Shown here one piece after another: positions 1 through 64,000 of a DNA stretch of 64,000 nucleotides. Source of the DNA: an uncultured Actinomycetes bacterium (GTDB lineage: Bacteria; Actinomycetota; Acidimicrobiia; Acidimicrobiales; RAAP-2); the NCBI GenBank assembly GCA_903924205.1, contig CAIYAP010000002.1, forward strand, positions 310,001 through 374,000, read 5' to 3'. The notes beneath the pieces are model-generated. The model was not told the origin of the DNA. It did no database searches and worked only from the letters and a program-made list of their open reading frames with translations. The translations under genes were made by a program, and so were the position numbers. The stretch's first letter is position 1. Each line of letters begins with the position of its first letter.

Positions 1-1
1 C

Positions 2-406
2 ACCTACGAGCGGGCGCTCGAGGAGTTGCGACGGGGCCGCAAAGAGACTGACTGGATGTGGTTCGTGTTTCCCCAGATATGGGGCGTTGCCACTCGGGCA
101 TCGCCCACCACGATTCGATATTCCCTCGCCTCACCCACCGAAGCGAAGGCCTACGCCGAATACCCACTGCTGCACGCTCGGTTATGGACCGCCATTTCTG
201 CGATCTCTCAGCATCGCGAGAAGGGGGCTACCTCTATCTTGGGCACAGTCGACGCGCAGAAGCTGCAGGCCTGCCTCACCCTCTTTGACTGCGTCGATGG
301 AGTGACTACCGAGTTTTATCGCGAGCATCTCTACGGATTCTTCGATGGCCCGCACCTGCGCACCCTTGAGGTCTTGCGAACGGTTTTCCCACCTATCCCT
401 ACGTGA
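2..406 (+). CDS. DUF1810 family protein, 5' end cut by window
   Basis: The reading frame is open from base 2, so the start codon lies outside the window. The upstream residues TYERALEELRRGRKETDW run straight into MWFVFPQIWG, which is the typical opening of DUF1810 proteins. Further family features are the segment EAKAYAEYPLLHARL and the LTLFDCV segment near the end. The first internal Met, at base 26 of this frame, is therefore not the start. The family is small, usually about 140-150 residues, and mostly of unknown function. The recognition rests on the conserved MWFxFPQ block; the biochemical role is not known. It converges on the gene that ends at 548. Confidence 0.85.
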   Translation, partial: TYERALEELRRGRKETDWMWFVFPQIWGVATRASPTTIRYSLASPTEAKAYAEYPLLHARLWTAISAISQHREKGATSILGTVDAQKLQACLTLFDCVDGVTTEFYREHLYGFFDGPHLRTLEVLRTVFPPIPT

Positions 407-547
407 CTCTTGAGTATCCCGATCGGTCGTAAGAATCACCAGCCACCGTGGGCGCCACTCAGGGCCAATCTCAAGCTCACACCATTGCCTCGTAGAAGTG
501 CGATGAGGCTTTCTGAAATCGGGAATTGCGAGAGTGACGCCTACCCG

Positions 548-1399
548 TCAGTAGGCCTCATTCGACTTGAACCGAAAGAGCTCGTGAGCAAACATCTGGA
601 CGGCGGCGACTGCGTCGTTCGCCATGAGGTCCTCATCGACCTCGGGATACATCGAGACCATTGTGGTGGCATACGCAAGTGAGCCCTGAGCCGACGAATC
701 CGCAAAGTTCGCTGTCAGTTCATCCAATGCCGTTGCGGTCGCGCCGCTCAGTAGATCGCCAAAGCGGTGGCGTACTCGCCGTGCGGCCGCCACTGGACCA
801 CCGTCGTCGTTGTGCAGCAGGACGAATGCGATGTCGTACCAGTCCTTCTGCACATGACGACCGTGTGCCGCGTGCACCTTGGCGAGGAGGAACGCGGGAA
901 GTGAGGCAACGCGTAGAAGGACCGATGACGTGCGACCATCGATATTCGACGTCACTGACTCCACCGCCCAGTCCAGTGATGCGAACTTCGTGCCACGAAG
1001 GTTGGCGGCGCCCAACGCCTCGCAGTGCTCGAAGGTGACAACCCCCAAGCCTGGGTAGTCCTCAAGGTCAGCGAGGAACTCGACTTTCACCACTTGACCT
1101 TGCGAACTTCGGTCGTGCCAGCGCCACACCCTTTCCTTGTCGGGCACAAATCCGGCTACCTTCAACGCGGACTCCAACCTGAGGCCGCTCGCCGCGGCAG
1201 GGTGAATCTCAAGGTCGACCTGTAAGTCGACATCAGTTGTTCCTTGGTGCCGAAGGGGGGATTGGCGACACAGCAGGTCGGGCACCAATCCGCCCAGAAG
1301 GACAAACTCGGGAATGCCCCCGTAGGCGGTCACCAAGCGAACAAGCGCTCGTTCCGCCACCGAGCGCGAGGTGCGATCACGCGGTTGAGGGTCAGACAC
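548..1399 (-). CDS. AbiEii-like nucleotidyltransferase (putative type IV toxin)
   Basis: Predicted nucleotidyltransferase-fold protein of 283 residues. A GG pair at residues 36-37 (LLGGLVPDLL) is followed by TTDVDLQVDLE with Asp57 and Asp59, the GG...DxD arrangement of polymerase-beta-type nucleotidyltransferases, including AbiEii/MenT toxins. I place the start at the GTG at 1399 rather than at the upstream ATG at 1453. The GTG overlaps the stop of the preceding gene by 8 bp, an arrangement that implies translational coupling. By analogy with AbiE systems it would modify tRNA or another nucleotide target; the substrate cannot be read from sequence. An uncharacterised housekeeping nucleotidyltransferase is the main alternative. 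Confidence 0.7.
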   Translation of the reverse strand: MSDPQPRDRTSRSVAERALVRLVTAYGGIPEFVLLGGLVPDLLCRQSPLRHQGTTDVDLQVDLEIHPAAASGLRLESALKVAGFVPDKERVWRWHDRSSQGQVVKVEFLADLEDYPGLGVVTFEHCEALGAANLRGTKFASLDWAVESVTSNIDGRTSSVLLRVASLPAFLLAKVHAAHGRHVQKDWYDIAFVLLHNDDGGPVAAARRVRHRFGDLLSGATATALDELTANFADSSAQGSLAYATTMVSMYPEVDEDLMANDAVAAVQMFAHELFRFKSNEAY

Positions 1400-2432
1400 C
1401 GAATACCTCGCGCACGTGCTCGGCAGCTTCGGCCGTGCGACCCTTGGTGGCACGAAGATCCGCGTAGACGCGTGCCGGTAACGCGACGTGTATTCCCCTC
1501 ACACGGGGGCCATGGTCGCTGTGTGCAGTGGGTAGTTCTCGAACTTCGATGCGGTGACCTCGATCAACAATCCGTCCATTAAAGGTGGCTGCCAGTCGTC
1601 CACGATCGCTGAAGAGATCACTGTCGACATAACACTCCACGACGCTGAAGTCGGAAAGATACGGCGCGAGCAACATTGATGCCGCAACGCCGGACACCGC
1701 CCAGCGGAACTTGTTGTCGCGAAATTGGGGAGCGATGTGGTGCTCCAGGCTCTCCAGGGGTTCGCGCATCACGGTGTGAATTTTCACCACCTCATCCTTG
1801 GCCCGAAATGCTCCGGCGGCATCGACGTAGGCGTCAATGCAGCGGTCACGATCCACGACCTCTCGATAAGAGGTCGGTCCGCGCGATGCGCCGCGTCTTT
1901 CGAGGAGCCCAAGCTCCTCCAGCCTCGCGAGAGAATTCGCGGCGGCACCGCGGGAAATTCGCGCCGACTCTTGAATTGCTTCCACTCGCGGTGATGTCCC
2001 CGCCAGAATCGCCTCTGTCGCGGCCAGCATGGCCCTCGTCCACCTCTCGCCGTGTGGTCTGCGGGTCACCACCGACTCTCGGGCGTCCCTCGACAGCACG
2101 AGACCGGAACGAAGAAAAATATTCGCCCCACCCGCTTCGTCTATCCATCCGATGCGGTGCTGTTGGAGGATCTCTTTGGCACCGTCAGAGAAGCGCTGGG
2201 CGTAAGCGACATGGACAGTGGGTGCACTTCGTAGGAGCCTCTCGACATCGGCAGGCCAACCGACCCCCGCCCATCCGGCACGAAAGTGGTGAATGTGATT
2301 GCCCGTGCTGACCGAAACGTCGAACACCCCGGTTTCACCTTGGGTGTCGGCGAGAACTTCAACCTGCAGTTCCGGGGGCAGCACCAAAACTGTGGCTCGT
2401 CGGATTCGAGTTTTAGCACCGCCATTTTCCAT
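1392..2432 (-). CDS. AbiEi-like winged-helix regulator (putative antitoxin)
   Basis: 346 residues. The N-terminal third contains AQRFSDGAKEIL followed by IGWIDEAGGANI, resembling the conserved 'ygviDltGNa' block of AbiEi-type regulators. A winged helix-turn-helix lies at about residues 133-190 (SRGAAANSLARLEELGLLER). The C-terminal half is a domain I do not recognise. It is the promoter-proximal gene of a two-gene unit with the nucleotidyltransferase, which fits antitoxin before toxin. The ATG abuts a set of repeated ATACTTCAC motifs and a -10-like TATAGT that would place transcription start at or next to the ATG. Autorepression from those repeats and a leaderless mRNA are therefore inferred. 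Confidence 0.65.
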   Translation of the reverse strand: MENGGAKTRIRRATVLVLPPELQVEVLADTQGETGVFDVSVSTGNHIHHFRAGWAGVGWPADVERLLRSAPTVHVAYAQRFSDGAKEILQQHRIGWIDEAGGANIFLRSGLVLSRDARESVVTRRPHGERWTRAMLAATEAILAGTSPRVEAIQESARISRGAAANSLARLEELGLLERRGASRGPTSYREVVDRDRCIDAYVDAAGAFRAKDEVVKIHTVMREPLESLEHHIAPQFRDNKFRWAVSGVAASMLLAPYLSDFSVVECYVDSDLFSDRGRLAATFNGRIVDRGHRIEVRELPTAHSDHGPRVRGIHVALPARVYADLRATKGRTAEAAEHVREVFGV

Positions 2433-2489
2433 ACTTCACACTATACCATACTTCACTTTTATAGTGAAGTAGTGAGAAAAGTGAAGTAT
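2431..2489 (-). promoter_or_regulatory. Operator/promoter of the AbiE-like pair: four ATACTTCAC-type repeats
   Basis: ATACTTCAC occurs at 2431-2439 and 2448-2456. Its reverse complement occurs at 2464-2470 (GTGAAGT core) and 2481-2489 (GTGAAGTAT). The cluster sits exactly upstream of the ATG at 2432 and includes a -10-like TATAGT at 2445-2440 on the minus strand. Two direct plus two inverted copies is what a cooperative dimeric repressor would bind. Confidence 0.7.
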
Positions 2490-2900
2490 AGGGTGGCGAC
2501 CATATCCCTCGCCGTCCACTGCAATGATGTTCTCCATCTCTTTGATCAGCGAGCAGCAGATCGACCTGCGGCATGAACAGGGCGGCGGCTACTTTTCCAA
2601 TCCTCCTTTTCGCTGCGTTTCTCAGCAAGGTGAGCGAAGAACGGTGCTCGCGTGAACTCTTGTATTTCCGCACGATCGTCCGCGATGACCCTCTGTCACT
2701 ACCGGCTCGTATCGTCAATTCGTGACCGTATGGCCCACTAACCGTCAGGAGAAGAAGGTGGTGCAGCTCCAACTCTGTCCACCACGTCACTAGTTCGCTG
2801 GTCGTGGTGGACCCCACCAGGGGTTGTCGAGAGTTCGTCTCTCGGTGAAAGACATCACGAGCACCGTCACGTCCGCGTGACGGTGTCCAGAAGGAGAACT
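2490..2900. other. Intergenic region, no gene recognised
   Basis: This stretch separates the AbiE-like unit from the AAA ATPase gene, which runs the other way. The open frames here have no recognisable protein features, and the longest minus-strand one runs through the operator repeats, so I do not call them. The only supported element is the ribosome-binding sequence AGGAGA at 2891-2896 for the gene starting at 2901. Confidence 0.5.
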
Positions 2901-4025
2901 ATGCCCACCCACGCCAGCTTGCCCGGCTTCAACGTCACCGGAATGGAACATCCCACCGTTGCGGTGCCGATCCCGACGCATTTCGACCCCGAAACTTTTG
3001 ACATCGCCGAGACGCCCGACATGGCGTTCAAGATGGACTTTTTCCACGGACCTTTCAGCTTTGCTTATTCGGTCTCCACCTCCACCTCGGGCAACGATGT
3101 CACGGTGGCGTCATTGACGAAGCACTTGCCGAAGCCGTACAACCTCATTCGTTCGGCTCGTCGGACTACCGCTCACTGCGAGGTCTACGTACGCACGCGC
3201 AAGCACGGAATTCACCTGCGGTCGCGCAATAATCGCCTCTACATCCAGGTCCTGGGCCACGACGAACGGATGACGATCGAACTCGCCAACAAGTTGGTCG
3301 CGCACTACTTCGCACCAACTCACAAGGGTCCCGATCGCGTCGACTATGGCCTCTGGATCAATACGGAATTCGGAAGCGATCATGAGACCATGGTTCCACG
3401 GCCGTGGCGGGACAACATCCAGAACTATTCCCGTGATGTTCAAACTCAGTTGGGAAAGCTCATGGCCACGACGTCGTTGCCGGAACACGGTGGTCGAGTG
3501 GTGCTCTTTCACGGCCAGCCGGGCACCGGCAAGACCTGGGCGTTGCGGTCGTTGATGACGGAGTGGCAGGAGTGGGCACGTTTCGAGTTCATTCTCGATG
3601 TGGAACGTTTCTTCAATGACGTCGCCTACGCCAGCAACTTGCTCAAGTCCTCGTCGTCGCGTCAGCGGATTTTGGTTCTCGAAGACGCGGATGCCTACGT
3701 AGCTCGCAGTACGCATCGCCACGCGGGGATGGCCCGACTGCTGAATCTCGCCGATGGCATCTTGAGTGAGAGTCAAAAGTCGGCCTTCTTCTTCACGACG
3801 AACGCCACGCCGGACGAGCTCGATGCGGCCCTCACGCGCCCCGGTCGCTGCCTCGCAGCCATCAAGTTTGGTCCCCTCAGCGTCGATGAGGCGAACAAGC
3901 AGTTCGACGGCACGTCATATCGCACCACCTCCCCGATGACGATTGCGGAAATCTTCGCCCAGCGTGGCGTGGCACCGCGCATCGCGACGGCGGGCAGCAC
4001 GGCACCGACGGGTACCTACCTCTAG
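2901..4025 (+). CDS. AAA-family ATPase with N-terminal DUF5925-like domain
   Basis: 374 residues from the ATG at 2901. AGGAGA lies 5 nt upstream, which favours this start over the earlier in-frame one at 2877. The C-terminal half is a AAA+ module: Walker A GQPGTGKT at about residues 205-212, Walker B ILVLEDAD at about 257-264, a sensor-type FFFTTNAT segment, and an arginine-finger-like LTRPGRC. The N-terminal region (about 20-150) resembles the DUF5925 domain of actinobacterial ATPases. It is encoded alone, with no obvious substrate protein beside it. The role is unknown; a chaperone or remodelling ATPase is the general expectation for this architecture. Confidence 0.75.
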   Translation: MPTHASLPGFNVTGMEHPTVAVPIPTHFDPETFDIAETPDMAFKMDFFHGPFSFAYSVSTSTSGNDVTVASLTKHLPKPYNLIRSARRTTAHCEVYVRTRKHGIHLRSRNNRLYIQVLGHDERMTIELANKLVAHYFAPTHKGPDRVDYGLWINTEFGSDHETMVPRPWRDNIQNYSRDVQTQLGKLMATTSLPEHGGRVVLFHGQPGTGKTWALRSLMTEWQEWARFEFILDVERFFNDVAYASNLLKSSSSRQRILVLEDADAYVARSTHRHAGMARLLNLADGILSESQKSAFFFTTNATPDELDAALTRPGRCLAAIKFGPLSVDEANKQFDGTSYRTTSPMTIAEIFAQRGVAPRIATAGSTAPTGTYL

Positions 4026-4104
4026 GAAAGACGGGTAACGTAGGGCGTCACCCCGTTGCCGTTTTCCCGCGGCGGCGGGGTGGCTTTACGTTCAAGGAGA
4101 CCGC

Positions 4105-4947
4105 ATGAGACTGGCCAATATCAAGGGACGCGCCGCGCTAATTACCCCCGACGGGGCCATAGATATCGCCACCGCCACAAGTGGGGCGGTCAGCCCCCAG
4201 CTGCCCAAGATCTTCAACTCCTGGGACCACGCCCTACCCATCATCGCGGCGATCGACCCCGCCCTGGCCGAGCCTTTTGAGCTCGAGGATCTCCAGTCCC
4301 CCTCCCCCGCGCCGCGTCAAGTGTTTGGCATCGGACTGAACTATCACGCACACGCCGCCGAGACGGGCCGCACCGCCCCCGAGTTCCCCGCCACCTTCAC
4401 CAAGTTCCCGAGTTCACTCTCTGGTCCCGCCAGTGACATCACCCTCGTGAACGACACCGTGGACTGGGAAGTCGAGCTGGTGGTCATCATCGGCCGCACC
4501 GCCCGGCAGGTGTCCTTCGCCGGCGCGTGGTCATACGTCGCGGGACTGACGTTGGGTCAAGACATCTCGGACCGCACCTTGCAGGCCGCGGCGGGTGGCC
4601 AGTTCTCACTCGGCAAGTCCCACGAAGGCTTCGGACCCATGGGACCGTGGCTGGTCACGCCGGATGAATTTGATGACCCGAACGACATCGAGATTGCTTG
4701 CGCGGTTAATGGTGAAGAAGTCCAAACTGGTCGCAGCAGTGATCTGATCTTCTCTATCCCGCGCCTCATCGAAGAGTTGTCCGCCGTCGTCACGCTCTAT
4801 CCGGGAGACGTGATTTTCACGGGCACCCCGTCGGGCGTGGGTGTGGCTCGCCAGCCCGCCCGCTTCCTCGCGCCCGGCGACGTGCTCGAGTCGTGGGCGG
4901 CGGGGATTGGCAGCATGCGCAACGTCTGCGTCGCGCCGACGCGGTAA
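4105..4947 (+). CDS. Fumarylacetoacetate hydrolase family protein
   Basis: 280 residues, preceded by AAGGAGA about 6 nt before the ATG. The FAH fold is recognised from FGIGLNYHAHAAE, then PATFTKFPSSLSGP, then DWEVELVVIIGR, with the acidic metal ligands expected in the E-x-E segment (EVELVVIIG). Also present are LGQDISDRTLQ, FSLGKSHEGFGPMGPWLVTPDE and IFTGTPSGVGVAR near the C-terminus. Members hydrolyse or decarboxylate beta-diketo acids in aromatic catabolism (for example acylpyruvate hydrolase or 2-hydroxyhepta-2,4-diene-1,7-dioate isomerase). No catabolic partners are nearby, so the substrate is undetermined. It converges on the phospholipase-D-like gene with 3 bp between the stops. Confidence 0.88.
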   Translation: MRLANIKGRAALITPDGAIDIATATSGAVSPQLPKIFNSWDHALPIIAAIDPALAEPFELEDLQSPSPAPRQVFGIGLNYHAHAAETGRTAPEFPATFTKFPSSLSGPASDITLVNDTVDWEVELVVIIGRTARQVSFAGAWSYVAGLTLGQDISDRTLQAAAGGQFSLGKSHEGFGPMGPWLVTPDEFDDPNDIEIACAVNGEEVQTGRSSDLIFSIPRLIEELSAVVTLYPGDVIFTGTPSGVGVARQPARFLAPGDVLESWAAGIGSMRNVCVAPTR

Positions 4948-4950
4948 CCC

Positions 4951-6213
4951 TTACTGAATCACGAGGTTTCTTGTGATAGTGCCTGTCGGGCAGGTCGCGG
5001 TCCACGTGGCGGTACCAAGACTCGTGCGCGTGGAGATGTGCCAGGTCCAACTGACGTGACCGGAACTATCGGCCGTCGCAGCGCCGAGACCCGACGCCGC
5101 GGAGACGTGCCCGCTCGGTAACGTCACCATCAAGGTGCACGCCGCACCCGCCCGGGTCGCCACCGTGATGGTCGGATCGTCGCCGAGTGACACCTGGGTG
5201 GGCGCCGAAATAACGGACAACGTCTGACCTGCGGGGGCATGAATCACTGGCAAGGTGGTCCCCATGGTCGCGTCGTGCGCGAGGACTGTTGATATCAGTC
5301 TCACGATGGTGGGAGTGGTCACGATGATGCCCAACTCGCGGTTCTTATCGAGTGAGTAGGTGGAGAAGTTTTCACTCCCGAGGAAGAGCGTGCCGCCACT
5401 CAGACTGCAGTCGGCGCAGATCAATTTCGCGTGGATATAGAGGGAGTGAGGGTCCAGAGTCACCACGTGCACGCCGGCGTTCGCGAGGCTGGCTAACGCG
5501 GCGGCCCAAGAACTCGAAGCCGTCATCGTCACGTGCACCGACACGCCGCGACGGGCCGCTCCCGCCAATGCGGCTTCGATGGTGGGATTCTTCATTTCTT
5601 CATTCTCGATCCAGAGACTGTGGCGAGCCGCAGTGATGACGGAGACCAGAGCGGGAGCCGAACCCGGACTCCACACGATGTTCGGGCCGCGCACCAGTTG
5701 ATTGGTTCCACCGGCAAAGTCGTGCTGGAAAGTTCCCGTCATAGCTGCGACTTGGGCGGGCACGGTCGTCACCACCCAGACGTCTCGACTAGAGGCGTAG
5801 TACTGCGGGGTGAAGTTTCCGGTACCAATCCAGCCCCTCACGGCGTCAATCACGAGGTACTTGGCGTGGAAGATTTGGTTAGCCGGAGCCCAGTGAACCT
5901 GCACCTTGGTGCCCGCAAAGGCGTGAACCGCGGGGGTATTCGCCCTCGTACCGGTGTAGTCCAGATTAAGGAGAACGCGTACTCGAACGCCAGTTTTAGC
6001 CTTGGCAATCAGAGCCGCCTCGATAGCGGGATCTTCGAGCTCGTACATGGATAGATCCACGCTTTTAGTCGCGGCTCGAATCTCCGTCACCACCCAGCCG
6101 TATCCCGCGCTCGGTTCCAGATGTGTCAACGCGAGAGGGTAGGCCACGGACGGCAACGCGGTGGTCACGAGTCCCATGGTGACGAGGAGGAGAGAACTGA
6201 GGAAGCGGCGCAC
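4951..6213 (-). CDS. Secreted phospholipase D-like protein
   Basis: 420 residues. The N-terminus MRRFLSSLLLVTMGLVTTAL is a signal peptide, so the protein is exported. Two HKD catalytic motifs are visible: H116-x-K118 with D123 followed by GTGNF, and H261-x-K263 with D268 followed by LGSENFS. The two copies would form one active site as in the PLD superfamily. The remaining C-terminal part (about residues 335-420) looks like an immunoglobulin-like beta-sandwich with a cysteine pair. The family contains phospholipases, nucleases and cardiolipin-synthase relatives. Secretion argues for lipid or nucleic-acid hydrolysis outside the cell, but the substrate is not determined. Confidence 0.85.
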   Translation of the reverse strand: MRRFLSSLLLVTMGLVTTALPSVAYPLALTHLEPSAGYGWVVTEIRAATKSVDLSMYELEDPAIEAALIAKAKTGVRVRVLLNLDYTGTRANTPAVHAFAGTKVQVHWAPANQIFHAKYLVIDAVRGWIGTGNFTPQYYASSRDVWVVTTVPAQVAAMTGTFQHDFAGGTNQLVRGPNIVWSPGSAPALVSVITAARHSLWIENEEMKNPTIEAALAGAARRGVSVHVTMTASSSWAAALASLANAGVHVVTLDPHSLYIHAKLICADCSLSGGTLFLGSENFSTYSLDKNRELGIIVTTPTIVRLISTVLAHDATMGTTLPVIHAPAGQTLSVISAPTQVSLGDDPTITVATRAGAACTLMVTLPSGHVSAASGLGAATADSSGHVSWTWHISTRTSLGTATWTATCPTGTITRNLVIQ

Positions 6214-6313
6214 ATTGTCACTGTAGAGAGTGCTCGCGACATCGAGAATGAGAGAACCGGGTCGGAATCGCCCGATACATCAAAATCTGCTGTGACATTC
6301 ACGTACCCACCAA

Positions 6314-6355
6314 CGACAAAACCCCTCGGACCGTGAGGCCCGAGGGGTTTTGTCG
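6314..6355 (-). terminator. Strong hairpin downstream of groEL
   Basis: Perfect 16-nt inverted arms (6314-6329 and 6340-6355, core ACCCCTCGG/CCGAGGGGT) flank a 10-nt loop, with four T/A at the base of the stem on either strand. It lies 12 bp after the groEL stop and would end groES-groEL transcription. Its symmetry would also stop readthrough from the other direction. Confidence 0.85.
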
Positions 6356-6367
6356 AGAGCCGAGTGG

Positions 6368-8300
<1,933 letters not shown>

Positions 8301-8348
8301 GTTGTCTCCTTAGTCAGTCATTAGCAGTCTTCACTGCCGACTGCCAGA

Positions 8349-8375
8349 TTAGCAGGCGACACCGGTGAGTGCTAA
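8349..8375. promoter_or_regulatory. CIRCE operator (HrcA site) upstream of groES
   Basis: TTAGCAGGC at 8349-8357, a 9-nt spacer, then GAGTGCTAA at 8367-8375. The CIRCE consensus is TTAGCACTC-N9-GAGTGCTAA, so the spacing is exact and 16 of 18 arm bases match. HrcA binding here should repress groES-groEL until heat or folding stress. The site also sits 24 bp before the start of the divergent MFS gene. Confidence 0.9.
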
Positions 8376-8398
8376 CTCTCTCTGGCAAACTGGCGCCC

Positions 8399-9583
8399 AT
8401 GAACAGCGTCGTTCGCCGAGATCTCTACATCATCGCGGTGGCCCGCGCCTTGTCGTTCGTGGGAGACCAAATCGCCCTCATTACTTTGATGCTCCGCGTT
8501 GCCGCCCACGGCCCGCGCATCATGACCGCCCTGATCACTCTGTGCGCTGCCCTGCCCGCGGTCGTCCTTTCCCCCTACGCCGGTGGCCTCATTGACCGCA
8601 TCCCCGTGAAGAAGTTCATCGGGGGTCTGGGACTCGTGAACGCGGTCGCGGCCGTCGGCATCGGCGTGTGGCATGGACCGGTGGCCACCTTGCTACTCAT
8701 GGTGGTTCTCGGCGCCTCGGCCGCCTTTACGGGACCGGGCTACTCCGCCTTGGTGCCGAGCTTCGTGCCCGCTGACGACCTCCCCAAGGCGAATGGCACC
8801 TTGCAGACCTTCACTGCCATGGCCTCGATGGCGGGGCCCTTTCTCGGCGGAATCTTGGTCGCCGCCTTTGGCACGAGCTGGCCGCTGTATATCGACGCCC
8901 TCTCCTTCGCCATCCTCGCCATCGGCACCTTGTCGCTGCGCCACGACCGCATTCCCGCGGCGGATGCCCACTTGCCCGAGCAGCGTGACGTGTGGGCCGG
9001 CGTGAAGCTGCTCTGGAACGACGCCTTGCTCCGCGCCGTCATCATCGTGATCATTTTCTTCGTGCTCGCCCTCATGATGGTGAATGTCACCGAGGTGTTC
9101 TTCATCACGCAAACCCTGCACGCGTCCACCTTGATGTACGGCATCAGCGGGGGCATCTTTGGGGTCGGCATGCTGGTCGGATCCATCATCGGCGGTCAAC
9201 TCAAAGGCGACCAACGCCGGCAGATTCTCTACATCTTTGGCGGAGCTTTTACTATTTCCCTGTGCTTCACCGGCATCGCTCTCGCGCCGTCGTTGGCGTG
9301 GATATTTGCCCCGTTGGCCATTGCCGGCATCGGCAATGGCATCACCGAGACGGTCTTTCCCACTTTGTTCGCCCTTCGCAGCGACGAAGCCATTCGCGGA
9401 CGTGTCTTTGCGGCAGTAGGCGTGATCTTCACCGTGGCCAGCATGGTCTCCATCGCTTTCGGTGGCCTGGTGACGTCGCTCTTGTCTCCACGAGGAGTCT
9501 TCTTGCTCGGTGGGGCTAGCTCCGCCGTGGTGATCGTGATCCTCGCGCCTAATGCGCTGCGTCACGCGAAGAAATCCGACTAG
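8399..9583 (+). CDS. MFS transporter, likely efflux
   Basis: 394 residues from the ATG at 8399, which I prefer to the in-frame TTG-like start at 8369 because the earlier one lies inside the CIRCE element. About 12 hydrophobic segments are visible. The topology and residues such as LIDRIPVKKFIGG between helices 2 and 3 and the GYSALVPSFVP segment place it in the MFS_3/EntS-like group of drug and siderophore exporters. No binding protein, siderophore genes or regulator adjoin it, so the substrate is open. Its promoter region overlaps the CIRCE site, so it may be influenced by HrcA. Confidence 0.85.
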   Translation: MNSVVRRDLYIIAVARALSFVGDQIALITLMLRVAAHGPRIMTALITLCAALPAVVLSPYAGGLIDRIPVKKFIGGLGLVNAVAAVGIGVWHGPVATLLLMVVLGASAAFTGPGYSALVPSFVPADDLPKANGTLQTFTAMASMAGPFLGGILVAAFGTSWPLYIDALSFAILAIGTLSLRHDRIPAADAHLPEQRDVWAGVKLLWNDALLRAVIIVIIFFVLALMMVNVTEVFFITQTLHASTLMYGISGGIFGVGMLVGSIIGGQLKGDQRRQILYIFGGAFTISLCFTGIALAPSLAWIFAPLAIAGIGNGITETVFPTLFALRSDEAIRGRVFAAVGVIFTVASMVSIAFGGLVTSLLSPRGVFLLGGASSAVVIVILAPNALRHAKKSD

Positions 9584-9678
9584 AACCAATCTCCCTCTCC
9601 CTGGTGCATCGATGCGGTGCAACGCCCAGACGAGATTGAATGGTCATCGATCGCAGTGAGGGAGCGAATCAACGAGTC

Positions 9679-10002
9679 TTAGTCCGACACGTTGAGAGCG
9701 AATCGAATGGCTCGATCGAGCTCAAACTGCCTCTCCACCGACAGGTGCGCAATCGGCGCTGGGTCGATGCTAATCATCGGAATGGTCGCAATATTGTCGC
9801 AAGAGATGACGCAGAGTGAGGGCAGCCCGTCATCCTCATCGAGTAGCACTTCACTTTTGATACCCCGAATTGTTCGTGTCAGTGGTGCACAGGTAACCGA
9901 GGTCAGCGACCCAATTGCGCCATCCCTCGTCAACACGCATACCGGACGACGGCCCGCATCTCCCGGCAGTTGCGCCCAGTACAGGGAACCTCGTCTCACC
10001 AT
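9679..10002 (-). CDS. MazF/PemK-like endoribonuclease toxin
   Basis: 107 residues from the ATG at 10002. MVRRGSLYWAQLPGDAGRRPVCVLTRD is a MazF-family opening with the conserved RG, P and RPVLVL-like core. SVTCAPLTRTIRG and LPSLCVISCDNIATIP follow, containing the T and S/C-x-x-x-N pattern typical of the family. I reject the earlier start at 10032. The ATG at 10002 overlaps the antitoxin stop by 7 bp (ATGGTGA), the usual coupling in mazEF modules. Such toxins cut mRNA or tRNA at short motifs; the motif is unknown here. Confidence 0.85.
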   Translation of the reverse strand: MVRRGSLYWAQLPGDAGRRPVCVLTRDGAIGSLTSVTCAPLTRTIRGIKSEVLLDEDDGLPSLCVISCDNIATIPMISIDPAPIAHLSVERQFELDRAIRFALNVSD

Positions 10003-10241
10003 TCGGGCATCGTGGCGGCGGCGAGATGCCACAAGGCATTCACCAATGCGGGGTCTTGCGGTGTCTCGCGATACGCCCGTTGTAACTCGAGGTCTGCCTG
10101 GCGATCGGACTCCACGTCGATGACGACTTGAGCCGCACGTCGGATCACCTCCGACCGGCTCACGCCGTGGCGTTGAGCGATCTCATCAAGGTCCTTTATG
10201 AGTTCATCGTCTAGTTGAACGAGGACTTGTCGGCGCGCCAT
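9996..10241 (-). CDS. Ribbon-helix-helix antitoxin partner of MazF-like toxin
   Basis: 81 residues from the ATG at 10241. The N-terminal RHH (CopG/MetJ type) reads RRQVLVQLDDELIKDLDEIA then GVSRSEVIRRAAQVV, a beta strand plus two helices. The acidic, unstructured-looking C-terminal part would wrap the toxin. In-frame ATGs at 10247 and 10277 are possible but would run the gene through its own palindromic operator. The gene is first in the module, overlaps the toxin by 7 bp, and should autorepress through the inverted repeat over its start. Confidence 0.82.
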   Translation of the reverse strand: MARRQVLVQLDDELIKDLDEIAQRHGVSRSEVIRRAAQVVIDVESDRQADLELQRAYRETPQDPALVNALWHLAAATMPEW

Positions 10242-10271
10242 CACCATATGGTAAATCATATGGTGATGGCG
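10236..10271. promoter_or_regulatory. 15-bp perfect inverted repeat: operator of the MazF/RHH module
   Basis: CGCCATCACCATATG at 10236-10250 and its exact reverse complement at 10257-10271 are separated by GTAAAT. The repeat covers the antitoxin start codon, so bound antitoxin would block both transcription initiation and early elongation. Confidence 0.8.
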
Positions 10272-10280
10272 AGTCAACTC

Positions 10281-10889
10281 CTAGGGCTGACGACGCTCGC
10301 GCCGCCAGCTGTAGCCGTCGCGTTCATACACCACACGGTCGTGCAGTCGGTCGTCGCGTTGCTGCCAAAACTCGATGACGTGGGGCGTGAGTCGATAGCC
10401 GCCCCAGTTCTCGGGTCGAGGAATCTCATGTCCTTTGTAGCGTTGAGTCACTTCCTCGACGCGCGTCATCAATTCCTCGCGCGACGACAAGACGCGGCTC
10501 TGCCAGCTGGCGTGGGCGCCGATTTGGTGACCGCGGCCACGACTCGCGAAGTAAGCATCGGACTCGTCGGTGGTGGCGCGAGCGACGTGGCCCTCAATAC
10601 GAATCTGACGGCCGAGTGGTTCGCACCACCACAGCAACGCGGCCTGCGGATTCTCCTCGAGATCGTGGCCCTTGTGCGAGTCGTAATTGGTGTACCACCC
10701 GAAGGTTCCGTCACCCACGTGACGAAGTAACACCATGCGCGAACTCACCCGCCCCGCGCGTGACGCGGTGGAGAGAGACACGGCCTGGGGTTCGGGCAGC
10801 AATGGTGAGCCCTCGGCGTACCAGGTCGCAAACTGCACGAAGGGGTCGGGGTGACTGTCGCTCACGTCGAACGGCTCCCAGCGACTCAT
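10281..10889 (-). CDS. pdxH: Pyridoxamine 5'-phosphate oxidase
   Basis: 202 residues from the ATG at 10889, which overlaps the tsaD stop as ATGA; the in-frame start at 11006 would lie deep inside tsaD. Family signatures are DPFVQFATWYAEG, AVSLSTASRAGRVSSRMVLLR (substrate and FMN contacts), FGWYTNYDSHKGHDLEENP, and the C-terminal RPENWGGYRLTPHVIEFWQ and DRVVYER. It oxidises PNP or PMP to pyridoxal phosphate with FMN and oxygen. PLP is needed by the alanine racemase encoded 3 kb upstream in the same run, but this is a general cofactor. Confidence 0.93.
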   Translation of the reverse strand: MSRWEPFDVSDSHPDPFVQFATWYAEGSPLLPEPQAVSLSTASRAGRVSSRMVLLRHVGDGTFGWYTNYDSHKGHDLEENPQAALLWWCEPLGRQIRIEGHVARATTDESDAYFASRGRGHQIGAHASWQSRVLSSREELMTRVEEVTQRYKGHEIPRPENWGGYRLTPHVIEFWQQRDDRLHDRVVYERDGYSWRRERRQP

Positions 10890-11896
10890 GAGGTCAGCTC
10901 CTCGAGCGGCCAGCTCGGCCGCGGCCCGATAGAGAGGGAACTCGGGCCGTCGTGACGCAGGCGGTGCCATCCGGCCGCGGCGATCATCGCGGCGTTGTCG
11001 GTGCACATGGCGCGCGCCGGCAAGTGACAGGTCACGCCCGCGGCGGCGGCCGCCTGGGCCATAGCCGCGCGCAACTGCGAGTTCGCGGCCACGCCTCCAC
11101 CGAGGGCCACTCCGCCATAGGTGGTGGCTGACAGGGCTCGGGTGACCTTACGCATGATTTGTTCGGTGAGGACACGCTGAAAAGATGCCGCGATGTCGGC
11201 GTCGGACAATTCCGGGTGCTTCTGTGCCCCGCGCACCACCGCGGTCTTGAGCCCCGAAAATGACAAGTCGTAGGTGTCGCCCGGCATGGAAATGGGCAGG
11301 GGCAAACTGCGAGGATCGCCCTCAGCGGCGAGGCGGTCGATGACCGGACCACCGGGGTATCCGAGGTCTAACCAGCGCGCGACCTTGTCGAAGGCTTCGC
11401 CCGCGGCGTCATCTATCGTCCCGCCGAGCACGTGAAAGACGCCCGGGGACTCGTGATGCACGAGGAGGCTGTGACCACCCGACACCAGAACCGTGAGCAG
11501 TGGCCAAGCGAGGTCGGGAGCTTCGAGCAGCGGGGCGAAGAGGTGACCTTCGAGGTGATTCACCCCGACGAGGGGCACGTCGAAAGCGGCGGCGTAGGCC
11601 TTGGCGGCCGAGAGGCCCACCAGGAGCGAACCGACGAGGCCCGGGCCCTGGGTCACCGCGATGGCCTCGATGGCCGGCGCGGTGGGGGACAGTCCCGCGT
11701 CGCGTAGCGCTCGCTCGACCACTCCCGGCAACGTGCGCAAGTGCGCTCGACCGGCGAGCTCTGGCACCACTCCCCCAAAGCTCGAGTGTTCCGCCAATGA
11801 CGATTCGATCACTGAGGAAAAAATGGTGAAGTTCTCGTCAACGACCGCAGCGGCGCTGTCGTCGCAGCTCGTTTCAATTCCGAGAATCAGGCCCAC
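10886..11896 (-). CDS. tsaD: tRNA threonylcarbamoyladenosine transferase TsaD
   Basis: 336 residues from the GTG at 11896, which gives the standard start GLILGIETSCDDSAAAV. The longer ATG at 12106 would lie inside rimI. The iron-binding His pair is in NHLEGHLFAPL; the nucleotide-binding core is LVSGGHSLLV and GTIDDAAGEAFDK, with DLSFSGLKTAV and GGGVAANSQLR further on. TsaD transfers the threonylcarbamoyl group from TsaC product to A37 of ANN-decoding tRNAs, working with TsaB and TsaE, both encoded just upstream. It begins 1 bp after the rimI stop. Confidence 0.97.
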   Translation of the reverse strand: MGLILGIETSCDDSAAAVVDENFTIFSSVIESSLAEHSSFGGVVPELAGRAHLRTLPGVVERALRDAGLSPTAPAIEAIAVTQGPGLVGSLLVGLSAAKAYAAAFDVPLVGVNHLEGHLFAPLLEAPDLAWPLLTVLVSGGHSLLVHHESPGVFHVLGGTIDDAAGEAFDKVARWLDLGYPGGPVIDRLAAEGDPRSLPLPISMPGDTYDLSFSGLKTAVVRGAQKHPELSDADIAASFQRVLTEQIMRKVTRALSATTYGGVALGGGVAANSQLRAAMAQAAAAAGVTCHLPARAMCTDNAAMIAAAGWHRLRHDGPSSLSIGPRPSWPLEELTS

Positions 11897-11897
11897 G

Positions 11898-12371
11898 TCA
11901 CAAGCGTAGGTCGTCGCGCGGCGCGACCGGCAGGTCGGCCCACAAGATGAGGGCATCCTCCCCGGTCTTTTCGTAGTAGTTGCGACGCACCCCCACCGGG
12001 GCGAAACCGAACTGTCGATACAGCGCCTGGGCCGCCACGTTAGAGGCGGCCACTTCCAAGGTGGCGCGCTGGGCCCCACGCTGATGTGCCGCGGCCATTC
12101 CTTCACTCAAGAGGGTTCGGCCGATGCCTCGTCGTTCCGTCCCCGGCACGACGCCGATGGTGTTCACGTGCACTTCGTCCACCACGAACATGAGGCCGAG
12201 ATAGCCCACCAGTTTCTTGTACTCCGTGGCCACGGTGTAGCGACGAGTGGCGATATTGGTGATTTCGTCTTTCAGCATGGACTTCGTCCACGGCTCGGGA
12301 AACTGCGCGAGTTCGATGTCATAAATCTCGGACAGATCGCGAATGGTCGCGGGGCGAATCTCGTAGGTCAC
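11898..12371 (-). CDS. rimI: RimI-type GNAT N-acetyltransferase
   Basis: 157 residues, with a GTG start at 12371 that overlaps the tsaB stop (GTGA). The acetyl-CoA binding motif is VVPGTERRGIGRTLL, followed by RATLEVAASNVAAQALYRQFGF, which is typical of ribosomal-protein acetyltransferases. RimI acetylates the N-terminal Ala of S18 and possibly other proteins. It lies between tsaB and tsaD, an arrangement common in Actinobacteria. Confidence 0.93.
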   Translation of the reverse strand: MTYEIRPATIRDLSEIYDIELAQFPEPWTKSMLKDEITNIATRRYTVATEYKKLVGYLGLMFVVDEVHVNTIGVVPGTERRGIGRTLLSEGMAAAHQRGAQRATLEVAASNVAAQALYRQFGFAPVGVRRNYYEKTGEDALILWADLPVAPRDDLRL

Positions 12372-13048
12372 GAGTTCGCCCGGGTGCGCACCGTGAAGTT
12401 CGCCACCGCGTCGGCGTCACGCAGATAGAGGGCCGACACCGGACCGGCCGATCGCGTTTCGCCGAGGCGCAGGGCGGCCGCGAGCGACGGGATGTCGTTC
12501 GGCACCACGGTGAAGTTCGGCACCGCCGACAAGGTGGTGAGTTCGGCGCTCACGCCGTCGCCCGTGATGATGGCGGGGGCGCCACTCGTGCCCCACTCGA
12601 TCAACAGATCGCGAGCCGTCCGCACCTGCGGCGGCGACGTCGACGTCACTCCCTCGTCGCCGAGGGTGAAGACCTCCACGAAGAGTTCGTGGCGACGCGC
12701 GTCAATGATGGCGAGTGCGACGCCGCGATGGCCATCGGCCCAGAGTTGCTGCGCGTGTAGTTCGGTGCTGGTCACGCCGACCAGCTCCGCCCCGACGGCC
12801 TGCGCCAGTGCCTCCGCCGTGGCGAGACCGACACGCATGCCGGTGAACTGTCCGGGCCCTTGGTCCACGACGACGCGATCGAGATCGCGCAGCGTGAGAC
12901 CGTGATCGGCGAGCAGGTCCACGATGCCGGGCATGAGAGCTTCGGTGTGGTGCCGCTCGGTATCGAGAATGCGCAGGGACTGTTGTCCGTCGACAGACAC
13001 ACCCACCGCACAATTCATGGTGACCGTTTCAATCGCGAGGATGTTCAT
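12368..13048 (-). CDS. tsaB: TsaB, t6A biosynthesis scaffold protein
   Basis: 226 residues from the ATG at 13048, which overlaps the tsaE stop by 4 bp; the earlier start at 13060 adds four residues only. [18 protein letters not shown] is the ASKHA-fold opening shared with TsaD, and VVDQGPGQFTGMRVGLATAEALAQA is the TsaB hallmark. TsaB lacks catalysis and holds TsaD in the complex that makes t6A37. C-terminal SAGPVSALYLRDAD is also typical of the family. Confidence 0.95.
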   Translation of the reverse strand: MNILAIETVTMNCAVGVSVDGQQSLRILDTERHHTEALMPGIVDLLADHGLTLRDLDRVVVDQGPGQFTGMRVGLATAEALAQAVGAELVGVTSTELHAQQLWADGHRGVALAIIDARRHELFVEVFTLGDEGVTSTSPPQVRTARDLLIEWGTSGAPAIITGDGVSAELTTLSAVPNFTVVPNDIPSLAAALRLGETRSAGPVSALYLRDADAVANFTVRTRANS

Positions 13049-13515
13049 GCGCTGGCCCATGTCTGCGCGGCGGCGAGTCGCGCGCTGTCTCGAGGTTCGA
13101 TAGTGATCTCACGATCGTCATCGTCACCGCCACGAAGGGTCACCGTCCACGACGGTTCACCAAAGCCGGTGGGGGCGAGATCGCCCCACTCCACCATCGC
13201 CACCGCGCCGCGGTCCACGGCCTCATCGACGCCGAGGTCACTGAGTTCCGCCGCGTGGCCAATGCGATACAGGTCGATGTGCAGTAGTGCGTCAATAGCG
13301 CCGTCGGGTAATTCGTAGACCTGACAGATGGTGAAGGTGGGGCTGGTGACGCGCTGCGTGCAGCCGAGTCCTCGCGCCACTCCTTGCGTGAAGGCCGTCT
13401 TGCCCGCCCCGAGATCGCCGCGCAGAATGACGATGTCCCCCGGTCGCAGCAGGGCCGCGAAGTCGGCTCCGGCGTGGCGGGTGCCCTCCACCTCGTGCGT
13501 CACGCGAGTCGTCAT
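13045..13515 (-). CDS. tsaE: TsaE, ATPase of the t6A complex
   Basis: 156 residues from the ATG at 13515, which overlaps the stop of the upstream glycosylase gene as ATGA; the longer in-frame start lies within that gene. The P-loop is [12 protein letters not shown], followed by [13 protein letters not shown] with the TSPTF signature, HIDLYRIG and VMVEWGD-like [10 protein letters not shown]. TsaE hydrolyses ATP and recycles the TsaB-TsaD complex. Confidence 0.95.
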
Positions 13516-14045
13516 AGGTAGCTCACCGCCGCACGAATATCCGAACGCAGCACCTCCACCATGGCGGGCCCACCACGCAGCGCAGCCGCGGGGTGATAGG
13601 TAGGAATGAGGGTGCGGCCCCGCCACGCACGGGCCACCCCATGCACCTCGCTCATCTGAATCTTCTCGCCGAGTAAGGCCGAGGAACTCGTCGCGCCGAC
13701 CGTCAGTACCAACGGTGCCGTCAGCGTGGCGAACTGTTCTTCCCACCAGGGTTGGCACGCCGTGAGCTGGGCTCGCGTCGGGGTCTTATTCTCCGGCGGA
13801 CGGCACTTAACCACGTTCGTAATGTAAAGAGCGGAGCGCGAGAGTGATAACTCTTCCTCGATGAGACGCAGCAGCAGTTGCCCGGACCGTCCAATGAAGG
13901 GTTCGCCACCCTCGTCTTCGTGGCGACCCGGCGCCTCGCCGACGACCGCCACTCGAGCGTCATGCGGCCCCGATCCAATGACCACCCGTTGACGGGTGGT
14001 CGCGAGAGTGCAGCGGGTGCAGGCCGAGGCCTCAGCGAGAAACAT
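13512..14045 (-). CDS. udg: Uracil-DNA glycosylase, family 4-like with Fe-S cysteines
   Basis: 177 residues. Cysteine pattern: ACTRC near the N-terminus (C10, C13), [10 protein letters not shown], then TACQPWW, the four ligands of the 4Fe-4S cluster in family 4 enzymes. Active-site motif 1 is [21 protein letters not shown] and motif 2 is PTYHPAA. It removes uracil from deaminated cytosine. The placement between alr and tsaE with short gaps and overlaps suggests one transcript with both. Family 4 versus family 5 cannot be decided with full certainty from motifs alone. Confidence 0.9.
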
Positions 14046-14050
14046 GGGCT

Positions 14051-15178
14051 CTAGTCGACAACGACGCGCGGCACGCGAGCACCAATGCCGCAGAGGATTT
14101 CCCAGCTAATGGTGCCCGCCGCGCGAGCCCACTCATCGGCGGTGATCTGCTCACTACCTTGGTGACCGAGTAGCACGACCTCGTCACCCACCTGCACGTC
14201 GTCATCGCCGCAGTCGACAATGAGTTGGTCCATGGTGACCATGCCCGCGAGGGGGTAACGGCGACCGTTAATCAAGACATCCATGCCCGCGTCAAAGAGC
14301 CGACGGGGATAGCCATCGGCATACCCGAAGGGGACGGTGGCGAGGCGCGCCGACGCCGTCAGCGCGCGCCGGCGGCCATAGCTGGGTCGCTCCCCGGCCT
14401 CGGCGTCACGCACCGCGGTGACCTTCGCCTTGATGGACAAGACGGGCTCGAGGGTCACGTCGTCGTTACCCGGGTGATACCCGTAGAGCGCGAGGCCCAC
14501 GCGCGACAAGGACAAGCGAGCGTCGGGGAGCGCGAGAGCGGCCGCCGAATTCGCCGCGTGAATCACGGGCAACTCGTGGCCCGCGGCCCGGATAGTGGCG
14601 ACGATGCGGTTAAAGAGTTCGAGCTGGTGCTGGGTGAACGCCACGTCCTCCTCGCTGTGGCCATCAGCCACGGGGAAATGCGTGAAGGCCCCTTCCAGGT
14701 TCAGTGAGGGCGACGACGCAATGGCCCGCACCACCTCCGCCACGTGATCGGGCCGGGCACCCATGCGCCCCATACCAGTATCGATTTTGAGGTGCACGGG
14801 GTGAACCACGCCGTGGCGCTGCGCCGCGGCGGCCGCCGCCTCGACTCCCGCCACCGACCCCACCGTCAACGTGACTCGTCCCGCCACCGCGTCATCGAGC
14901 GTGTCGGCCGGAATTTCCGCCAGGAGCAAGATGGGTTCGTCAATGCCGGCGTCGCGTAGTTCCAGGGCTTCGTCCAAAATGGCCACGGCGAAGTAATTGA
15001 CCCCCGCGTCTCGCAGGGCACTCGCCGCGATGACCGCGCCGTGGCCGTAGCCGTTGGCCTTGATCACCGCGCAGAGCTCGCTCGTGCCTAAGACGCGCTG
15101 CACGTGAGCCACGTTTCGAGCCAGGGCTCCACGAGAGATTTCGGCCCAGGCGGGACGGCGCACTCCGACGACGGGCAT
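14051..15178 (-). CDS. alr: Alanine racemase
   Basis: 375 residues. The PLP lysine is in AVIKANGYGHG near the N-terminus. Also visible are LKIDTGMGRMG, GLALYGYHPG, the second catalytic residue region (PFGYADGYPRRL) and MVTMDQLIVD. It converts L-Ala to D-Ala for peptidoglycan. Its start shares one base with the acpS stop, so acpS, alr and the glycosylase are probably co-transcribed. Confidence 0.96.
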   Translation of the reverse strand: MPVVGVRRPAWAEISRGALARNVAHVQRVLGTSELCAVIKANGYGHGAVIAASALRDAGVNYFAVAILDEALELRDAGIDEPILLLAEIPADTLDDAVAGRVTLTVGSVAGVEAAAAAAQRHGVVHPVHLKIDTGMGRMGARPDHVAEVVRAIASSPSLNLEGAFTHFPVADGHSEEDVAFTQHQLELFNRIVATIRAAGHELPVIHAANSAAALALPDARLSLSRVGLALYGYHPGNDDVTLEPVLSIKAKVTAVRDAEAGERPSYGRRRALTASARLATVPFGYADGYPRRLFDAGMDVLINGRRYPLAGMVTMDQLIVDCGDDDVQVGDEVVLLGHQGSEQITADEWARAAGTISWEILCGIGARVPRVVVD

Positions 15179-15540
15179 CAGAATTGCTCCGCGATCACGA
15201 TGGCGGAGGCCATCTGAGCGGTATGGGTGAGCGAGAGATGAAGAGCGGTGCCGTCACCACGGCGACGCGCGGCGTCGCCGTGCAGGACGAGTGAGGGTTG
15301 TCCCGTGGCGGCGCGGCGCACTTCAATATCGCGAAATTTGAGCGACCCCATTCCGAGACCCAGCGCCTTCATTAACGCCTCCTTCGCCGCGAAGCGGGCG
15401 GCGAGACGTTCATGAGCACCCTTCGAGTCGGCGATCTCTTGGTCGGTAAACAGGCGAGTGAGGAGCCTCGGGCGTCGAGCGATAACCCGAGCAAAGCGCG
15501 CCACGTCCACGGCGTCGATACCGACACCTCGCGTGGTCAT
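15178..15540 (-). CDS. acpS: Holo-[acyl-carrier-protein] synthase
   Basis: 120 residues. Mg-binding GVGIDAVDVARFARV with Asp near the N-terminus and the second metal and CoA site RFAAKEALMKALG are both present, and the HLSLTHT motif closes the fold. It attaches 4'-phosphopantetheine from CoA to ACP, supplying fatty-acid synthesis. ATG overlaps the glmS stop (ATGA), so it is coupled to glmS. Confidence 0.95.
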   Translation of the reverse strand: MTTRGVGIDAVDVARFARVIARRPRLLTRLFTDQEIADSKGAHERLAARFAAKEALMKALGLGMGSLKFRDIEVRRAATGQPSLVLHGDAARRRGDGTALHLSLTHTAQMASAIVIAEQF

Positions 15541-17378
15541 TCGACCGTCACCGTCTTTGCCAGGTTGCGCGGACGATCCACGTTCAGTCCGCGGCTCTGA
15601 GCCATCTGATAGGCGAATTGCTGCAGGGCGACGATGTCGACCAGTGGCGTCATGAGGGCCGGCGTGGCCGGCACACGAATGACGTAATCGGCCACCGCGT
15701 CAATGCGCTCATCACCGTCGGCAGCGACGGCCACGACGGTGGCTCCACGAGCCTTCACTTCGGCGATATTCGACAAGATTTTTTCGTGCAGCGCGGGGTC
15801 CGTCGCCAAGGCGACCACGATGACGCCCGGTTCAATCAGGGCGAGGGGGCCGTGCTTCAATTCACCCGCGGGATAACCCTCCGCGTGCACGTAGGAGATT
15901 TCCTTCAGCTTGAGCGCACCCTCGAGGGCCGTCGGGAATCCCACGTGTCGACCGAGGAAGAAAAAGGTGTGGGCGTTCGCGATTTGTGACGCGATCTGCG
16001 TCACCGCCGCCTCGCGACTCACTGCCTCGGCCACCAAGTCCACGGTGGAGGTCAATTGATGAAATAACTCGACGACGCGCTCCGTGCTGAGTACGCCACG
16101 CACCTGCGCCAGACGCAGCGCGAGGACCTCGAGCGCCGCGATTTGGGCCAGCACTGCCTTGGTGGACGCCACGCAGATCTCAAGTCCGGCCCGGGTGTAA
16201 ATCACGGCGTCGGCTTCGCGCGCCATGGAAGAGTCGACGATGTTGGAGACCGCCACCACAATGGCGCCGCGACTCTTGGCTTCACGCAGAGCCGAAATGG
16301 TGTCAATGGTTTCGCCCGACTGCGAGACACCAATCACCAGCGTGGTCTCGTCGACCACGGGATTGCGGTAGCGAAATTCTGAGGCGATATCTACCTCGAC
16401 GCTGATTCGAGCCCAGGCCTCGATGGCATACTTCGCCACCATCGCGGTGTGATAGCTCGACCCACAGCCCACCAGGGTGACCTTGGTGATGGCGCGCAGG
16501 GCGTCATCGGACAATCTCATCTCATCAAAGGTGATGGTGCCGTCTTTGTCCAGGTGGTCCAGCAAGGTGGCGCGCACCGCTTCGGGCTGTTCGTGGATTT
16601 CCTTGGTCATGTAGTCGGGGTATCCCGACTTCTGCGCCGTTTCGAGATCCCAGTCGACGACCAGGGGGGCCAGTGAAATGGGCGTGCCGTCAAGGTCCGT
16701 CGCGGTCACGCCCTCGGCGCGCAGCGTCAGCAGCTGGTCGTCGTCCACGGAAAAGAAGCTGGTGGCCTTATCCATAATGGCGGGAATGTCGGAGGCCAGG
16801 TACGTGGCCCCCTCGGAAATACCCACCACCAGAGGCGAGACACGCCGCGCCGCCACGATGACGCCGGGCTCGGCCGCGTCGACGACGGCGATGGCAAAGG
16901 CGCCGGTGACTTCGTTCAAGGTCTGACGCACGGCCTCGGTGAGGGTCAGTCCCTCACGGCGAAATTCTTCAATACGGTGAACGAGAACTTCGGTGTCGGT
17001 GGCCGAGGTGAATACGTGTCCACGTCCGCGCAGTTCGTCACCGAGTTCGTGGTGATTTTCGATGATGCCATTGTGGATGAGGGCAATGCCCGAGGCGCAG
17101 TCCACGTGGGGGTGGGCGTTGTGCTCCCCCGGGGCTCCGTGGGTGGCCCAACGGGTGTGACCGATGCCAGTGGCGCAATCGTGCGGACCGTCATCACACT
17201 TGGCGATCAGATCGGCAACTGATTCCACGCCGTCGGCGGAACGAGCGCGCCAGAGACTGTCGCCGTGTAGGAGAGCGACGCCGGCCGAGTCGTACCCGCG
17301 ATACTCCAGCCGACGCAATCCGTCGAGGAGCACCGGCAAGGCATCAACGGCACCGACGACACCAATGATGCCGCACAT
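15537..17378 (-). CDS. glmS: Glutamine-fructose-6-phosphate aminotransferase
   Basis: 613 residues, standard length. The N-terminal nucleophile Cys2 is in MCGIIGVVGA, and the amidotransferase domain includes GIGHTRWATHG. Two SIS sugar-isomerase domains follow, with GCGSSYHTAMVAKY and SQSGETIDTISALREAK. The C-terminus NLAKTVTVE is typical. It makes glucosamine-6-phosphate, the first step towards UDP-GlcNAc; GlmM for the next step is encoded 124 bp upstream. Confidence 0.98.
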   Translation of the reverse strand: MCGIIGVVGAVDALPVLLDGLRRLEYRGYDSAGVALLHGDSLWRARSADGVESVADLIAKCDDGPHDCATGIGHTRWATHGAPGEHNAHPHVDCASGIALIHNGIIENHHELGDELRGRGHVFTSATDTEVLVHRIEEFRREGLTLTEAVRQTLNEVTGAFAIAVVDAAEPGVIVAARRVSPLVVGISEGATYLASDIPAIMDKATSFFSVDDDQLLTLRAEGVTATDLDGTPISLAPLVVDWDLETAQKSGYPDYMTKEIHEQPEAVRATLLDHLDKDGTITFDEMRLSDDALRAITKVTLVGCGSSYHTAMVAKYAIEAWARISVEVDIASEFRYRNPVVDETTLVIGVSQSGETIDTISALREAKSRGAIVVAVSNIVDSSMAREADAVIYTRAGLEICVASTKAVLAQIAALEVLALRLAQVRGVLSTERVVELFHQLTSTVDLVAEAVSREAAVTQIASQIANAHTFFFLGRHVGFPTALEGALKLKEISYVHAEGYPAGELKHGPLALIEPGVIVVALATDPALHEKILSNIAEVKARGATVVAVAADGDERIDAVADYVIRVPATPALMTPLVDIVALQQFAYQMAQSRGLNVDRPRNLAKTVTVE

Positions 17379-17502
17379 ATCCCCATTCTACCGAGGGGAG
17401 CCCGACGAAAGCCCCTCCTCGCGCTCTGCCCATTCACAAGGCGTGAACGCCGACGCCAGAGTGACACCGACGTCGCCCGGCACCGTAACGACGAGGTCGC
17501 CC

Positions 17503-18804
17503 TCAGTGGTGCGAGGCAGGAGTATGGAGACGGAGCAATTTCTCGCAGAAGCTCTCCACGAGCTCCGCGTTATCCGCCTCAATCATGACGCGCACCACCG
17601 GCTCAGTGCCCGAGGGGCGAATAATGATGCGCACGTCGTCGACGCCGAGCGAGAAGCGATCTAACTCATCATCCAAAAGGATCCTCGTGGCGTCATCGTC
17701 GTAGAGGTCTTTCGGCAGATTGACGAGACGTTGCGGCACACGGTGCCACGAGCCATCGGCCAAGAGATGAAGTGGTCCACGCCTCGCCACCAAATCGGCC
17801 AGGAGAAGACCGGTCAAGAGGCCGTCGCCGGTCGGTGAGTAGTCCGCGAAAATGAGGTGGCCTGATTGCTCGCCACCCAGCGGCCACCCGCGCTCTTCCA
17901 TCGCGAAGAGCACGTGCCTATCTCCGACGTCAGTTTCGACCACGTCAAGTCCCTGGGCCTCGAGGGCGCGACGTACACCCCAGTTGCTCATGGTGGTGAG
18001 AACGACGCCCGGCAACGCGACGCCGCGCTGCGCGAAGTCGGTAGCAAAAATCGCGAGAAGGTCGTCACCGTCACGCACGATGCCATCCGCGTCCACCGCG
18101 ATGAGTCGATCCGCATCGCCATCGAGCGCAATGCCGAGATCGGCACCGAGTTCGGTCACCGCGGCCACGAGTGACTGCGGGTGTGTCGAGCCGCACTGAT
18201 CATTGATATTGCGACCCGTGGGTTCGTTGTGCAGCACGGTGACGCGAGCGCCAAGAGCGCCAAGCACCGACGGAGCACTGCGGCCGCCCGCGCCGTTGGC
18301 GCAGTCCACCACGATGTGCAGCGACGACAAGGCGTCGGGAGAAAAGAGGGAAATGAGACGCGTCGCGTAGTCCTCCGCGCCACTCTCGTCCACGGGAACA
18401 TCCGCAAAGGGGCCATCGTGGGAGGGAGCCACCTCAAGGGCGTTCGACACGGCGGTTTCGGTGGCCTGATCTAATTTGCCGCCGCCAAAGCCGAGGACCT
18501 TGAGGCCATTGTCTTCCCAGGGATTATGCGAGGCCGACACGATGACACCCACGCCGCCACGTTCTTCGGCGATGACGGCGACTGCGGGCGTCGCGATGAC
18601 GCCGAGATTGATGGCCGTGGCGCCACCATCGCGAAGTCCGGCCATGACGGCACGAGACAGTTCGAGAGAGCTCTCTCGGGTGTCATAACCCACGAAAGCG
18701 ACTGCCGACAACACCTGGGCCACGGCGAACCCGAGCCGGTACGCCAGTTGCGGCGTGATATCGCTACCCGCACGGCCACGGATTCCATCCGTGCCGAAAA
18801 ACAC
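17503..18804 (-). CDS. glmM: Phosphoglucosamine mutase
   Basis: 433 residues starting with a GTG at 18804 that encodes FFGTDGIRGRAG. The phosphoserine loop is VIVSASHNPWEDNGLK, the metal loop is ALDGDADRLIAVD, the sugar-binding loop is GGEQSGHLIF, and the phosphate site is IRPSGTEPVVRVM. It converts GlcN-6-P to GlcN-1-P for peptidoglycan. It follows rpsI by 9 bp, an order (rplM-rpsI-glmM-glmS) common in Actinobacteria. Confidence 0.97.
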   Translation of the reverse strand: MFFGTDGIRGRAGSDITPQLAYRLGFAVAQVLSAVAFVGYDTRESSLELSRAVMAGLRDGGATAINLGVIATPAVAVIAEERGGVGVIVSASHNPWEDNGLKVLGFGGGKLDQATETAVSNALEVAPSHDGPFADVPVDESGAEDYATRLISLFSPDALSSLHIVVDCANGAGGRSAPSVLGALGARVTVLHNEPTGRNINDQCGSTHPQSLVAAVTELGADLGIALDGDADRLIAVDADGIVRDGDDLLAIFATDFAQRGVALPGVVLTTMSNWGVRRALEAQGLDVVETDVGDRHVLFAMEERGWPLGGEQSGHLIFADYSPTGDGLLTGLLLADLVARRGPLHLLADGSWHRVPQRLVNLPKDLYDDDATRILLDDELDRFSLGVDDVRIIIRPSGTEPVVRVMIEADNAELVESFCEKLLRLHTPASHH

Positions 18805-18813
18805 GGGTGAGGC

Positions 18814-19203
18814 CTATCGCTTCGAGTACTGAGGCGCCTTACGGGCCTTCTTGAGACCGTACTTCTTGGTCTCCTTCTTACGCGCGTCACGCGTGAGGAG
18901 GCCCGCCTTCTTCAAGGTGGCACGAAGGTTCTCGTCGAGCTCGATCAGCGAACGGGCAATGCCGAGACGCAGCGCGCCGGCCTGGCCGGCCACACCGCCA
19001 CCGGCAATGGTGGCGTCGATGTCGTAGGTCTCTTCGGTCGCGGTGAGACGCAGCGGCTCGGTGAGCATCTGACGGTGTGCCGCGGAGGTGAAGTAGTTGT
19101 CCAGCGCACGACCGTTGATCGTGATGGTGCCGGTGCCCGGGCGCAAGCGAACGCGCGCGACGGCTTCCTTGCGGCGGCCGGTGGTCTGAGTGGTCGACGT
19201 CAT
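18814..19203 (-). CDS. rpsI: 30S ribosomal protein S9
   Basis: 129 residues. [15 protein letters not shown] opens the conserved core; [19 protein letters not shown] follows; the C-terminus [16 protein letters not shown] is the basic tail that reaches the P-site tRNA. It is 9 bp downstream of rplM, as in most bacteria. Confidence 0.98.
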
Positions 19204-19212
19204 CGTGTCTCC

Positions 19213-19659
19213 TTAACCGCGGCGAATGGCCGAAGTGTCGAACTGCTGAGGTTGCTGGGCCGCGTGCGGGTGCGTGGGGCCGGTGTAAATGAAGAGCTTG
19301 CCAAACTGCGCACGGCCGAGACGGGTGTGAGGGATCATGCCCTTGACCGCATTCGAGACCAGCGTGATGGGGTTCTTCGCGAGGAGGTCGGCCCAGCTGG
19401 TCGAGCGAATTCCGCCCGGGTAGCCGGAGTGACGGTAGTAGCGCTTCTGCTCCGCCTTGTTGCTGGTCAGCACGACCTTGTCGGCGTTCACGATGATGAC
19501 GAAGTCACCGGTGTCGATGTGCGGCGTGAAGATCGGCTTGTGCTTGCCACGCAGCAAACGGGCGGCTTCGGTCGCGACGCGGCCGAGCACGAGACCCTCA
19601 GCGTCAATCACGTGCCAAGTATGCGTAATCTCCGACAACTTCGGTGAGTAGGTGCGCAT
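19213..19659 (-). CDS. rplM: 50S ribosomal protein L13
   Basis: 148 residues. [49 protein letters not shown] and [25 protein letters not shown] are diagnostic. It is an early-assembly 23S-binding protein, paired with rpsI. A 62-bp gap separates it from truA. Confidence 0.98.
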
Positions 19660-19721
19660 CGCTGTTCCTCAATCTCAAATTTCGAATCAGGGTCACGGTT
19701 CCCCGCGACGGACTGTTTATC

Positions 19722-20594
19722 TTAGGGGCTGGAGTGCCCCACACTCAAATCGGGTTCCGGGTCGCCGTATCCGACGGCCACAAAGGTCAATCCCGCCGCC
19801 GGCGCCGGGGCCGGCAGGCCGTCTCGAGAGAACTCGCTGAGCCGAGCCTCGACCTCAGCCAGGGTGCGCTGACCCCGGGCCACCGCCACGCAACTGGCCG
19901 TCAGCACCCGCACCATGTTGTGACAAAAGGCGTTGGCGGCGATCTCGAAACGCCACAGGCGATTGTCGGCGCCCACCAATTGGAGAGAATCGCTGACTTC
20001 GGTCCATCGAGCCCCGATTACCCGGCGAATAAGGGGGTCGTCAGCCGTGGTCCCCGACGCCCGTTTGCAGAAGGAGCGAAAATCGTGCTCTCCCACGAAG
20101 AGGTCCGCGGTGGCCTGCAACAAGGCGGGATCCAGCGTCGCCTGCACCGTCCAGGCCCACTGGGCGGTGGTGGCGAGGGCGGGGGCGGAACTTTCGACCA
20201 CGAGGTAGCGATAGCGACGCCACGTCGCCGAGAATCGGGCGTGGAAATCGTCGGTGACCGCCGTGATGGCGCGGACCTGCACGATGCCGCTGAGCTGACC
20301 GTTCAGTTGGCGACGAAGTTTCTCGGGGTCATCCCCCGACTCATACAGCGGCGAGGGCAAATCCACGTGAGCCACTTGGCCGATGGCGTGCACCCCACTA
20401 TCGGTACGACCCGCCCCCACGATGAGGGGGCGATCGCGGAGGTGAAGTGAGCGTTGTAGGGCGTCACGAAGAAGCCCTACGACCGTGGGTAGGTTGAGTT
20501 GATCCGCAAAACCGTGCGTCGACGTGCCGTCATACGCCAGGTCCAGTCGCCAGCGCTGATGCGCCGGCGGGGAGGTCAGATCAAACGAACTCAA
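19722..20594 (-). CDS. truA: tRNA pseudouridine(38-40) synthase TruA
   Basis: 290 residues. The catalytic Asp is in VGAGRTDSGVHAIGQVAH; LDLAYDGTSTHGFADQ and RVLTASCVAVARGQ are also typical. The start used here is a TTG at 20594 inside the rplQ 3' end (14-bp overlap). No better start lies close downstream, so the exact N-terminus is uncertain. It modifies U38-U40 in the anticodon stem of many tRNAs. The order rpoA-rplQ-truA is conserved in Actinobacteria. Confidence 0.93.
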   Translation of the reverse strand: MSSFDLTSPPAHQRWRLDLAYDGTSTHGFADQLNLPTVVGLLRDALQRSLHLRDRPLIVGAGRTDSGVHAIGQVAHVDLPSPLYESGDDPEKLRRQLNGQLSGIVQVRAITAVTDDFHARFSATWRRYRYLVVESSAPALATTAQWAWTVQATLDPALLQATADLFVGEHDFRSFCKRASGTTADDPLIRRVIGARWTEVSDSLQLVGADNRLWRFEIAANAFCHNMVRVLTASCVAVARGQRTLAEVEARLSEFSRDGLPAPAPAAGLTFVAVGYGDPEPDLSVGHSSP

Positions 20595-20943
20595 TGCGCG
20601 CCATCGGGGCGTTGTCCCCGGGACGCGGACCCAGCTTCAAGATGCGGGTGTAGCCACCAGGACGGTCCGTGTAACGAGGAGCGATCTCGGTGAACAACTT
20701 GTGAGCCATGTCCTTGTCGCGAATGAAGGCGACGACGCGGCGCTGAGCGGCGACGGGGTTGTCAGCCGAGTTCTTCGCGGCAGTGACACACTTCTCGACG
20801 ACGGGACGCAGGGCCTTGGCCTTGGTCTCGGTGGTGGTGATGCCTTCGGCCGCAATCAAGGAAGCCACGAGGTTGCCCAACATGGCCTTCTGGTGCGAGG
20901 CCGAGCCTCCGAGACGTTGACCGCGCTTAGGTGTTGCACGCAT
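20581..20943 (-). CDS. rplQ: 50S ribosomal protein L17
   Basis: 120 residues. RATPKRGQRLGGSASHQKAMLGNLVASLI is the L17 opening; TYTRI-like GGYTRILKLGPRPGDNAPMARIEFV ends it. It lies at the polypeptide exit region of the 50S subunit. It follows rpoA by 4 bp. Confidence 0.97.
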   Translation of the reverse strand: MRATPKRGQRLGGSASHQKAMLGNLVASLIAAEGITTTETKAKALRPVVEKCVTAAKNSADNPVAAQRRVVAFIRDKDMAHKLFTEIAPRYTDRPGGYTRILKLGPRPGDNAPMARIEFV

Positions 20944-20947
20944 GTGA

Positions 20948-21889
20948 CTATTCCTCCGTTCGCAGAACGAGGCCGCGCTCAGCGAGGCGCTCTTGGACGT
21001 CCTTCAGCGAGGTGGCGCCGAAGTTGGTGATCGAGGTGAGGTCGCGCTCGGTGCAGTTGACCAACTGGGCGACGGTGTTGATGCCGGCGCGCTTGAGGCA
21101 GTTGCGTGAACGCTCGGTCAGACCCAGCTCTTCAATGCGGTAGTCAAGTTCGCTGGCCTCGGCCACGGCGCGGCCGACATCGCCGAGCTCCAGGGCGGGA
21201 GCCTCTTCGTCGAAGTAACCAATGAGCTCCACCAAGGTGGCGAGGGTCTTGCCCGAGGAGGCCAGAGCTTCCTTCGGCGTCAAGGTGCCATCGGTCTCGA
21301 TTTCAATGATGAGCTTGTCGAAGTCGCGCGACTGCTCGACGCGAACCGGCTCAATCTCGAAGGAGACGTTGCGCACGGGGCTGTAGATGGCGTCGAGCGG
21401 AATCTCACCGATCATGGCGCCGCCCTTGTTGCCCTCGGCACCGACGTAGCCCTTGCCCTTTTCGACGGTGAGGTCGAGGGCCAGGTGGCTCTTGGCGGTG
21501 GTGAGAAACGCGATGTGCAGATCGGGGTTCAAGATCTCGACGTCGGCAGAGGCCGAGAGGTCAGCCGCCGTGACGGCACCCTCACCCTTCTTGTCGAGAC
21601 GAAGAACGACCGGCTCGGTGCTGTGCACGCGCAGCAAGAGGTCCTTGAGGTTGAGGCAGATGTCCTGGACGTCTTCCTTCACGCCTTCGATGACATCGAA
21701 CTCGTGCAGGACGGCATCGAACTTGACCTTGGTCGCCGCGGCGCCCGGGATGGAGCTCAGCAGCGTGCGACGCAGCGAGTTACCCAGGGTGTGGCCAAAG
21801 CCGGGGTCCAACGGTCCCACGGAGAAGGCCTGACGGTTCGCCTTTTCGTCGCCAATGGCCTCGATGGTGGGCTTCTGAATGATGAGCAT
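20948..21889 (-). CDS. rpoA: RNA polymerase subunit alpha
   Basis: 313 residues. The N-terminal dimerisation domain has PLDPGFGHTLGNSLRRTLLSSIPGAA. The C-terminal domain (about 245-310) has LGLTERSRNCLKRAGINTVAQLV and the helix-hairpin-helix NFGATSLKDVQERLAERGL, which contacts UP elements and activators. It sits in the alpha operon between rpsD and rplQ. Confidence 0.98.
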   Translation of the reverse strand: MLIIQKPTIEAIGDEKANRQAFSVGPLDPGFGHTLGNSLRRTLLSSIPGAAATKVKFDAVLHEFDVIEGVKEDVQDICLNLKDLLLRVHSTEPVVLRLDKKGEGAVTAADLSASADVEILNPDLHIAFLTTAKSHLALDLTVEKGKGYVGAEGNKGGAMIGEIPLDAIYSPVRNVSFEIEPVRVEQSRDFDKLIIEIETDGTLTPKEALASSGKTLATLVELIGYFDEEAPALELGDVGRAVAEASELDYRIEELGLTERSRNCLKRAGINTVAQLVNCTERDLTSITNFGATSLKDVQERLAERGLVLRTEE

Positions 21890-21920
21890 GGAAACTCCCT
21901 ACTAACTCGGACTCGACTAC

Positions 21921-22565
21921 TTACTTGGAGTACAACTCAACGATGAGCTGTTCGCGGATCGACTCGTCGATCTGCTCGCGCTGCGGCACCGCACGGCAGG
22001 TCACCGTGAAGTTGCTGTCGCTGAGCTCGAGCCAACCGGGAACGGTGCGGGCCAACACGTCAGCGGTGCGACGGGTGTTGAAGTTCTCGCGCATATCGCC
22101 CTTGAGGCTGACGACGTCACCGGGACGAACGCGGAATGACGGAATCGTCACGCGCTTGCCGTTGACGGTCACGTGGCCGTGACGCACCAGCTGGCGCGCG
22201 TTCGCGCGGCTCGCGGCCCATCCGGCACGGAAGGTGACGTTGTCGAGGCGCAGTTCGAGGAACTGCAACAAGTTCGTACCGGTGATGCCGGGACGACGGT
22301 TGGCCTCTTCGTAGAGGTTGCGGAACTGGCCTTCGAGAAGACCGTAAATACGCTTAGCCTTCTGCTTCTCACGCAGCTGACCGAGGTATTCACTGCCCTG
22401 ACGCTGACGCGCGTTGCCGTGCTGGCCCGGCGGGAACGCGCGGGTCTGACGGTCGGCATTTTCCGACATGGGGCACTTCATCGAGAGGCAGCGCTCACCC
22501 TTAAGGAAGAGCTTCGTGCGCTCACGACGGCACAAACGACAAACGGGACCTGTGTAACGAGCCAT
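21921..22565 (-). CDS. rpsD: 30S ribosomal protein S4, zinc-binding type
   Basis: 214 residues. N-terminal CRLCRRERTKLFLKGERC then MKCPM gives four cysteines (zinc-ribbon form). LLQFLELRLDNVTFRAGWA and the S4 RNA-binding domain ARQLVRHGHVTVNGKRVTIPS follow. It is a primary 16S-binding protein and in many bacteria the translational repressor of the alpha operon. Confidence 0.97.
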   Translation of the reverse strand: MARYTGPVCRLCRRERTKLFLKGERCLSMKCPMSENADRQTRAFPPGQHGNARQRQGSEYLGQLREKQKAKRIYGLLEGQFRNLYEEANRRPGITGTNLLQFLELRLDNVTFRAGWAASRANARQLVRHGHVTVNGKRVTIPSFRVRPGDVVSLKGDMRENFNTRRTADVLARTVPGWLELSDSNFTVTCRAVPQREQIDESIREQLIVELYSK

Positions 22566-22573
22566 GATTTTCC

Positions 22574-22966
22574 TTAGCCTCGACGACGCTTCTTGGGACG
22601 GCAGCCGTTGTGCGGCAGCGGCGTCACGTCTTGGATCTTGACAACTTCGATGCCGGCAGCGGCAATCGACCGAATAGCGGTCTCACGGCCAGAGCCGGGA
22701 CCACGAACGAGAACGTCGACCTTCTTCACGCCGTGCTCGAGGGCTGCCTTGGCAGCCTTCTCGGCGGCGAGCTGAGCGGCGAACGGGGTGCTCTTACGCG
22801 AGCCCTTGAAGCCGACCTGACCGGACGAGGCCCAGGACAAGACGTTGCCCTCGGGGTCCGTGATCGACACGATGGTGTTGTTGAACGAGCTCTTGATGTG
22901 GGCCACACCAAAAGCAACGTTCTTGCGTTCCTTCTTGCGAACCTTGCGAGCAACTGGCTTAGCCAT
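22574..22966 (-). CDS. rpsK: 30S ribosomal protein S11
   Basis: 130 residues. [58 protein letters not shown] and the C-terminus [17 protein letters not shown] are all standard. It forms part of the platform near the E site. Its start shares one base with the rpsM stop. Confidence 0.98.
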
Positions 22967-23343
22967 TACTTCTTCACCTTCTTCTTACCGGCGACGGTGC
23001 GCTTCGGTCCCTTACGGGTGCGAGCATTAGTACGGGTGCGCTGTCCGCGAACGGGCAGGCCCTTGCGGTGACGGATGCCCTGGAGGCAGTTGATTTCCAT
23101 CTTGCGCTTGATGTCTTGTGCGACGTCACGACGAAGGTCACCTTCGACGGTGAGGTTCTGGTCGATGTAGGCACGCAGCTTGTTCACGTCAGACTCTTGC
23201 AAGTCCTTGACGCGGGTGGACTCATCAATGCCGGTCGCGGCGCAGATGGCCTGCGCCGTGGTCGGTCCGATGCCAAAAATGTAGGTGAGCGAAATCACCG
23301 TGCGCTTGTCGCGCGGGATGTCAACTCCGGCAATACGTGCCAT
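22966..23343 (-). CDS. rpsM: 30S ribosomal protein S13
   Basis: 125 residues. [26 protein letters not shown] opens it; [28 protein letters not shown] is the conserved C-terminal motif. It bridges the subunits and contacts P-site tRNA. It is followed directly by rpsK. Confidence 0.98.
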
Positions 23344-23361
23344 ATCTCTCTAAACCTTCCC

Positions 23362-23475
23362 TTAACCCTGACGCTGCTTGTGACGAGGGTTCTCGCAGAT
23401 CACGCGCACGATTCCCGCACGTCGAATGACCTTGCACTTCTCGCACATCTGCTTCACACTGGCTCGAACCTTCAT
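23362..23475 (-). CDS. rpmJ: 50S ribosomal protein L36
   Basis: Small gene read directly from the bases: 37 residues, beginning [19 protein letters not shown] and ending NPRHKQRQG. The zinc ligands C11, C14, C27 and H32 are present, so this is the zinc-binding (C+) form. It lies between infA and rpsM as usual. Confidence 0.97.
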
Positions 23476-23512
23476 CGGTTTTTCTTTCTCGACCTAAATC
23501 GGGACGGGGGAA

Positions 23513-23737
23513 TTAGCGGTACCGGTAGGTAATGCGACCACGCGTCATGTCATACGGCGTGATCTCTACCTGGACCTTGTCGCCGGGCAGAATACGAATG
23601 CGGTGCATGCGCATCTTGCCCGAACTGTGGGCGAGAACGGTGTAGCCGTTCTCCAGCTCGACTCGGAACATCGCGTTAGGTAGCGGCTCAATGACCGTAC
23701 CTTCAACGGTGAACGCTTCTTCCTTCTGATTACTCAG
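23513..23737 (-). CDS. infA: Translation initiation factor IF-1, apparent CTG start
   Basis: The conserved protein is 74 residues, with [23 protein letters not shown], then [20 protein letters not shown] and the end [14 protein letters not shown]. It blocks the A site during initiation. The frame stays open upstream to 23860, but IF-1 homologues begin at MSNQK or MAKK. The codon there is CTG at 23737-23735, and AAGGAG stands 7 nt before it (23750-23745). No ATG, GTG or TTG is close, so a CTG start is the best reading. Confidence 0.93.
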
Positions 23738-23769
23738 GTCCCTACTCCTTGTGTGTGGCACTACCCGTA

Positions 23770-23783
23770 TCGACACGTGTCGA
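23770..23783. promoter_or_regulatory. 14-bp perfect palindrome upstream of infA
   Basis: TCGACACGTGTCGA reads the same on both strands and lies 33 bp before the infA start, in the region that must carry the promoter of the infA-rpmJ-rpsM-rpsK-rpsD-rpoA-rplQ transcript. It could be a repressor site or a hairpin in the leader. No consensus promoter is evident around it. Confidence 0.5.
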
Positions 23784-23948
23784 CACAGTTTTCCGACCTT
23801 CGCGAAACCTCCGCAAAAAGACCGGCTGTGTATCTTACCGAACTTTGCCCCCCACGCCAAAACGAGGGTGGCGACCCCCGCACGTCAGCCCCAAATTGGG
23901 ACTTTCTGCCGTAGGGAAAACCACTTCGGAGGTAGCAGTCTAGAGGAC

Positions 23949-24305
23949 ATGAACAGTCCCGCTTCCGGCCTCTCCCCCGACGGTGAACTCGCCGCCGGCG
24001 ACTGCGCTCAATTGGTCGCCCGAGCGCGCTGGGGACGGGTAGTGCTGTCGGTCCGATGCCTCCCTATGACCGCCCTCGTCAGTCTCTCGGCCACCGAATC
24101 TGGCCTCAAAATCAACGATCCCAGCCCCACGGTGACCGATGCCGCGCGACATCATGACGTGCTGACCCTCGAAGTAGAGGAGCGGCACGACGGAATTGAC
24201 CTTTCTATTGTTCACGTGACGGGTATTTCAGACATCGATGGCGCCGGCCACGTTCTCGTCCCCGCCACCGTGGTGAGCGGCCAACGCTGGCGCTGGGCGT
24301 CGTAA
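23949..24305 (+). CDS. Pyridoxamine-phosphate-oxidase-like split-barrel protein
   Basis: 118 residues from the ATG at 23949. The layout CAQLVARARWGRVVLSV, a strand with the P of CLPMTALVS, and VTGISDID match small flavin- or F420-binding split-barrel proteins common in Actinobacteria. The usual GRVAVTV...LPVILP motif is only partly kept, so the cofactor is uncertain. It is 5 bp upstream of the sensor kinase and reads in the same direction, so it is probably co-transcribed with the two-component pair. It could serve a redox-linked accessory function. Confidence 0.55.
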   Translation: MNSPASGLSPDGELAAGDCAQLVARARWGRVVLSVRCLPMTALVSLSATESGLKINDPSPTVTDAARHHDVLTLEVEERHDGIDLSIVHVTGISDIDGAGHVLVPATVVSGQRWRWAS

Positions 24306-24310
24306 CGGTG

Positions 24311-25477
24311 ATGGCCAGTGGTCTGTGGGACACTGGCGTCGTGTCATACCGCCAGGTCGTCAATCCCGCACGCCTGCATAGCCTTATTGACGCCATTTTG
24401 CTCATCGAGGCCGATATTGACCTCGATATTCTCCTCGCGCACATTGTGCGTACCGCCAGCGAATTAGTTCGGGCTCGATACGGCGCCCTCGGTGTCTTGG
24501 CCCCCGGCGGCGAGGAACTGGAACGCTTCATCACCTGGGGACTGGCCCCGGACGATGAAGCGGCGATGGGCAGCAAGCCCCGGGGCCACGGATTGCTCGG
24601 CGAAATCATTCGCGTCCCCGCCCCCCTGCGGGTGGAGGACATCTCGCAACACCCCCACTCCGCCGGCATGCCGCTCGGCCACCCGCCCATGACGAACTTC
24701 CTCGGGGTGCCGGTGCGTTCGGGCTCCGGCGAAGTCTTCGGCAATCTCTACCTCACTGATCGCTATGACGGCGAGCCCTTTTCTCTCGAGGATGAAGGTC
24801 TCATCGAGGCCTTCGGTCGAGCGTCGGGATTAGTCATTGACGAACACCGTCGTCGTGGTGACGTGCGCCAAACGACGCTCGCGGCCGAACGCGACCGCAT
24901 GGCGCGAGAGCTTCACGACACGGTGATTCAACGACTGTTTGCGGTGGGGCTGTCACTTCAGTCGGTCGCCCAACAGGTGGAGCCCGGCCTCGAAAGTCGA
25001 CTCAATCTCGCCATTGACAACCTCGATGCCACCATCAAGGAAATCCGCACCGCCATTTTCGAAATTTCGCAGCACCGACCGACCACGGACGAGTCGCTGC
25101 GAAACGCCGTGTTGAAAGTCGTGAATGAAGTGCCCGCTCGCCTCGGACTGCCCGTCGACGTCAGCTTTGATGGCCCCCTCGATTCTCTGGTGGGCGCGGA
25201 GTGTCGCGATGAACTCGTCGCCACCTTGCGCGAAGCGCTCACCAACGTCGTGCGCCACGCGAAGGCGCAGCACGCTCGCGTCTCCGTGGTTCTGCGCGAC
25301 GGGGAACTCACCTTGCGGGTGGTCGACGACGGCGTCGGTCCCCAACCCGGCGACGGCTTTGGCAATGGACTTCGGAACATGGCGCAGCGTGCGCAGCGCT
25401 TCGGTGGCAGCTGCGCCCTAGAACCCGCCACCCCTCGAGGATCGGTTTTGCGCTGGAGCGCAGAAAGGTGGAACTGA
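24311..25477 (+). CDS. GAF-domain sensor histidine kinase, DosS/DevS-like
   Basis: 388 residues from the ATG at 24311 (a GTG at 24308 is adjacent). One GAF domain spans about residues 24-170, with GALGVLAPGGEELERFITWG and FLGVPVRSGSGEVFGNLYLT. The HisKA_3 dimerisation box follows with RMARELHDTVIQRLFAVGLSL (phosphoacceptor His202). The HATPase domain has ETLTNVVRHA-like REALTNVVRHAKA and VVDDGVGP. This is the NarL-family kinase architecture. DosS/DevS has two GAF domains, one of them haem-binding; here there is only one, and haem binding cannot be judged. The stop is 1 bp before the regulator. Confidence 0.88.
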   Translation: MASGLWDTGVVSYRQVVNPARLHSLIDAILLIEADIDLDILLAHIVRTASELVRARYGALGVLAPGGEELERFITWGLAPDDEAAMGSKPRGHGLLGEIIRVPAPLRVEDISQHPHSAGMPLGHPPMTNFLGVPVRSGSGEVFGNLYLTDRYDGEPFSLEDEGLIEAFGRASGLVIDEHRRRGDVRQTTLAAERDRMARELHDTVIQRLFAVGLSLQSVAQQVEPGLESRLNLAIDNLDATIKEIRTAIFEISQHRPTTDESLRNAVLKVVNEVPARLGLPVDVSFDGPLDSLVGAECRDELVATLREALTNVVRHAKAQHARVSVVLRDGELTLRVVDDGVGPQPGDGFGNGLRNMAQRAQRFGGSCALEPATPRGSVLRWSAERWN

Positions 25478-25478
25478 C

Positions 25479-26120
25479 ATGTTGCGAGTAGCACTGATTG
25501 ACGATCACGAAATTGTGCGACGTGGACTGCGCGATCTGCTCGAGGCCACGGGCGACATCACCGTGGTGGCCGACGCCGGCACCGTCGACGATGCTCTCGC
25601 CGTCATCAACGTGGACGAGATTGACGTCGCGGTGTTGGACCTGCGCCTACCCGATGGCAGTGGCGTCGAGATTTGTCGTGAACTCATCTCGCGGCGAGCT
25701 GACCTCGCCTGCCTCATGCTCACCTCATTTGCCGATGATGAGGCCATGACTGCGGCGGTGGTCGCGGGGGCCAAGGGATACGTGCTGAAAGACATTCGCG
25801 GTAATGACCTCATCGAGTCGATTCACGCCGTGGCGCGCGGTGAGTCGCTCATTAATGACGAGACCATGCGTCACGTGCGTGACCGAGTGCACCGTCGCCT
25901 GGTGGAGCAAGCCCGCATTGAATCACTCAGTGGACAAGAACGACGCATCTTGGACTTGCTGGCCGAAGGAATGTCCAATAGGGAAATCGCCGAGACGATG
26001 TTCCTCGCCGAAAAGACGGTGAAGAATTACGTCAGCAATTTGCTCGCAAAACTGGGATTTGATCGCCGCACTGAGGCCGCCCTCTTCGCGCAGAAGATGA
26101 ACGACGAGGGACTTTTATAA
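25479..26120 (+). CDS. NarL/FixJ response regulator closely resembling DosR/DevR
   Basis: 213 residues. The receiver has Asp8/Asp9, phosphoacceptor Asp54 (VLDLRLPDG), Thr82 (LMLTSF) and Lys104 (GYVLKDI), the same numbering as M. tuberculosis DosR. The LuxR-type HTH at about 150-205 reads LSGQERRILDLLAEGMSNREIAE and then AEKTVKNYVSNLLAKLGFDRRT, matching the DosR recognition helix. It should be phosphorylated by the kinase encoded immediately upstream and act as a dimeric activator. The 3' end overlaps the convergent methyltransferase stop by 6 bp. Confidence 0.92.
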   Translation: MLRVALIDDHEIVRRGLRDLLEATGDITVVADAGTVDDALAVINVDEIDVAVLDLRLPDGSGVEICRELISRRADLACLMLTSFADDEAMTAAVVAGAKGYVLKDIRGNDLIESIHAVARGESLINDETMRHVRDRVHRRLVEQARIESLSGQERRILDLLAEGMSNREIAETMFLAEKTVKNYVSNLLAKLGFDRRTEAALFAQKMNDEGLL

Positions 26121-26888
26121 GTGCTGGTCGCTGCGGCGAGGCCGTACCGACCCATCGAGGCGTAGCACCGCGACGTAGGGGTCACCGGGGCTCGAATTAA
26201 TAATCGAATCCACTTTCCACCCTGTGCCGCGAAGAAGTGTCGCCATCTCGCCACGCGACACGAACAACCACTTCCACCACGGCCCCACGAGATCTTGGTA
26301 GTGGTAGCGATATCGAAGCAGGCCCGGCATCTCGCCGCGCTGCTGATTGAGGTGGAAGTACCCACGGGTGATGCAGGGAGCTCCGCCGAAGTAGGGGCTG
26401 GTGCTGACGGCCAACATTCTGACGTCAGGTGCCGCGATCGATGCCCAGGAGCGAAACCATCGCCGCGTGGCCGCCGGCGTTCCCAGCATCCCCAAATTGT
26501 TGCCGTACAGCACGATGGTGTCGAAGTCGGCCAGCTCGCTGCCCACCTCGGCAATGGACCGATGCCACACCTCGGCGACGCCGCATTCGCGAGCCGCCGT
26601 CACCACCTGCGCCGACGCGTCCATCCCCACTACTTCGATGCCGCGGCGCTGAAGCTCCAGTGAGACGCGCCCCGCCCCGCAGCCCACGTCGAGAACTCGA
26701 CCACGAGCGAGTCGCAGTGCGCGTCGTTCCGCGTCGAACCAATCGCGAGGGGGGCCGAGGTAGGCCGCACGGCCGTCACCTTCACAGAAGTAGCCGTCAT
26801 CACGCTCGTAGATCTCGTAGTCCTCGCCCCCGCGGGCCCAGTCCAAGATGGCCGTGCCGAAAATATCGGCGGCGCGCGATCTGTCCAT
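26115..26888 (-). CDS. Class I SAM-dependent methyltransferase
   Basis: 257 residues from the ATG at 26888; an in-frame start at 26915 adds nine weak residues. Motif I is GRVLDVGCGAGRVSLELQRRG and motif II begins VVGMDASAQVV; the post-motif region is DFDTIVLYGNNLGMLG. The upstream part YEIYERDDGYFCEGDG is typical of this small-molecule methyltransferase group. The substrate cannot be inferred. It faces away from oleA and toward dosR, so it is not part of either operon. Confidence 0.85.
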   Translation of the reverse strand: MDRSRAADIFGTAILDWARGGEDYEIYERDDGYFCEGDGRAAYLGPPRDWFDAERRALRLARGRVLDVGCGAGRVSLELQRRGIEVVGMDASAQVVTAARECGVAEVWHRSIAEVGSELADFDTIVLYGNNLGMLGTPAATRRWFRSWASIAAPDVRMLAVSTSPYFGGAPCITRGYFHLNQQRGEMPGLLRYRYHYQDLVGPWWKWLFVSRGEMATLLRGTGWKVDSIINSSPGDPYVAVLRLDGSVRPRRSDQHL

Positions 26889-26986
26889 GACTGAATTCTC
26901 GCAGAGTCGGGCCATGTCGGAAGGGGGCTGGCGGGGGCCGCGTCGGTCGCGTCCCTGACCAGGTGGAGGTGGCCTAACCTAAGTCA

Positions 26987-28000
26987 ATGACTAATCCCAC
27001 TTTGTTTTCTCGCTCCTTCATCTGGAGCGTGGCAAAAGTGGAGGCTCCGGAGATCGTTACCTCCGCGTGGATCGACGAACAACTCGCCGAGACCTACGAC
27101 CGAATTGGGGTCAGGCCCGGCCTCTTGGCGTCCATCGCCGGGATTGAGGAGCGCCGGTGGTGGCCGGCCAACACCTGTTTTGACGATGCCGCCGCTCAGG
27201 CCGGCGCACTGGCCCTGTCGCAGGCGGGAATAGACGCCAACGAGGTCGATCTGCTCATTTCGTCATCGGTGTGTAAGCACCACCTCGAACCCAGTGTGGC
27301 CTGCGCCGTTCACTATCGACTGGGTCTCAGCCCCACCTGCCTCAACTTTGACCTCGGGAACGCCTGCCTCGGCTTCATGAACGCCATGTCGGTGGCCGCC
27401 ATGGCCATCGAGACCGGTATGGCGAAAACCGTCCTCATCGTCGACGGCGAGGGAAGTCGTCAGACGCAGGAGTCAACCATCGCGCGACTTCGCCAGCCCA
27501 CCACCACCGTTGAGGACGTCTTTAACGAGTTCGCGTCCTTGACCTTGGGCTCGGGAGCCGCCGCCATGGTGATGGGTGGACCTCGTGACGGCGCCCATCG
27601 CTACCTCGGTGGCATCAGTCGCGCCGCGACCTCGCACCACGAACTCTGCGTCGGTGACCTCGACACGATGAAGACGGACACCGCGGGCTTGCTGACGGCG
27701 GGTCTCGATCTCGCCCGAGACGCTTTCGATGCCGCCCTGGCGATGAACTGGCAGTGGACCGATTGTGACTACTACGTCATGCACCAGGTCTCGAAGGTGC
27801 ACACGCAAAAACTGTGTGAACGCTTAGGGGTGGACCAGACCCGCGTGCCACTCACCTACCCCACCTTCGGCAATATGGGTCCCGCCGCTGTGCCTTTCAC
27901 CTTGGCGACCATTGCGGCCGACGTCCGCGACGGCGAGCGCGTGCTGCTCATGGGTATCGGTTCCGGTCTCAACTGCGCGGCCGCCGAAATCATCTGGTAG
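26987..28000 (+). CDS. oleA: OleA, thiolase-fold enzyme of olefin synthesis
   Basis: 337 residues, ketoacyl-synthase III-like. The catalytic triad is C127 (DLGNACLGFM), H266 (YYVMHQVS) and N296 (TFGNMGPA). Glu101 lies 26 residues before the Cys, the same spacing as the base Glu117 to Cys143 in Xanthomonas OleA, which separates OleA from FabH. OleA condenses two fatty acyl-CoAs head-to-head into a 2-alkyl-3-ketoacid. It is the first gene of oleA-oleBC-oleD, 8 bp before oleBC. Identification as OleA rests on these residues and the neighbours. Confidence 0.93.
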   Translation: MTNPTLFSRSFIWSVAKVEAPEIVTSAWIDEQLAETYDRIGVRPGLLASIAGIEERRWWPANTCFDDAAAQAGALALSQAGIDANEVDLLISSSVCKHHLEPSVACAVHYRLGLSPTCLNFDLGNACLGFMNAMSVAAMAIETGMAKTVLIVDGEGSRQTQESTIARLRQPTTTVEDVFNEFASLTLGSGAAAMVMGGPRDGAHRYLGGISRAATSHHELCVGDLDTMKTDTAGLLTAGLDLARDAFDAALAMNWQWTDCDYYVMHQVSKVHTQKLCERLGVDQTRVPLTYPTFGNMGPAAVPFTLATIAADVRDGERVLLMGIGSGLNCAAAEIIW

Positions 28001-28008
28001 GTCGTGTC

Positions 28009-30411
28009 GTGACGGTGCTGCGGCCCAGCGATGACCAACTCACTCGCTTCGGACTCAACCCTGCGTGGTCGCGTCAGGTCACCTTCGAGGGCGCCGACGG
28101 GGAACCAGTTACGTGGAACATCCTCGATACGGGTCACGGCGACCAGGGCACCATCGTCTGCGTGCACGGCAACCCGACGTGGTCGTATTTATGGCGCAAC
28201 CTCTCGCGCGACCTCAGTCCGCAGTGGCGGGTGATCGCTGTTGACCAAACCGGCATGGGCTTTTCGCAGCGCGGTCCGCGACGCACTCTCGCCCAGCGCA
28301 TCACCGAGCTGGTCACCTTCTGCGAAACCGAGGTCAACGGTCCACTGATCCTCGCCGCCCACGACTGGGGTGGCGCCATTGCCCTCGGGGCGACACCCTC
28401 TTTACCCGTAACGCGACTGATCTTGTCGAATACGGCCGTCGGCCTGCCCGACGGTGTGGCCATGCCACCGCTCATTGGCATTGCCCGCACCTTCGTGGGA
28501 CTGGTGTGTCGTTGGACGTTGGGATTCGTGCAGGGCACCGCCCTTATGACCGAGCGTGAACATCGACGGGCACTACGCGCGCCCTATCGCGGGTGGCGAC
28601 GTCGACGAGCGGTCGCGGACTTTGTCGCCGACATCCCTATTCATCCCCGCGACGTCTCATATGACGCGCTGCGGCAGGTAGCCGACTCGCTGAAGTCCTC
28701 GGACACTCCCGCGCTTTTGGTGTGGGGTGGCCGTGACGTGGTATTTCACGACGGCTTCTTGACCGATCTGGAGTCACGACTGTCGCACGTGGACGTCGAG
28801 AGGTTGGCCGACTGTGCCCACCTCGCCCCGCTCGATAAGCACTTCAGCAACATCGTGCAGCGTTGGCTCGACACCGACATCACCCCGCGACCCGCGATTT
28901 CGGACGCCCCGTTGGCCCACCCCATCTATTCGGTCATCGATGATCACGTCGATGACCCCTCCCCCGTTTTCATCGACTCGCATGGCGCATTGTCCTGGCA
29001 ACAACTCGCGTCGCGTCGGGCAGTCGCCGCGAGAGCCCTCCGGGCCCGCGGAATTGGTCCTGGCGACCGAGTGGCAATCTTGGTAAAGCCCAGTGGAAAC
29101 CTGCTGGTCACCGTGGCGGCTCTGTGGGCGGTGGGCGCGGTGCCGGTAGTGGCAGACAGCACTGGTGGCATTCGCCAACTTCGCAACCTCCTGCGCGCCG
29201 CGGCTCCGGTGGCGGTGATCGGAACATCGCGCACGCTGCTCATCGATCGCCTGTGTCGCCTCACGACCAGAACGACACGCCTCTGCATATATGGCCGTCA
29301 CTCGATTACCCGCGGCCCGGCCCTCGCTCGCGATCAGTTCGTGGCACTCACCGAGAATCAGCTGGCCGCCATTGTCCACACCTCGGGTTCCACCGGACCC
29401 GCCAAAGCCGTGACCTACACCCACGGCGCGCTGGTGGCGCAGCGCGATCTCTTTGACTCCTGGTTGCCCCGAGACAAGGGTGGCGCGTTCACCACCTCCT
29501 TCGCCCCCTTCATGCTCCTCGCTCCCGCCCTCGAGCGCCTCTGTCTCTTGCCCGCCATCCCCTTCGACAAACCCGAACGCATGACCATGTCGCACCTCGA
29601 AACCTTGTCGCGCCATGCTCCCCTCGAGGTGGCGTGGTTCTCCCCCGCCGCCGCCCGAAACCTGGTGGCCACTTCGTCCGGCCGTCGGGTGCCACTCGCT
29701 CACACCTTCCTTGCCGGCGCCGCCATTGACTCCGAACTCGCCGCGTCGCTCGCCGAGCTCACCGGGGGCAGCGTCGCCGCGCCGTATGGGATGACCGAAT
29801 GTCTTCCCGTTTCTGACGGCGTCAATGTGGTGGCGGATACCCGTGGAGGCACCGCCACCGGTCGACCCCTGCCGGGCTGTTCGGTCGTGATAGCCCCACT
29901 TGATGATCCGCCCGGTCGCTGCGTCGATGGTGAGTGGGGCGAGATATTGGTGTCGGCACCGTGGATGTTCTCGGAATATCGAAATCACTGGCTCGAGAAC
30001 GCCACCAGCACCATTACCCGTGAGGGGCAACGCTTTCACCGAACGGGTGACGTGGGTTACCTCAGCGAGGGTGAACTCTTCTATCTTGGAAGGCGCATCC
30101 ACGTGATCACCACCAGTTCCGGTCCCGTCGCCAGCGTGGCCGTCGAGGAAGCCATTCGTCGCGACACGTCGCTTATCACCGCCGCGGTGGGGGTGGGACC
30201 CACGGGCACTCAGGTAGTGGTGGTCGTGGTCGCTGGGCATGGGAAGCTTCAGCTCGCCACCGCCGACGTTGCCGCTGCCGCTCGGGCGGCGAGCCCCGTT
30301 CCCCTGGCGGCCGTTTTGACCGGAGAGTTTCCTGTCGATCACCGACACCATTCGAAGATTGATCGCGTGCTTCTCGCTCGTCAGAGCGAAGAGTTGCTTC
30401 TGGGTCGATGA
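28009..30411 (+). CDS. oleBC: OleBC fusion: beta-lactone decarboxylase plus beta-lactone synthetase
   Basis: 800 residues, GTG start. Residues 1-300 are an alpha/beta-hydrolase of the haloalkane-dehalogenase type (OleB): oxyanion-region HGNPTWSYLW, nucleophile Asp119 in AAHDWGGAIA, acid Asp243, His271. Residues about 310-800 are an AMP-dependent synthetase-like OleC: HTSGSTGPAKAVTYTHG at about 457-473, PYGMTECLP, and RTGDVGYLSEGELFYLGR. OleC closes the beta-hydroxy acid into a beta-lactone; OleB removes CO2 to give the cis-olefin. Split genes occur in Xanthomonas and Stenotrophomonas, while fusion is the actinobacterial form. It overlaps oleD by 4 bp (ATGA). Confidence 0.95.
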   Translation: MTVLRPSDDQLTRFGLNPAWSRQVTFEGADGEPVTWNILDTGHGDQGTIVCVHGNPTWSYLWRNLSRDLSPQWRVIAVDQTGMGFSQRGPRRTLAQRITELVTFCETEVNGPLILAAHDWGGAIALGATPSLPVTRLILSNTAVGLPDGVAMPPLIGIARTFVGLVCRWTLGFVQGTALMTEREHRRALRAPYRGWRRRRAVADFVADIPIHPRDVSYDALRQVADSLKSSDTPALLVWGGRDVVFHDGFLTDLESRLSHVDVERLADCAHLAPLDKHFSNIVQRWLDTDITPRPAISDAPLAHPIYSVIDDHVDDPSPVFIDSHGALSWQQLASRRAVAARALRARGIGPGDRVAILVKPSGNLLVTVAALWAVGAVPVVADSTGGIRQLRNLLRAAAPVAVIGTSRTLLIDRLCRLTTRTTRLCIYGRHSITRGPALARDQFVALTENQLAAIVHTSGSTGPAKAVTYTHGALVAQRDLFDSWLPRDKGGAFTTSFAPFMLLAPALERLCLLPAIPFDKPERMTMSHLETLSRHAPLEVAWFSPAAARNLVATSSGRRVPLAHTFLAGAAIDSELAASLAELTGGSVAAPYGMTECLPVSDGVNVVADTRGGTATGRPLPGCSVVIAPLDDPPGRCVDGEWGEILVSAPWMFSEYRNHWLENATSTITREGQRFHRTGDVGYLSEGELFYLGRRIHVITTSSGPVASVAVEEAIRRDTSLITAAVGVGPTGTQVVVVVVAGHGKLQLATADVAAAARAASPVPLAAVLTGEFPVDHRHHSKIDRVLLARQSEELLLGR

Positions 30412-31361
30412 AAGTTCTCGTCACCGGCGCCACGAGCCTGCTGGGTCGGCACGTCACCGGATTACTGCTGGCGCGAGGCGATGACGTCACCACGTTTCAA
30501 CGCGGAGAAAGTGGACTCGCCACCCGCGAAGTGCGAGCCGACATCCGCGATCTCGACGCGCTGCTTGCGGCGGCAAAGGGGCGCGACGCCGTCATTCACG
30601 TCGCCGCCCTAGTCGCTCCTCGACCCAGGTGGGAAGACGCGTTCGCCATCAACGTGGGGGGCACTCGTCACGCTCGTCTCGCGGCGGAAACATGTGGTCG
30701 ATTTGTCCATATCTCGTCGCCATCAGTGGCCTTCGATGGCCGAGGCCATATCGGTCAAGGCACGAAACCCGCGAGCTACACCGGCAGTGATCGATACACC
30801 CGCAGCAAGGCCCTCGCTGAACAACTCGTCCTTGACCAGCCCCGAGTTCCCACCGTCGTGATTCGACCCCACTTGGTATGGGGGCCAAGCGACACGCAAT
30901 TGGTGGGTCGAATCATCGAACGGGCGAAAAAGGGCCAGCTGCGACTTCCTAATCACGGGGTCGCTCTCATCGACACTACCTACATCACCGACGCGGCAGC
31001 GGCCATCGTCGCGGGTCTCGACGCCGCCAATGAATCATCACCCGCGATCAATCGAGCATGGACGGTGACGGGCAATGATCCTCGGCCACTTGCTGAACTT
31101 GTGAACGGGATTCTTCAGGCAGCCGGAATTTCGTCGCCCGTGAAACACATCGACGGCAAGCTCGCCCTCAGCGTTGGGGCATTGATTCAAAAGGTGTGGT
31201 GGGGCGATGAGCCGCCCCTAACCAGATTCGCCGCGCAGCAATTGTCCCTTGCTCACACCTTTGATCAACGCGACACACAAGTTGCACTTCAATGGATGCC
31301 CACCGTCTCGACGCAAGAAGGATTGCGGCGCTTGCACGCCGTTCTACCCCTTGCCAAATAG
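30408..31361 (+). CDS. oleD: OleD, NADPH-dependent 2-alkyl-3-ketoacid reductase
   Basis: 317 residues, extended SDR (3-beta-HSD-like). The nucleotide motif is TGATSLLGRHV, DIRD follows beta-4, and the catalytic pair is Tyr130 and Lys134 in YTRSKALAEQ, with RPHLVWGPSDTQLVGRIIERAKKG downstream. It reduces the OleA product to the 2-alkyl-3-hydroxy acid before lactone formation. Its ATG overlaps the oleBC stop, so the three genes form one operon encoding the complete OleABCD pathway to long-chain alkenes. Confidence 0.93.
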   Translation: MKVLVTGATSLLGRHVTGLLLARGDDVTTFQRGESGLATREVRADIRDLDALLAAAKGRDAVIHVAALVAPRPRWEDAFAINVGGTRHARLAAETCGRFVHISSPSVAFDGRGHIGQGTKPASYTGSDRYTRSKALAEQLVLDQPRVPTVVIRPHLVWGPSDTQLVGRIIERAKKGQLRLPNHGVALIDTTYITDAAAAIVAGLDAANESSPAINRAWTVTGNDPRPLAELVNGILQAAGISSPVKHIDGKLALSVGALIQKVWWGDEPPLTRFAAQQLSLAHTFDQRDTQVALQWMPTVSTQEGLRRLHAVLPLAK

Positions 31362-31736
31362 CGCGCGAGACTCATTGCATAGCTACTACTTCAGGTGGCC
31401 CTAGTCCTTGACCCACACTTCCAAGATCGACAAGGGGACGTGTTTCATACGTCAAGCGCCACCGGTTATCTCGCCTATTTTGGTCTCTTCAGAACAATCG
31501 TGTGCATAATCCGATCCGCGAAACACTGTCCCGTCACGAGTCCAACGATGTAACCGATACCCAGCGGAAGTCCGTCAAGAATTAGCAAGAAACTCCGACC
31601 AATCCCTGCACCCCCGCCATCGTGAAGTCCATCTTGATGAGTTCGGCGACGAACCTGGACCTACCGGTGACCCTGTGTCCTGACCCCCTTCAATCGGTCC
31701 ATCTCTTATGACTAGAGAGCCCCAGATAAGACTGAC
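31362..31736. other. Gap between oleD and the IS3 end, no intact gene
   Basis: Three hundred and seventy-five bases with no convincing gene. The minus strand has short open segments such as FADRIMHTIVLKRPK (about 31480-31530) in broken frames, and a patch at 31660-31710 resembles insertion-sequence flank. It may be debris of older insertions. No target duplication or terminator is obvious. Confidence 0.4.
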
Positions 31737-31761
31737 TGAATCGCGACGGGTTTTCCGGAGA

Positions 31762-31989
31762 CTAAATCGTTTCCAAAACGGCCAGACTTTCTGACTCGTT
31801 AACTGCATAGTAGGCGTCTTCAAATTCGGTTGGCGTGACGTGGCCGAGTGACTCGTGGATGCGTCGTCGGTTGAACCAGTCGATGTAGGTGAGCGTCGCC
31901 CATTCGACGTGCTCGATGTTGCGCCAGGGTCCTTTGCGGTGAATCAACTCGGCCTTGAACTGTCCGTTGAAGCTCTCGGCCAGCGCGTT
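31762..31989 (-). pseudogene. IS3 orfB, 3' part (C-terminal 75 residues)
   Basis: NALAESFNGQFKAELI with the catalytic Glu continues exactly from the GDSYD that stops at 33318, and the protein runs to the stop at 31762 with DWFNRRRIHESLGHVTP. Both parts are in one frame if 31990-33317 is removed. The apparent start of the open frame lies in IS110 sequence and is not native. Confidence 0.88.
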
Positions 31990-32014
31990 GATGCCCCTAT
32001 ATGTCAAGAATTGA

Positions 32015-33094
32015 TCAAGTGGCCGCTGAAAGAGCTGTTCTGGCATGGAAATCTGCCATCACTCGACCGTAGACTTCTCGAGCGATGAAGCGCTTGAGGC
32101 AGCGGATGATGTCTCGCTTGGAGAGTCCTTCCGCGGTCCGCTTGGCGACGTAGTCCTTGGTCGGTTGATGGTGTTGCATCCGAACAATGGCGGTGCGATA
32201 GATCGCGGCATTGGCTTGGCGATGTCCGTTCCACGCAAGACGATGACGGGTGGTCATGCCAGAAGATGCCGGTATGGGAGCGACGCCGCACAGTTTGGCG
32301 AATGCCGCCTCGGAGCGAACGCGGTCCGGGTTGTCGCCAAAGACGATGAGAATCTCCGCGGCCGTGTCCGGCCCAATGCCGAAGCCATCACACAAGGTCG
32401 GTGACAGCGAGGTCGTGAGTTTGGCGATAACGGCGTCGTGATCTTTCACCTCAGCGTTCAAGAACTCCCACCGCCTTGCCAGGGCTCGCAGCGTGTGCTT
32501 GGCCGCAGATATTGGATCGTCGACGGTTCCCGGTCGAAAGCCCGAACACTTCTGGATGAGTGCCTTGTCGCCGAGGGAATCGAGTTGTTCCTTCAGTTCC
32601 TATGGCGTGTTCACAATCACCGTCTTCAAAGAAATAATCGCACTGGTGCGGTTTTTGCAAGCAATATCGCGGGCCACCTTGATCTTTCGGATCATCTCGA
32701 CCGTGCCGTCAGCGCTTTTGGGAACGGCCGTGGAGGTGCCGGCGATGACGCTGCGTGCGGCGAGTTCAGCATCGAGCGTGTCGCTCTTGCCGTTAGCTCG
32801 ACGAGCTCTGCGGTCGCCACGATTCACTTCAACGACCTTTCGCCCCTGGCGTCGGAGGTAACTCGTGAGGTTGGCTCCGTAGCTGCCGGTGCCTTCAATG
32901 CCGTAGGCGAGGACCCGGCCGAAGCTCTGGGCCCAGCGGTCGAGTTCCTGGTAGCCGAGCGAGTCGACAGGGACTCTGAGGTCACCGAGTCGCTGTCCGT
33001 CATCATCGAGAACAACCGCGACATGGACGTGTTTGTGGGTGTCGACACCGACAATGATCTTGCTCAGTGGCCCTGGTGGTGAAATGCTCGACAT
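32015..33094 (-). pseudogene. IS110-family transposase with an internal in-frame TAG stop
   Basis: A single frame of 360 codons from the ATG at 33094 is broken only by TAG at 32602-32600. The N-terminal RuvC-like DEDD domain has IIVGVDTHKHVHVAVV, YGIEGTGSYGANL and SDTLDAELAARS. After the stop the frame continues with ELKEQLDSL and the C-terminal transposase_20 domain, LCDGFGIGPDTAAEILIVFG and AKLCGVAPIPASSG, where the catalytic Ser would lie. Most likely it is a nonsense mutation that inactivates the recombinase; suppression is a less likely alternative. Confidence 0.85.
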
Positions 33095-33317
33095 TGCTGT
33101 TCTCCTTGAACGGTTGGTGTCAGCGGGTCGAGTGGGCGGACAGGACTGTGAAGAGTCGCAAATGAACGAAAGGCCCCTATTGGGTCACTCCCGCTCGACT
33201 CGCTGGCGTCTGCATTGATCGCTGCATGACCCGGACCGACAGATCAACGCCAAGGCACTGTGGCCAGTCGTAACACGGGTCAGATCCGAATCACGCAGCA
33301 GCCCTATTTAACTCACA
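33095..33317 (-). ncRNA. Candidate IS110 bridge-RNA leader
   Basis: A non-coding 223-bp segment lies between the element end and the transposase ATG, the position that carries the bridge RNA in IS110-group elements. The octamer GCCCCTAT at 33173-33180 also occurs at the far end of the element (31993-32000), as expected if it lies in a donor-pairing loop. Folding and expression are not shown, so this is a positional inference. Confidence 0.35.
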
Positions 33318-34000
33318 GTCATAGCTGTCGCCTCGGCTGCCAACCGAGGCGACGATGTCGGCGTCGCCGAGTCGCTCGGTGTAGCGAATGCTGAGGTATT
33401 GGACTCCGCGATCGCTGTGGTGAATGACCTGGCTGAGGTCGCGGTGCTGACGTGAGTGGATCGCCATTTCGAGGGCGTCGATGGCGAGGTCGCTGCGCAG
33501 CGACGTCGAGATCTGCCAACCAACCACCATCCGGCTGAACACGTCGACAATGAAGGCCACGTAGACCCATCCGGAGTGTGTCTTGACGTAGGTGAGGTCG
33601 GCAACCCAGAGTCGATTCGGCGCCGGAGCAGAGAACTCTCGTTCGACGAGGTCGCTCGGACGATGCAGTGTGTCGTCGCTCGCCGTCGTCACCTTGTAGT
33701 GCCGTCCTCGCCGGACACCTGAGAGCCCCATCTCGCGCATGAGCCGCCTCACGGTGCAGTTGGCCACCTCCAACCCCTCGCGTCGCAGCTGCTTCCAGAC
33801 CTTCAGTTGGCCGTAGCAACCGTCGAAGCTCTCGTTGTAGACGCGCTGAATCTCAACTTTCAGCTCCTCGTCACGACACCGGCGAGCAGACAGCGGTCGG
33901 GACTTCGCGTCGTAGTAGGTGGCGGGAGCGAACTGCAGAGCCCTGCAGATCGGCTCGACTCCCCAACGATCTCTCCGAGAATCGATGTAGCGAACTACTT
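33318..34000 (-). pseudogene. IS3 orfB, 5' part (DDE transposase), cut by IS110 insertion
   Basis: Reading leftward from the orfA overlap: DSRRDRWGVEPICRALQFAP, the HTH region, then VANCTVRRLMREMGL, then the integrase core with WVADLTYVKTHSGW (first Asp) and VIHHSDRGVQYLS (second Asp). The frame is intact to GDSYD at 33318 and then runs into IS110 sequence. It is in the -1 frame relative to orfA and has no ATG near its start, consistent with expression by frameshifting as in IS3. Confidence 0.85.
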
Positions 34001-34315
34001 CTTCGTTCGACCGTCGAGCTCGGTCGCGAAGAAAATCGACGCATCCTTCAAGATCTCATTGGCGCGGCGCAGGTCACGCACCTCGCGTTCGAGTTCCTTC
34101 AGATGTTGACGTTCATCGGTCGTGAGTCCGGGTCGCAGGCCACCGTCGATCTGAGCCCGGCGAACCCAGGTCCTCAGTGTCTCGGGCGCCATCCCAAACT
34201 TCGAAGCCACCGAAGTGAAGGCGGCCCACTCGGACGAATACTCGTCGCGGTGGTCCAACACCATCCTGATGGCTCGTTCACGCACCTCTGGGGAGTAGCG
34301 GGACTGTCGTGGCAT
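33995..34315 (-). CDS. IS3 orfA (helix-turn-helix transposase subunit)
   Basis: 106 residues. [20 protein letters not shown] and [18 protein letters not shown] form the HTH_Tnp_1 DNA-binding domain; [18 protein letters not shown] is the leucine-zipper-like helix; [12 protein letters not shown] ends it. It binds the inverted repeats, and its 3' end overlaps orfB in the -1 frame. The gene itself is intact, but the element is disrupted. Confidence 0.92.
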
Positions 34316-34371
34316 GAGTTAATCCTCTCAGAGGATTCACTCTCCAACATTCCCGTCCGGCTTCAATAACG

Positions 34372-34412
34372 AAAATACCCCCAGCCACCTAAAAGGTAGC
34401 TGGGGGTATTTT
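34372..34412 (-). terminator. Rho-independent-like terminator of the FN3 gene
   Basis: Fourteen-nt arms AAAATACCCCCAGC (34372-34385) and the exact reverse complement (34399-34412) form a stem with T/A runs at both bases. It lies 8 bp past the stop of the fibronectin-repeat gene and could also stop transcription entering from the IS. Confidence 0.88.
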
Positions 34413-34419
34413 GCTAGCC

Positions 34420-37400
34420 CTATCTGACTAAAAGACTCACAGTCGAAGTCGTTGAAGACACTCCATTGCTCGCGTTTGCGACAATCGAGAAGACGTGCGC
34501 GCCCTTAGTTAAACCACTCAGAGTGGTGGTCAATCCCGTAACCGACTTAGTGACAATCTTGCCATTCTGGGTGTAGGTGATCTTGTAAGAAGTAATGCCA
34601 GCACCAACATTCACTGGTGCCTTCCACCTCAAGATAACGGTTCCCGTGGAAGGCTGTGTAGCCGTCACACCCGTCACAGCACCAGGTGCGGCGTAGGCCG
34701 TGCGGGCTGAGGCAGTAGCGGCCGATGAGTTCTGGCTGTCTGACGCATTAGCCACAACCGAGAAGGTGTAGTTAGTGCCTGCAGACAAACCCGTCACTGT
34801 CAACGAGGTGGCGTTAGCGCCCGGCTGACTAGCAATGGTGCAGCTTGGGGTACAGGTAACGGTGTAGCCGTTGAGCGAGGCCGATCCGTTAGCTGCAGCA
34901 GCGGTCCAGTTCAAGAGAACCGAGGACGTTGACTGGGCAGTCGCGGTTAGTCCCGTCACAGCACCAGGTGCGGCGTAGGGAGTAGTCGTTGACGCACTGG
35001 CGCCGTTTGAATACTGTCCATCGCTAGCCTGCGTCAAAATCGTGAAGGTGTAGTTAAGACCACCTGTTAGTCCGGTGATGACCACTGAACTCAGTTGCGC
35101 TGCAACCGGGTTAGAAATCGAGCAAGCAGGCGAACAGGTTACGAAGTAACCAGCGACGCCAGCACCGACATTCTGAGATTTGGTCCACGACACGGTGACC
35201 GAATTCGCGGCCGTAGCAGTAGCCGTCACACCCGTCACAGCACCAGGTGCGGCGTAGGCCGTGCGGGCTGGAGCAGTAGCGGCCGATGAGTTCTGGCTGT
35301 CTGACGCATTAGCCACAACCGAGAAGGTGTAGTTAGTGCCTGCAGACAAACCCGTCACTGTCAACGAGGTGGCGTTAGCGCCCGGCTGACTAGCAATGGT
35401 GCAGCTTGGGGTGCAGGTAACGGTGTAGCCGTTGAGCGAGGCCGATCCGTTAGCTGCAGCAGCGGTCCAGTTCAAGAGAACCGAGGACGTTGACTGGGCA
35501 GTCGCGGTTAGTCCCGTCACGGCACCAGGTGCGGCGTAGGCCGTGCTCAGGTTGACCGTCGTCGTGGTGTTACCGCTCAGCGCTTGCGCCATGATCGAAA
35601 CGACGTACGCCAAGTTCGGGGTCAGCCCAGTCAGATTTACGGAGGTAGCGGTACCGCTGAGTGTTTGCGTCGAACCACACGTGGGTGAGCAAGTGACGAC
35701 GTAGCCAACAATGGCATTGCCCGAACCGATTGGTGCGCTCCACGAGACAGTCGCGGTTGTGGTTGTAACGCTGTTCGAAGGGCTAACCAAGAGGCCCGGC
35801 GCTGACGCAGTCAACACCGCGCTGGAGGTTGCGCTTCCCGAAGACTGTGCATCGGAAGCATTAGTAACAATGCTGAACGTGTAGGAGGTGTTGGGGGTGA
35901 GACCCGTGATCAATGCCCCGGTGGCGTTAGCGCCCGGCTGACTAGCAATAGTGCAGCTTGGGGTGCAGGTAATGGTGTAACCCGACAAGCCCGAGCCCAC
36001 CTGAGCCGGTGCCAACCAGTTCAGCTGAACCTGTGTCATTCCCGACGTCGTAGCGGTCACACCCGTCACGGCACCAGGTGCGGCGTAGGCCGTGCGGGCT
36101 GAGGCAGTAGCGGCCGATGAGTTCTGGCTGTCTGACGCATTAGCCACAACCGAGAAGCTGTACAGCGTTCCTGAAGTCAATCCAGTGATCACCAACGAAG
36201 TGTCGTTGGCGCCCGGCTGACTAGCAATGGTGCAGCTAGGGGTGCAGGTGACGGTGTAGCCACTGAGTCCAGAGCCAACTTGAGCCGGAATTGTCCACGA
36301 GAGATTTACCGATGACGTCGACTGGGCAACGGCCGCGATCGCACGTGGTGCACTTGGCGCCAAGTAGAGAGTACGGACCGAGGCAGTGGCTGCAGCCGAT
36401 GACTGCGTTCCGGTCGCATTGGCGACAATCGAGAAGGTGTAGCTCTGGCCCGCAGTCAAGCCCGTCACCGTCAATGAGGTGGCGTTAGCGCCCGGCTGAC
36501 TAGCAATGGTGCAGCTAGGGGTGCAGGTGACGGTGTAACCGCTGAGTCCCGAACCAACCTGAGTAGGCGGTGTCCAGTTCAAGAGAACTGAAGAGGCGCT
36601 CGAAGCCGAAGCCGTCATGTTCGTAGGTGCCCCAGTTACGGTGCGCGCAGACGCTGTAGCTGATACGGAGTTCTGGGTATCTGTACCGTTGGCCACGAGT
36701 GTGAATGAGTAGCTCACGCCAGGAGTCAATCCAGTGATTAACAACTGGGTGGCGTTGGCGCCCGGCTGACTAGCAATAGTGCAACTTGGGGTGCAGGTAA
36801 CGGTGTAGCCGCTGAGTCCAGCGCCAACCTGAGTCGGTGCTGTCCAGTCCAAGAGAACTGAAGTTGTCGACTGGGTGGTTGCGGTGAGTCCCGTGGCTGC
36901 GCTTGGAGCAACGTGCATCGTGGTGAACGTCTCAGGACTTGATGCCACGGAAGTATTGCCATTTACGTCGTTGGCCGAAACAACACAGCTGTACAGAGTG
37001 TTAGGTGCCAATCCGGTGATCAAGGCAGTCGCTGATGACGAGATGCCATAGACTGCTGAGCCCACCGACGGGGTGCACACATAGAGATAACTCAAGATTG
37101 CCGCGCCGCCCTGAAGATTCGACGGGGCAGTCCACGTCAGAGTTGCTGACGTTGAGGTCACCTGGGCGCTAGAAAGCACGGTGGCACTTCCCACTGCGTA
37201 GGTCTGAACTGATGATGAACTCTGGGTATCAGTTGAGTTGGCAACAATCGAGAATGTGTAGCCCTGGCCTGCAGTCAATCCAGTGATCACCAACGAAGTA
37301 TCGTTGGCACCCGGCTGACTAGCAATAGTGCAGCTAGGGGTGCAGGTAACGGTGTAACCGCTGAGTCCCGAGCCAACCTGAGCGGGTGCCGCCCACGTCA

Positions 37401-39294
37401 ACTGGACTGAAGTGGACGTTTGGGCGGTGGCCGAGAAACTACGTACCGAACCCGGTGCGAGATAGTTGGTCGACAGCGATGTTGTTGCACTTGTCGACTG
37501 GAGGGTGTCAGTGCCGACGGCAACGATGGCGAAGGAGTAACTCACGCCAGAGCTCAGACCAGTGACGATTAGGGAAGTTGCATTAGCGCCCGGCTGACTA
37601 GCAATGGTGCAGCTAGGGGTGCAGGAGACTACGTAACCCTGTCGAGCAACTCCGGTTCCCGCCGCAGGCGCAGTCCAATCAAGTCGCACCGAAGTCGTTG
37701 ACGGAGCTGACGCAGTGAAGTTAGTCACCGCAGAGAACTTCGTATTCCCAGCAAAGGTTGCCGCGGGTGAGTTCTTCAAATCAGCGGAGTTCGCAATGAC
37801 CGTGAAGGTGTAACGCGTTGCGGGGCTAAGACCAGTGACTACTAGCGAAGTGGCGTTAGGTCCAGGTTGATTAGCGATGGTGCACGTTGGAGAACATGTA
37901 ACGGTGTATCCATTCAACGCTCCGGCGAGGGCCAGGTTGGCGGGTGCTGACCAGCTCAGCGAGATCGAAGTCGAAGTCTGACTCGAAACGCTGAGGCCAA
38001 CAACTGCCGTAGGAGCGGGGTTCGTTGAAACTGGAGTGGAGACTGATGCCGATACGTATGTTGGGGAAGATGAACCATTGACTGCGAACGCCAAAACGTA
38101 AATCGTGTACGCGGTTGTTGGAACAATTGGGTACTGCTGCGAAGACTGGAACGTTACCGAAGGACTCTCCGACGGATTAATCGTTGCCGAGCCACAGCTG
38201 GTTGACGCACCCGTAAAGCAGTACGCCTTGTAGAAGGTGAGATAACTGGCCGATCCTGCCGGTGCGCTCCACGTTGCCCGGAGTGACGAAGCCGTAGGTG
38301 CGGTAACCGTGAGGCTCTGGACCACACCGATCGTCGACGCCGTGCTGGCGGTCGCAGTGGCGGGAGTTGACAGCTGGAGGTCGGAGGCTTTTGCAATCAC
38401 GGAGAAGGTGTAACTCTGACTGTAATTCAGACCTGAGACGAGGAGTGAAGTTGCATTGGCATTGGGCTGGCTAGCAATCGTGCAGCTAGGCGAGCAAGAG
38501 ACGGTATAGCCATTCAGACCACTACCGAGATATGCGGGAGCAGTCCAAGTCAAAAGAGCGGTTGAGAGTGTTTGTTGGGAAACTTGCAGTGATCGGGGGG
38601 CTGTCGGAGCGAAATTTCCGACGGCCGTTGCAGTAGCGCCACTTTGGCCATCACTGGTGTTGGCAACAATGGTGAACGTGTAGGAGTTAGTCGTTGTGAG
38701 GTTAGCGATCGTTAACGATGTGGCATTTGCGTTCGGCTGATTAGCGATGGTGCACGAAGGCGAACACGTGACCGTGTAGCCACTTAGGCCGCTACCGATG
38801 TTGGTTGGGGCAGTCCACGAAAGATCCATGGACGTGCCTGTTTGGGAGTTCGGAACAGCCGCAAAATTGGAAACCGCAGACGCTGGATTCTGCAAAGTTC
38901 TCGTGGAGACCGCTGCACCGGCAACATTCGGCGGCGTGTCGGTGTCAGAGGCGATCACGGTAACCGTCAGGCTCGTGTCAGGGGTCAGACCGGAAACATC
39001 GGCAGAGGTCGCCGAAGACGACAAATTCTGTCCCGCTACAACGGTGCCTGTACCGTTAGTGACTTGGACTTCAATCACGGAGAGCGCCACTTCGTTAACT
39101 GGAATTGACCAGGCAACGTGCATAGAAGTATTGGTCACTTGTGATACTGCCAGATTGCTGACTGCACTTAACGACAGGGGGGTGGCCCCCACCGCAACCG
39201 CAGACCCGATAGCTAGCGAACTAGCCGCCACGATCATCGCAATCGTACGATTGGCGATACGCGACAGATGCTTGCACGTCATATTGATTTCCAT
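34420..39294 (-). CDS. Secreted protein of 17 tandem fibronectin type III domains
   Basis: 1624 residues from the ATG at 39294, which has GGGAG 8 nt upstream; the ATG at 39309 lacks this. A signal peptide (about 1-40, IAMIVAASSLAIGSAVAVGA) is followed by 17 FN3-like repeats of about 90-95 residues to the end. Most share GYTVTCTPSCTIASQPGANA, with two cysteines four residues apart. No LPXTG motif, anchor helix or catalytic domain is seen, so it is probably released or held by partners. Likely roles are surface adhesion or matrix. Base composition is more AT-rich than the flanking genes, and domains 14 and 16 are nearly identical in DNA. Confidence 0.85.
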   Translation of the reverse strand: MEINMTCKHLSRIANRTIAMIVAASSLAIGSAVAVGATPLSLSAVSNLAVSQVTNTSMHVAWSIPVNEVALSVIEVQVTNGTGTVVAGQNLSSSATSADVSGLTPDTSLTVTVIASDTDTPPNVAGAAVSTRTLQNPASAVSNFAAVPNSQTGTSMDLSWTAPTNIGSGLSGYTVTCSPSCTIANQPNANATSLTIANLTTTNSYTFTIVANTSDGQSGATATAVGNFAPTAPRSLQVSQQTLSTALLTWTAPAYLGSGLNGYTVSCSPSCTIASQPNANATSLLVSGLNYSQSYTFSVIAKASDLQLSTPATATASTASTIGVVQSLTVTAPTASSLRATWSAPAGSASYLTFYKAYCFTGASTSCGSATINPSESPSVTFQSSQQYPIVPTTAYTIYVLAFAVNGSSSPTYVSASVSTPVSTNPAPTAVVGLSVSSQTSTSISLSWSAPANLALAGALNGYTVTCSPTCTIANQPGPNATSLVVTGLSPATRYTFTVIANSADLKNSPAATFAGNTKFSAVTNFTASAPSTTSVRLDWTAPAAGTGVARQGYVVSCTPSCTIASQPGANATSLIVTGLSSGVSYSFAIVAVGTDTLQSTSATTSLSTNYLAPGSVRSFSATAQTSTSVQLTWAAPAQVGSGLSGYTVTCTPSCTIASQPGANDTSLVITGLTAGQGYTFSIVANSTDTQSSSSVQTYAVGSATVLSSAQVTSTSATLTWTAPSNLQGGAAILSYLYVCTPSVGSAVYGISSSATALITGLAPNTLYSCVVSANDVNGNTSVASSPETFTTMHVAPSAATGLTATTQSTTSVLLDWTAPTQVGAGLSGYTVTCTPSCTIASQPGANATQLLITGLTPGVSYSFTLVANGTDTQNSVSATASARTVTGAPTNMTASASSASSVLLNWTPPTQVGSGLSGYTVTCTPSCTIASQPGANATSLTVTGLTAGQSYTFSIVANATGTQSSAAATASVRTLYLAPSAPRAIAAVAQSTSSVNLSWTIPAQVGSGLSGYTVTCTPSCTIASQPGANDTSLVITGLTSGTLYSFSVVANASDSQNSSAATASARTAYAAPGAVTGVTATTSGMTQVQLNWLAPAQVGSGLSGYTITCTPSCTIASQPGANATGALITGLTPNTSYTFSIVTNASDAQSSGSATSSAVLTASAPGLLVSPSNSVTTTTATVSWSAPIGSGNAIVGYVVTCSPTCGSTQTLSGTATSVNLTGLTPNLAYVVSIMAQALSGNTTTTVNLSTAYAAPGAVTGLTATAQSTSSVLLNWTAAAANGSASLNGYTVTCTPSCTIASQPGANATSLTVTGLSAGTNYTFSVVANASDSQNSSAATAPARTAYAAPGAVTGVTATATAANSVTVSWTKSQNVGAGVAGYFVTCSPACSISNPVAAQLSSVVITGLTGGLNYTFTILTQASDGQYSNGASASTTTPYAAPGAVTGLTATAQSTSSVLLNWTAAAANGSASLNGYTVTCTPSCTIASQPGANATSLTVTGLSAGTNYTFSVVANASDSQNSSAATASARTAYAAPGAVTGVTATQPSTGTVILRWKAPVNVGAGITSYKITYTQNGKIVTKSVTGLTTTLSGLTKGAHVFSIVANASNGVSSTTSTVSLLVR
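34659..34979 (-). repeat. FN3 repeat unit, copy 1 (near-identical to 35220-35540)
   Basis: About 320 bp, nearly identical in DNA to the segment 561 bp further on; I see only a handful of differences (for example GCTGAGGCA against GCTGGAGCA). It covers domain 16 and its borders. Such identity implies recent duplication or conversion. Confidence 0.9.
35220..35540 (-). repeat. FN3 repeat unit, copy 2
   Basis: Partner of 34659-34979, with an offset of exactly 561 bp (187 codons, two FN3 domains). It covers domain 14. The intervening domain 15 is divergent, so the duplicated unit was a two-domain block or domain 16 was converted by domain 14. Confidence 0.9.
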
Positions 39295-39311
39295 TACTAA
39301 CACTCCCATTA

Positions 39312-39325
39312 GTTATCTAGATAAC
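39312..39325. promoter_or_regulatory. 14-bp palindrome upstream of the FN3 gene
   Basis: GTTATCTAGATAAC is a perfect palindrome 18 bp upstream of the start codon of the FN3 gene, in its promoter-leader region. A dimeric regulator site is the natural reading; no candidate protein is linked to it. Confidence 0.5.
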
Positions 39326-39855
39326 ATGAGAAGTATACGCACAACCAGTGACGCTATGTCCACTTTTTGCATTCCCTCCCTGAATTTCCGGACTTTCCCC
39401 TGAATGTCACACCTGTTTCATGAAGAGTTATCCCTAGGAATCCAGTCCGAAATGTCTGCGGTGCGGGTCCCGTATTTGATGCATCGGTCCTGTACAGAGA
39501 GACCGATTGAGGCTTATTGGAGCATTGCAATACCAGCTAGGCCTACTTGCCGGAAATACTGGAGGTTCGATTGTCGTCGATTCGTATTAGTTGGATTCAC
39601 AACATCAACAGCGATCTTGCGATACCTGAGGATTACGGCGTTTCGACCACGGACATATCAGTTAGCGAGTTCGCATATTGCCCGAGAGCCTTGGCCAGAA
39701 TTAGATCGTGGCTCTCACCAGTCATCAATGCAACCGTCTCAAGGACTAGTGCAGTTGGACCTTCAACTCTATGAATCGCGGCGCCAATCTCTATTTCCAG
39801 CTCAGGCATGTGCCCCCCAGGGGGATGCTGAGCCTACAAATCCCCGTCGAAGGTC
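39326..39855. other. AT-richer gap between FN3 gene and RHH gene, no gene recognised
   Basis: About 530 bases. An open plus-strand frame runs through here into the RHH gene, but its first 152 codons have no recognisable protein features, and the RHH protein has its own start and operator. It is probably non-coding or decayed, and should hold the promoters for both flanking genes. Confidence 0.45.
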
Positions 39856-39870
39856 TAACATGTTATGTAT
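39856..39870 (+). promoter_or_regulatory. RHH operator motif, copy 1 (over its own start codon)
   Basis: TAACATGTTATGTAT contains the palindrome TAACATGTTA and overlaps the ATG at 39860. Fourteen of its 15 bases recur at 40146-40160, just after the gene. Confidence 0.65.
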
Positions 39871-40114
39871 GGGAACAAAACAGACGGCGGTACGCCTTCC
39901 CGAGGTATTGGTTGCACAGATAACTGCAGCTTCACGAGTCAAGGGTGTCAGTGTGAATTCTTTGGTGATTGAGGCGTTGGAGGTATATATCCAAAATCTG
40001 CGCAGAGATAAGGCATTCCAGGGGTCTGTTAAACAAGTACTCAACGACGACTTGGCGGTTCTCGCTTCTTTCGTGGAAGAGAACGACGCCAGCCGGGAGC
40101 CCAACAAGGCGTAA
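39860..40114 (+). CDS. Ribbon-helix-helix DNA-binding protein
   Basis: 84 residues from the ATG at 39860 (an ATG at 39869 gives 81). QTAVRLPEVLVAQI is the strand and start of helix 1, and VKGVSVNSLVIEALEVYIQ is helix 2 of an RHH (CopG/Arc) fold. The C-terminal 35 residues look like a helical tail. No toxin gene follows, so it is either an orphan antitoxin or a repressor of a mobile element. Copies of a 15-bp motif flank it, which suggests autoregulation. Lying next to the tRNA fragment, it fits a mobile-element control gene. Confidence 0.75.
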   Translation: MLCMGTKQTAVRLPEVLVAQITAASRVKGVSVNSLVIEALEVYIQNLRRDKAFQGSVKQVLNDDLAVLASFVEENDASREPNKA

Positions 40115-40373
40115 GTATCGTTCATACCTCTACTTTATAACAAACTAACTTGTTATGTATAGACTGATCAACCTTAAGTCCGATAGAGCTGTGGGGACAC
40201 CTATTTACGCCATTTACGGGGTTTGGGTTGCTCCCCATTCTGCTGAGAAGGCCGGGCCAATGGGGATTTTGTTTGCCAGACAAGGCTGGCGTCCGAGAGG
40301 TGCCCACTGGTATCTGCGAACTTGATCCGACTCTTAATCCAGATTGACGTGTGAATCATTCGATAAGGCACGG
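40115..40373. other. Gap between RHH gene and tRNA fragment
   Basis: After the operator motif I see no gene. Apparent open frames here are read through the tRNA fragment and are artefacts. Confidence 0.4.
40138..40160 (+). promoter_or_regulatory. RHH operator motif, copy 2 with added inverted repeat
   Basis: TAACTTGTTATGTAT at 40146-40160 matches the upstream motif in 14 of 15 bases. It overlaps an inverted pair TAACAA (40138-40143) and TTGTTA (40150-40155). A second binding site downstream of the gene would regulate something that is no longer recognisable to the right. Confidence 0.55.
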
Positions 40374-40414
40374 TTCCCAAGCTGAGAACGCGGGTTCGAT
40401 TCCCGTCGCCCGCT
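40374..40414 (+). tRNA. 3' fragment of tRNA-Gly, probable attachment-site remnant
   Basis: From the anticodon loop TTCCCAA (anticodon CCC), the sequence continues with GCTGAG, the T arm GCGGGTTCGATTCCCGT and the 3' acceptor strand CGCCCGC plus discriminator T. The 5' half that would pair with it (acceptor GCGGGCG, D arm, 5' anticodon stem) is absent: bases to the left do not pair. This is a duplicated tRNA 3' end, the usual footprint of integrase-mediated insertion. It is not a functional tRNA, and the intact gene is outside the window. Confidence 0.75.
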
Positions 40415-40820
40415 CTCAATCCAACTACCACTTTCCCTTGTAACTAAGGGGCATTGAGATTTTCCGTGATTACTCTCAAGATTCCGAGAAACTTCAATTT
40501 GAGGCGCCCGAAGTTGCCCAAAACGACTTGAGGCGCCCGCGAGGCGCCCGAAATCGAGTACCGCTTGCATGGTTTGTGCCGCATTGCAAAGCTGTCCTGT
40601 CCGGACCCCATTCATTGGTCCAGGTGCGCAATGAGCGAAAGTTCATGGTCATTCATTTCTCAGCGTCGGGAGGCGTAAAGCCAGAAAAACGCTGCCGCGG
40701 GGAACGTCGCGAGCGTAACAGTGATAGCAATGAGGGAAGGGGTTTCCCTCGCCTTGCGGGCACACTCGTTCTTCATCGACCGCCGTGGGGCCGAGGTGCT
40801 CGGACGCACCCGCCGTCGAC
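40415..40820. other. Gap between tRNA fragment and map, with decamer repeats
   Basis: The decamer GAGGCGCCCG occurs three times (40501-40510, 40530-40539, 40541-40550). A short hairpin (GAGGGAA...TTCCCTC, about 40733-40752) may end map transcription. No coding sequence is convincing. Short repeats beside an attachment core are what integrase or excisionase arm sites look like, but this is only an inference. Confidence 0.4.
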
Positions 40821-41561
40821 TCACCCCAAGGTAAAGATTTCGGGACCATTGTCTGTAATGGCAATGGTGTGCTCGAAGTGCGCGGACAATGATCCGTCCG
40901 CCGTCATGACGCTCCACCCATCTTCGAGGGTGTAGGTGTCGATGGTACCCACGTTCACCATGGGCTCCACGGCAAAGACCATGCCCTCTTTAAGGGTTGG
41001 TCCCAGTGATCCCGGCCAGTAATTCGGAACTTGCGGCTGCTCGTGCATGGCGGTGCCAATGGCGTGTCCCACGTATTCACGAACGACGTGAAAGCCGGCT
41101 GATTCCGCCACCTGCTGCACCGCGCGACCAATTTCATTCAGACGATTACCGATCACCATCTGGTCCACCCCGGCATACAAGCTGCGCTCGGTGGTCTCAA
41201 TCAACTTCTTCGCGATGGGTGAGATCTCCCCCACCCCCGCGGTGTAGGCGGCGTCCCCGTGGTAGCCCTCGATGATGGCGCCACAGTCAATGGAGATGAT
41301 GTCGCCCTCTTGTAAGACGTAGTTACCCGGAATGCCGTGCACGATCATGTCGTTCGGCGAGGCGCAGATCACCGCGGGAAAGCCGTGATAGTTGAGGAAG
41401 TTGGAGCGCGCACCGCGGCGCTCGATGACCTCGGCCGCGATGTTGTTGAGTTCCATCGTGGTGATGCCGGGGCGAATTGCGGCCCTCGTCTTTTCGTGCA
41501 TTTCGGCGACGACCTTGCCGGCCTTGCGCATGAGGTCCAGTTCGCGGGCGTTTCGCCGCAC
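40821..41561 (-). CDS. map: Methionine aminopeptidase, type I
   Basis: 246 residues. Metal ligands: Asp in IISIDCGAII and in GYHGDAAYT, His in VGHAIGTAMHE, Glu in FAVEPMVN and in FEHTIAIT. The His in YHGFPAVICAS contacts substrate. It removes N-terminal Met. It is 2 bp from adk and ends the spc operon here; infA, its usual next gene in Actinobacteria, is 17 kb away at 23737. Confidence 0.98.
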   Translation of the reverse strand: MRRNARELDLMRKAGKVVAEMHEKTRAAIRPGITTMELNNIAAEVIERRGARSNFLNYHGFPAVICASPNDMIVHGIPGNYVLQEGDIISIDCGAIIEGYHGDAAYTAGVGEISPIAKKLIETTERSLYAGVDQMVIGNRLNEIGRAVQQVAESAGFHVVREYVGHAIGTAMHEQPQVPNYWPGSLGPTLKEGMVFAVEPMVNVGTIDTYTLEDGWSVMTADGSLSAHFEHTIAITDNGPEIFTLG

Positions 41562-41563
41562 GA

Positions 41564-42217
41564 TCAGCGAGCCTCGTCGACGGCCGCGGTGATGGCGGCA
41601 GACACGGCGTCGACGGTGTCGTCGCCGTTGATGGTAATCAGCAGGTCGCGCTCGGCGTAGTAGTCGAGTAGCGGCGCGGTGTCGCGTTCATACACGCTGA
41701 GGCGTTGGCGAATGGCGTCCGGGGTGTCATCGCCACGCTGGACCACTTCCCCACCGCAGCGTTCGCAGACGCCACTTACCCCCGAGGGGTCAATAGAGCG
41801 ATAGATCGCCGAGCAGGCCTTGCACACGCGGCGCATGGCCAGACGCTCGGTGACGAGTTCCGTCTCCACGTCCAAGTTGATACAGGCGGTCACGGTGTCG
41901 GGCAGCAACATCTCGGCCAAGGCGTCCGCTTGACCCACGGTGCGGGGGTAACCGTCGAGCAAGACACCGGAGGCGGCGTCGGCGTGCGTGAAGCGATCAC
42001 GCACGAGGTCGTTTACCAACTCGTCAGAGACCAATTCACCGGCGTCGAGCACACCCTTGACGCGAAGGCCCAGCTCCGTGCCGGCCTTGATGGCGGCGCG
42101 GAGAATCTCACCCGTCGAGACGTGCGGGATGCCGTAGTGCTGGGAGAGCACATCGGCTTGCGTGCCCTTGCCGGCACCCTGCTTGCCCAAAAGGACGATA
42201 ACGAGACGGTCCGACAT
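41564..42217 (-). CDS. adk: Adenylate kinase, zinc-type lid
   Basis: 217 residues. The P-loop is VLLGKQGAGKGTQA, and VLLDGYPRTVGQA gives the NMP-binding part. The lid has CKACSAIY and CERCGGEV, two CxxC pairs, so it is the long, zinc-binding form. It interconverts AMP, ADP and ATP. It lies between secY and map, 5 bp after secY. Confidence 0.98.
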   Translation of the reverse strand: MSDRLVIVLLGKQGAGKGTQADVLSQHYGIPHVSTGEILRAAIKAGTELGLRVKGVLDAGELVSDELVNDLVRDRFTHADAASGVLLDGYPRTVGQADALAEMLLPDTVTACINLDVETELVTERLAMRRVCKACSAIYRSIDPSGVSGVCERCGGEVVQRGDDTPDAIRQRLSVYERDTAPLLDYYAERDLLITINGDDTVDAVSAAITAAVDEAR

Positions 42218-42222
42218 GATCG

Positions 42223-43515
42223 TTAGTTCTTCAGGAAGCCTTCGTAGTTACGCATGGACAACTGCGAGTCAATCTGACGCATGGTGTCGAGGGCCACACC
42301 CACTGCAATGAGCAAGGTGGTGCCGTAGAAGGGGAAGCGATTCACGTTCCACCAGGCCATGAGGATGGACGGCAAGATGGCCACGGTGCCGAGGAAGGTC
42401 GCGCCCACCACGGTCACGCGGTTCACCAAGCGACTCAGATACTTCTCGGTGGGCCAGCCCGGACGAATACCGGGGATGAAACCACCACCTTGACGAAGCG
42501 CCTCGGCCTGCTGGTGCGGGTCGAACTGCACGTAGACGTAGAAGAAGGTGAACATCAAAATCAGCACGAAGTAGCTGATGATGTAGATCGGGCTGGTCGC
42601 CTGCAGTGAGTTCTTAACGAAGCTCTGAAGGCCGCTCCACGGCACCACGTTGCTCAGCAAGGTCGGAATGTAGAGCAGGGAGGAGGCGAAGATGATGGGA
42701 ATCACGCCCGACTGGTTCACCTTGAGGGGAATGTAGGTGGTGTTGCCACCCATCTGCTGGCGACCCACCACGCGACGCGCGTACGTCACCGGAATGCGGC
42801 GCTGACCTTGGTCCATGAAGATGATGACCACGAGCATGGCGAGAGAAATGCTGAGCAGCACCCAGAACTTGAGGGCGCCACCTTCTTGGTAGATGGTGCG
42901 GAAACCCGAGGGCAACTGCGACACCACCGACGAGAAAATCAGCAGACTCATACCGTTACCAATACCGCGCTGGGTAATGAGCTCCGAGAGCCACATCACG
43001 ACCGCAGTACCCGCCGTCCAAATGAGCACCATCAAGACCCCGGTCCAGGCCGTGAAGCCCGTCACCATCAGGTCGATGGTCTGGCCAATGAGTGCCTGGT
43101 CGTGACCGTGGAAGGCGTAGACGAGACCCGTGGCCTGCAGCAAGGCCAGAGCCAAGGTCAGATAACGCGTCGTCTGCGTGAGCTTCTTCTCACCGGCTGG
43201 TCCCTCTTCACGCCACTTGGCGAACTTCGGAATAACCGTGCCGAGCAGCTGGATGACGATGGTCGAGGTGATGTAGGGCATCACGCCCAGACCAAAGAAG
43301 GCCAACTTGGTGAGTGCGCCACCCGAGAAGAGGTTGATGAGACCCAGCACGCCGCTGGACCCCGCCGACTTCTGCAGAGCCTGTACCTGAGTCCATGACA
43401 CGCCGGGCAGTGGGAGGTTGGCTCCCAGCTCGTAGAGCAAGATCATGGCCAAGGTGAACAGGACCTTGTTGCGAAGGTCCGGTACCTTGAAGATATTGGC
43501 GAGGCGCTTCAGCAC
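42223..43515 (-). CDS. secY: Protein translocase subunit SecY
   Basis: 430 residues with ten predicted membrane helices. Family signatures include GVMPYITSTIVIQLLGTVIPKF, TRYLTLALALLQATG, RGIGNGMSLLIFSSVV, and the C-terminal LMFTFFYVYVQFDPHQQAEALRQ. It forms the Sec channel with SecE and SecG. It follows rplO by 6 bp, the conserved spc-operon position. Confidence 0.98.
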   Translation of the reverse strand: MLKRLANIFKVPDLRNKVLFTLAMILLYELGANLPLPGVSWTQVQALQKSAGSSGVLGLINLFSGGALTKLAFFGLGVMPYITSTIVIQLLGTVIPKFAKWREEGPAGEKKLTQTTRYLTLALALLQATGLVYAFHGHDQALIGQTIDLMVTGFTAWTGVLMVLIWTAGTAVVMWLSELITQRGIGNGMSLLIFSSVVSQLPSGFRTIYQEGGALKFWVLLSISLAMLVVIIFMDQGQRRIPVTYARRVVGRQQMGGNTTYIPLKVNQSGVIPIIFASSLLYIPTLLSNVVPWSGLQSFVKNSLQATSPIYIISYFVLILMFTFFYVYVQFDPHQQAEALRQGGGFIPGIRPGWPTEKYLSRLVNRVTVVGATFLGTVAILPSILMAWWNVNRFPFYGTTLLIAVGVALDTMRQIDSQLSMRNYEGFLKN

Positions 43516-43521
43516 GATGGC

Positions 43522-44007
43522 CTACCGGTTCTGGTGCTGGTTGCCCGCCGCGGCCGGACGCACCGCGAAGGGCAAGTCCAACACGGTGACCGTGCCACCG
43601 GCAGCTTCGATAGCTGCCTTAGCCGACTGGCTGAAGCCGTGCGCCGACACGTTCATCTTCGTGCCGAGAGCCCCACGGCCCAAGATCTTCACGAAGTCGC
43701 TCTTGCGGCAGAGGCCGTTCGCCACCAGGACCTCGAAGGTCACGTCGGTGAGGCCGAGAGTCTGCAGGGCGTCGAGGTTGACCGGCTGGTACTCCACGCG
43801 GAAGGGGTTGGTAAATCCCTTGAGCTTGGGGATGCGCTTCAAGGTCCGCAGCTGACCACCTTCGAACCAGCCCGGAATGGTGCGGCGAGCCTTCTGACCC
43901 TTGGTACCACGGCCGGCGGTCTTACCACCACGGCCACCGATACCACGAGCGACGATCTTCTTGCGCTTCGATGAGCCGGGAGCCGGCTGTAAGTCGTGCA
44001 ACTTCAT
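43522..44007 (-). CDS. rplO: 50S ribosomal protein L15
   Basis: 161 residues. LHDLQPAPGSSKRKKIVARGIGGRGGKTAGRGTKGQKAR is the long basic N-terminal tail of L15; FEGGQLRTLKRIPKLKGFTN follows. The C-terminal globular part has AHGFSQSAKAAIEAAGG. Standard position after rpmD. Confidence 0.97.
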   Translation of the reverse strand: MKLHDLQPAPGSSKRKKIVARGIGGRGGKTAGRGTKGQKARRTIPGWFEGGQLRTLKRIPKLKGFTNPFRVEYQPVNLDALQTLGLTDVTFEVLVANGLCRKSDFVKILGRGALGTKMNVSAHGFSQSAKAAIEAAGGTVTVLDLPFAVRPAAAGNQHQNR

Positions 44008-44009
44008 GA

Positions 44010-44189
44010 TTAGACCTCTTCTACCGTAATCAGGTGAGGAACGCGGGCAATCATGCCGCGAATCTCGGGACGGTCCGGGAGCGTGTTGGTGTGGCCAATG
44101 CGGCGAAGGCCGAGGGCACGCAGGGTGCCACGGTGCTTCGGCTTGGTGCCAATGCCCGAACGAATTTGGGTGACCTTGAGCTCAGCCAT
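44010..44189 (-). CDS. rpmD: 50S ribosomal protein L30
   Basis: Small gene read directly from the bases: 59 residues, beginning MAELKVTQIRSGIGTKPKHR, then LRALGLRRIGHTNTLPDRPE and ending VPHLITVEEV. The LGLRRIGHT block is diagnostic. It sits between rpsE (2 bp) and rplO (2 bp). Confidence 0.97.
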   Translation of the reverse strand: MAELKVTQIRSGIGTKPKHRGTLRALGLRRIGHTNTLPDRPEIRGMIARVPHLITVEEV

Positions 44190-44191
44190 GG

Positions 44192-44755
44192 TTAGTTCTC
44201 CTCCGTGGTCTTGAACAAGTCAGCTTCACGCTGACGCTCGCGATAGGCGCGCAAGGTGCCCGACGGGATGACCTCATCGAGGGCCTTGCCACGAACACCG
44301 GCGATGTCCTCGGGCTTACGCAGGGCCTTGAGGCCCGCGATGGTGGCGTGCGCCACGTTGATGCCGTTCGACGAACCGAGGGACTTGGCCAGAATGTCCT
44401 TGACTCCGGCCATTTCCAAGATGGCGCGGGCCGCGCCACCGGCGATGACACCGGTACCGGGAGCCGCGGGCTTCATGAGCACGCGTCCGGCACCCGCTTC
44501 ACCAATGATGGGGTGCACGATGGTCGAACCGGCGAGCGGGACGTCGAACAAGTTCTTGCGAGCCTCTTCGATGCCCTTCTGCACGGCGAGTCCGGCTTCC
44601 TTGGCCTTGCCGTAACCGAGGCCGACCTTGCCGTTGCCATCACCGATCACCATGAGGGCGGTGAAGCTAAAGCGTCGACCACCCTTGACGACCTTGGACA
44701 CGCGGTTCACCTTGATGGTGCGCTCTTCGTACTGTGGCTGTTGCTGGTCCGTCAT
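44192..44755 (-). CDS. rpsE: 30S ribosomal protein S5
   Basis: 187 residues. The double-stranded RNA-binding half has [36 protein letters not shown]; the second half has [36 protein letters not shown] and [17 protein letters not shown]. It helps decoding accuracy. Start shares one base with rplR stop. Confidence 0.98.
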
Positions 44756-45111
44756 TAGAACTCCAGTCCTCCCGCGCGCAGCGCGTCGGCGAAGGCCGCA
44801 ACGCGGCCGTGGTACGCAAAGCCACCACGGTCAAAGACCACGGTGGTGATGCCGGCGGCCGTGGCACGCTCGGCAAGCAGGGTTCCGGCCGCAGTCGCGC
44901 CGGCAATGTTGGCGCCCGAGATGGAGTTGAGCTCCGCCTCGAGGGTCGACACGGCCGCCAACGTCACGCCACGCGTGTCGTCGATGATCTGTGCCGAGAT
45001 CTGCTTGTGGCTGCGGAAGATGGCCACGCGGGGACGCGCGGTGGTTCCGGCCACGTTCTTGCGAACGCGCTTATGACGGCGAATTCGAAGTTCACGAGTG
45101 CTGCGAGCCAT
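44755..45111 (-). CDS. rplR: 50S ribosomal protein L18
   Basis: 118 residues. [37 protein letters not shown], and the C-terminal [28 protein letters not shown]. It binds 5S rRNA with L5. Overlaps rplF stop by one base. Confidence 0.98.
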
Positions 45112-45650
45112 TACTTAGCCGCCTTTCCAGCCTTGCGCAGCACCTTTTCACCGGCGTAGCGCACACCCTTGCCCTTGTAGGGCTCGGGCTTACGAATCTT
45201 GCGAATGGACGCGGCCACCTGGCCGACGACTTCCTTGTCCGAACCCTTGACGATGATCTTCGTCGGGGCCGGGACTTCGAAAGTGATTCCCTCGGGGGCC
45301 TCCACGTTCACCGGGTGCGAGAAACCGAGCGCCAGCTCCAGAGCCTGCGGGCTCTTGGCGGCGGCGCGGTAACCCACTCCGATGATGTCCAATTCCTTGG
45401 CCCAACCGTCAGTGACGCCCACGATCATGTTGCTGATCAAGGTGCGGGTGAGGCCGTGCAGCGAACGCTGTTCGCGCTCGTCGTCGGCCCGGCTGACGGT
45501 CAGAATGTTCTCCTCCTGCGACACGGCGATGCCGGTCGGGAGGGTGCGGGTCATGTCACCCTTGGGACCCTTCACGTTGATGGTCGGGTAAGCGACCGTA
45601 ACGGTCACGCCTGACGGCACAGTGATGGGATTGCGTCCAATACGACTCAT
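45111..45650 (-). CDS. rplF: 50S ribosomal protein L6
   Basis: 179 residues from the ATG at 45650 ([15 protein letters not shown]), the universal L6 start; the in-frame ATG at 45722 would overlap rpsH. Also LIGVGYRA-like [25 protein letters not shown] and [16 protein letters not shown]. Two repeated domains are typical. Confidence 0.97.
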
Positions 45651-45669
45651 AGTTCTCAGTTCCTCCGCA

Positions 45670-46074
45670 TTACCAGACGTAGCACAGGACTTCGCCGCCG
45701 AGCTTGTTCTTACGGGCCTCACGGTCCGTCATCAGCCCGCGGCTCGTCGAGACGACGGCCACACCTACGCCACCGAGCACCTTGGGCATCTCGGTTGACT
45801 TCTTATAGATACGAAGACCAGGGGTCGAGACGCGCTTAATACCCGAGATCGACCGGCGACGGTCCTCGGAGTACTTGAGGCGCACCTCAATGGTCGTGCC
45901 GGGCTTGCCCTCGACCGTGTAGGTCGAGTAGCCGGCGATGAAACCTTCGCGCTCCAGAATCTTCGCGAGCGATTCCTTCAGCTTCGAGCCCGGCATCTTC
46001 ACCGTGTCGAACTGAGCGGAATTCGCGTTACGAATACGCGTGAGCATGTCGGCAATGGGGTCAGTCATGGTCAT
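45670..46074 (-). CDS. rpsH: 30S ribosomal protein S8
   Basis: 134 residues. [37 protein letters not shown] and [24 protein letters not shown] are diagnostic. It is a central-domain 16S-binding protein and often the translational repressor of the spc operon. Confidence 0.98.
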
Positions 46075-46087
46075 GGCTAATCTCCTC

Positions 46088-46273
46088 CTACCAGCTGGCC
46101 TTGGTGACGCCCGGGACTTCGCCCGCGTGCACCATCTGACGTAAGCAAATACGGCACAGGCCGAACTTGCGGTAAACCGAACGGGGACGACCGCATCGCT
46201 CGCAGCGGGTGTAGGCGCGCGTCGAGAACTTCGGCGTGGCCTGCTGCTTGATACGAAGTGCTTTCTTCGCCAT
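46088..46273 (-). CDS. rpsZ: 30S ribosomal protein S14, zinc-binding short form
   Basis: 61 residues. Cys pairs RCERCGRPR and LCRICLRQM form the zinc ribbon, so this is the C+ type S14. It may coexist with a longer zinc-free paralogue elsewhere under zinc limitation, as in other Actinobacteria; none is in the window. It sits between rplE and rpsH. Confidence 0.98.
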
Positions 46274-46275
46274 GA

Positions 46276-46830
46276 TTATCGGGTCTCCTTGAAGGGGAAG
46301 CCAAAGGCGCGCAGGAAAGCGCGACCCTGGTCGTCGGTGGCCGCAGTGGTGACAATGGTGATGTCAAAACCACGCGGCGCGTCGATCTTGTCGTAGTCCA
46401 GCTCGGGGAAAATCAGCTGGTCGTTCACACCGAAGGTGTAGTTGCCGTGTCCGTCGAAGGACTTGTCCGAGAGGCCGCGGAAGTCGCGGATACGCGGGAT
46501 CGAGACGGAGATGAGACGGTCGAAGAACTCCCAGGCGCGGTCACCGCGCAAGGTCACCTTCACACCAATCGGCACCTGCTCACGGAGTTTGAAGGTCGAA
46601 ATCGACTTCTTCGCGCGCGTGATGATGGGCTTCTGACCGCTGAGCATTTCGAGGTCGCGCTGGGCACCCTCGATGAGGCTGGCCTGCTGGGTCGCCTTAC
46701 CGACACCCGAGTTCAGCACAATCTTCGACAGACGCGGCACCTGCATGATGTTGCCGAGCTCGAGCTCAGTCTTCAATGCAGCGCGAATTTCGTTGTTGTA
46801 GCGCTCTTTCAAACGGGGCGTGTAGGTCAT
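46276..46830 (-). CDS. rplE: 50S ribosomal protein L5
   Basis: 184 residues from the ATG at 46830 ([19 protein letters not shown]), overlapping the rplX stop (ATGA); the in-frame ATG at 46923 lies in rpl[20 protein letters not shown] and [26 protein letters not shown] are standard. It binds 5S rRNA and the P-site tRNA. Confidence 0.97.
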
Positions 46831-47132
46831 AGGGCCTCTCCACACTTGCGACAGACGCGAGTCTTCACGCCTTCTTTGATCTCGAAACCGACACGGGCCG
46901 GTCCCTTGTGACCGCCGCACCACAGCGCCACGTTCGACACGTGCAGCGGCATCAGCTTGTCGATGATGCCCGCCTGCATGGTCGCACCGGACTGCTTGGT
47001 GTGACGCTTCACGATGTTCAGGCTGTCGAGCACGACCTTGTCGCGGCTCGGCAGAGCCTCTTCCACCGTGGCGCGCTGTCCGCGGAACTTGCCCGCGAGC
47101 ACGACAACGGCGTCTCCCTTACGGATTTTCAT
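46827..47132 (-). CDS. rplX: 50S ribosomal protein L24
   Basis: 101 residues. [28 protein letters not shown] is the KOW motif; [10 protein letters not shown] and the C-terminal [22 protein letters not shown] follow. It starts 50S assembly. Start shares a base with the rplN stop. Confidence 0.98.
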
Positions 47133-47500
47133 TACAACACCTCCGGGGCGAGCGAAATGATTCGCATGAACTTCTTGTCGCGCAGCTCGCGGCCGACGGG
47201 TCCGAAGATACGGGTGCCACGCGGCTGCAGCTGGTCGTTGATGATCACGGCGGCGTTGTCATCGAACTTGATGTACGAGCCGTCGGGACGACGCTTCTCC
47301 TTGGCGACGCGAACGACGACGCAGCGAACCACGTCACCCTTCTTCACGTTGGCGCCGGGAACGGCATCCTTCACGGTGCCGATGAAGACGTCACCGATGG
47401 AGGCGTAACGACGGCGCGAACCACCGAGCACACGGATGCAGAGCACCTCGCGCGCGCCGGAGTTGTCGGCCACCTTGAGACGGGATTCCTGCTGAATCAT
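47132..47500 (-). CDS. rplN: 50S ribosomal protein L14
   Basis: 122 residues. [28 protein letters not shown] is the L14 opening; [26 protein letters not shown] and [28 protein letters not shown] end it. Overlaps rpsQ by 4 bp. Confidence 0.98.
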
Positions 47501-47766
47501 CGGGCACGCTCCAAGATTTCCACCAAACGCCAGCGCTTGGTCTTCGACAAGGGACGGGTCTCCTGCACGCGCACACGGTCACCGGTGCGCGCGTCATTGG
47601 TCTCGTCGTGAACGGCGAGCTTCTTGGTGCGCTGCACGGTCTTGCCGTACTTGGGGTGACTCACGCGCTCGATCACGGCGACGACGAGGGTCTTGTCCAT
47701 CTTGGTGGACACGACGATGCCTTCGCGGATTTTGCGCGGGTTCTCGCGAGTTTCAATCTCACTCAT
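47497..47766 (-). CDS. rpsQ: 30S ribosomal protein S17
   Basis: 89 residues. [68 protein letters not shown]-fold 16S-binding protein. Start shares one base with the rpmC stop. Confidence 0.98.
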
Positions 47767-47999
47767 TAGTTGTTACCTTCCTGAGCCTCGGCCGCGGCAA
47801 TCTCGCGCTCGCGCAGGAACATCGACACGCGGGCGATGTCCTTACGAACCTGCCCGAGACGGGCCGTGTTGTCCAGCTGACCGGTGGCCACCTGGAAGCG
47901 AAGGTTGAAGAGTTCCTGACGGGCCTCGTCCAACTTCGCCATCAATTCGTTGTCGCCGAGCAAACGCAGCTCTGCGACGTGTTCTTTGTGCTTTGCCAT
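47766..47999 (-). CDS. rpmC: 50S ribosomal protein L29
   Basis: 77 residues from the ATG at 47999 ([19 protein letters not shown]), one base over the rplP stop. [22 protein letters not shown] and [17 protein letters not shown] form the two-helix hairpin. The in-frame ATG at 48053 is inside rplP. L29 sits at the tunnel exit. Confidence 0.96.
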
Positions 48000-48436
48000 T
48001 AGATGGACACCTCCGGCTGACCGTGCGTCCCGGGACGCACGACGAACTTGCACTTAATCGGGAGCTTCTGAATCGCTCGCTCCATCGCGCCACGGGCCAA
48101 GGCCTCGTCGACACCACCGAGTTCGAACATCACGCGGCCCGGCTTCACGACGGCAACCCAGAACTCGGGGTTACCCTTACCTGAACCCATGCGGGTTTCG
48201 GCCGGCTTCTTAGTGACCGGCTTGTCCGGGAACACGCGAATCCAGACCTTTCCACCACGCTTGACGTGACGGGTCATGGCAATACGAGCGGCTTCGATCT
48301 GACGAGCGGTAATCCAACCGGCTTCGAGAGCCTGGATACCGAAGTCGCCGAAGTTGAGGTCGGTGCCACCCTTCGCCATGCCGGTCATACGACCACGCAT
48401 CTGCTTACGGTGCTTCACCTTGCGGGGCATCAACAT
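47999..48436 (-). CDS. rplP: 50S ribosomal protein L16
   Basis: 145 residues. [60 protein letters not shown] and [29 protein letters not shown]. It supports A-site tRNA placement. Two Met starts (48436, 48430) are possible, the first being usual. Confidence 0.97.
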
Positions 48437-48438
48437 GC

Positions 48439-49329
48439 TTACTCGCTCTCCTTCTTGAAGTGCGGGGCCTCAGAGTGCTCATCGGCGGTGCGGGTCTCGA
48501 TCTCTTCCGTCACGGTTAAGACCTTCTCCAACTCCTCCGGAGCCTCGATGATGTCACCAGCCGGAGCGTCGGCGACACGGCGCCGTCCGCCACCGGCACG
48601 CACGATGCCCTTGGGCGCAGCAACGCCACCGGCGGGGGCGGCGTCGCCCACTGCCATGGCCGCTTCGCGGACGATCTTGGCTTCGTTGCTGATCTGGTAG
48701 GGCAGGATGTCGCCCTTGTAGATCCAGACCTTGACGCCGACGCGACCGGTGGCGGTGCGCGCCTCACGGAAGCCGTAGTCAATGTCGGCACGCAAGGTGT
48801 GCAGCGGCACGCGGCCTTCGCGGTAGCTCTCGCGACGGCTCATTTCCGCGCCGCCGAGACGACCCGACAGCTGGACACGCACGCCGAGGGCGCCGGCCTT
48901 CTGCACGGTCTGAATGGCGCGCTTCATGGCGCGACGGAAAGCGACGCGACGCAGCAACTGGTCGCAGATTCCCTGAGCAATCAGCGCGGCGTCGAGCTCG
49001 GGCTGCTTGATCTCCTGGATGTTGAGGCTGATCTTGTTCTTCTGGCCGACGAGTTCCTCGAGGGCCTTCTTCAGACGCTCGGCCTCCGCACCACGACGAC
49101 CAATCACGATGCCGGGACGGGCAGTGTGAATGTCGACGCGCACGCGGTCGCTCGAGCGCTCGATTTCAATGCGGCTCACGGCCGCGTTCTCGAGCTGACG
49201 CGTCAGGTAGTCGCGAATCTTCCAGTCCTCGATGACGAGCTCCTTGTAGCCCTTCTCCTTGAACCAGCGTGACTTCCAGTCGGTCGTAATGCCGAGACGG
49301 AAACCGTAGGGGTTTACTTTCTGACCCAT
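48439..49329 (-). CDS. rpsC: 30S ribosomal protein S3
   Basis: 296 residues. [25 protein letters not shown] domain [53 protein letters not shown]. The C-terminal 80 residues (about 215-296) are an acidic extension beyond the usual core ([29 protein letters not shown]). It forms part of the mRNA entry site. Overlaps the rplV stop by one base. Confidence 0.97.
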
Positions 49330-49967
49330 TAGTTCTCCTCGCCGTCCTTCTCGCCCTCGGCCTCGGCCGTGGCGTTCTCCTCGGTGGCAACCTCGTCGGT
49401 CGCGACCTCGCTGGTGACGACCTCGTCGGTAACGACGGTCTCGTCAGTGGTGTTCTCGATCACCGTCGCGGTGGTCTCCTCGATCACGCTGTCCGCGGCC
49501 GGAGCCGGGGTGGTGGCGGCCGGCTTGCGGCTGCCGGCCACGCGACGCGAACGGTTCGCCGCGGCCTGCGCGCTACGCGCGGCACGCACGATGGCGAGAC
49601 GGTCCTCATCGAGACGAGCGACGATCACGGTGATGTGGCACGAACGCTTGCGGATACGACCGGCGCGACCACGAGCACGAGGCGTGAAACGCTTCATGGT
49701 CGGGCCCTCGTCGGCGTAGGCGGCCGCGACGAAGAGCTCGTCGGCCTGGAGGCCGTCGTTGTTCACGGCGTTCGCGATGGCGCTGTTCAGCACCTTCATG
49801 ATGGCGTCGGCGGCTTCACGCTCGGTGCCCGCGAGAATGTCGCGCGCGTAGGCCACGTCTTCTCCACGGATGAGGTCGAGAACGATGCGGGCCTTGGAGG
49901 CCGACATCGGGTAGTTCTTGACCTGGGCGCGAGTGCCCGGACGTTCGTTGGTCTTGGTTCCGGCCAT
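49329..49967 (-). CDS. rplV: 50S ribosomal protein L22 with long acidic tail
   Basis: 212 residues, about twice the usual length. The L22 core is residues about 10-125: [46 protein letters not shown] and [24 protein letters not shown] basic-then-acidic tail follows, from about 140 to the end, with Thr/Val/Glu-rich repeats ([19 protein letters not shown]). L22 lines the exit tunnel; the tail would lie outside. No frameshift is needed. Confidence 0.97.
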
Positions 49968-50245
49968 TAGCGCTTCCCCGTCTTTTCTTGTCCCGCGTGG
50001 AACTTGAAGGTCTTGGTCGGCGAGAACTCACCGAGCTTGTGACCGACCATGGATTCGGTGACGTACACCGGCACGTGACGACGTCCGTCGTGCACGGCCA
50101 AGGTGTGACCCACCATGTCCGGAATGATCGTGGAACGACGTGACCAGGTCTTGATGACCTTCTTCTCGCCGGCCGCGTTCATCGCGTCGACCTTCTTGAG
50201 CAGGTGACCGTCAATGAACGGACCCTTCTTGAGACTACGACCCAT
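49967..50245 (-). CDS. rpsS: 30S ribosomal protein S19
   Basis: 92 residues. [70 protein letters not shown]. Standard length and sequence; start shares a base with the rplV... junction order rplB-rpsS-rplV. Confidence 0.98.
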
Positions 50246-50252
50246 GTTCTAC

Positions 50253-51086
50253 CTACCTCCGCGAGCCGCGACCACGGCGGCGACGAATAATGAGCTGATC
50301 CGACTGCTTCGGACCACGCGTACGACCTTCAGGCTGACCCCACGGGCTAACCGGGTGACGACCACCAGAGGTCTTACCTTCACCACCACCGAGGGGGTGG
50401 TCGACCGGGTTCATAGCCACACCACGGGTCTGCGGGCGCTTGCCCTTCCAGCGGTTACGACCAGCCTTACCGATCTTGATGAGCTCGTGCTCCGAGTTGC
50501 CGACGATGCCGACAGTGGCGACACAGTCGATGAGCACGCGACGCATTTCCGTGGACGGCAAACGCAAGGTGGCGTAGTCGCCATCTTTCGCCACGAGCTG
50601 CACGCTCATGCCGGCCGAACGGGCCATCTTGCCGCCGCCGCCAGGGCGCAGCTCGACGTTGTGCACGACGGTACCGGTGGGGATGTAACGCATGGGAAGC
50701 GCGTTACCGACCTTGATGTCGGCCTTGGGGCCGGACTCGACGAAGTCGCCGACGTTGAGGCCGTTCGGAGCCAAGATGTAGCGCTTCTCACCGTCTAAGT
50801 AGTGCAGCAGAGCGATACGGCAGGTGCGGTTCGGGTCGTACTCAATCGTGGCGACCTTGGCCGGAATGCCGTTCTTATTGCGCTTGAAGTCGATGATGCG
50901 GTACTGCTGCTTGTGACCACCACCGCGGTGACGGCTGGTCTTGCGACCGTAGGAGTTACGACCACCGGTCGATGACTTCTTGGCGAGCAGCGACTTTTCC
51001 GGACGGTCAGTCGTGATCTCCGCGAAGTCCGACACCGTTTGGAAACGGCGACCGGGGCTCGTGGGCTTGCGGGAACGTAATGCCAT
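50253..51086 (-). CDS. rplB: 50S ribosomal protein L2
   Basis: 277 residues. [80 protein letters not shown] carries the conserved His near the peptidyl-transferase centre. Needed for subunit association. It follows rplW by 11 bp. Confidence 0.98.
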
Positions 51087-51097
51087 GGCGTGTTCCT

Positions 51098-51388
51098 TTA
51101 GTTCTCGAAGAGGTTGATGGAGTCGCCCTGCTTGAGGGTGACGATGGCACGCTTCTCGTCTGAGCGGTGAGACATCTGTCCGGTGCGGCGGTTGCGCACG
51201 GACTTGCCCTTACGGTTCAGCGTGTTGACGTTGGTGACGGTGACGCCGAAGGCCGCTTCCACGGCACGGCGCACGTCGATCTTGGTCGCCTTACGGTCCA
51301 CGACGAAGACGTAGGTGCCGTCTTCCATCAGGCCGTAGGACTTTTCCGAGACGATGGGACGAATGAGGATCTGGCTGAAGTCGTTCAT
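51098..51388 (-). CDS. rplW: 50S ribosomal protein L23
   Basis: 96 residues. [51 protein letters not shown]. It sits at the tunnel exit and docks trigger factor and SRP. Start shares one base with the rplD stop. Confidence 0.98.
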
Positions 51389-52065
51389 CAGTTGGCTTCC
51401 TTCGCGGTGAGGAGGGTCTCGTCGGTAAAGACGACCCAGTCGGAGTCGAGCACGTCGTAGGTGTTCAGCTCACCGGCGTCGATGGTCTTGACCGTCGGCA
51501 GGTTGCGGAACGACGAGATCGCGGTGGCGTCCTCGCGCGTGGTGACGACCAGAATCTTGCCGGCCAGGTTAAGACCGGACAGCAGTGTGACCGCCGTCTT
51601 GGTCTTGGGCTCGGCCCAGGTGAACTGGTCAATCACGAGCACGCGCTCGAGAGCGGCACGGTCCGACAGCGCCGAGTAGAGAGCCGCGCGGACCATCTTC
51701 TTCGGGGTGCGCTGCGTGTACTTACGCGGCTTGGGTCCGAGCGCAATACCACCACCGGGGTAGTGCGGCGCACGGATGGTGCCCTGGCGAGCACCGCCGG
51801 TGCCCTTCTGTGCGAACGGCTTCTTGCCACCACCCTTGACTTCCTTGCGGGTCTTGGTGGACTGGGTGCCCGAGCGCTTGGCGGCGAGTTGTGCCGTCAC
51901 GACTTGGTGCATCAGCGGCACGTTCGGCTCGAGGCCGAAAATGCTGGGCTCAAGAGTCACGGTGCCGAGCTGCGTGCCGGACACGTCGTGACGGGGTGCG
52001 GTGCGTGAAGCGGGAGCGGGACGCTCCTTCTTCACCGGTCCGCGGAGAGTGAACACGTCGCTCAT
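51388..52065 (-). CDS. rplD: 50S ribosomal protein L4
   Basis: 225 residues. FGLEPNVPLMHQVVTAQLAAKRSGTQSTKTRKEVKGGGKKPFAQKGTGGARQGTIRAPHYPGGG holds the tunnel-loop motif (KPFAQKGTGGAR). It overlaps the rplC stop by 4 bp. In other bacteria L4 also represses the S10 operon. Confidence 0.98.
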   Translation of the reverse strand: MSDVFTLRGPVKKERPAPASRTAPRHDVSGTQLGTVTLEPSIFGLEPNVPLMHQVVTAQLAAKRSGTQSTKTRKEVKGGGKKPFAQKGTGGARQGTIRAPHYPGGGIALGPKPRKYTQRTPKKMVRAALYSALSDRAALERVLVIDQFTWAEPKTKTAVTLLSGLNLAGKILVVTTREDATAISSFRNLPTVKTIDAGELNTYDVLDSDWVVFTDETLLTAKEAN

Positions 52066-52721
52066 CGCTTGCCTCCGGCCTTCATCGGGTTCTTCACGCT
52101 GTCGCGGATGATCACAGTGCCGCCACGGGGGCCGGGCACTGCGCCCTTCACGAGCAGCAGCTGGCGGTCGGTGTCGACGCCAATCACTTCGAGATTCGTG
52201 GTGGTGACTTGCTCGCCACCGAGGCGACCGGCCATCTTGGTGCCCTTGAAGACTCGACCCGGGGTCGAGCAGGCGCCAATGGAGCCCGGGGCACGGTGGT
52301 GCTTGTGGTTACCGTGAGCGGCGCCCTGACCAGCGAAGTTCCAGCGCTTCATGCCACCGGCGAAGCCCTTGCCCTTCGACACGGCAGTCGCGTCGATCAT
52401 CTCGCCCTTTTCGAACACGTCAGCCGTGAACTCCTGGCCCACGGTGAAGTTCGAAATGTCCTCGAGGCGCAGCTCGACGAGGTCCTTGCCCGGGTTGACA
52501 CCGGCGGCCTCGTAGTGGCCCAGGGCCGGCTTGCTCAGAGTGCTGATGCGACGGGTTCCCCACGTCACCTGGAGGGCGCTGTAGCCCTCCTTGTCCGGCG
52601 TCTTGATCTGCACGACGCGTACGGGGCTGATCTTCACCACCGTGACGGGAATAGCCCGGTTCTGGTCATCCCAGACCTGGGTCATGCCCACCTTTTCGCC
52701 GACGATTGCTTTGTTCGCCAT
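52062..52721 (-). CDS. rplC: 50S ribosomal protein L3
   Basis: 219 residues from the ATG at 52721 (MANKAIVGEKVGMTQ), the universal start; the in-frame ATG at 52760 is not. KGKGFAGGMKRWNFAGQGAAHGNHKHHRAPGSIG is the core loop near the peptidyl-transferase centre. It follows rpsJ after a 225-bp gap containing a hairpin. Confidence 0.97.
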   Translation of the reverse strand: MANKAIVGEKVGMTQVWDDQNRAIPVTVVKISPVRVVQIKTPDKEGYSALQVTWGTRRISTLSKPALGHYEAAGVNPGKDLVELRLEDISNFTVGQEFTADVFEKGEMIDATAVSKGKGFAGGMKRWNFAGQGAAHGNHKHHRAPGSIGACSTPGRVFKGTKMAGRLGGEQVTTTNLEVIGVDTDRQLLLVKGAVPGPRGGTVIIRDSVKNPMKAGGKR

Positions 52722-52762
52722 CGTTTCTCTCCTTCTATCCGTGCGTCGATGCCGACACACAG

Positions 52763-52796
52763 ACGCTCCGTTCGGGCGGCAACCCGAACGGAGCGT
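52763..52796 (-). promoter_or_regulatory. Stable hairpin in the rpsJ-rplC gap
   Basis: Arms CGCTCCGTTCGGG (52764-52776) and the exact reverse complement (52783-52795) around a 6-nt loop, with one further A-T pair closing the stem. It lies 42 bp before the rplC start. There is no T-run after it on the minus strand, so it is more likely a leader or mRNA-processing element than a terminator. The L4-type autoregulation of S10 operons is one possible use. Confidence 0.55.
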
Positions 52797-52946
52797 TCGA
52801 CTTGTTGAACCGGCGTTCCCTCGCGGGCGACCGGTTACATCTGTTGTGCGAATTTCTTCGCGTCCCTCGAGTTACCTCAGGGGATGCAACCTTACACCAC
52901 GACCCCCGGTGCCCGCAAGACGAGCTCCGGGGGCCGTGATGTTCAG

Positions 52947-53270
52947 TTAATTACTGCGAATCTTGATCTCGATGTCCACACCAGCGGGCAGGTCAAGACG
53001 CTGAAGCGCCTCCACCGTCTTGGTGCTGTGGTCCACCACGTCGAGCAGACGCTTGTGAACGCGCATCTCAAAGTGCTCACGCGAGTCCTTGTGCTTGTGC
53101 GGTCCGCGAACCACCGTGTAACGGTGCTTCTCGGTCGGCAGCGGCACGGGGCCCTGAACGCGGGCGCTGGTGCGCTCCACGGTCTGCACGATCTTCTGAG
53201 TGGACTGGTCCAAAATCTCGTGATCGAAGGCCTTCAGCCGGATTCGGATCTTCTGTCGGTTGTCGGCCAT
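52947..53270 (-). CDS. rpsJ: 30S ribosomal protein S10
   Basis: 107 residues. [73 protein letters not shown] is the S10 core. It also acts as NusE in antitermination. It is 7 bp after tuf. Confidence 0.98.
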
Positions 53271-53277
53271 GATCGAA

Positions 53278-54465
<1,188 letters not shown>

Positions 54466-54562
54466 GTCGGGGACTTGCTTTCTACTTGTATGCGCGGGCC
54501 CTTGTGGCCCCCGCTGGGGTTCGCGGTCCTCCCCGACGACGGTTTGGACCTTGGTGTATCAG

Positions 54563-54578
54563 AGCCGGGTTCCCGGCC
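54563..54578. promoter_or_regulatory. Hairpin in the fusA-tuf gap
   Basis: AGCCGGGTTCCCGGCC (54563-54578) forms a short GC stem. On the plus strand it is followed by T5, and on the minus strand by none. On the coding strand it could attenuate or mark processing between fusA and tuf. Confidence 0.35.
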
Positions 54579-54590
54579 CTTTTTGTTTCC

Positions 54591-56678
54591 TTACGCGCCC
54601 GTGGCCTTGGCGACGATCTCCTTAGCGATCGACTCCGGCACTTCTGCGTATGAATCAAACTGCATGCTGTACGTCGCACGACCTTGGGTGCGCGAGCGCA
54701 GGTCAGTAGCGTAGCCGAACATGTCGGACAGCGGAACCTTGGCCCGAATCGTCTGGCCATTGCCCTTCTGTTCCATACCTTCGACGCGGCCACGGCGACT
54801 GGACAAGTCACCGATCACGTCGCCCATGTAGTCCTCAGGAGTCACAACTTCGACCGCCATGATGGGCTCGAGGAGGACGGGGCTGGCCTTGCGAGCAGCT
54901 TCCTTGATGGCCATCGAACCGGCAATCTTGAAAGCCATTTCGGAGGAGTCAACGTCGTGGTAGCTACCCCAGGTGAGGCGCACGCGCAGGTCCACCATGG
55001 GGAAGCCGGCCAGCACGCCGCTGGTCAGAGCTTCGGTGATACCCGCGTTGACCGGCTGGATGTATTCCTTCGGAATCACACCACCCGTGGTCTCGTCGAG
55101 GAACTCGTAGCCGCCACCGGGGCCCGTGGGCTCGACGGTGATGACGACGTGGCCATACTGACCCTTACCACCGGACTGGCGGACATACTTCATGTCCACC
55201 TTTTCGACGGTCTTGCGAATCGTCTCGCGGTAGGCCACCTGCGGCTTACCGACGTTGGCGTCCACGGAGAATTCACGCAGCATTCGGTCCACGAGCACTT
55301 CGAGGTGAAGTTCACCCATACCGGAGATAACGGTCTGGCCGGTCTCCTCATCGGTGCGCACACGGAACGTGGGGTCTTCTTCGGAGAGCGAGTACAGGGC
55401 CTTGGACAACTTCTCCTGGTCGGCCTTGGTCTTCGGCTCCACGGCGACGTGAATAACCGGCTCGGGAAACACGAGGGTTTCGAGCTGGATGGGGTTGTCC
55501 ATGTCAGACAAGGTGTCACCGGTCGTAACCTGCTTGAGGCCGACGGCCGCGACGATGTCGCCGGTGTAGATGGAGTCGCGGTCCTCACGGTTGTTGGCGT
55601 GCATCTGCAGCAAACGACCGAGGCGCTCCTTCTTCGAACCCTTGGTGGTGTTGATGACGGTGTCACCCTTTTGCAGTGAACCGGAGTACACGCGCAGGTA
55701 GGTCAACTTACCGACGTAGGGGTCCGTCATGATCTTGAAAGCCAGAGCCGAGAAGGGCTCCGAGTCCTCCGCCTTACGCGTCACTTCAATGTCCGTACCG
55801 GGCTTAGTACCCACGGTCGGAGGAAGGTCAGTCGGGGCCGGCAAGAAGTCGGTGACGGCGTCGAGCAGGGGCTGAACACCCTTGTTCTTAAAGGCGGTGC
55901 CGTTCAGGATCGGAACGCACTCGCCGCTGAGGGTGCCGTGACGCAGTGCGGTCACGATGTCCGCGCGCGTAATCTCGGCGCCCTCGAGAATCTTCTCCAT
56001 GAGACTTTCGTCGAAGGTGGTGAGCACGTCGAGGAGGGCCTCGCGGTACTGCGCCGCCTGCTCTTCGAAGCCCGCGGGGATGGCAACAACTTCGAGCTGC
56101 TCGCCCTTGTCGTCGTGGTAAATCGTCGCGGTCATGTCGATGAGGTCGATGATGCCCTTGTAGTCACCCTCGGCGCCAATCGGCAGCTGGATGACGGCCA
56201 CGGTGCAGTCGAGGCGGTCCTTGATCATCTCGACGCAACGGAAGAAATCCGCACCGGTGCGGTCCATCTTGTTGACGAAGCAGATGCGCGGAACGTTGTA
56301 CTTGTTGGCCTGACGCCACACGGTCTCGGTCTGGGGCTCCACACCGGCCACACCGTCAAAGACCGCGACGGCACCGTCGAGCACGCGCAGCGAGCGCTCT
56401 ACTTCGACGGTGAAGTCGACGTGGCCCGGGGTGTCGATGATATTGATCTGGTGGCCCTTCCACTCACAGGTGGTCGCGGCGGAGGTGATGGTGATACCAC
56501 GCTCTTGCTCCTGGACCATCCAGTCCATGGTGGCGGCGCCTTCGTGCACTTCACCGATCTTGTAGTTCTTACCGGTGTAGTACAAAATGCGCTCAGTCGT
56601 CGTCGTCTTACCGGCGTCGATGTGAGCCATGATGCCGATGTTGCGCACCATGTTCAGCGGGAATAAGCGGGCGGTCAT
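54591..56678 (-). CDS. fusA: Elongation factor G
   Basis: 695 residues. G1 [16 protein letters not shown]2 [13 protein letters not shown]3 [18 protein letters not shown]4 [11 protein letters not shown]. Domain III and IV motifs include [18 protein letters not shown] and [19 protein letters not shown]. It drives translocation. Normal length; follows rpsG by 18 bp. Confidence 0.98.
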
Positions 56679-56696
56679 AGGGGGTATGTCCTCTCG

Positions 56697-57167
56697 TTAC
56701 CAGCGGTAGTGAGCGAAGGCCTTGTTGGACTCCGCCATCTTCTGAATGTCTTCGCGACGCTTCACGGCGGCGCCGACACCATTGCTGGCATCGATGATCT
56801 CGTTAGCCAGACGCTCGGCCATGGTGCGCTCGCGGCGGTTCTTGGCGTAGTCGGTCAACCAGCGAATAGCGAGGGTCGTGGCGCGACGAGGACGAACCTC
56901 GACCGGCACCTGGTAGGTGGAACCACCCACGCGACGGCTGCGCACTTCGAGCTCAGGGCGAACCTGCTCGAGGGCACGCTTCAGCTGCGCGACGGGGTCC
57001 TGGCCAGTCTTCTCTTCGACCATTTCGAGGGCGCTGTACACGATGCGCTCCGCGATGGTGCGCTTGCCGCGCTCGAGAATCTTGTTGATGATCTGCGTAA
57101 CGATGACCGACTTGTAGACCGGGTCAACCGGAACTTCACGACGCGGTGCGGGACCTGAGCGGGGCAT
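56697..57167 (-). CDS. rpsG: 30S ribosomal protein S7
   Basis: 156 residues. [68 protein letters not shown]. It organises the 16S 3' domain and, in other bacteria, represses the str operon. Start shares one base with the rpsL stop. Confidence 0.98.
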
Positions 57168-57538
57168 TACTTCTCCTTCTTGGCGCCGTAGAGGCTGCGA
57201 GCCTGCTTACGGTTCTTGACGCCCGAGGTGTCGAGGGCGCCGCGGATGATCTTGTAACGCACACCCGGCAAGTCCTTCACACGACCACCACGAACGAGCA
57301 CGATGGAGTGCTCTTGGAGGTTGTGGCCTTCGCCGGGGATGTACGCGGTGACTTCGACGCCCGAGGTGAGGCGGACACGAGCAACCTTACGCAGAGCCGA
57401 GTTCGGCTTCTTTGGCGTGACGGTGTGCACGCGGGTGCACACGCCACGGCGCTGGGGGGAACCCTTCAGCGCCGGCGTCTTGGTCTTGCTGGTCTTTTCC
57501 TGTCGGCCCTTTCGGACTAACTGTGCAATCGTGGGCAC
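57167..57538 (-). CDS. rpsL: 30S ribosomal protein S12
   Basis: 123 residues. [56 protein letters not shown]; the decoding-site Lys pair is in TPKKPNSA and the second streptomycin region in [14 protein letters not shown]. First gene of the str operon. Confidence 0.98.
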
Positions 57539-57601
57539 GCGGAACCTCTTCTTACGTCGATCGATGAGATGCGTCAGTTACCTAACGCACACGGACTTTC
57601 C

Positions 57602-57631
57602 ATGTTAGGGGCTAGAACCTACGTAGCGCAA
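57602..57631 (-). promoter_or_regulatory. Possible promoter of the str operon
   Basis: On the minus strand TTGCGC (57631-57626) and TAACAT (57607-57602) are separated by 18 nt. The position is 64 nt before the rpsL start, and TANNNT is a normal actinobacterial -10. This is a sequence reading only. Confidence 0.4.
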
Positions 57632-57712
57632 ACTGACAACTCGCCGCGCGCCCCTCACTGCTGTTCGCCCGCTCTGATGAGGTGAATTACCACACGTCAC
57701 GAGAGGGGACTT

Positions 57713-58333
57713 TCATCTTACCTGAGAGTGCCTCAGCACTTCTTGGCCTGAACCATCAGATCTCCCCGGACGATGGCTCCCCCGCATATTCAATGAGCTG
57801 CCCCAGCGAAAGAGGAAAAATCTTCCGAAGATTTTCGGCGAGGTCGCTGGCCGTTCTCGCCGGATTGTTGAGGCGTGAAGCCATTGAAAAGATGGCCGTG
57901 ATGAGGAGATCTGCATCAGTGGGATATATCGCAGGACCAAATGGTCGGGGGTGAGCGCCTCAATACCCCAGGGGGCTAGGGCGCGACGAGGGAAATGTCG
58001 CAGGTTTTTCGTGAGCACTATTGACGCCCCCGCATGCACCGCGGCGGCAAGAACATGGCGATCACCAGGATGATTAGTCATTTTGTGCTCGAGAGCCCGT
58101 GGAACTTTGATGCGAGCATCGGGGAATGCTCGGTTCATCATGTCCACACGTCTCTGGAGTAGGGCGAGGTCGAGCTCGGGCCGATTAGACACGAGATTTC
58201 TTATGGCATCACTGGTAATTCGATCGGTCCAGTGGGGGCGGAAAAGCCCGGCCTGGCCCAGGGGGAGCAGGAAATCGGTCGAGCTCACGCCGTACACGAC
58301 GTCAGAATCAAGCAGAACCACCAGTTGAGTCAC
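57713..58333 (-). CDS. PIN-domain ribonuclease (VapC-like toxin)
   Basis: 206 residues, GTG start at 58333. VVLLDSDVVYG carries the first acidic residue, AGLFRPHWTDRITSDAIRNL follows, and NHPGDRHVLAAAVHAGASIVLTKNLRHFP gives the distal acidic motif of PIN_3 proteins. The segment after about residue 140 is family-poor and might be extended or a degraded end. The likely action is tRNA or mRNA cleavage, requiring Mg2+. It follows the antitoxin by 11 bp. Confidence 0.8.
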   Translation of the reverse strand: MTQLVVLLDSDVVYGVSSTDFLLPLGQAGLFRPHWTDRITSDAIRNLVSNRPELDLALLQRRVDMMNRAFPDARIKVPRALEHKMTNHPGDRHVLAAAVHAGASIVLTKNLRHFPRRALAPWGIEALTPDHLVLRYIPLMQISSSRPSFQWLHASTIRRERPATSPKIFGRFFLFRWGSSLNMRGSHRPGRSDGSGQEVLRHSQVR

Positions 58334-58344
58334 CGAGGTAATCC

Positions 58345-58788
58345 TCAGTCGGGCAAGTTGAGCTCAGCACCAATGCGGTGGAATTCCGCGAGCGCCTTCT
58401 CGGCCGCCCGGCGTTGTAGCTCGCGATACGCGACCGCGTCCACGGCCAACACACGCCGATGCGTTCCGACACGGTGGAAGGGGATTTTTCCATTCTCCAG
58501 CAATGAAACAACGTGCGGACGACTCACATTCAACAGCTTCGCGACCTGCGTAGTGGTGAGTTCACTAGTGACAGGAACTACCGACACCCCCGTACCCGCC
58601 GACAAGAGGTCGACGACCGACGCCAGCAGTTCAAAAATGGGTCCCGGTAGTGGCACCACTGTCCCGTTTGCGTTAAGGAGCGAGGCGCGGGGTCGGTTTT
58701 CGATAGACAACCCTCCGGCCACCTCGGCGAGCGCGGCAAGCTCGTCGCGGGACACTTCCGTGGGCGACAGATCTATTGATTGAGTCAT
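58345..58788 (-). CDS. Excisionase-type HTH antitoxin of the PIN toxin
   Basis: 147 residues from the ATG at 58788, preceded by GGAGGGC, a strong ribosome-binding site. I reject the in-frame start at 58881, which lies in the rpoC terminator hairpin. The C-terminal part (about 77-122) has TTTQVAKLLNVSRPHVVSLLENGKIPFHRVGTHRRVLAVDAV, an excisionase (MerR-like) DNA-binding fold typical of antitoxins paired with PIN_3 toxins. The N-terminal part may bind toxin. Usually autoregulated. Confidence 0.8.
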   Translation of the reverse strand: MTQSIDLSPTEVSRDELAALAEVAGGLSIENRPRASLLNANGTVVPLPGPIFELLASVVDLLSAGTGVSVVPVTSELTTTQVAKLLNVSRPHVVSLLENGKIPFHRVGTHRRVLAVDAVAYRELQRRAAEKALAEFHRIGAELNLPD

Positions 58789-58851
58789 GCTGCCCTCCTT
58801 ACCCCGCCAACATATTGAATAAACGAAATAAACGCAACAGCAACCTGATAC

Positions 58852-58897
58852 AAAAAAATCGGGGTGGACCAGAGGGATCACCTCTCGCCCACCCCGA
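58852..58897 (-). terminator. Rho-independent terminator of rpoBC
   Basis: On the minus strand TCGGGGTGG ... CCACCCCGA is followed by seven T (58858-58852), 11 bp after the rpoC stop. It separates the RNA-polymerase operon from the toxin-antitoxin pair. Confidence 0.93.
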
Positions 58898-58907
58898 CTT
58901 TCAGGAA

Positions 58908-61900
58908 CTAACTGGCTTGACCCTCTTCGGCCGAGCCGTCGCCGTCGTCAAACGAGGGCATCGCCTCGGAGTCGAAGGACGCGCCGATGTTCTGGAACGC
59001 GGCGAGGTCTTCGGCGAGGCTGTCCGCCGCACCCAAGAAGTCGCCCAGCAGGTCGTCGAGGTCCGGGTCGGACGTCGAGCCGTAGGCCCAGTCCGGCAGG
59101 AACTCGGCGTCCGGCATGTCCAGGCGCAAGTCGGCCGGGTTGTAGAACGACAGACCCGATCCCGCCGGGATGAGCTTGCCGATGATGATGTTCTCCTTGA
59201 GGCCGACCAGGTCGTCGCGACGACCCTCGATGGCGGCTTCAGTGAGCACACGAGTGGTTTCCTGGAACGACGCGGCCGAGAGCCACGAGTCCGTGGCCAG
59301 TGAAGCCTTGGTGATACCCATGAGCAGGGCACGGCCGTCGGCCGCTTCCTGACCATTGGCCTCGAGCTCCGCGTTCTTGTCGTTGAAGTACTTGACGTCC
59401 ACGGTCTGTCCCGGCAGCCAGTCGGCCTCACCCGTCTCGACGACCTGCACGCGGCGGGTCATCTGACGAACGATGAGTTCGATGTGCTTGTCGTGAATGG
59501 ATACACCCTGGTCGCGGTACACGTTCTGGACTTCTTCCGTCAGGTACTGCTGAGTTTCGCGGGTGCCGCGGAACTTCATCATCACCTTGGGGTCGAGAGG
59601 ACCGTCGTGCAGCGGGGTGCCGACTTCCACTTCCTGACCGTCGGCCACCAAGAGGTGACGAGCGATCGGGACGGAGACTTCTTGGATCTCACCCTCGTTA
59701 CCGACGATGGTCACCTTGCGCTCGCGGCCGATGGTCTCGACGCGCACGGCGCCGGAGATCTCCGCCACCAGGGCGGCACCCTTCGGCGTACGGGCTTCGA
59801 AGAGCTCCACCACGCGCGGCAGACCGTGCGTGATGTCGGACTCGGACACACCACCGGAGTGGAACGTACGCATGGTCAGCTGGGTACCCGGCTCACCGAT
59901 GGACTGCGCGGCGATAACGCCGACGGCCTCACCGAGTTCCACCAGTTCGTGGGTGGCGAGTGACAAGCCGTAGCAGGTCGCACAGACACCCTGCACCGCG
60001 TCACAGGTCAACGTCGAGCGCACGCGAATACGAGAGATGGCCTCGTCATCGCGCAGCGTGTAGACGTCGTCCATGTTGAGCATGGTGCCCGCGGGGATCA
60101 CTTCGCCCGTCGAGAGCACGAGCTCTTCGATGGTGAAACGACCCCACAGCTTGGTCTCGAGGTGAGCGCGCTTGCCACGGCTGTCCGGGGCGACGTGCTC
60201 AATCCAGATACCACGGCCGGTGCCACAGTCCTGCTGCTTGACGATGAGCTCCTGAGCGACGTCGACGAGACGACGCGTCAGGTAACCCGAGTCAGCGGTA
60301 CGCAGAGCGGTGTCACCGAGACCCTTACGGGTGCCGTGGGTGGAGATGAAGTACTCGAGGACCGACAGACCTTCGTAGAACGAGTTCTTAATCGGACGAG
60401 GAATCATCTCACCCTTCGGGTTCGACACGAGGCCCTTCATGGCGGCAATCTGGCGAATCTGCTGGCTGTTACCACGCGCACCGGAGTCCACCATCTGGCG
60501 GATCGGGTTCGTACGCTGCGCGTTCATGGCGCGGTCGAACGACTCACCCACTTCGCGGTTGGCGTTGGTCCAGATTTCGATTTCCTGCTGACGACGCTCG
60601 TCGTCAACGATCACACCGCGCTTGTAGTTCTCCTCAACCTTGGCTGCCTGCTTCTCGTACTTGTCGAGAATCTCGGCCTTGTCCGGTGCCACGACGACGT
60701 CACCGACCGCAATGGTCAGACCAGCCTGACTGGAGTAACGGAAGCCCAAGGTCTTGATGGCGTCGAGCGACTCGGCGACCTCGCCACGACCGAAGCCGTT
60801 GGCGATTTCTTCGACCAAGACACCAATGGGGTAGGCGTTCTTGCCGACCACGGAGTTGATGAACTTGAATCCGACGGGCAGCGCCTCATTGAACAAGACT
60901 CGACCGGCGGTCGTCGTCAAACGACGAGACGCTCCGGCCAGTTCCAGACCCGCCGCCGCGAGACGCGCATCGAGGTCCGAGCCCACGAGGGGACGGATCT
61001 CAATGGACTCGTGTAGCTGAATGGCCTTGTTGGCGAGAGCGGCATCGACTTCGTAGACGTGACGGAAAGCACGCGGCTTCTCCGGCGTCACGAGGGCATC
61101 CGCGGTGAGGTAGTACGCGCCGTAGACCATGTCCTGGGCCGGCTCGGTGATGGGACGACCAGTGGCGGGCGTGAAGATGTTGTTGGTCGACAACATCAAA
61201 ATGCGCGCTTCAGCCTGGGCCTCCACGGAGAGCGGGACGTGAACGGCCATTTGGTCACCGTCGAAGTCGGCGTTGAACGCCTTACACACGAGCGGGTGGA
61301 CCTGGATGGCCTTACCGTCGACCAAGATGGGCTCGAAAGCCTGGATACCAAGGCGGTGAAGCGTCGGGGCGCGGTTCAGCAGAACCGGGTGCTCGCGAAT
61401 GACTTCTTCGAGCTTGTCCCACACGACGGCCTTGCGGCGTTCCACCATGCGCTTGGCGCTCTTGATGTTGGGCGCGGTGCCGTCGGAGATCAAGGCCTTC
61501 ATGACGAAGGGCTTGAAGAGTTCGAGCGCCATCATCTTCGGCAGGCCACACTGGTGCAGCTTCAAGGTCGGTCCGACCACGATGACCGAACGGCCCGAGT
61601 AGTCGACGCGCTTTCCGAGCAAGTTCTGACGGAAACGTCCCTGCTTACCCTTCAGCATGTCCGACAGACTCTTCAGCGGACGACCGGACTGACCGGTGAC
61701 CGGACGGCCACGACGACCGTTGTCAAAGAGTGCGTCGACTGCTTCTTGGAGCATGCGCTTTTCGTTGTTGACGATGATGTCCGGAGCTTGGAGGTCCAGC
61801 AGTCGCTTCAAACGGTTGTTACGGTTGATCACGCGACGGTAGAGGTCGTTGAGGTCCGAGGTCGCGAAGCGACCACCGTCGAGCTGCACCATGGGGCGCA

Positions 61901-62933
61901 GGTCTGGCGGGATGACCGGAACGGCTTCCAAGATCATGGCGCGCGGGTCGTTGATGCGCTCGCCCTTCTCGTCGCGACGGTTGAAGGACTGCACGATGGC
62001 GAGTCGCTTCAGCATCTTGGCGTGGCGCTGCGCGGACAACTTCTTACGGCCGTCCTTCGCGTCGATCATTTCGCGCATGGTGATCTCTTCGGTATCGAGG
62101 TCCATGCGGTCAATCAGACGCAAGATCGCCTCGGCACCCATGCCACCTTCGAAGTAGTCGCCGTAGCGGTACGTCATTTCGCGGTAGAGAACTTCGTCCT
62201 CAATAATCTGACGGCTGTGGAGACCTTCGAAGGTCTTAAAGGTGTTCTCGGCGAGTTCGCGGTCCTCAAAGAGGCGCTCCTTCATCGACTGGATGTCGCG
62301 GTCGTGCGCCTTGTGGACGGCACGAATCTCGGCTTCCTTGGCTCCCTCAGCTTCAAGGTCCGCCAACTTCTTCTCGAGGACCTTGAGCTGCTCCTCTTCG
62401 CCACGCTTGACGGCACCGTCGATGTCGCGCAGTTCTTCCTGCAGCATCTCGCGAAGTTCCGGCAAAGCGGCGTGACGAGCTTCCACGTCCACGAAGGTGA
62501 CCATGTTGGCGGCGAAGTAGATGACCTTCTCGAGCTGTTTGGCCTTGAGCTCTTCCTTCGGGCTGGTGCCCATGAGGAGGTAGGCCAACCAGGAACGAGT
62601 ACCGCGCAGGTACCAGATGTGCACGACCGGAGCCGACAACTGGATGTGGCCCATGCGGTCGCGACGCACCTTGTCGCTGGTGACTTCGACGCCACAGCGC
62701 TCACAGACGATGCCCTTGAAACGCACGCGCTTGTACTTGCCGCAAGCACATTCCCACGCCTTTTGAGGTCCGAAGATCTTCTCGCAGAAGAGTCCGTCCT
62801 TCTCGGGGCGCAGCGTGCGGTAGTTGATGGTCTCGGGCTTCTTGACTTCGCCTGAGGACCAGGAACGGATGTCCGATGCGGTCGCGAGACCGATCTTGAT
62901 TTCCTTGAACTGGTTTACGTCAATGGGGCTCAT
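58908..62933 (-). CDS. rpoC: RNA polymerase subunit beta'
   Basis: 1341 residues. The N-terminal zinc ribbon has [23 protein letters not shown]; the catalytic [12 protein letters not shown] holds the three Asp that bind Mg. [18 protein letters not shown], the bridge and trigger helices (MRTFHSGGV) and the zinc pocket [13 protein letters not shown] are all in order. Starts with [26 protein letters not shown], typical of Actinobacteria. It overlaps the rpoB stop by 4 bp. Confidence 0.99.
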
Positions 62934-64000
62934 GACAGGCTCCTCTGGGCAGCACGGCGGGCATCTTCTTCGTCACTTCCGCGCTCGGGTCGACTGATGT
63001 CGATGCCGAGTTCGCGGGTCACCGAGAAGAAGTCTTCTTCGGTGTCGGCCAGTTCCACGGCCGAGCCAGTCTCCGTCAGAACTTCGACGTTGAGACACAG
63101 CGACTGCATTTCCTTGATCAAGACCTTGAAGGACTCGGGGATACCCGGGTTCGGTAAGTTCTGACCCTTGACGATCGCTTCGTAGGCGCGCTCGCGACCC
63201 TTCATGTCGTCGGACTTGACGGTGAGAAGTTCCTGGAGGGCGTAGGCCGCTCCGTAGGCCTCGAGGGCCCACACTTCCATCTCACCAAATCGCTGTCCAC
63301 CGAACTGGGCCTTACCACCGAGCGGCTGCGCGGTGATCATGGAGTACGGTCCGGTCGAGCGGGCGTGAATCTTGTCGTCGACCATGTGGGCGAGCTTCAA
63401 GATGTAGGCGTAACCCACCGAGATCGGGTTGTCGTAGGCCTCACCGGTACGACCGTTGTACAGCGTGATCTTGCCGTCGTTGTCGGGCATGAGACGCTGA
63501 CCGTTCTTACCGTCGACGTTGAGGTCCTCGAAGAGCTTCTTGATCGAGGGCTGACCCTTGGGGGCCGTCGACTCGTCCCAGTGCGCTCCGTCAAAGGCCG
63601 GGGTCGCCACGTAGACGGCCGGCTCGGTACGCGGACGGGTCTTACGCGTGGTGTCACCGTGGCCGGACGTGCCCGCCAGCTTGCTGGCCTCCACACCCTT
63701 CCATCCATGACGCGCCGCGTAGCCGAGGTGACTTTCGAGCACCTGACCCACGTTCATACGGCTCGGCACACCGAGCGGCGACAAGATGATGTCGACCGGG
63801 GTGCCGTCCGGCAAGAAGGGCATGTCCTCTTCCGGCAGGATCTTCGAGATAACGCCCTTGTTACCGTGGCGTCCGGCGAGCTTGTCACCCTCGGAAATCT
63901 TGCGCTTCTGAGCGACGAACACCTTCACGAGTTCGTTCACGCCGGGCTGCATTTCGTGGTCGTCGTCGCGGCGATACACCTTGACGTCGATGACCTTGCC
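62930..64000 (-). CDS. rpoB: RNA polymerase subunit beta, C-terminal part, 5' end outside window
   Basis: The frame is open to base 64000, giving 356 residues of the C-terminus. [56 protein letters not shown] and the [25 protein letters not shown] end segment are standard. The apparent Met at 63979 is an internal GTG, not the start. The rifampicin region is outside the window. Confidence 0.97.

Follow-up and report, generated by a model that had tools for sequence, protein, structure and literature searches.

The window, by which we mean the whole 64,000-nucleotide stretch of DNA analysed here, very probably carries, as an accessory module predicted from sequence, a complete operon for head-to-head olefin synthesis of the kind found in actinobacteria (oleA, an oleBC fusion and oleD); the operon lies in an insert of 14.7 kb bordered by a widespread DosRS-like gene pair on one side and map on the other. 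The three genes are as follows:

26987 to 28000, + strand: oleA, 337 aa, thiolase-fold condensing enzyme
28009 to 30411, + strand: oleBC fusion, 800 aa, OleB hydrolase-fold half followed by OleC AMP-binding half
30408 to 31361, + strand: oleD, 317 aa, SDR-type reductase

An earlier sequence-only reading had described the genes as contiguous and overlapped; they are contiguous, but only oleBC and oleD overlap (by 4 bp), oleA and oleBC being separated by a gap of 8 bp. OleA was assigned in Pfam to ACP synthase III-type proteins, scored well over the NCBIfam PRK09258 cut-off (414 bits vs 285) and aligned over residues 6–337 with PDB chain 3row (E 3e-82). Both PRK09258 and 3row are labelled 3-oxoacyl-ACP synthase III, and we take both to stand for OleA, 3row presumably being the OleA of X. 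campestris. OleBC is a single chain of 800 aa in which Pfam identified Abhydrolase_1 at residues 48–277 (69 bits) and AMP-binding at 319–657 (146 bits), and OleD is an Epimerase/3Beta_HSD-type (NAD-dependent epimerase-type) protein in the same database.

Distribution and exchange of ole among relatives

OleBC was found in 26 of 172 genomes of the family and nine of 99 genomes of the genus (E < 1e-20), two of these nine carriers (G016 and G051) being interrupted by contig ends, as well as in all five sampled genomes of a second genus, g6. Wider samples, with the window's own match counted, gave 50 of 397 genomes for the order (E 1e-60) and 20 of 396 for the phylum (E 1e-40). Among the 25 other family loci that were fetched, OleBC was present in all, OleA in 24 and OleD in 23; all three genes lay on the piece in 22, and the remaining three loci were cut by contig ends. 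Since every one of the 22 full loci had oleA, oleBC and oleD in this order on one strand, the arrangement is not one of chance. The genes neighbouring ole varied among subgroups, although a few neighbourhoods were shared (loci L059, L069 and L028 were left out of this comparison). Matches to OleBC occurred in 87 plasmid records, one of which extended over 80% of the protein, at 29% identity, in two pieces and unannotated there. Named genomes, scanned with OleBC alone, yielded a single distant adenylate-forming match.

Four matches to WhiB place the genome that holds the window in Actinomycetota (Corynebacterium was the one control of 14 that had any), and a SecY tree set its class, which may be Acidimicrobiia (Ilumatobacteraceae-like), apart from named Actinomycetes. 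Named Actinomycetes and same-phylum genomes shared a branch of 99/96, support for the window's own class was no more than 91/82, and a version of that class widened by Nonomuraea and Tsukamurella was rejected (p 4e-4), in a tree that has long branches and two named rows representing plasmid-borne copies of secY.

Within the family, the operon tree is at odds with a further SecY tree. On SecY the genus forms a single clade (99), but its nine operons, concatenated, do not: forcing them together lowers the log-likelihood by 209 units (AU p 1.5e-59). A single clade of operons was also rejected for g6 (p 2e-7) and g8 (p 3e-4), and was not rejected for g4 (p 0.06). The operon of the window groups with those of G051, G016 and G144 from its own genus and with that of G082 from another. 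The operon tree comprised 25 rows, with G071 left out and G016 only 27% filled; the SecY tree also had 25 rows, with G077 and G071 absent for want of a match, G080 and G085 represented by their best piece and G170 added. These were quick trees with SecY as single species marker, and the SecY branch leading to the window's lineage is long (0.73).

Because the two trees conflict, horizontal transfer of ole within the family is probable, and transfer would be the simplest reading of the conflict. Vertical descent, with old duplicates and many losses producing both the tree conflict and the patchy pattern, is the strongest of the alternatives and would fit the clustering of genera in the ole tree beyond that of shuffled labels, the presence of ole throughout the sampled g6 genomes and the failure to reject g4 as one clade. 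We nevertheless regard it as unlikely: no family genome had two full OleBC copies among the matches listed, the sites occupied by ole differ between genomes of one genus, and three genera were rejected as clades. We lean, with moderate confidence, towards transfer in a more specific form, in which ole would be a mobile, self-contained three-gene cassette with a leaderless promoter, exchanged between species and located at various sites in a small-genome family outside the named Actinomycetes. If true, olefin making would be an accessory, species-level trait in this family, and not a genus-wide lipid trait as reported for Micrococcales.

Catalytic residues and the predicted pathway

The residues to which the sequence-only reading had pointed (C127, H266, N296 and Glu101 in OleA, Asp119 in OleB, the AMP-site in OleC, and Tyr130 and Lys134 in OleD) were all recovered at the same numbers by script. 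In OleA, Glu101, Cys127, His266 and Asn296 were invariant in 25 aligned rows and also aligned with 3row; we assume that the Cys, His and Asn have the roles ascribed to them in OleA and that the Glu reaches in from the partner subunit. Asn55, Asp119, Trp120 and His271 were located by script in OleB, with D119 and H271 conserved in the 24 rows that cover both. The OleC half carries TSGSTGPAK from residue 458 (the P-loop) and YGMTE from 593. Across OleB and OleC, motif residues were conserved in covering rows with the exceptions of Ser461, Tyr593 and Arg678; Ser461, in the P-loop, stands where 23 other family rows have Ala. Ser103, Tyr130 and Lys134 (Tyr-x3-Lys) of OleD were invariant across 23 rows.

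Homology and conserved catalytic residues thus back the claim that every step to the olefin is present, and the chemistry, as established for the family, would run as follows. Two fatty acyl-CoAs would be joined by OleA into a 2-alkyl-3-ketoacid, and OleD would reduce this to the 3-hydroxyacid; ring closure to a beta-lactone, at the expense of ATP, would fall to the OleC half of OleBC, and the OleB half would decarboxylate the beta-lactone to a long-chain internal alkene, predicted to be retained in the membrane. Transcription would most likely start at a leaderless promoter that belongs to oleA and yield one message for all three genes.

In a different outcome, a divergent OleBC would no longer complete lactone formation or decarboxylation and the operon would stop at a beta-lactone or ketone. 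OleC fell under the cut-off of the NCBIfam equivalog OlefBLtnSynXan (175 vs 900 bits), and the top NCBIfam model for OleD, oxyalk_red_OleD, gave 225 bits with a cut-off of 580. Two other actinobacterial fusions (G558 and G912) were also under these cut-offs, at 304 and 283 bits for OleC and 283 and 314 bits for OleD; because they fail too, the cut-offs do not define the fused type. The window nonetheless had the lowest OleC and OleD scores of the three fusions. The low OleC score, an OleC half about 40 residues short relative to the PRK09274 model, and Ser461, which departs from the family, would fit an incomplete route. Set against this are the conservation of Asp119 and His271 in OleB and of the P-loop and YGMTE in OleC, together with open reading frames in 25 loci, and we consider a truncated pathway very unlikely. 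The full olefin pathway is the reading that we retain: by homology the operon is complete and its predicted chemistry ordinary, the carriers being new and the pathway known.

The insert, its DosRS-like neighbours and the oleA promoter

The surroundings of ole comprise the following features:

24308 to 25477, + strand: DosT/DevS-like histidine kinase with one GAF domain (context only)
25479 to 26120, + strand: DevR-like response regulator (context only)
26121 to 40820, no strand: insert of 14.7 kb between regulator and map, holding ole; junction closed in most relatives examined
26115 to 26915, - strand: class I SAM methyltransferase-type gene (context only)
26975 to 26980, + strand: TAACCT, probable -10 box of a leaderless oleA promoter (TANNNT conserved upstream)
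31736 to 34355, - strand: IS3-type element split by an IS110-type transposase (32015–33094, two ORFs)
34420 to 39309, - strand: FN3-repeat protein, 1629 aa, inside the insert
40374 to 40417, + strand: 3' end of tRNA-Gly(CCC), 44 bp, near the right edge of the insert
40821 to 41561, - strand: map (Peptidase_M24), right border of the insert

The insert thus contains the methyltransferase gene, ole, broken insertion sequences and a giant FN3 gene. We compared its borders across the loci of the 30 best kinase matches, which include the window's own and hence represent 29 relatives. Regulator and map abut in 25 of the 29, the distance from stop to stop being -4 to +54 bp; the stops often overlap by 4 bp. 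The four exceptions were G169 (L102), with 5.9 kb at the junction; G158 (L109), with 1.1 kb; G006 (L101), in which map was not seen in the 1.1 kb left before the contig end; and G159, whose piece ends before the regulator. That other relatives bear inserts of different size at this place suggests an insertion hot spot at the regulator–map junction. In four other ole-bearing genomes of the genus (G051, G144, G017 and G016) the junction is closed and ole lies elsewhere. The closest relative, G170 (SecY 99%), gave no OleBC match above background, and its contig ends inside the kinase gene, leaving the empty site unreadable there. The flank on the kinase side holds ribosomal-protein genes and infA (eIF-1a family), with adk and secY beyond map. 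In the relatives examined, the DosRS-like pair sits between map and infA, within the block of ribosomal-protein genes.

The IS3-type element includes an ALIL frameshift element (RF01497), and its two parts, 31736–31990 and 33328–34355, adjoin at two places in G170, whereas in the window they are parted by the IS110-type transposase. The tRNA-Gly(CCC) 3' end has a conserved tail, some 137 nt long, that also follows an intact tRNA-Gly in G168 (L161 1471–1542), and further copies of this 3' end or tail occur on contig 3 of the window's own genome (G000:C3:3043-3221, 3415-3456 and 82249-82292). The 3' end with its tail looks like the attachment site of an integrating element. Besides the IS3 rve domain, no integrase was recognised in the scanned ORFs, and Pfam matched none of eight additional ORFs in the insert and at its right edge. 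The FN3 protein has 16 FN3 stretches, and since two 300-nt copies in its gene are 99% identical, the repeats look recently duplicated or homogenised.

The methyltransferase gene does lie between regulator and oleA, divergent from the latter, as the sequence-only reading had it, and overlaps the end of the regulator gene by 6 bp (26115–26915). It was considered as a partner of the pathway and set aside, no homologue being found in 25 other ole loci. It was likewise rejected as a defence gene: its single PADLOC match (mad2, 39 bits, part of the protein) was taken as generic.

The regulator upstream had been called dormancy-type and placed about 870 bp from ole; the measured distance from its end to oleA is 866 bp, and the resemblance of the pair to DosRS is genuine. 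The best PDB matches of the kinase GAF domain were DosT (E 2e-39) and DevS (E 4e-32), and that of the regulator was DevR, at 218 bits vs 124 for the next PDB match, with the stretch flaektvknyvs identical in the two. Kinase His125 aligned with the DosS heme ligand His149, and Tyr148 (counted by eye) with the distal Tyr171 (DosS numbering from PMC4082495). The kinase has one GAF domain in Pfam where the tandem GAF-A/GAF-B arrangement has two. As GAF domain, heme-ligand positions and regulator all match DosT/DevS/DevR, the label DosRS-like is fair, minus the second GAF domain.

The pair is distributed independently of ole. A kinase match (E 1e-60 or better) was present in 83 of the 99 genus genomes, namely in eight of the nine with ole (the exception being G168) and in 75 of the 90 without. 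At the 25 other fetched ole loci, no homologue of kinase, regulator or methyltransferase was detected at E 1e-6; the flanks at these loci are uneven, but in 20 they reach 2 kb or more beyond oleA on its upstream side, which is enough to reveal a regulator spaced as in the window.

The sequence before oleA itself points to a promoter of another kind. TANNNT ~12 bp ahead of the start has been described as a mark of leaderless genes in high-GC actinobacteria (PMC3160421). All 25 upstreams, the window's own and those of 24 loci, have such a box before the oleA start codon, and in 24 its position is exactly -12 to -7, compared with 10% at random places of the same upstreams. The script that chose starts favoured those with TANNNT, although every row nonetheless retained the start given by the protein alignment, and the 25 rows are related rather than independent. 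A C at -14 was conserved in 24 of the 25, with weaker columns farther upstream, and among window ORFs of at least 600 bp the box was present in four of 41, oleA included. Most likely, then, oleA has its own leaderless promoter, predicted from a -10 box that is the strongest conserved upstream element. An iron-regulator-like half site, CCTAACCTAA, seen by eye before oleA, was discarded once the relatives identified it as the -10 box.

A search for DosR boxes upstream of oleA had been put forward as a check on the link. With a consensus that we take to be that of DosR, none was found at 25135–28207 with up to 3 mismatches; across the window, 17 DosR-like palindromes occurred at up to 3 mismatches vs 34 expected by chance, and genome-wide, at up to 2 mismatches, there were 10 sites vs 7 for a reversed control, none of them near ole. 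One DosR-like site, GGGACTTTCGGCCC (G000:C2:270660-270673), is followed at about 160 bp by a WhiB match (270836–271024, + strand); because the genome-wide count is near that of the control, it is a mere lead to the real targets of the pair.

It is thus highly improbable that the pair controls ole, with low oxygen or NO sensed by the kinase and the regulator binding upstream of oleA to yield olefins that alter the membrane: its proximity and its likeness to DosT/DevS and DevR are outweighed by its independence of ole in the genus, the failure to find it at 25 other ole loci (20 of them with 2 kb or more ahead of oleA), the lack of a DosR box near oleA and the convergent methyltransferase gene that separates the two. 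The low-oxygen olefin response proposed from the sequence finds no support, given the wide occurrence of the pair in the genus irrespective of ole, the ole-bearing genome G168 with no kinase match, the missing box and the leaderless -10 box of oleA. As a conserved feature a regulatory link is refuted, and in the genome of the window it is unlikely; most likely, the DosRS-like genes stand beside ole owing only to the place of insertion. Adjacency across the border of an insertion is no evidence of control. Our literature search found no work joining DosR and long-chain olefins, which is not to assert its absence from print.

Comparison with known systems

Most likely, the window shows a known pathway in a new carrier and not a new low-oxygen response. 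It adds small-genome Actinomycetota from outside the named Actinomycetes to the lineages with fused oleBC operons. We found no work on olefins in Acidimicrobiia, again without asserting that there is none in print; for oleA, Ilumatobacter and hydrocarbon, the search led to PMC10351704, in passages of which olefin does not occur. The hydrocarbon of Shewanella is made in higher amount in the cold and its role is called obscure in a passage of PMC6463001. Comparing related genomes with and without the operon would offer an approach to what olefins do in bacterial membranes, which is still obscure.

Mycobacterial DosS/DosT-DosR resembles the upstream pair in the best PDB matches of both proteins and in the conserved positions of the heme-ligand His and distal Tyr; it differs in that its kinases have two GAF domains and the window's has one, and the pair of the window is unlinked to ole in relatives. 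The oleABCD system of Xanthomonas campestris shares with the window an OleA that aligns over residues 6–337 and, by homology, the same four activities. In contrast, oleB and oleC are fused in the window, and its OleC and OleD are far under the Xanthomonas-type NCBIfam cut-offs. Clusters of oleACD that lack oleB and make beta-lactones have homologues of OleA, OleC and OleD in common with the window, which differs in possessing the OleB domain, including its Asp.

The closest counterparts are the fused-oleBC clusters, described as typical of Micrococcales and also known from Granulosicoccus, with Mobilicoccus among the examples; like the window, they have oleA, fused oleBC and oleD in one cluster (PMC7064751). 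PMC7158056 places Gram-positive ole clusters only in Micrococcales, almost always genus-wide, although its results also mention two actinobacterial groups. The genome of the window, in contrast, falls outside the named Actinomycetes on SecY, and the patchiness of ole in its genus runs against the genus-wide pattern reported there in 2020.
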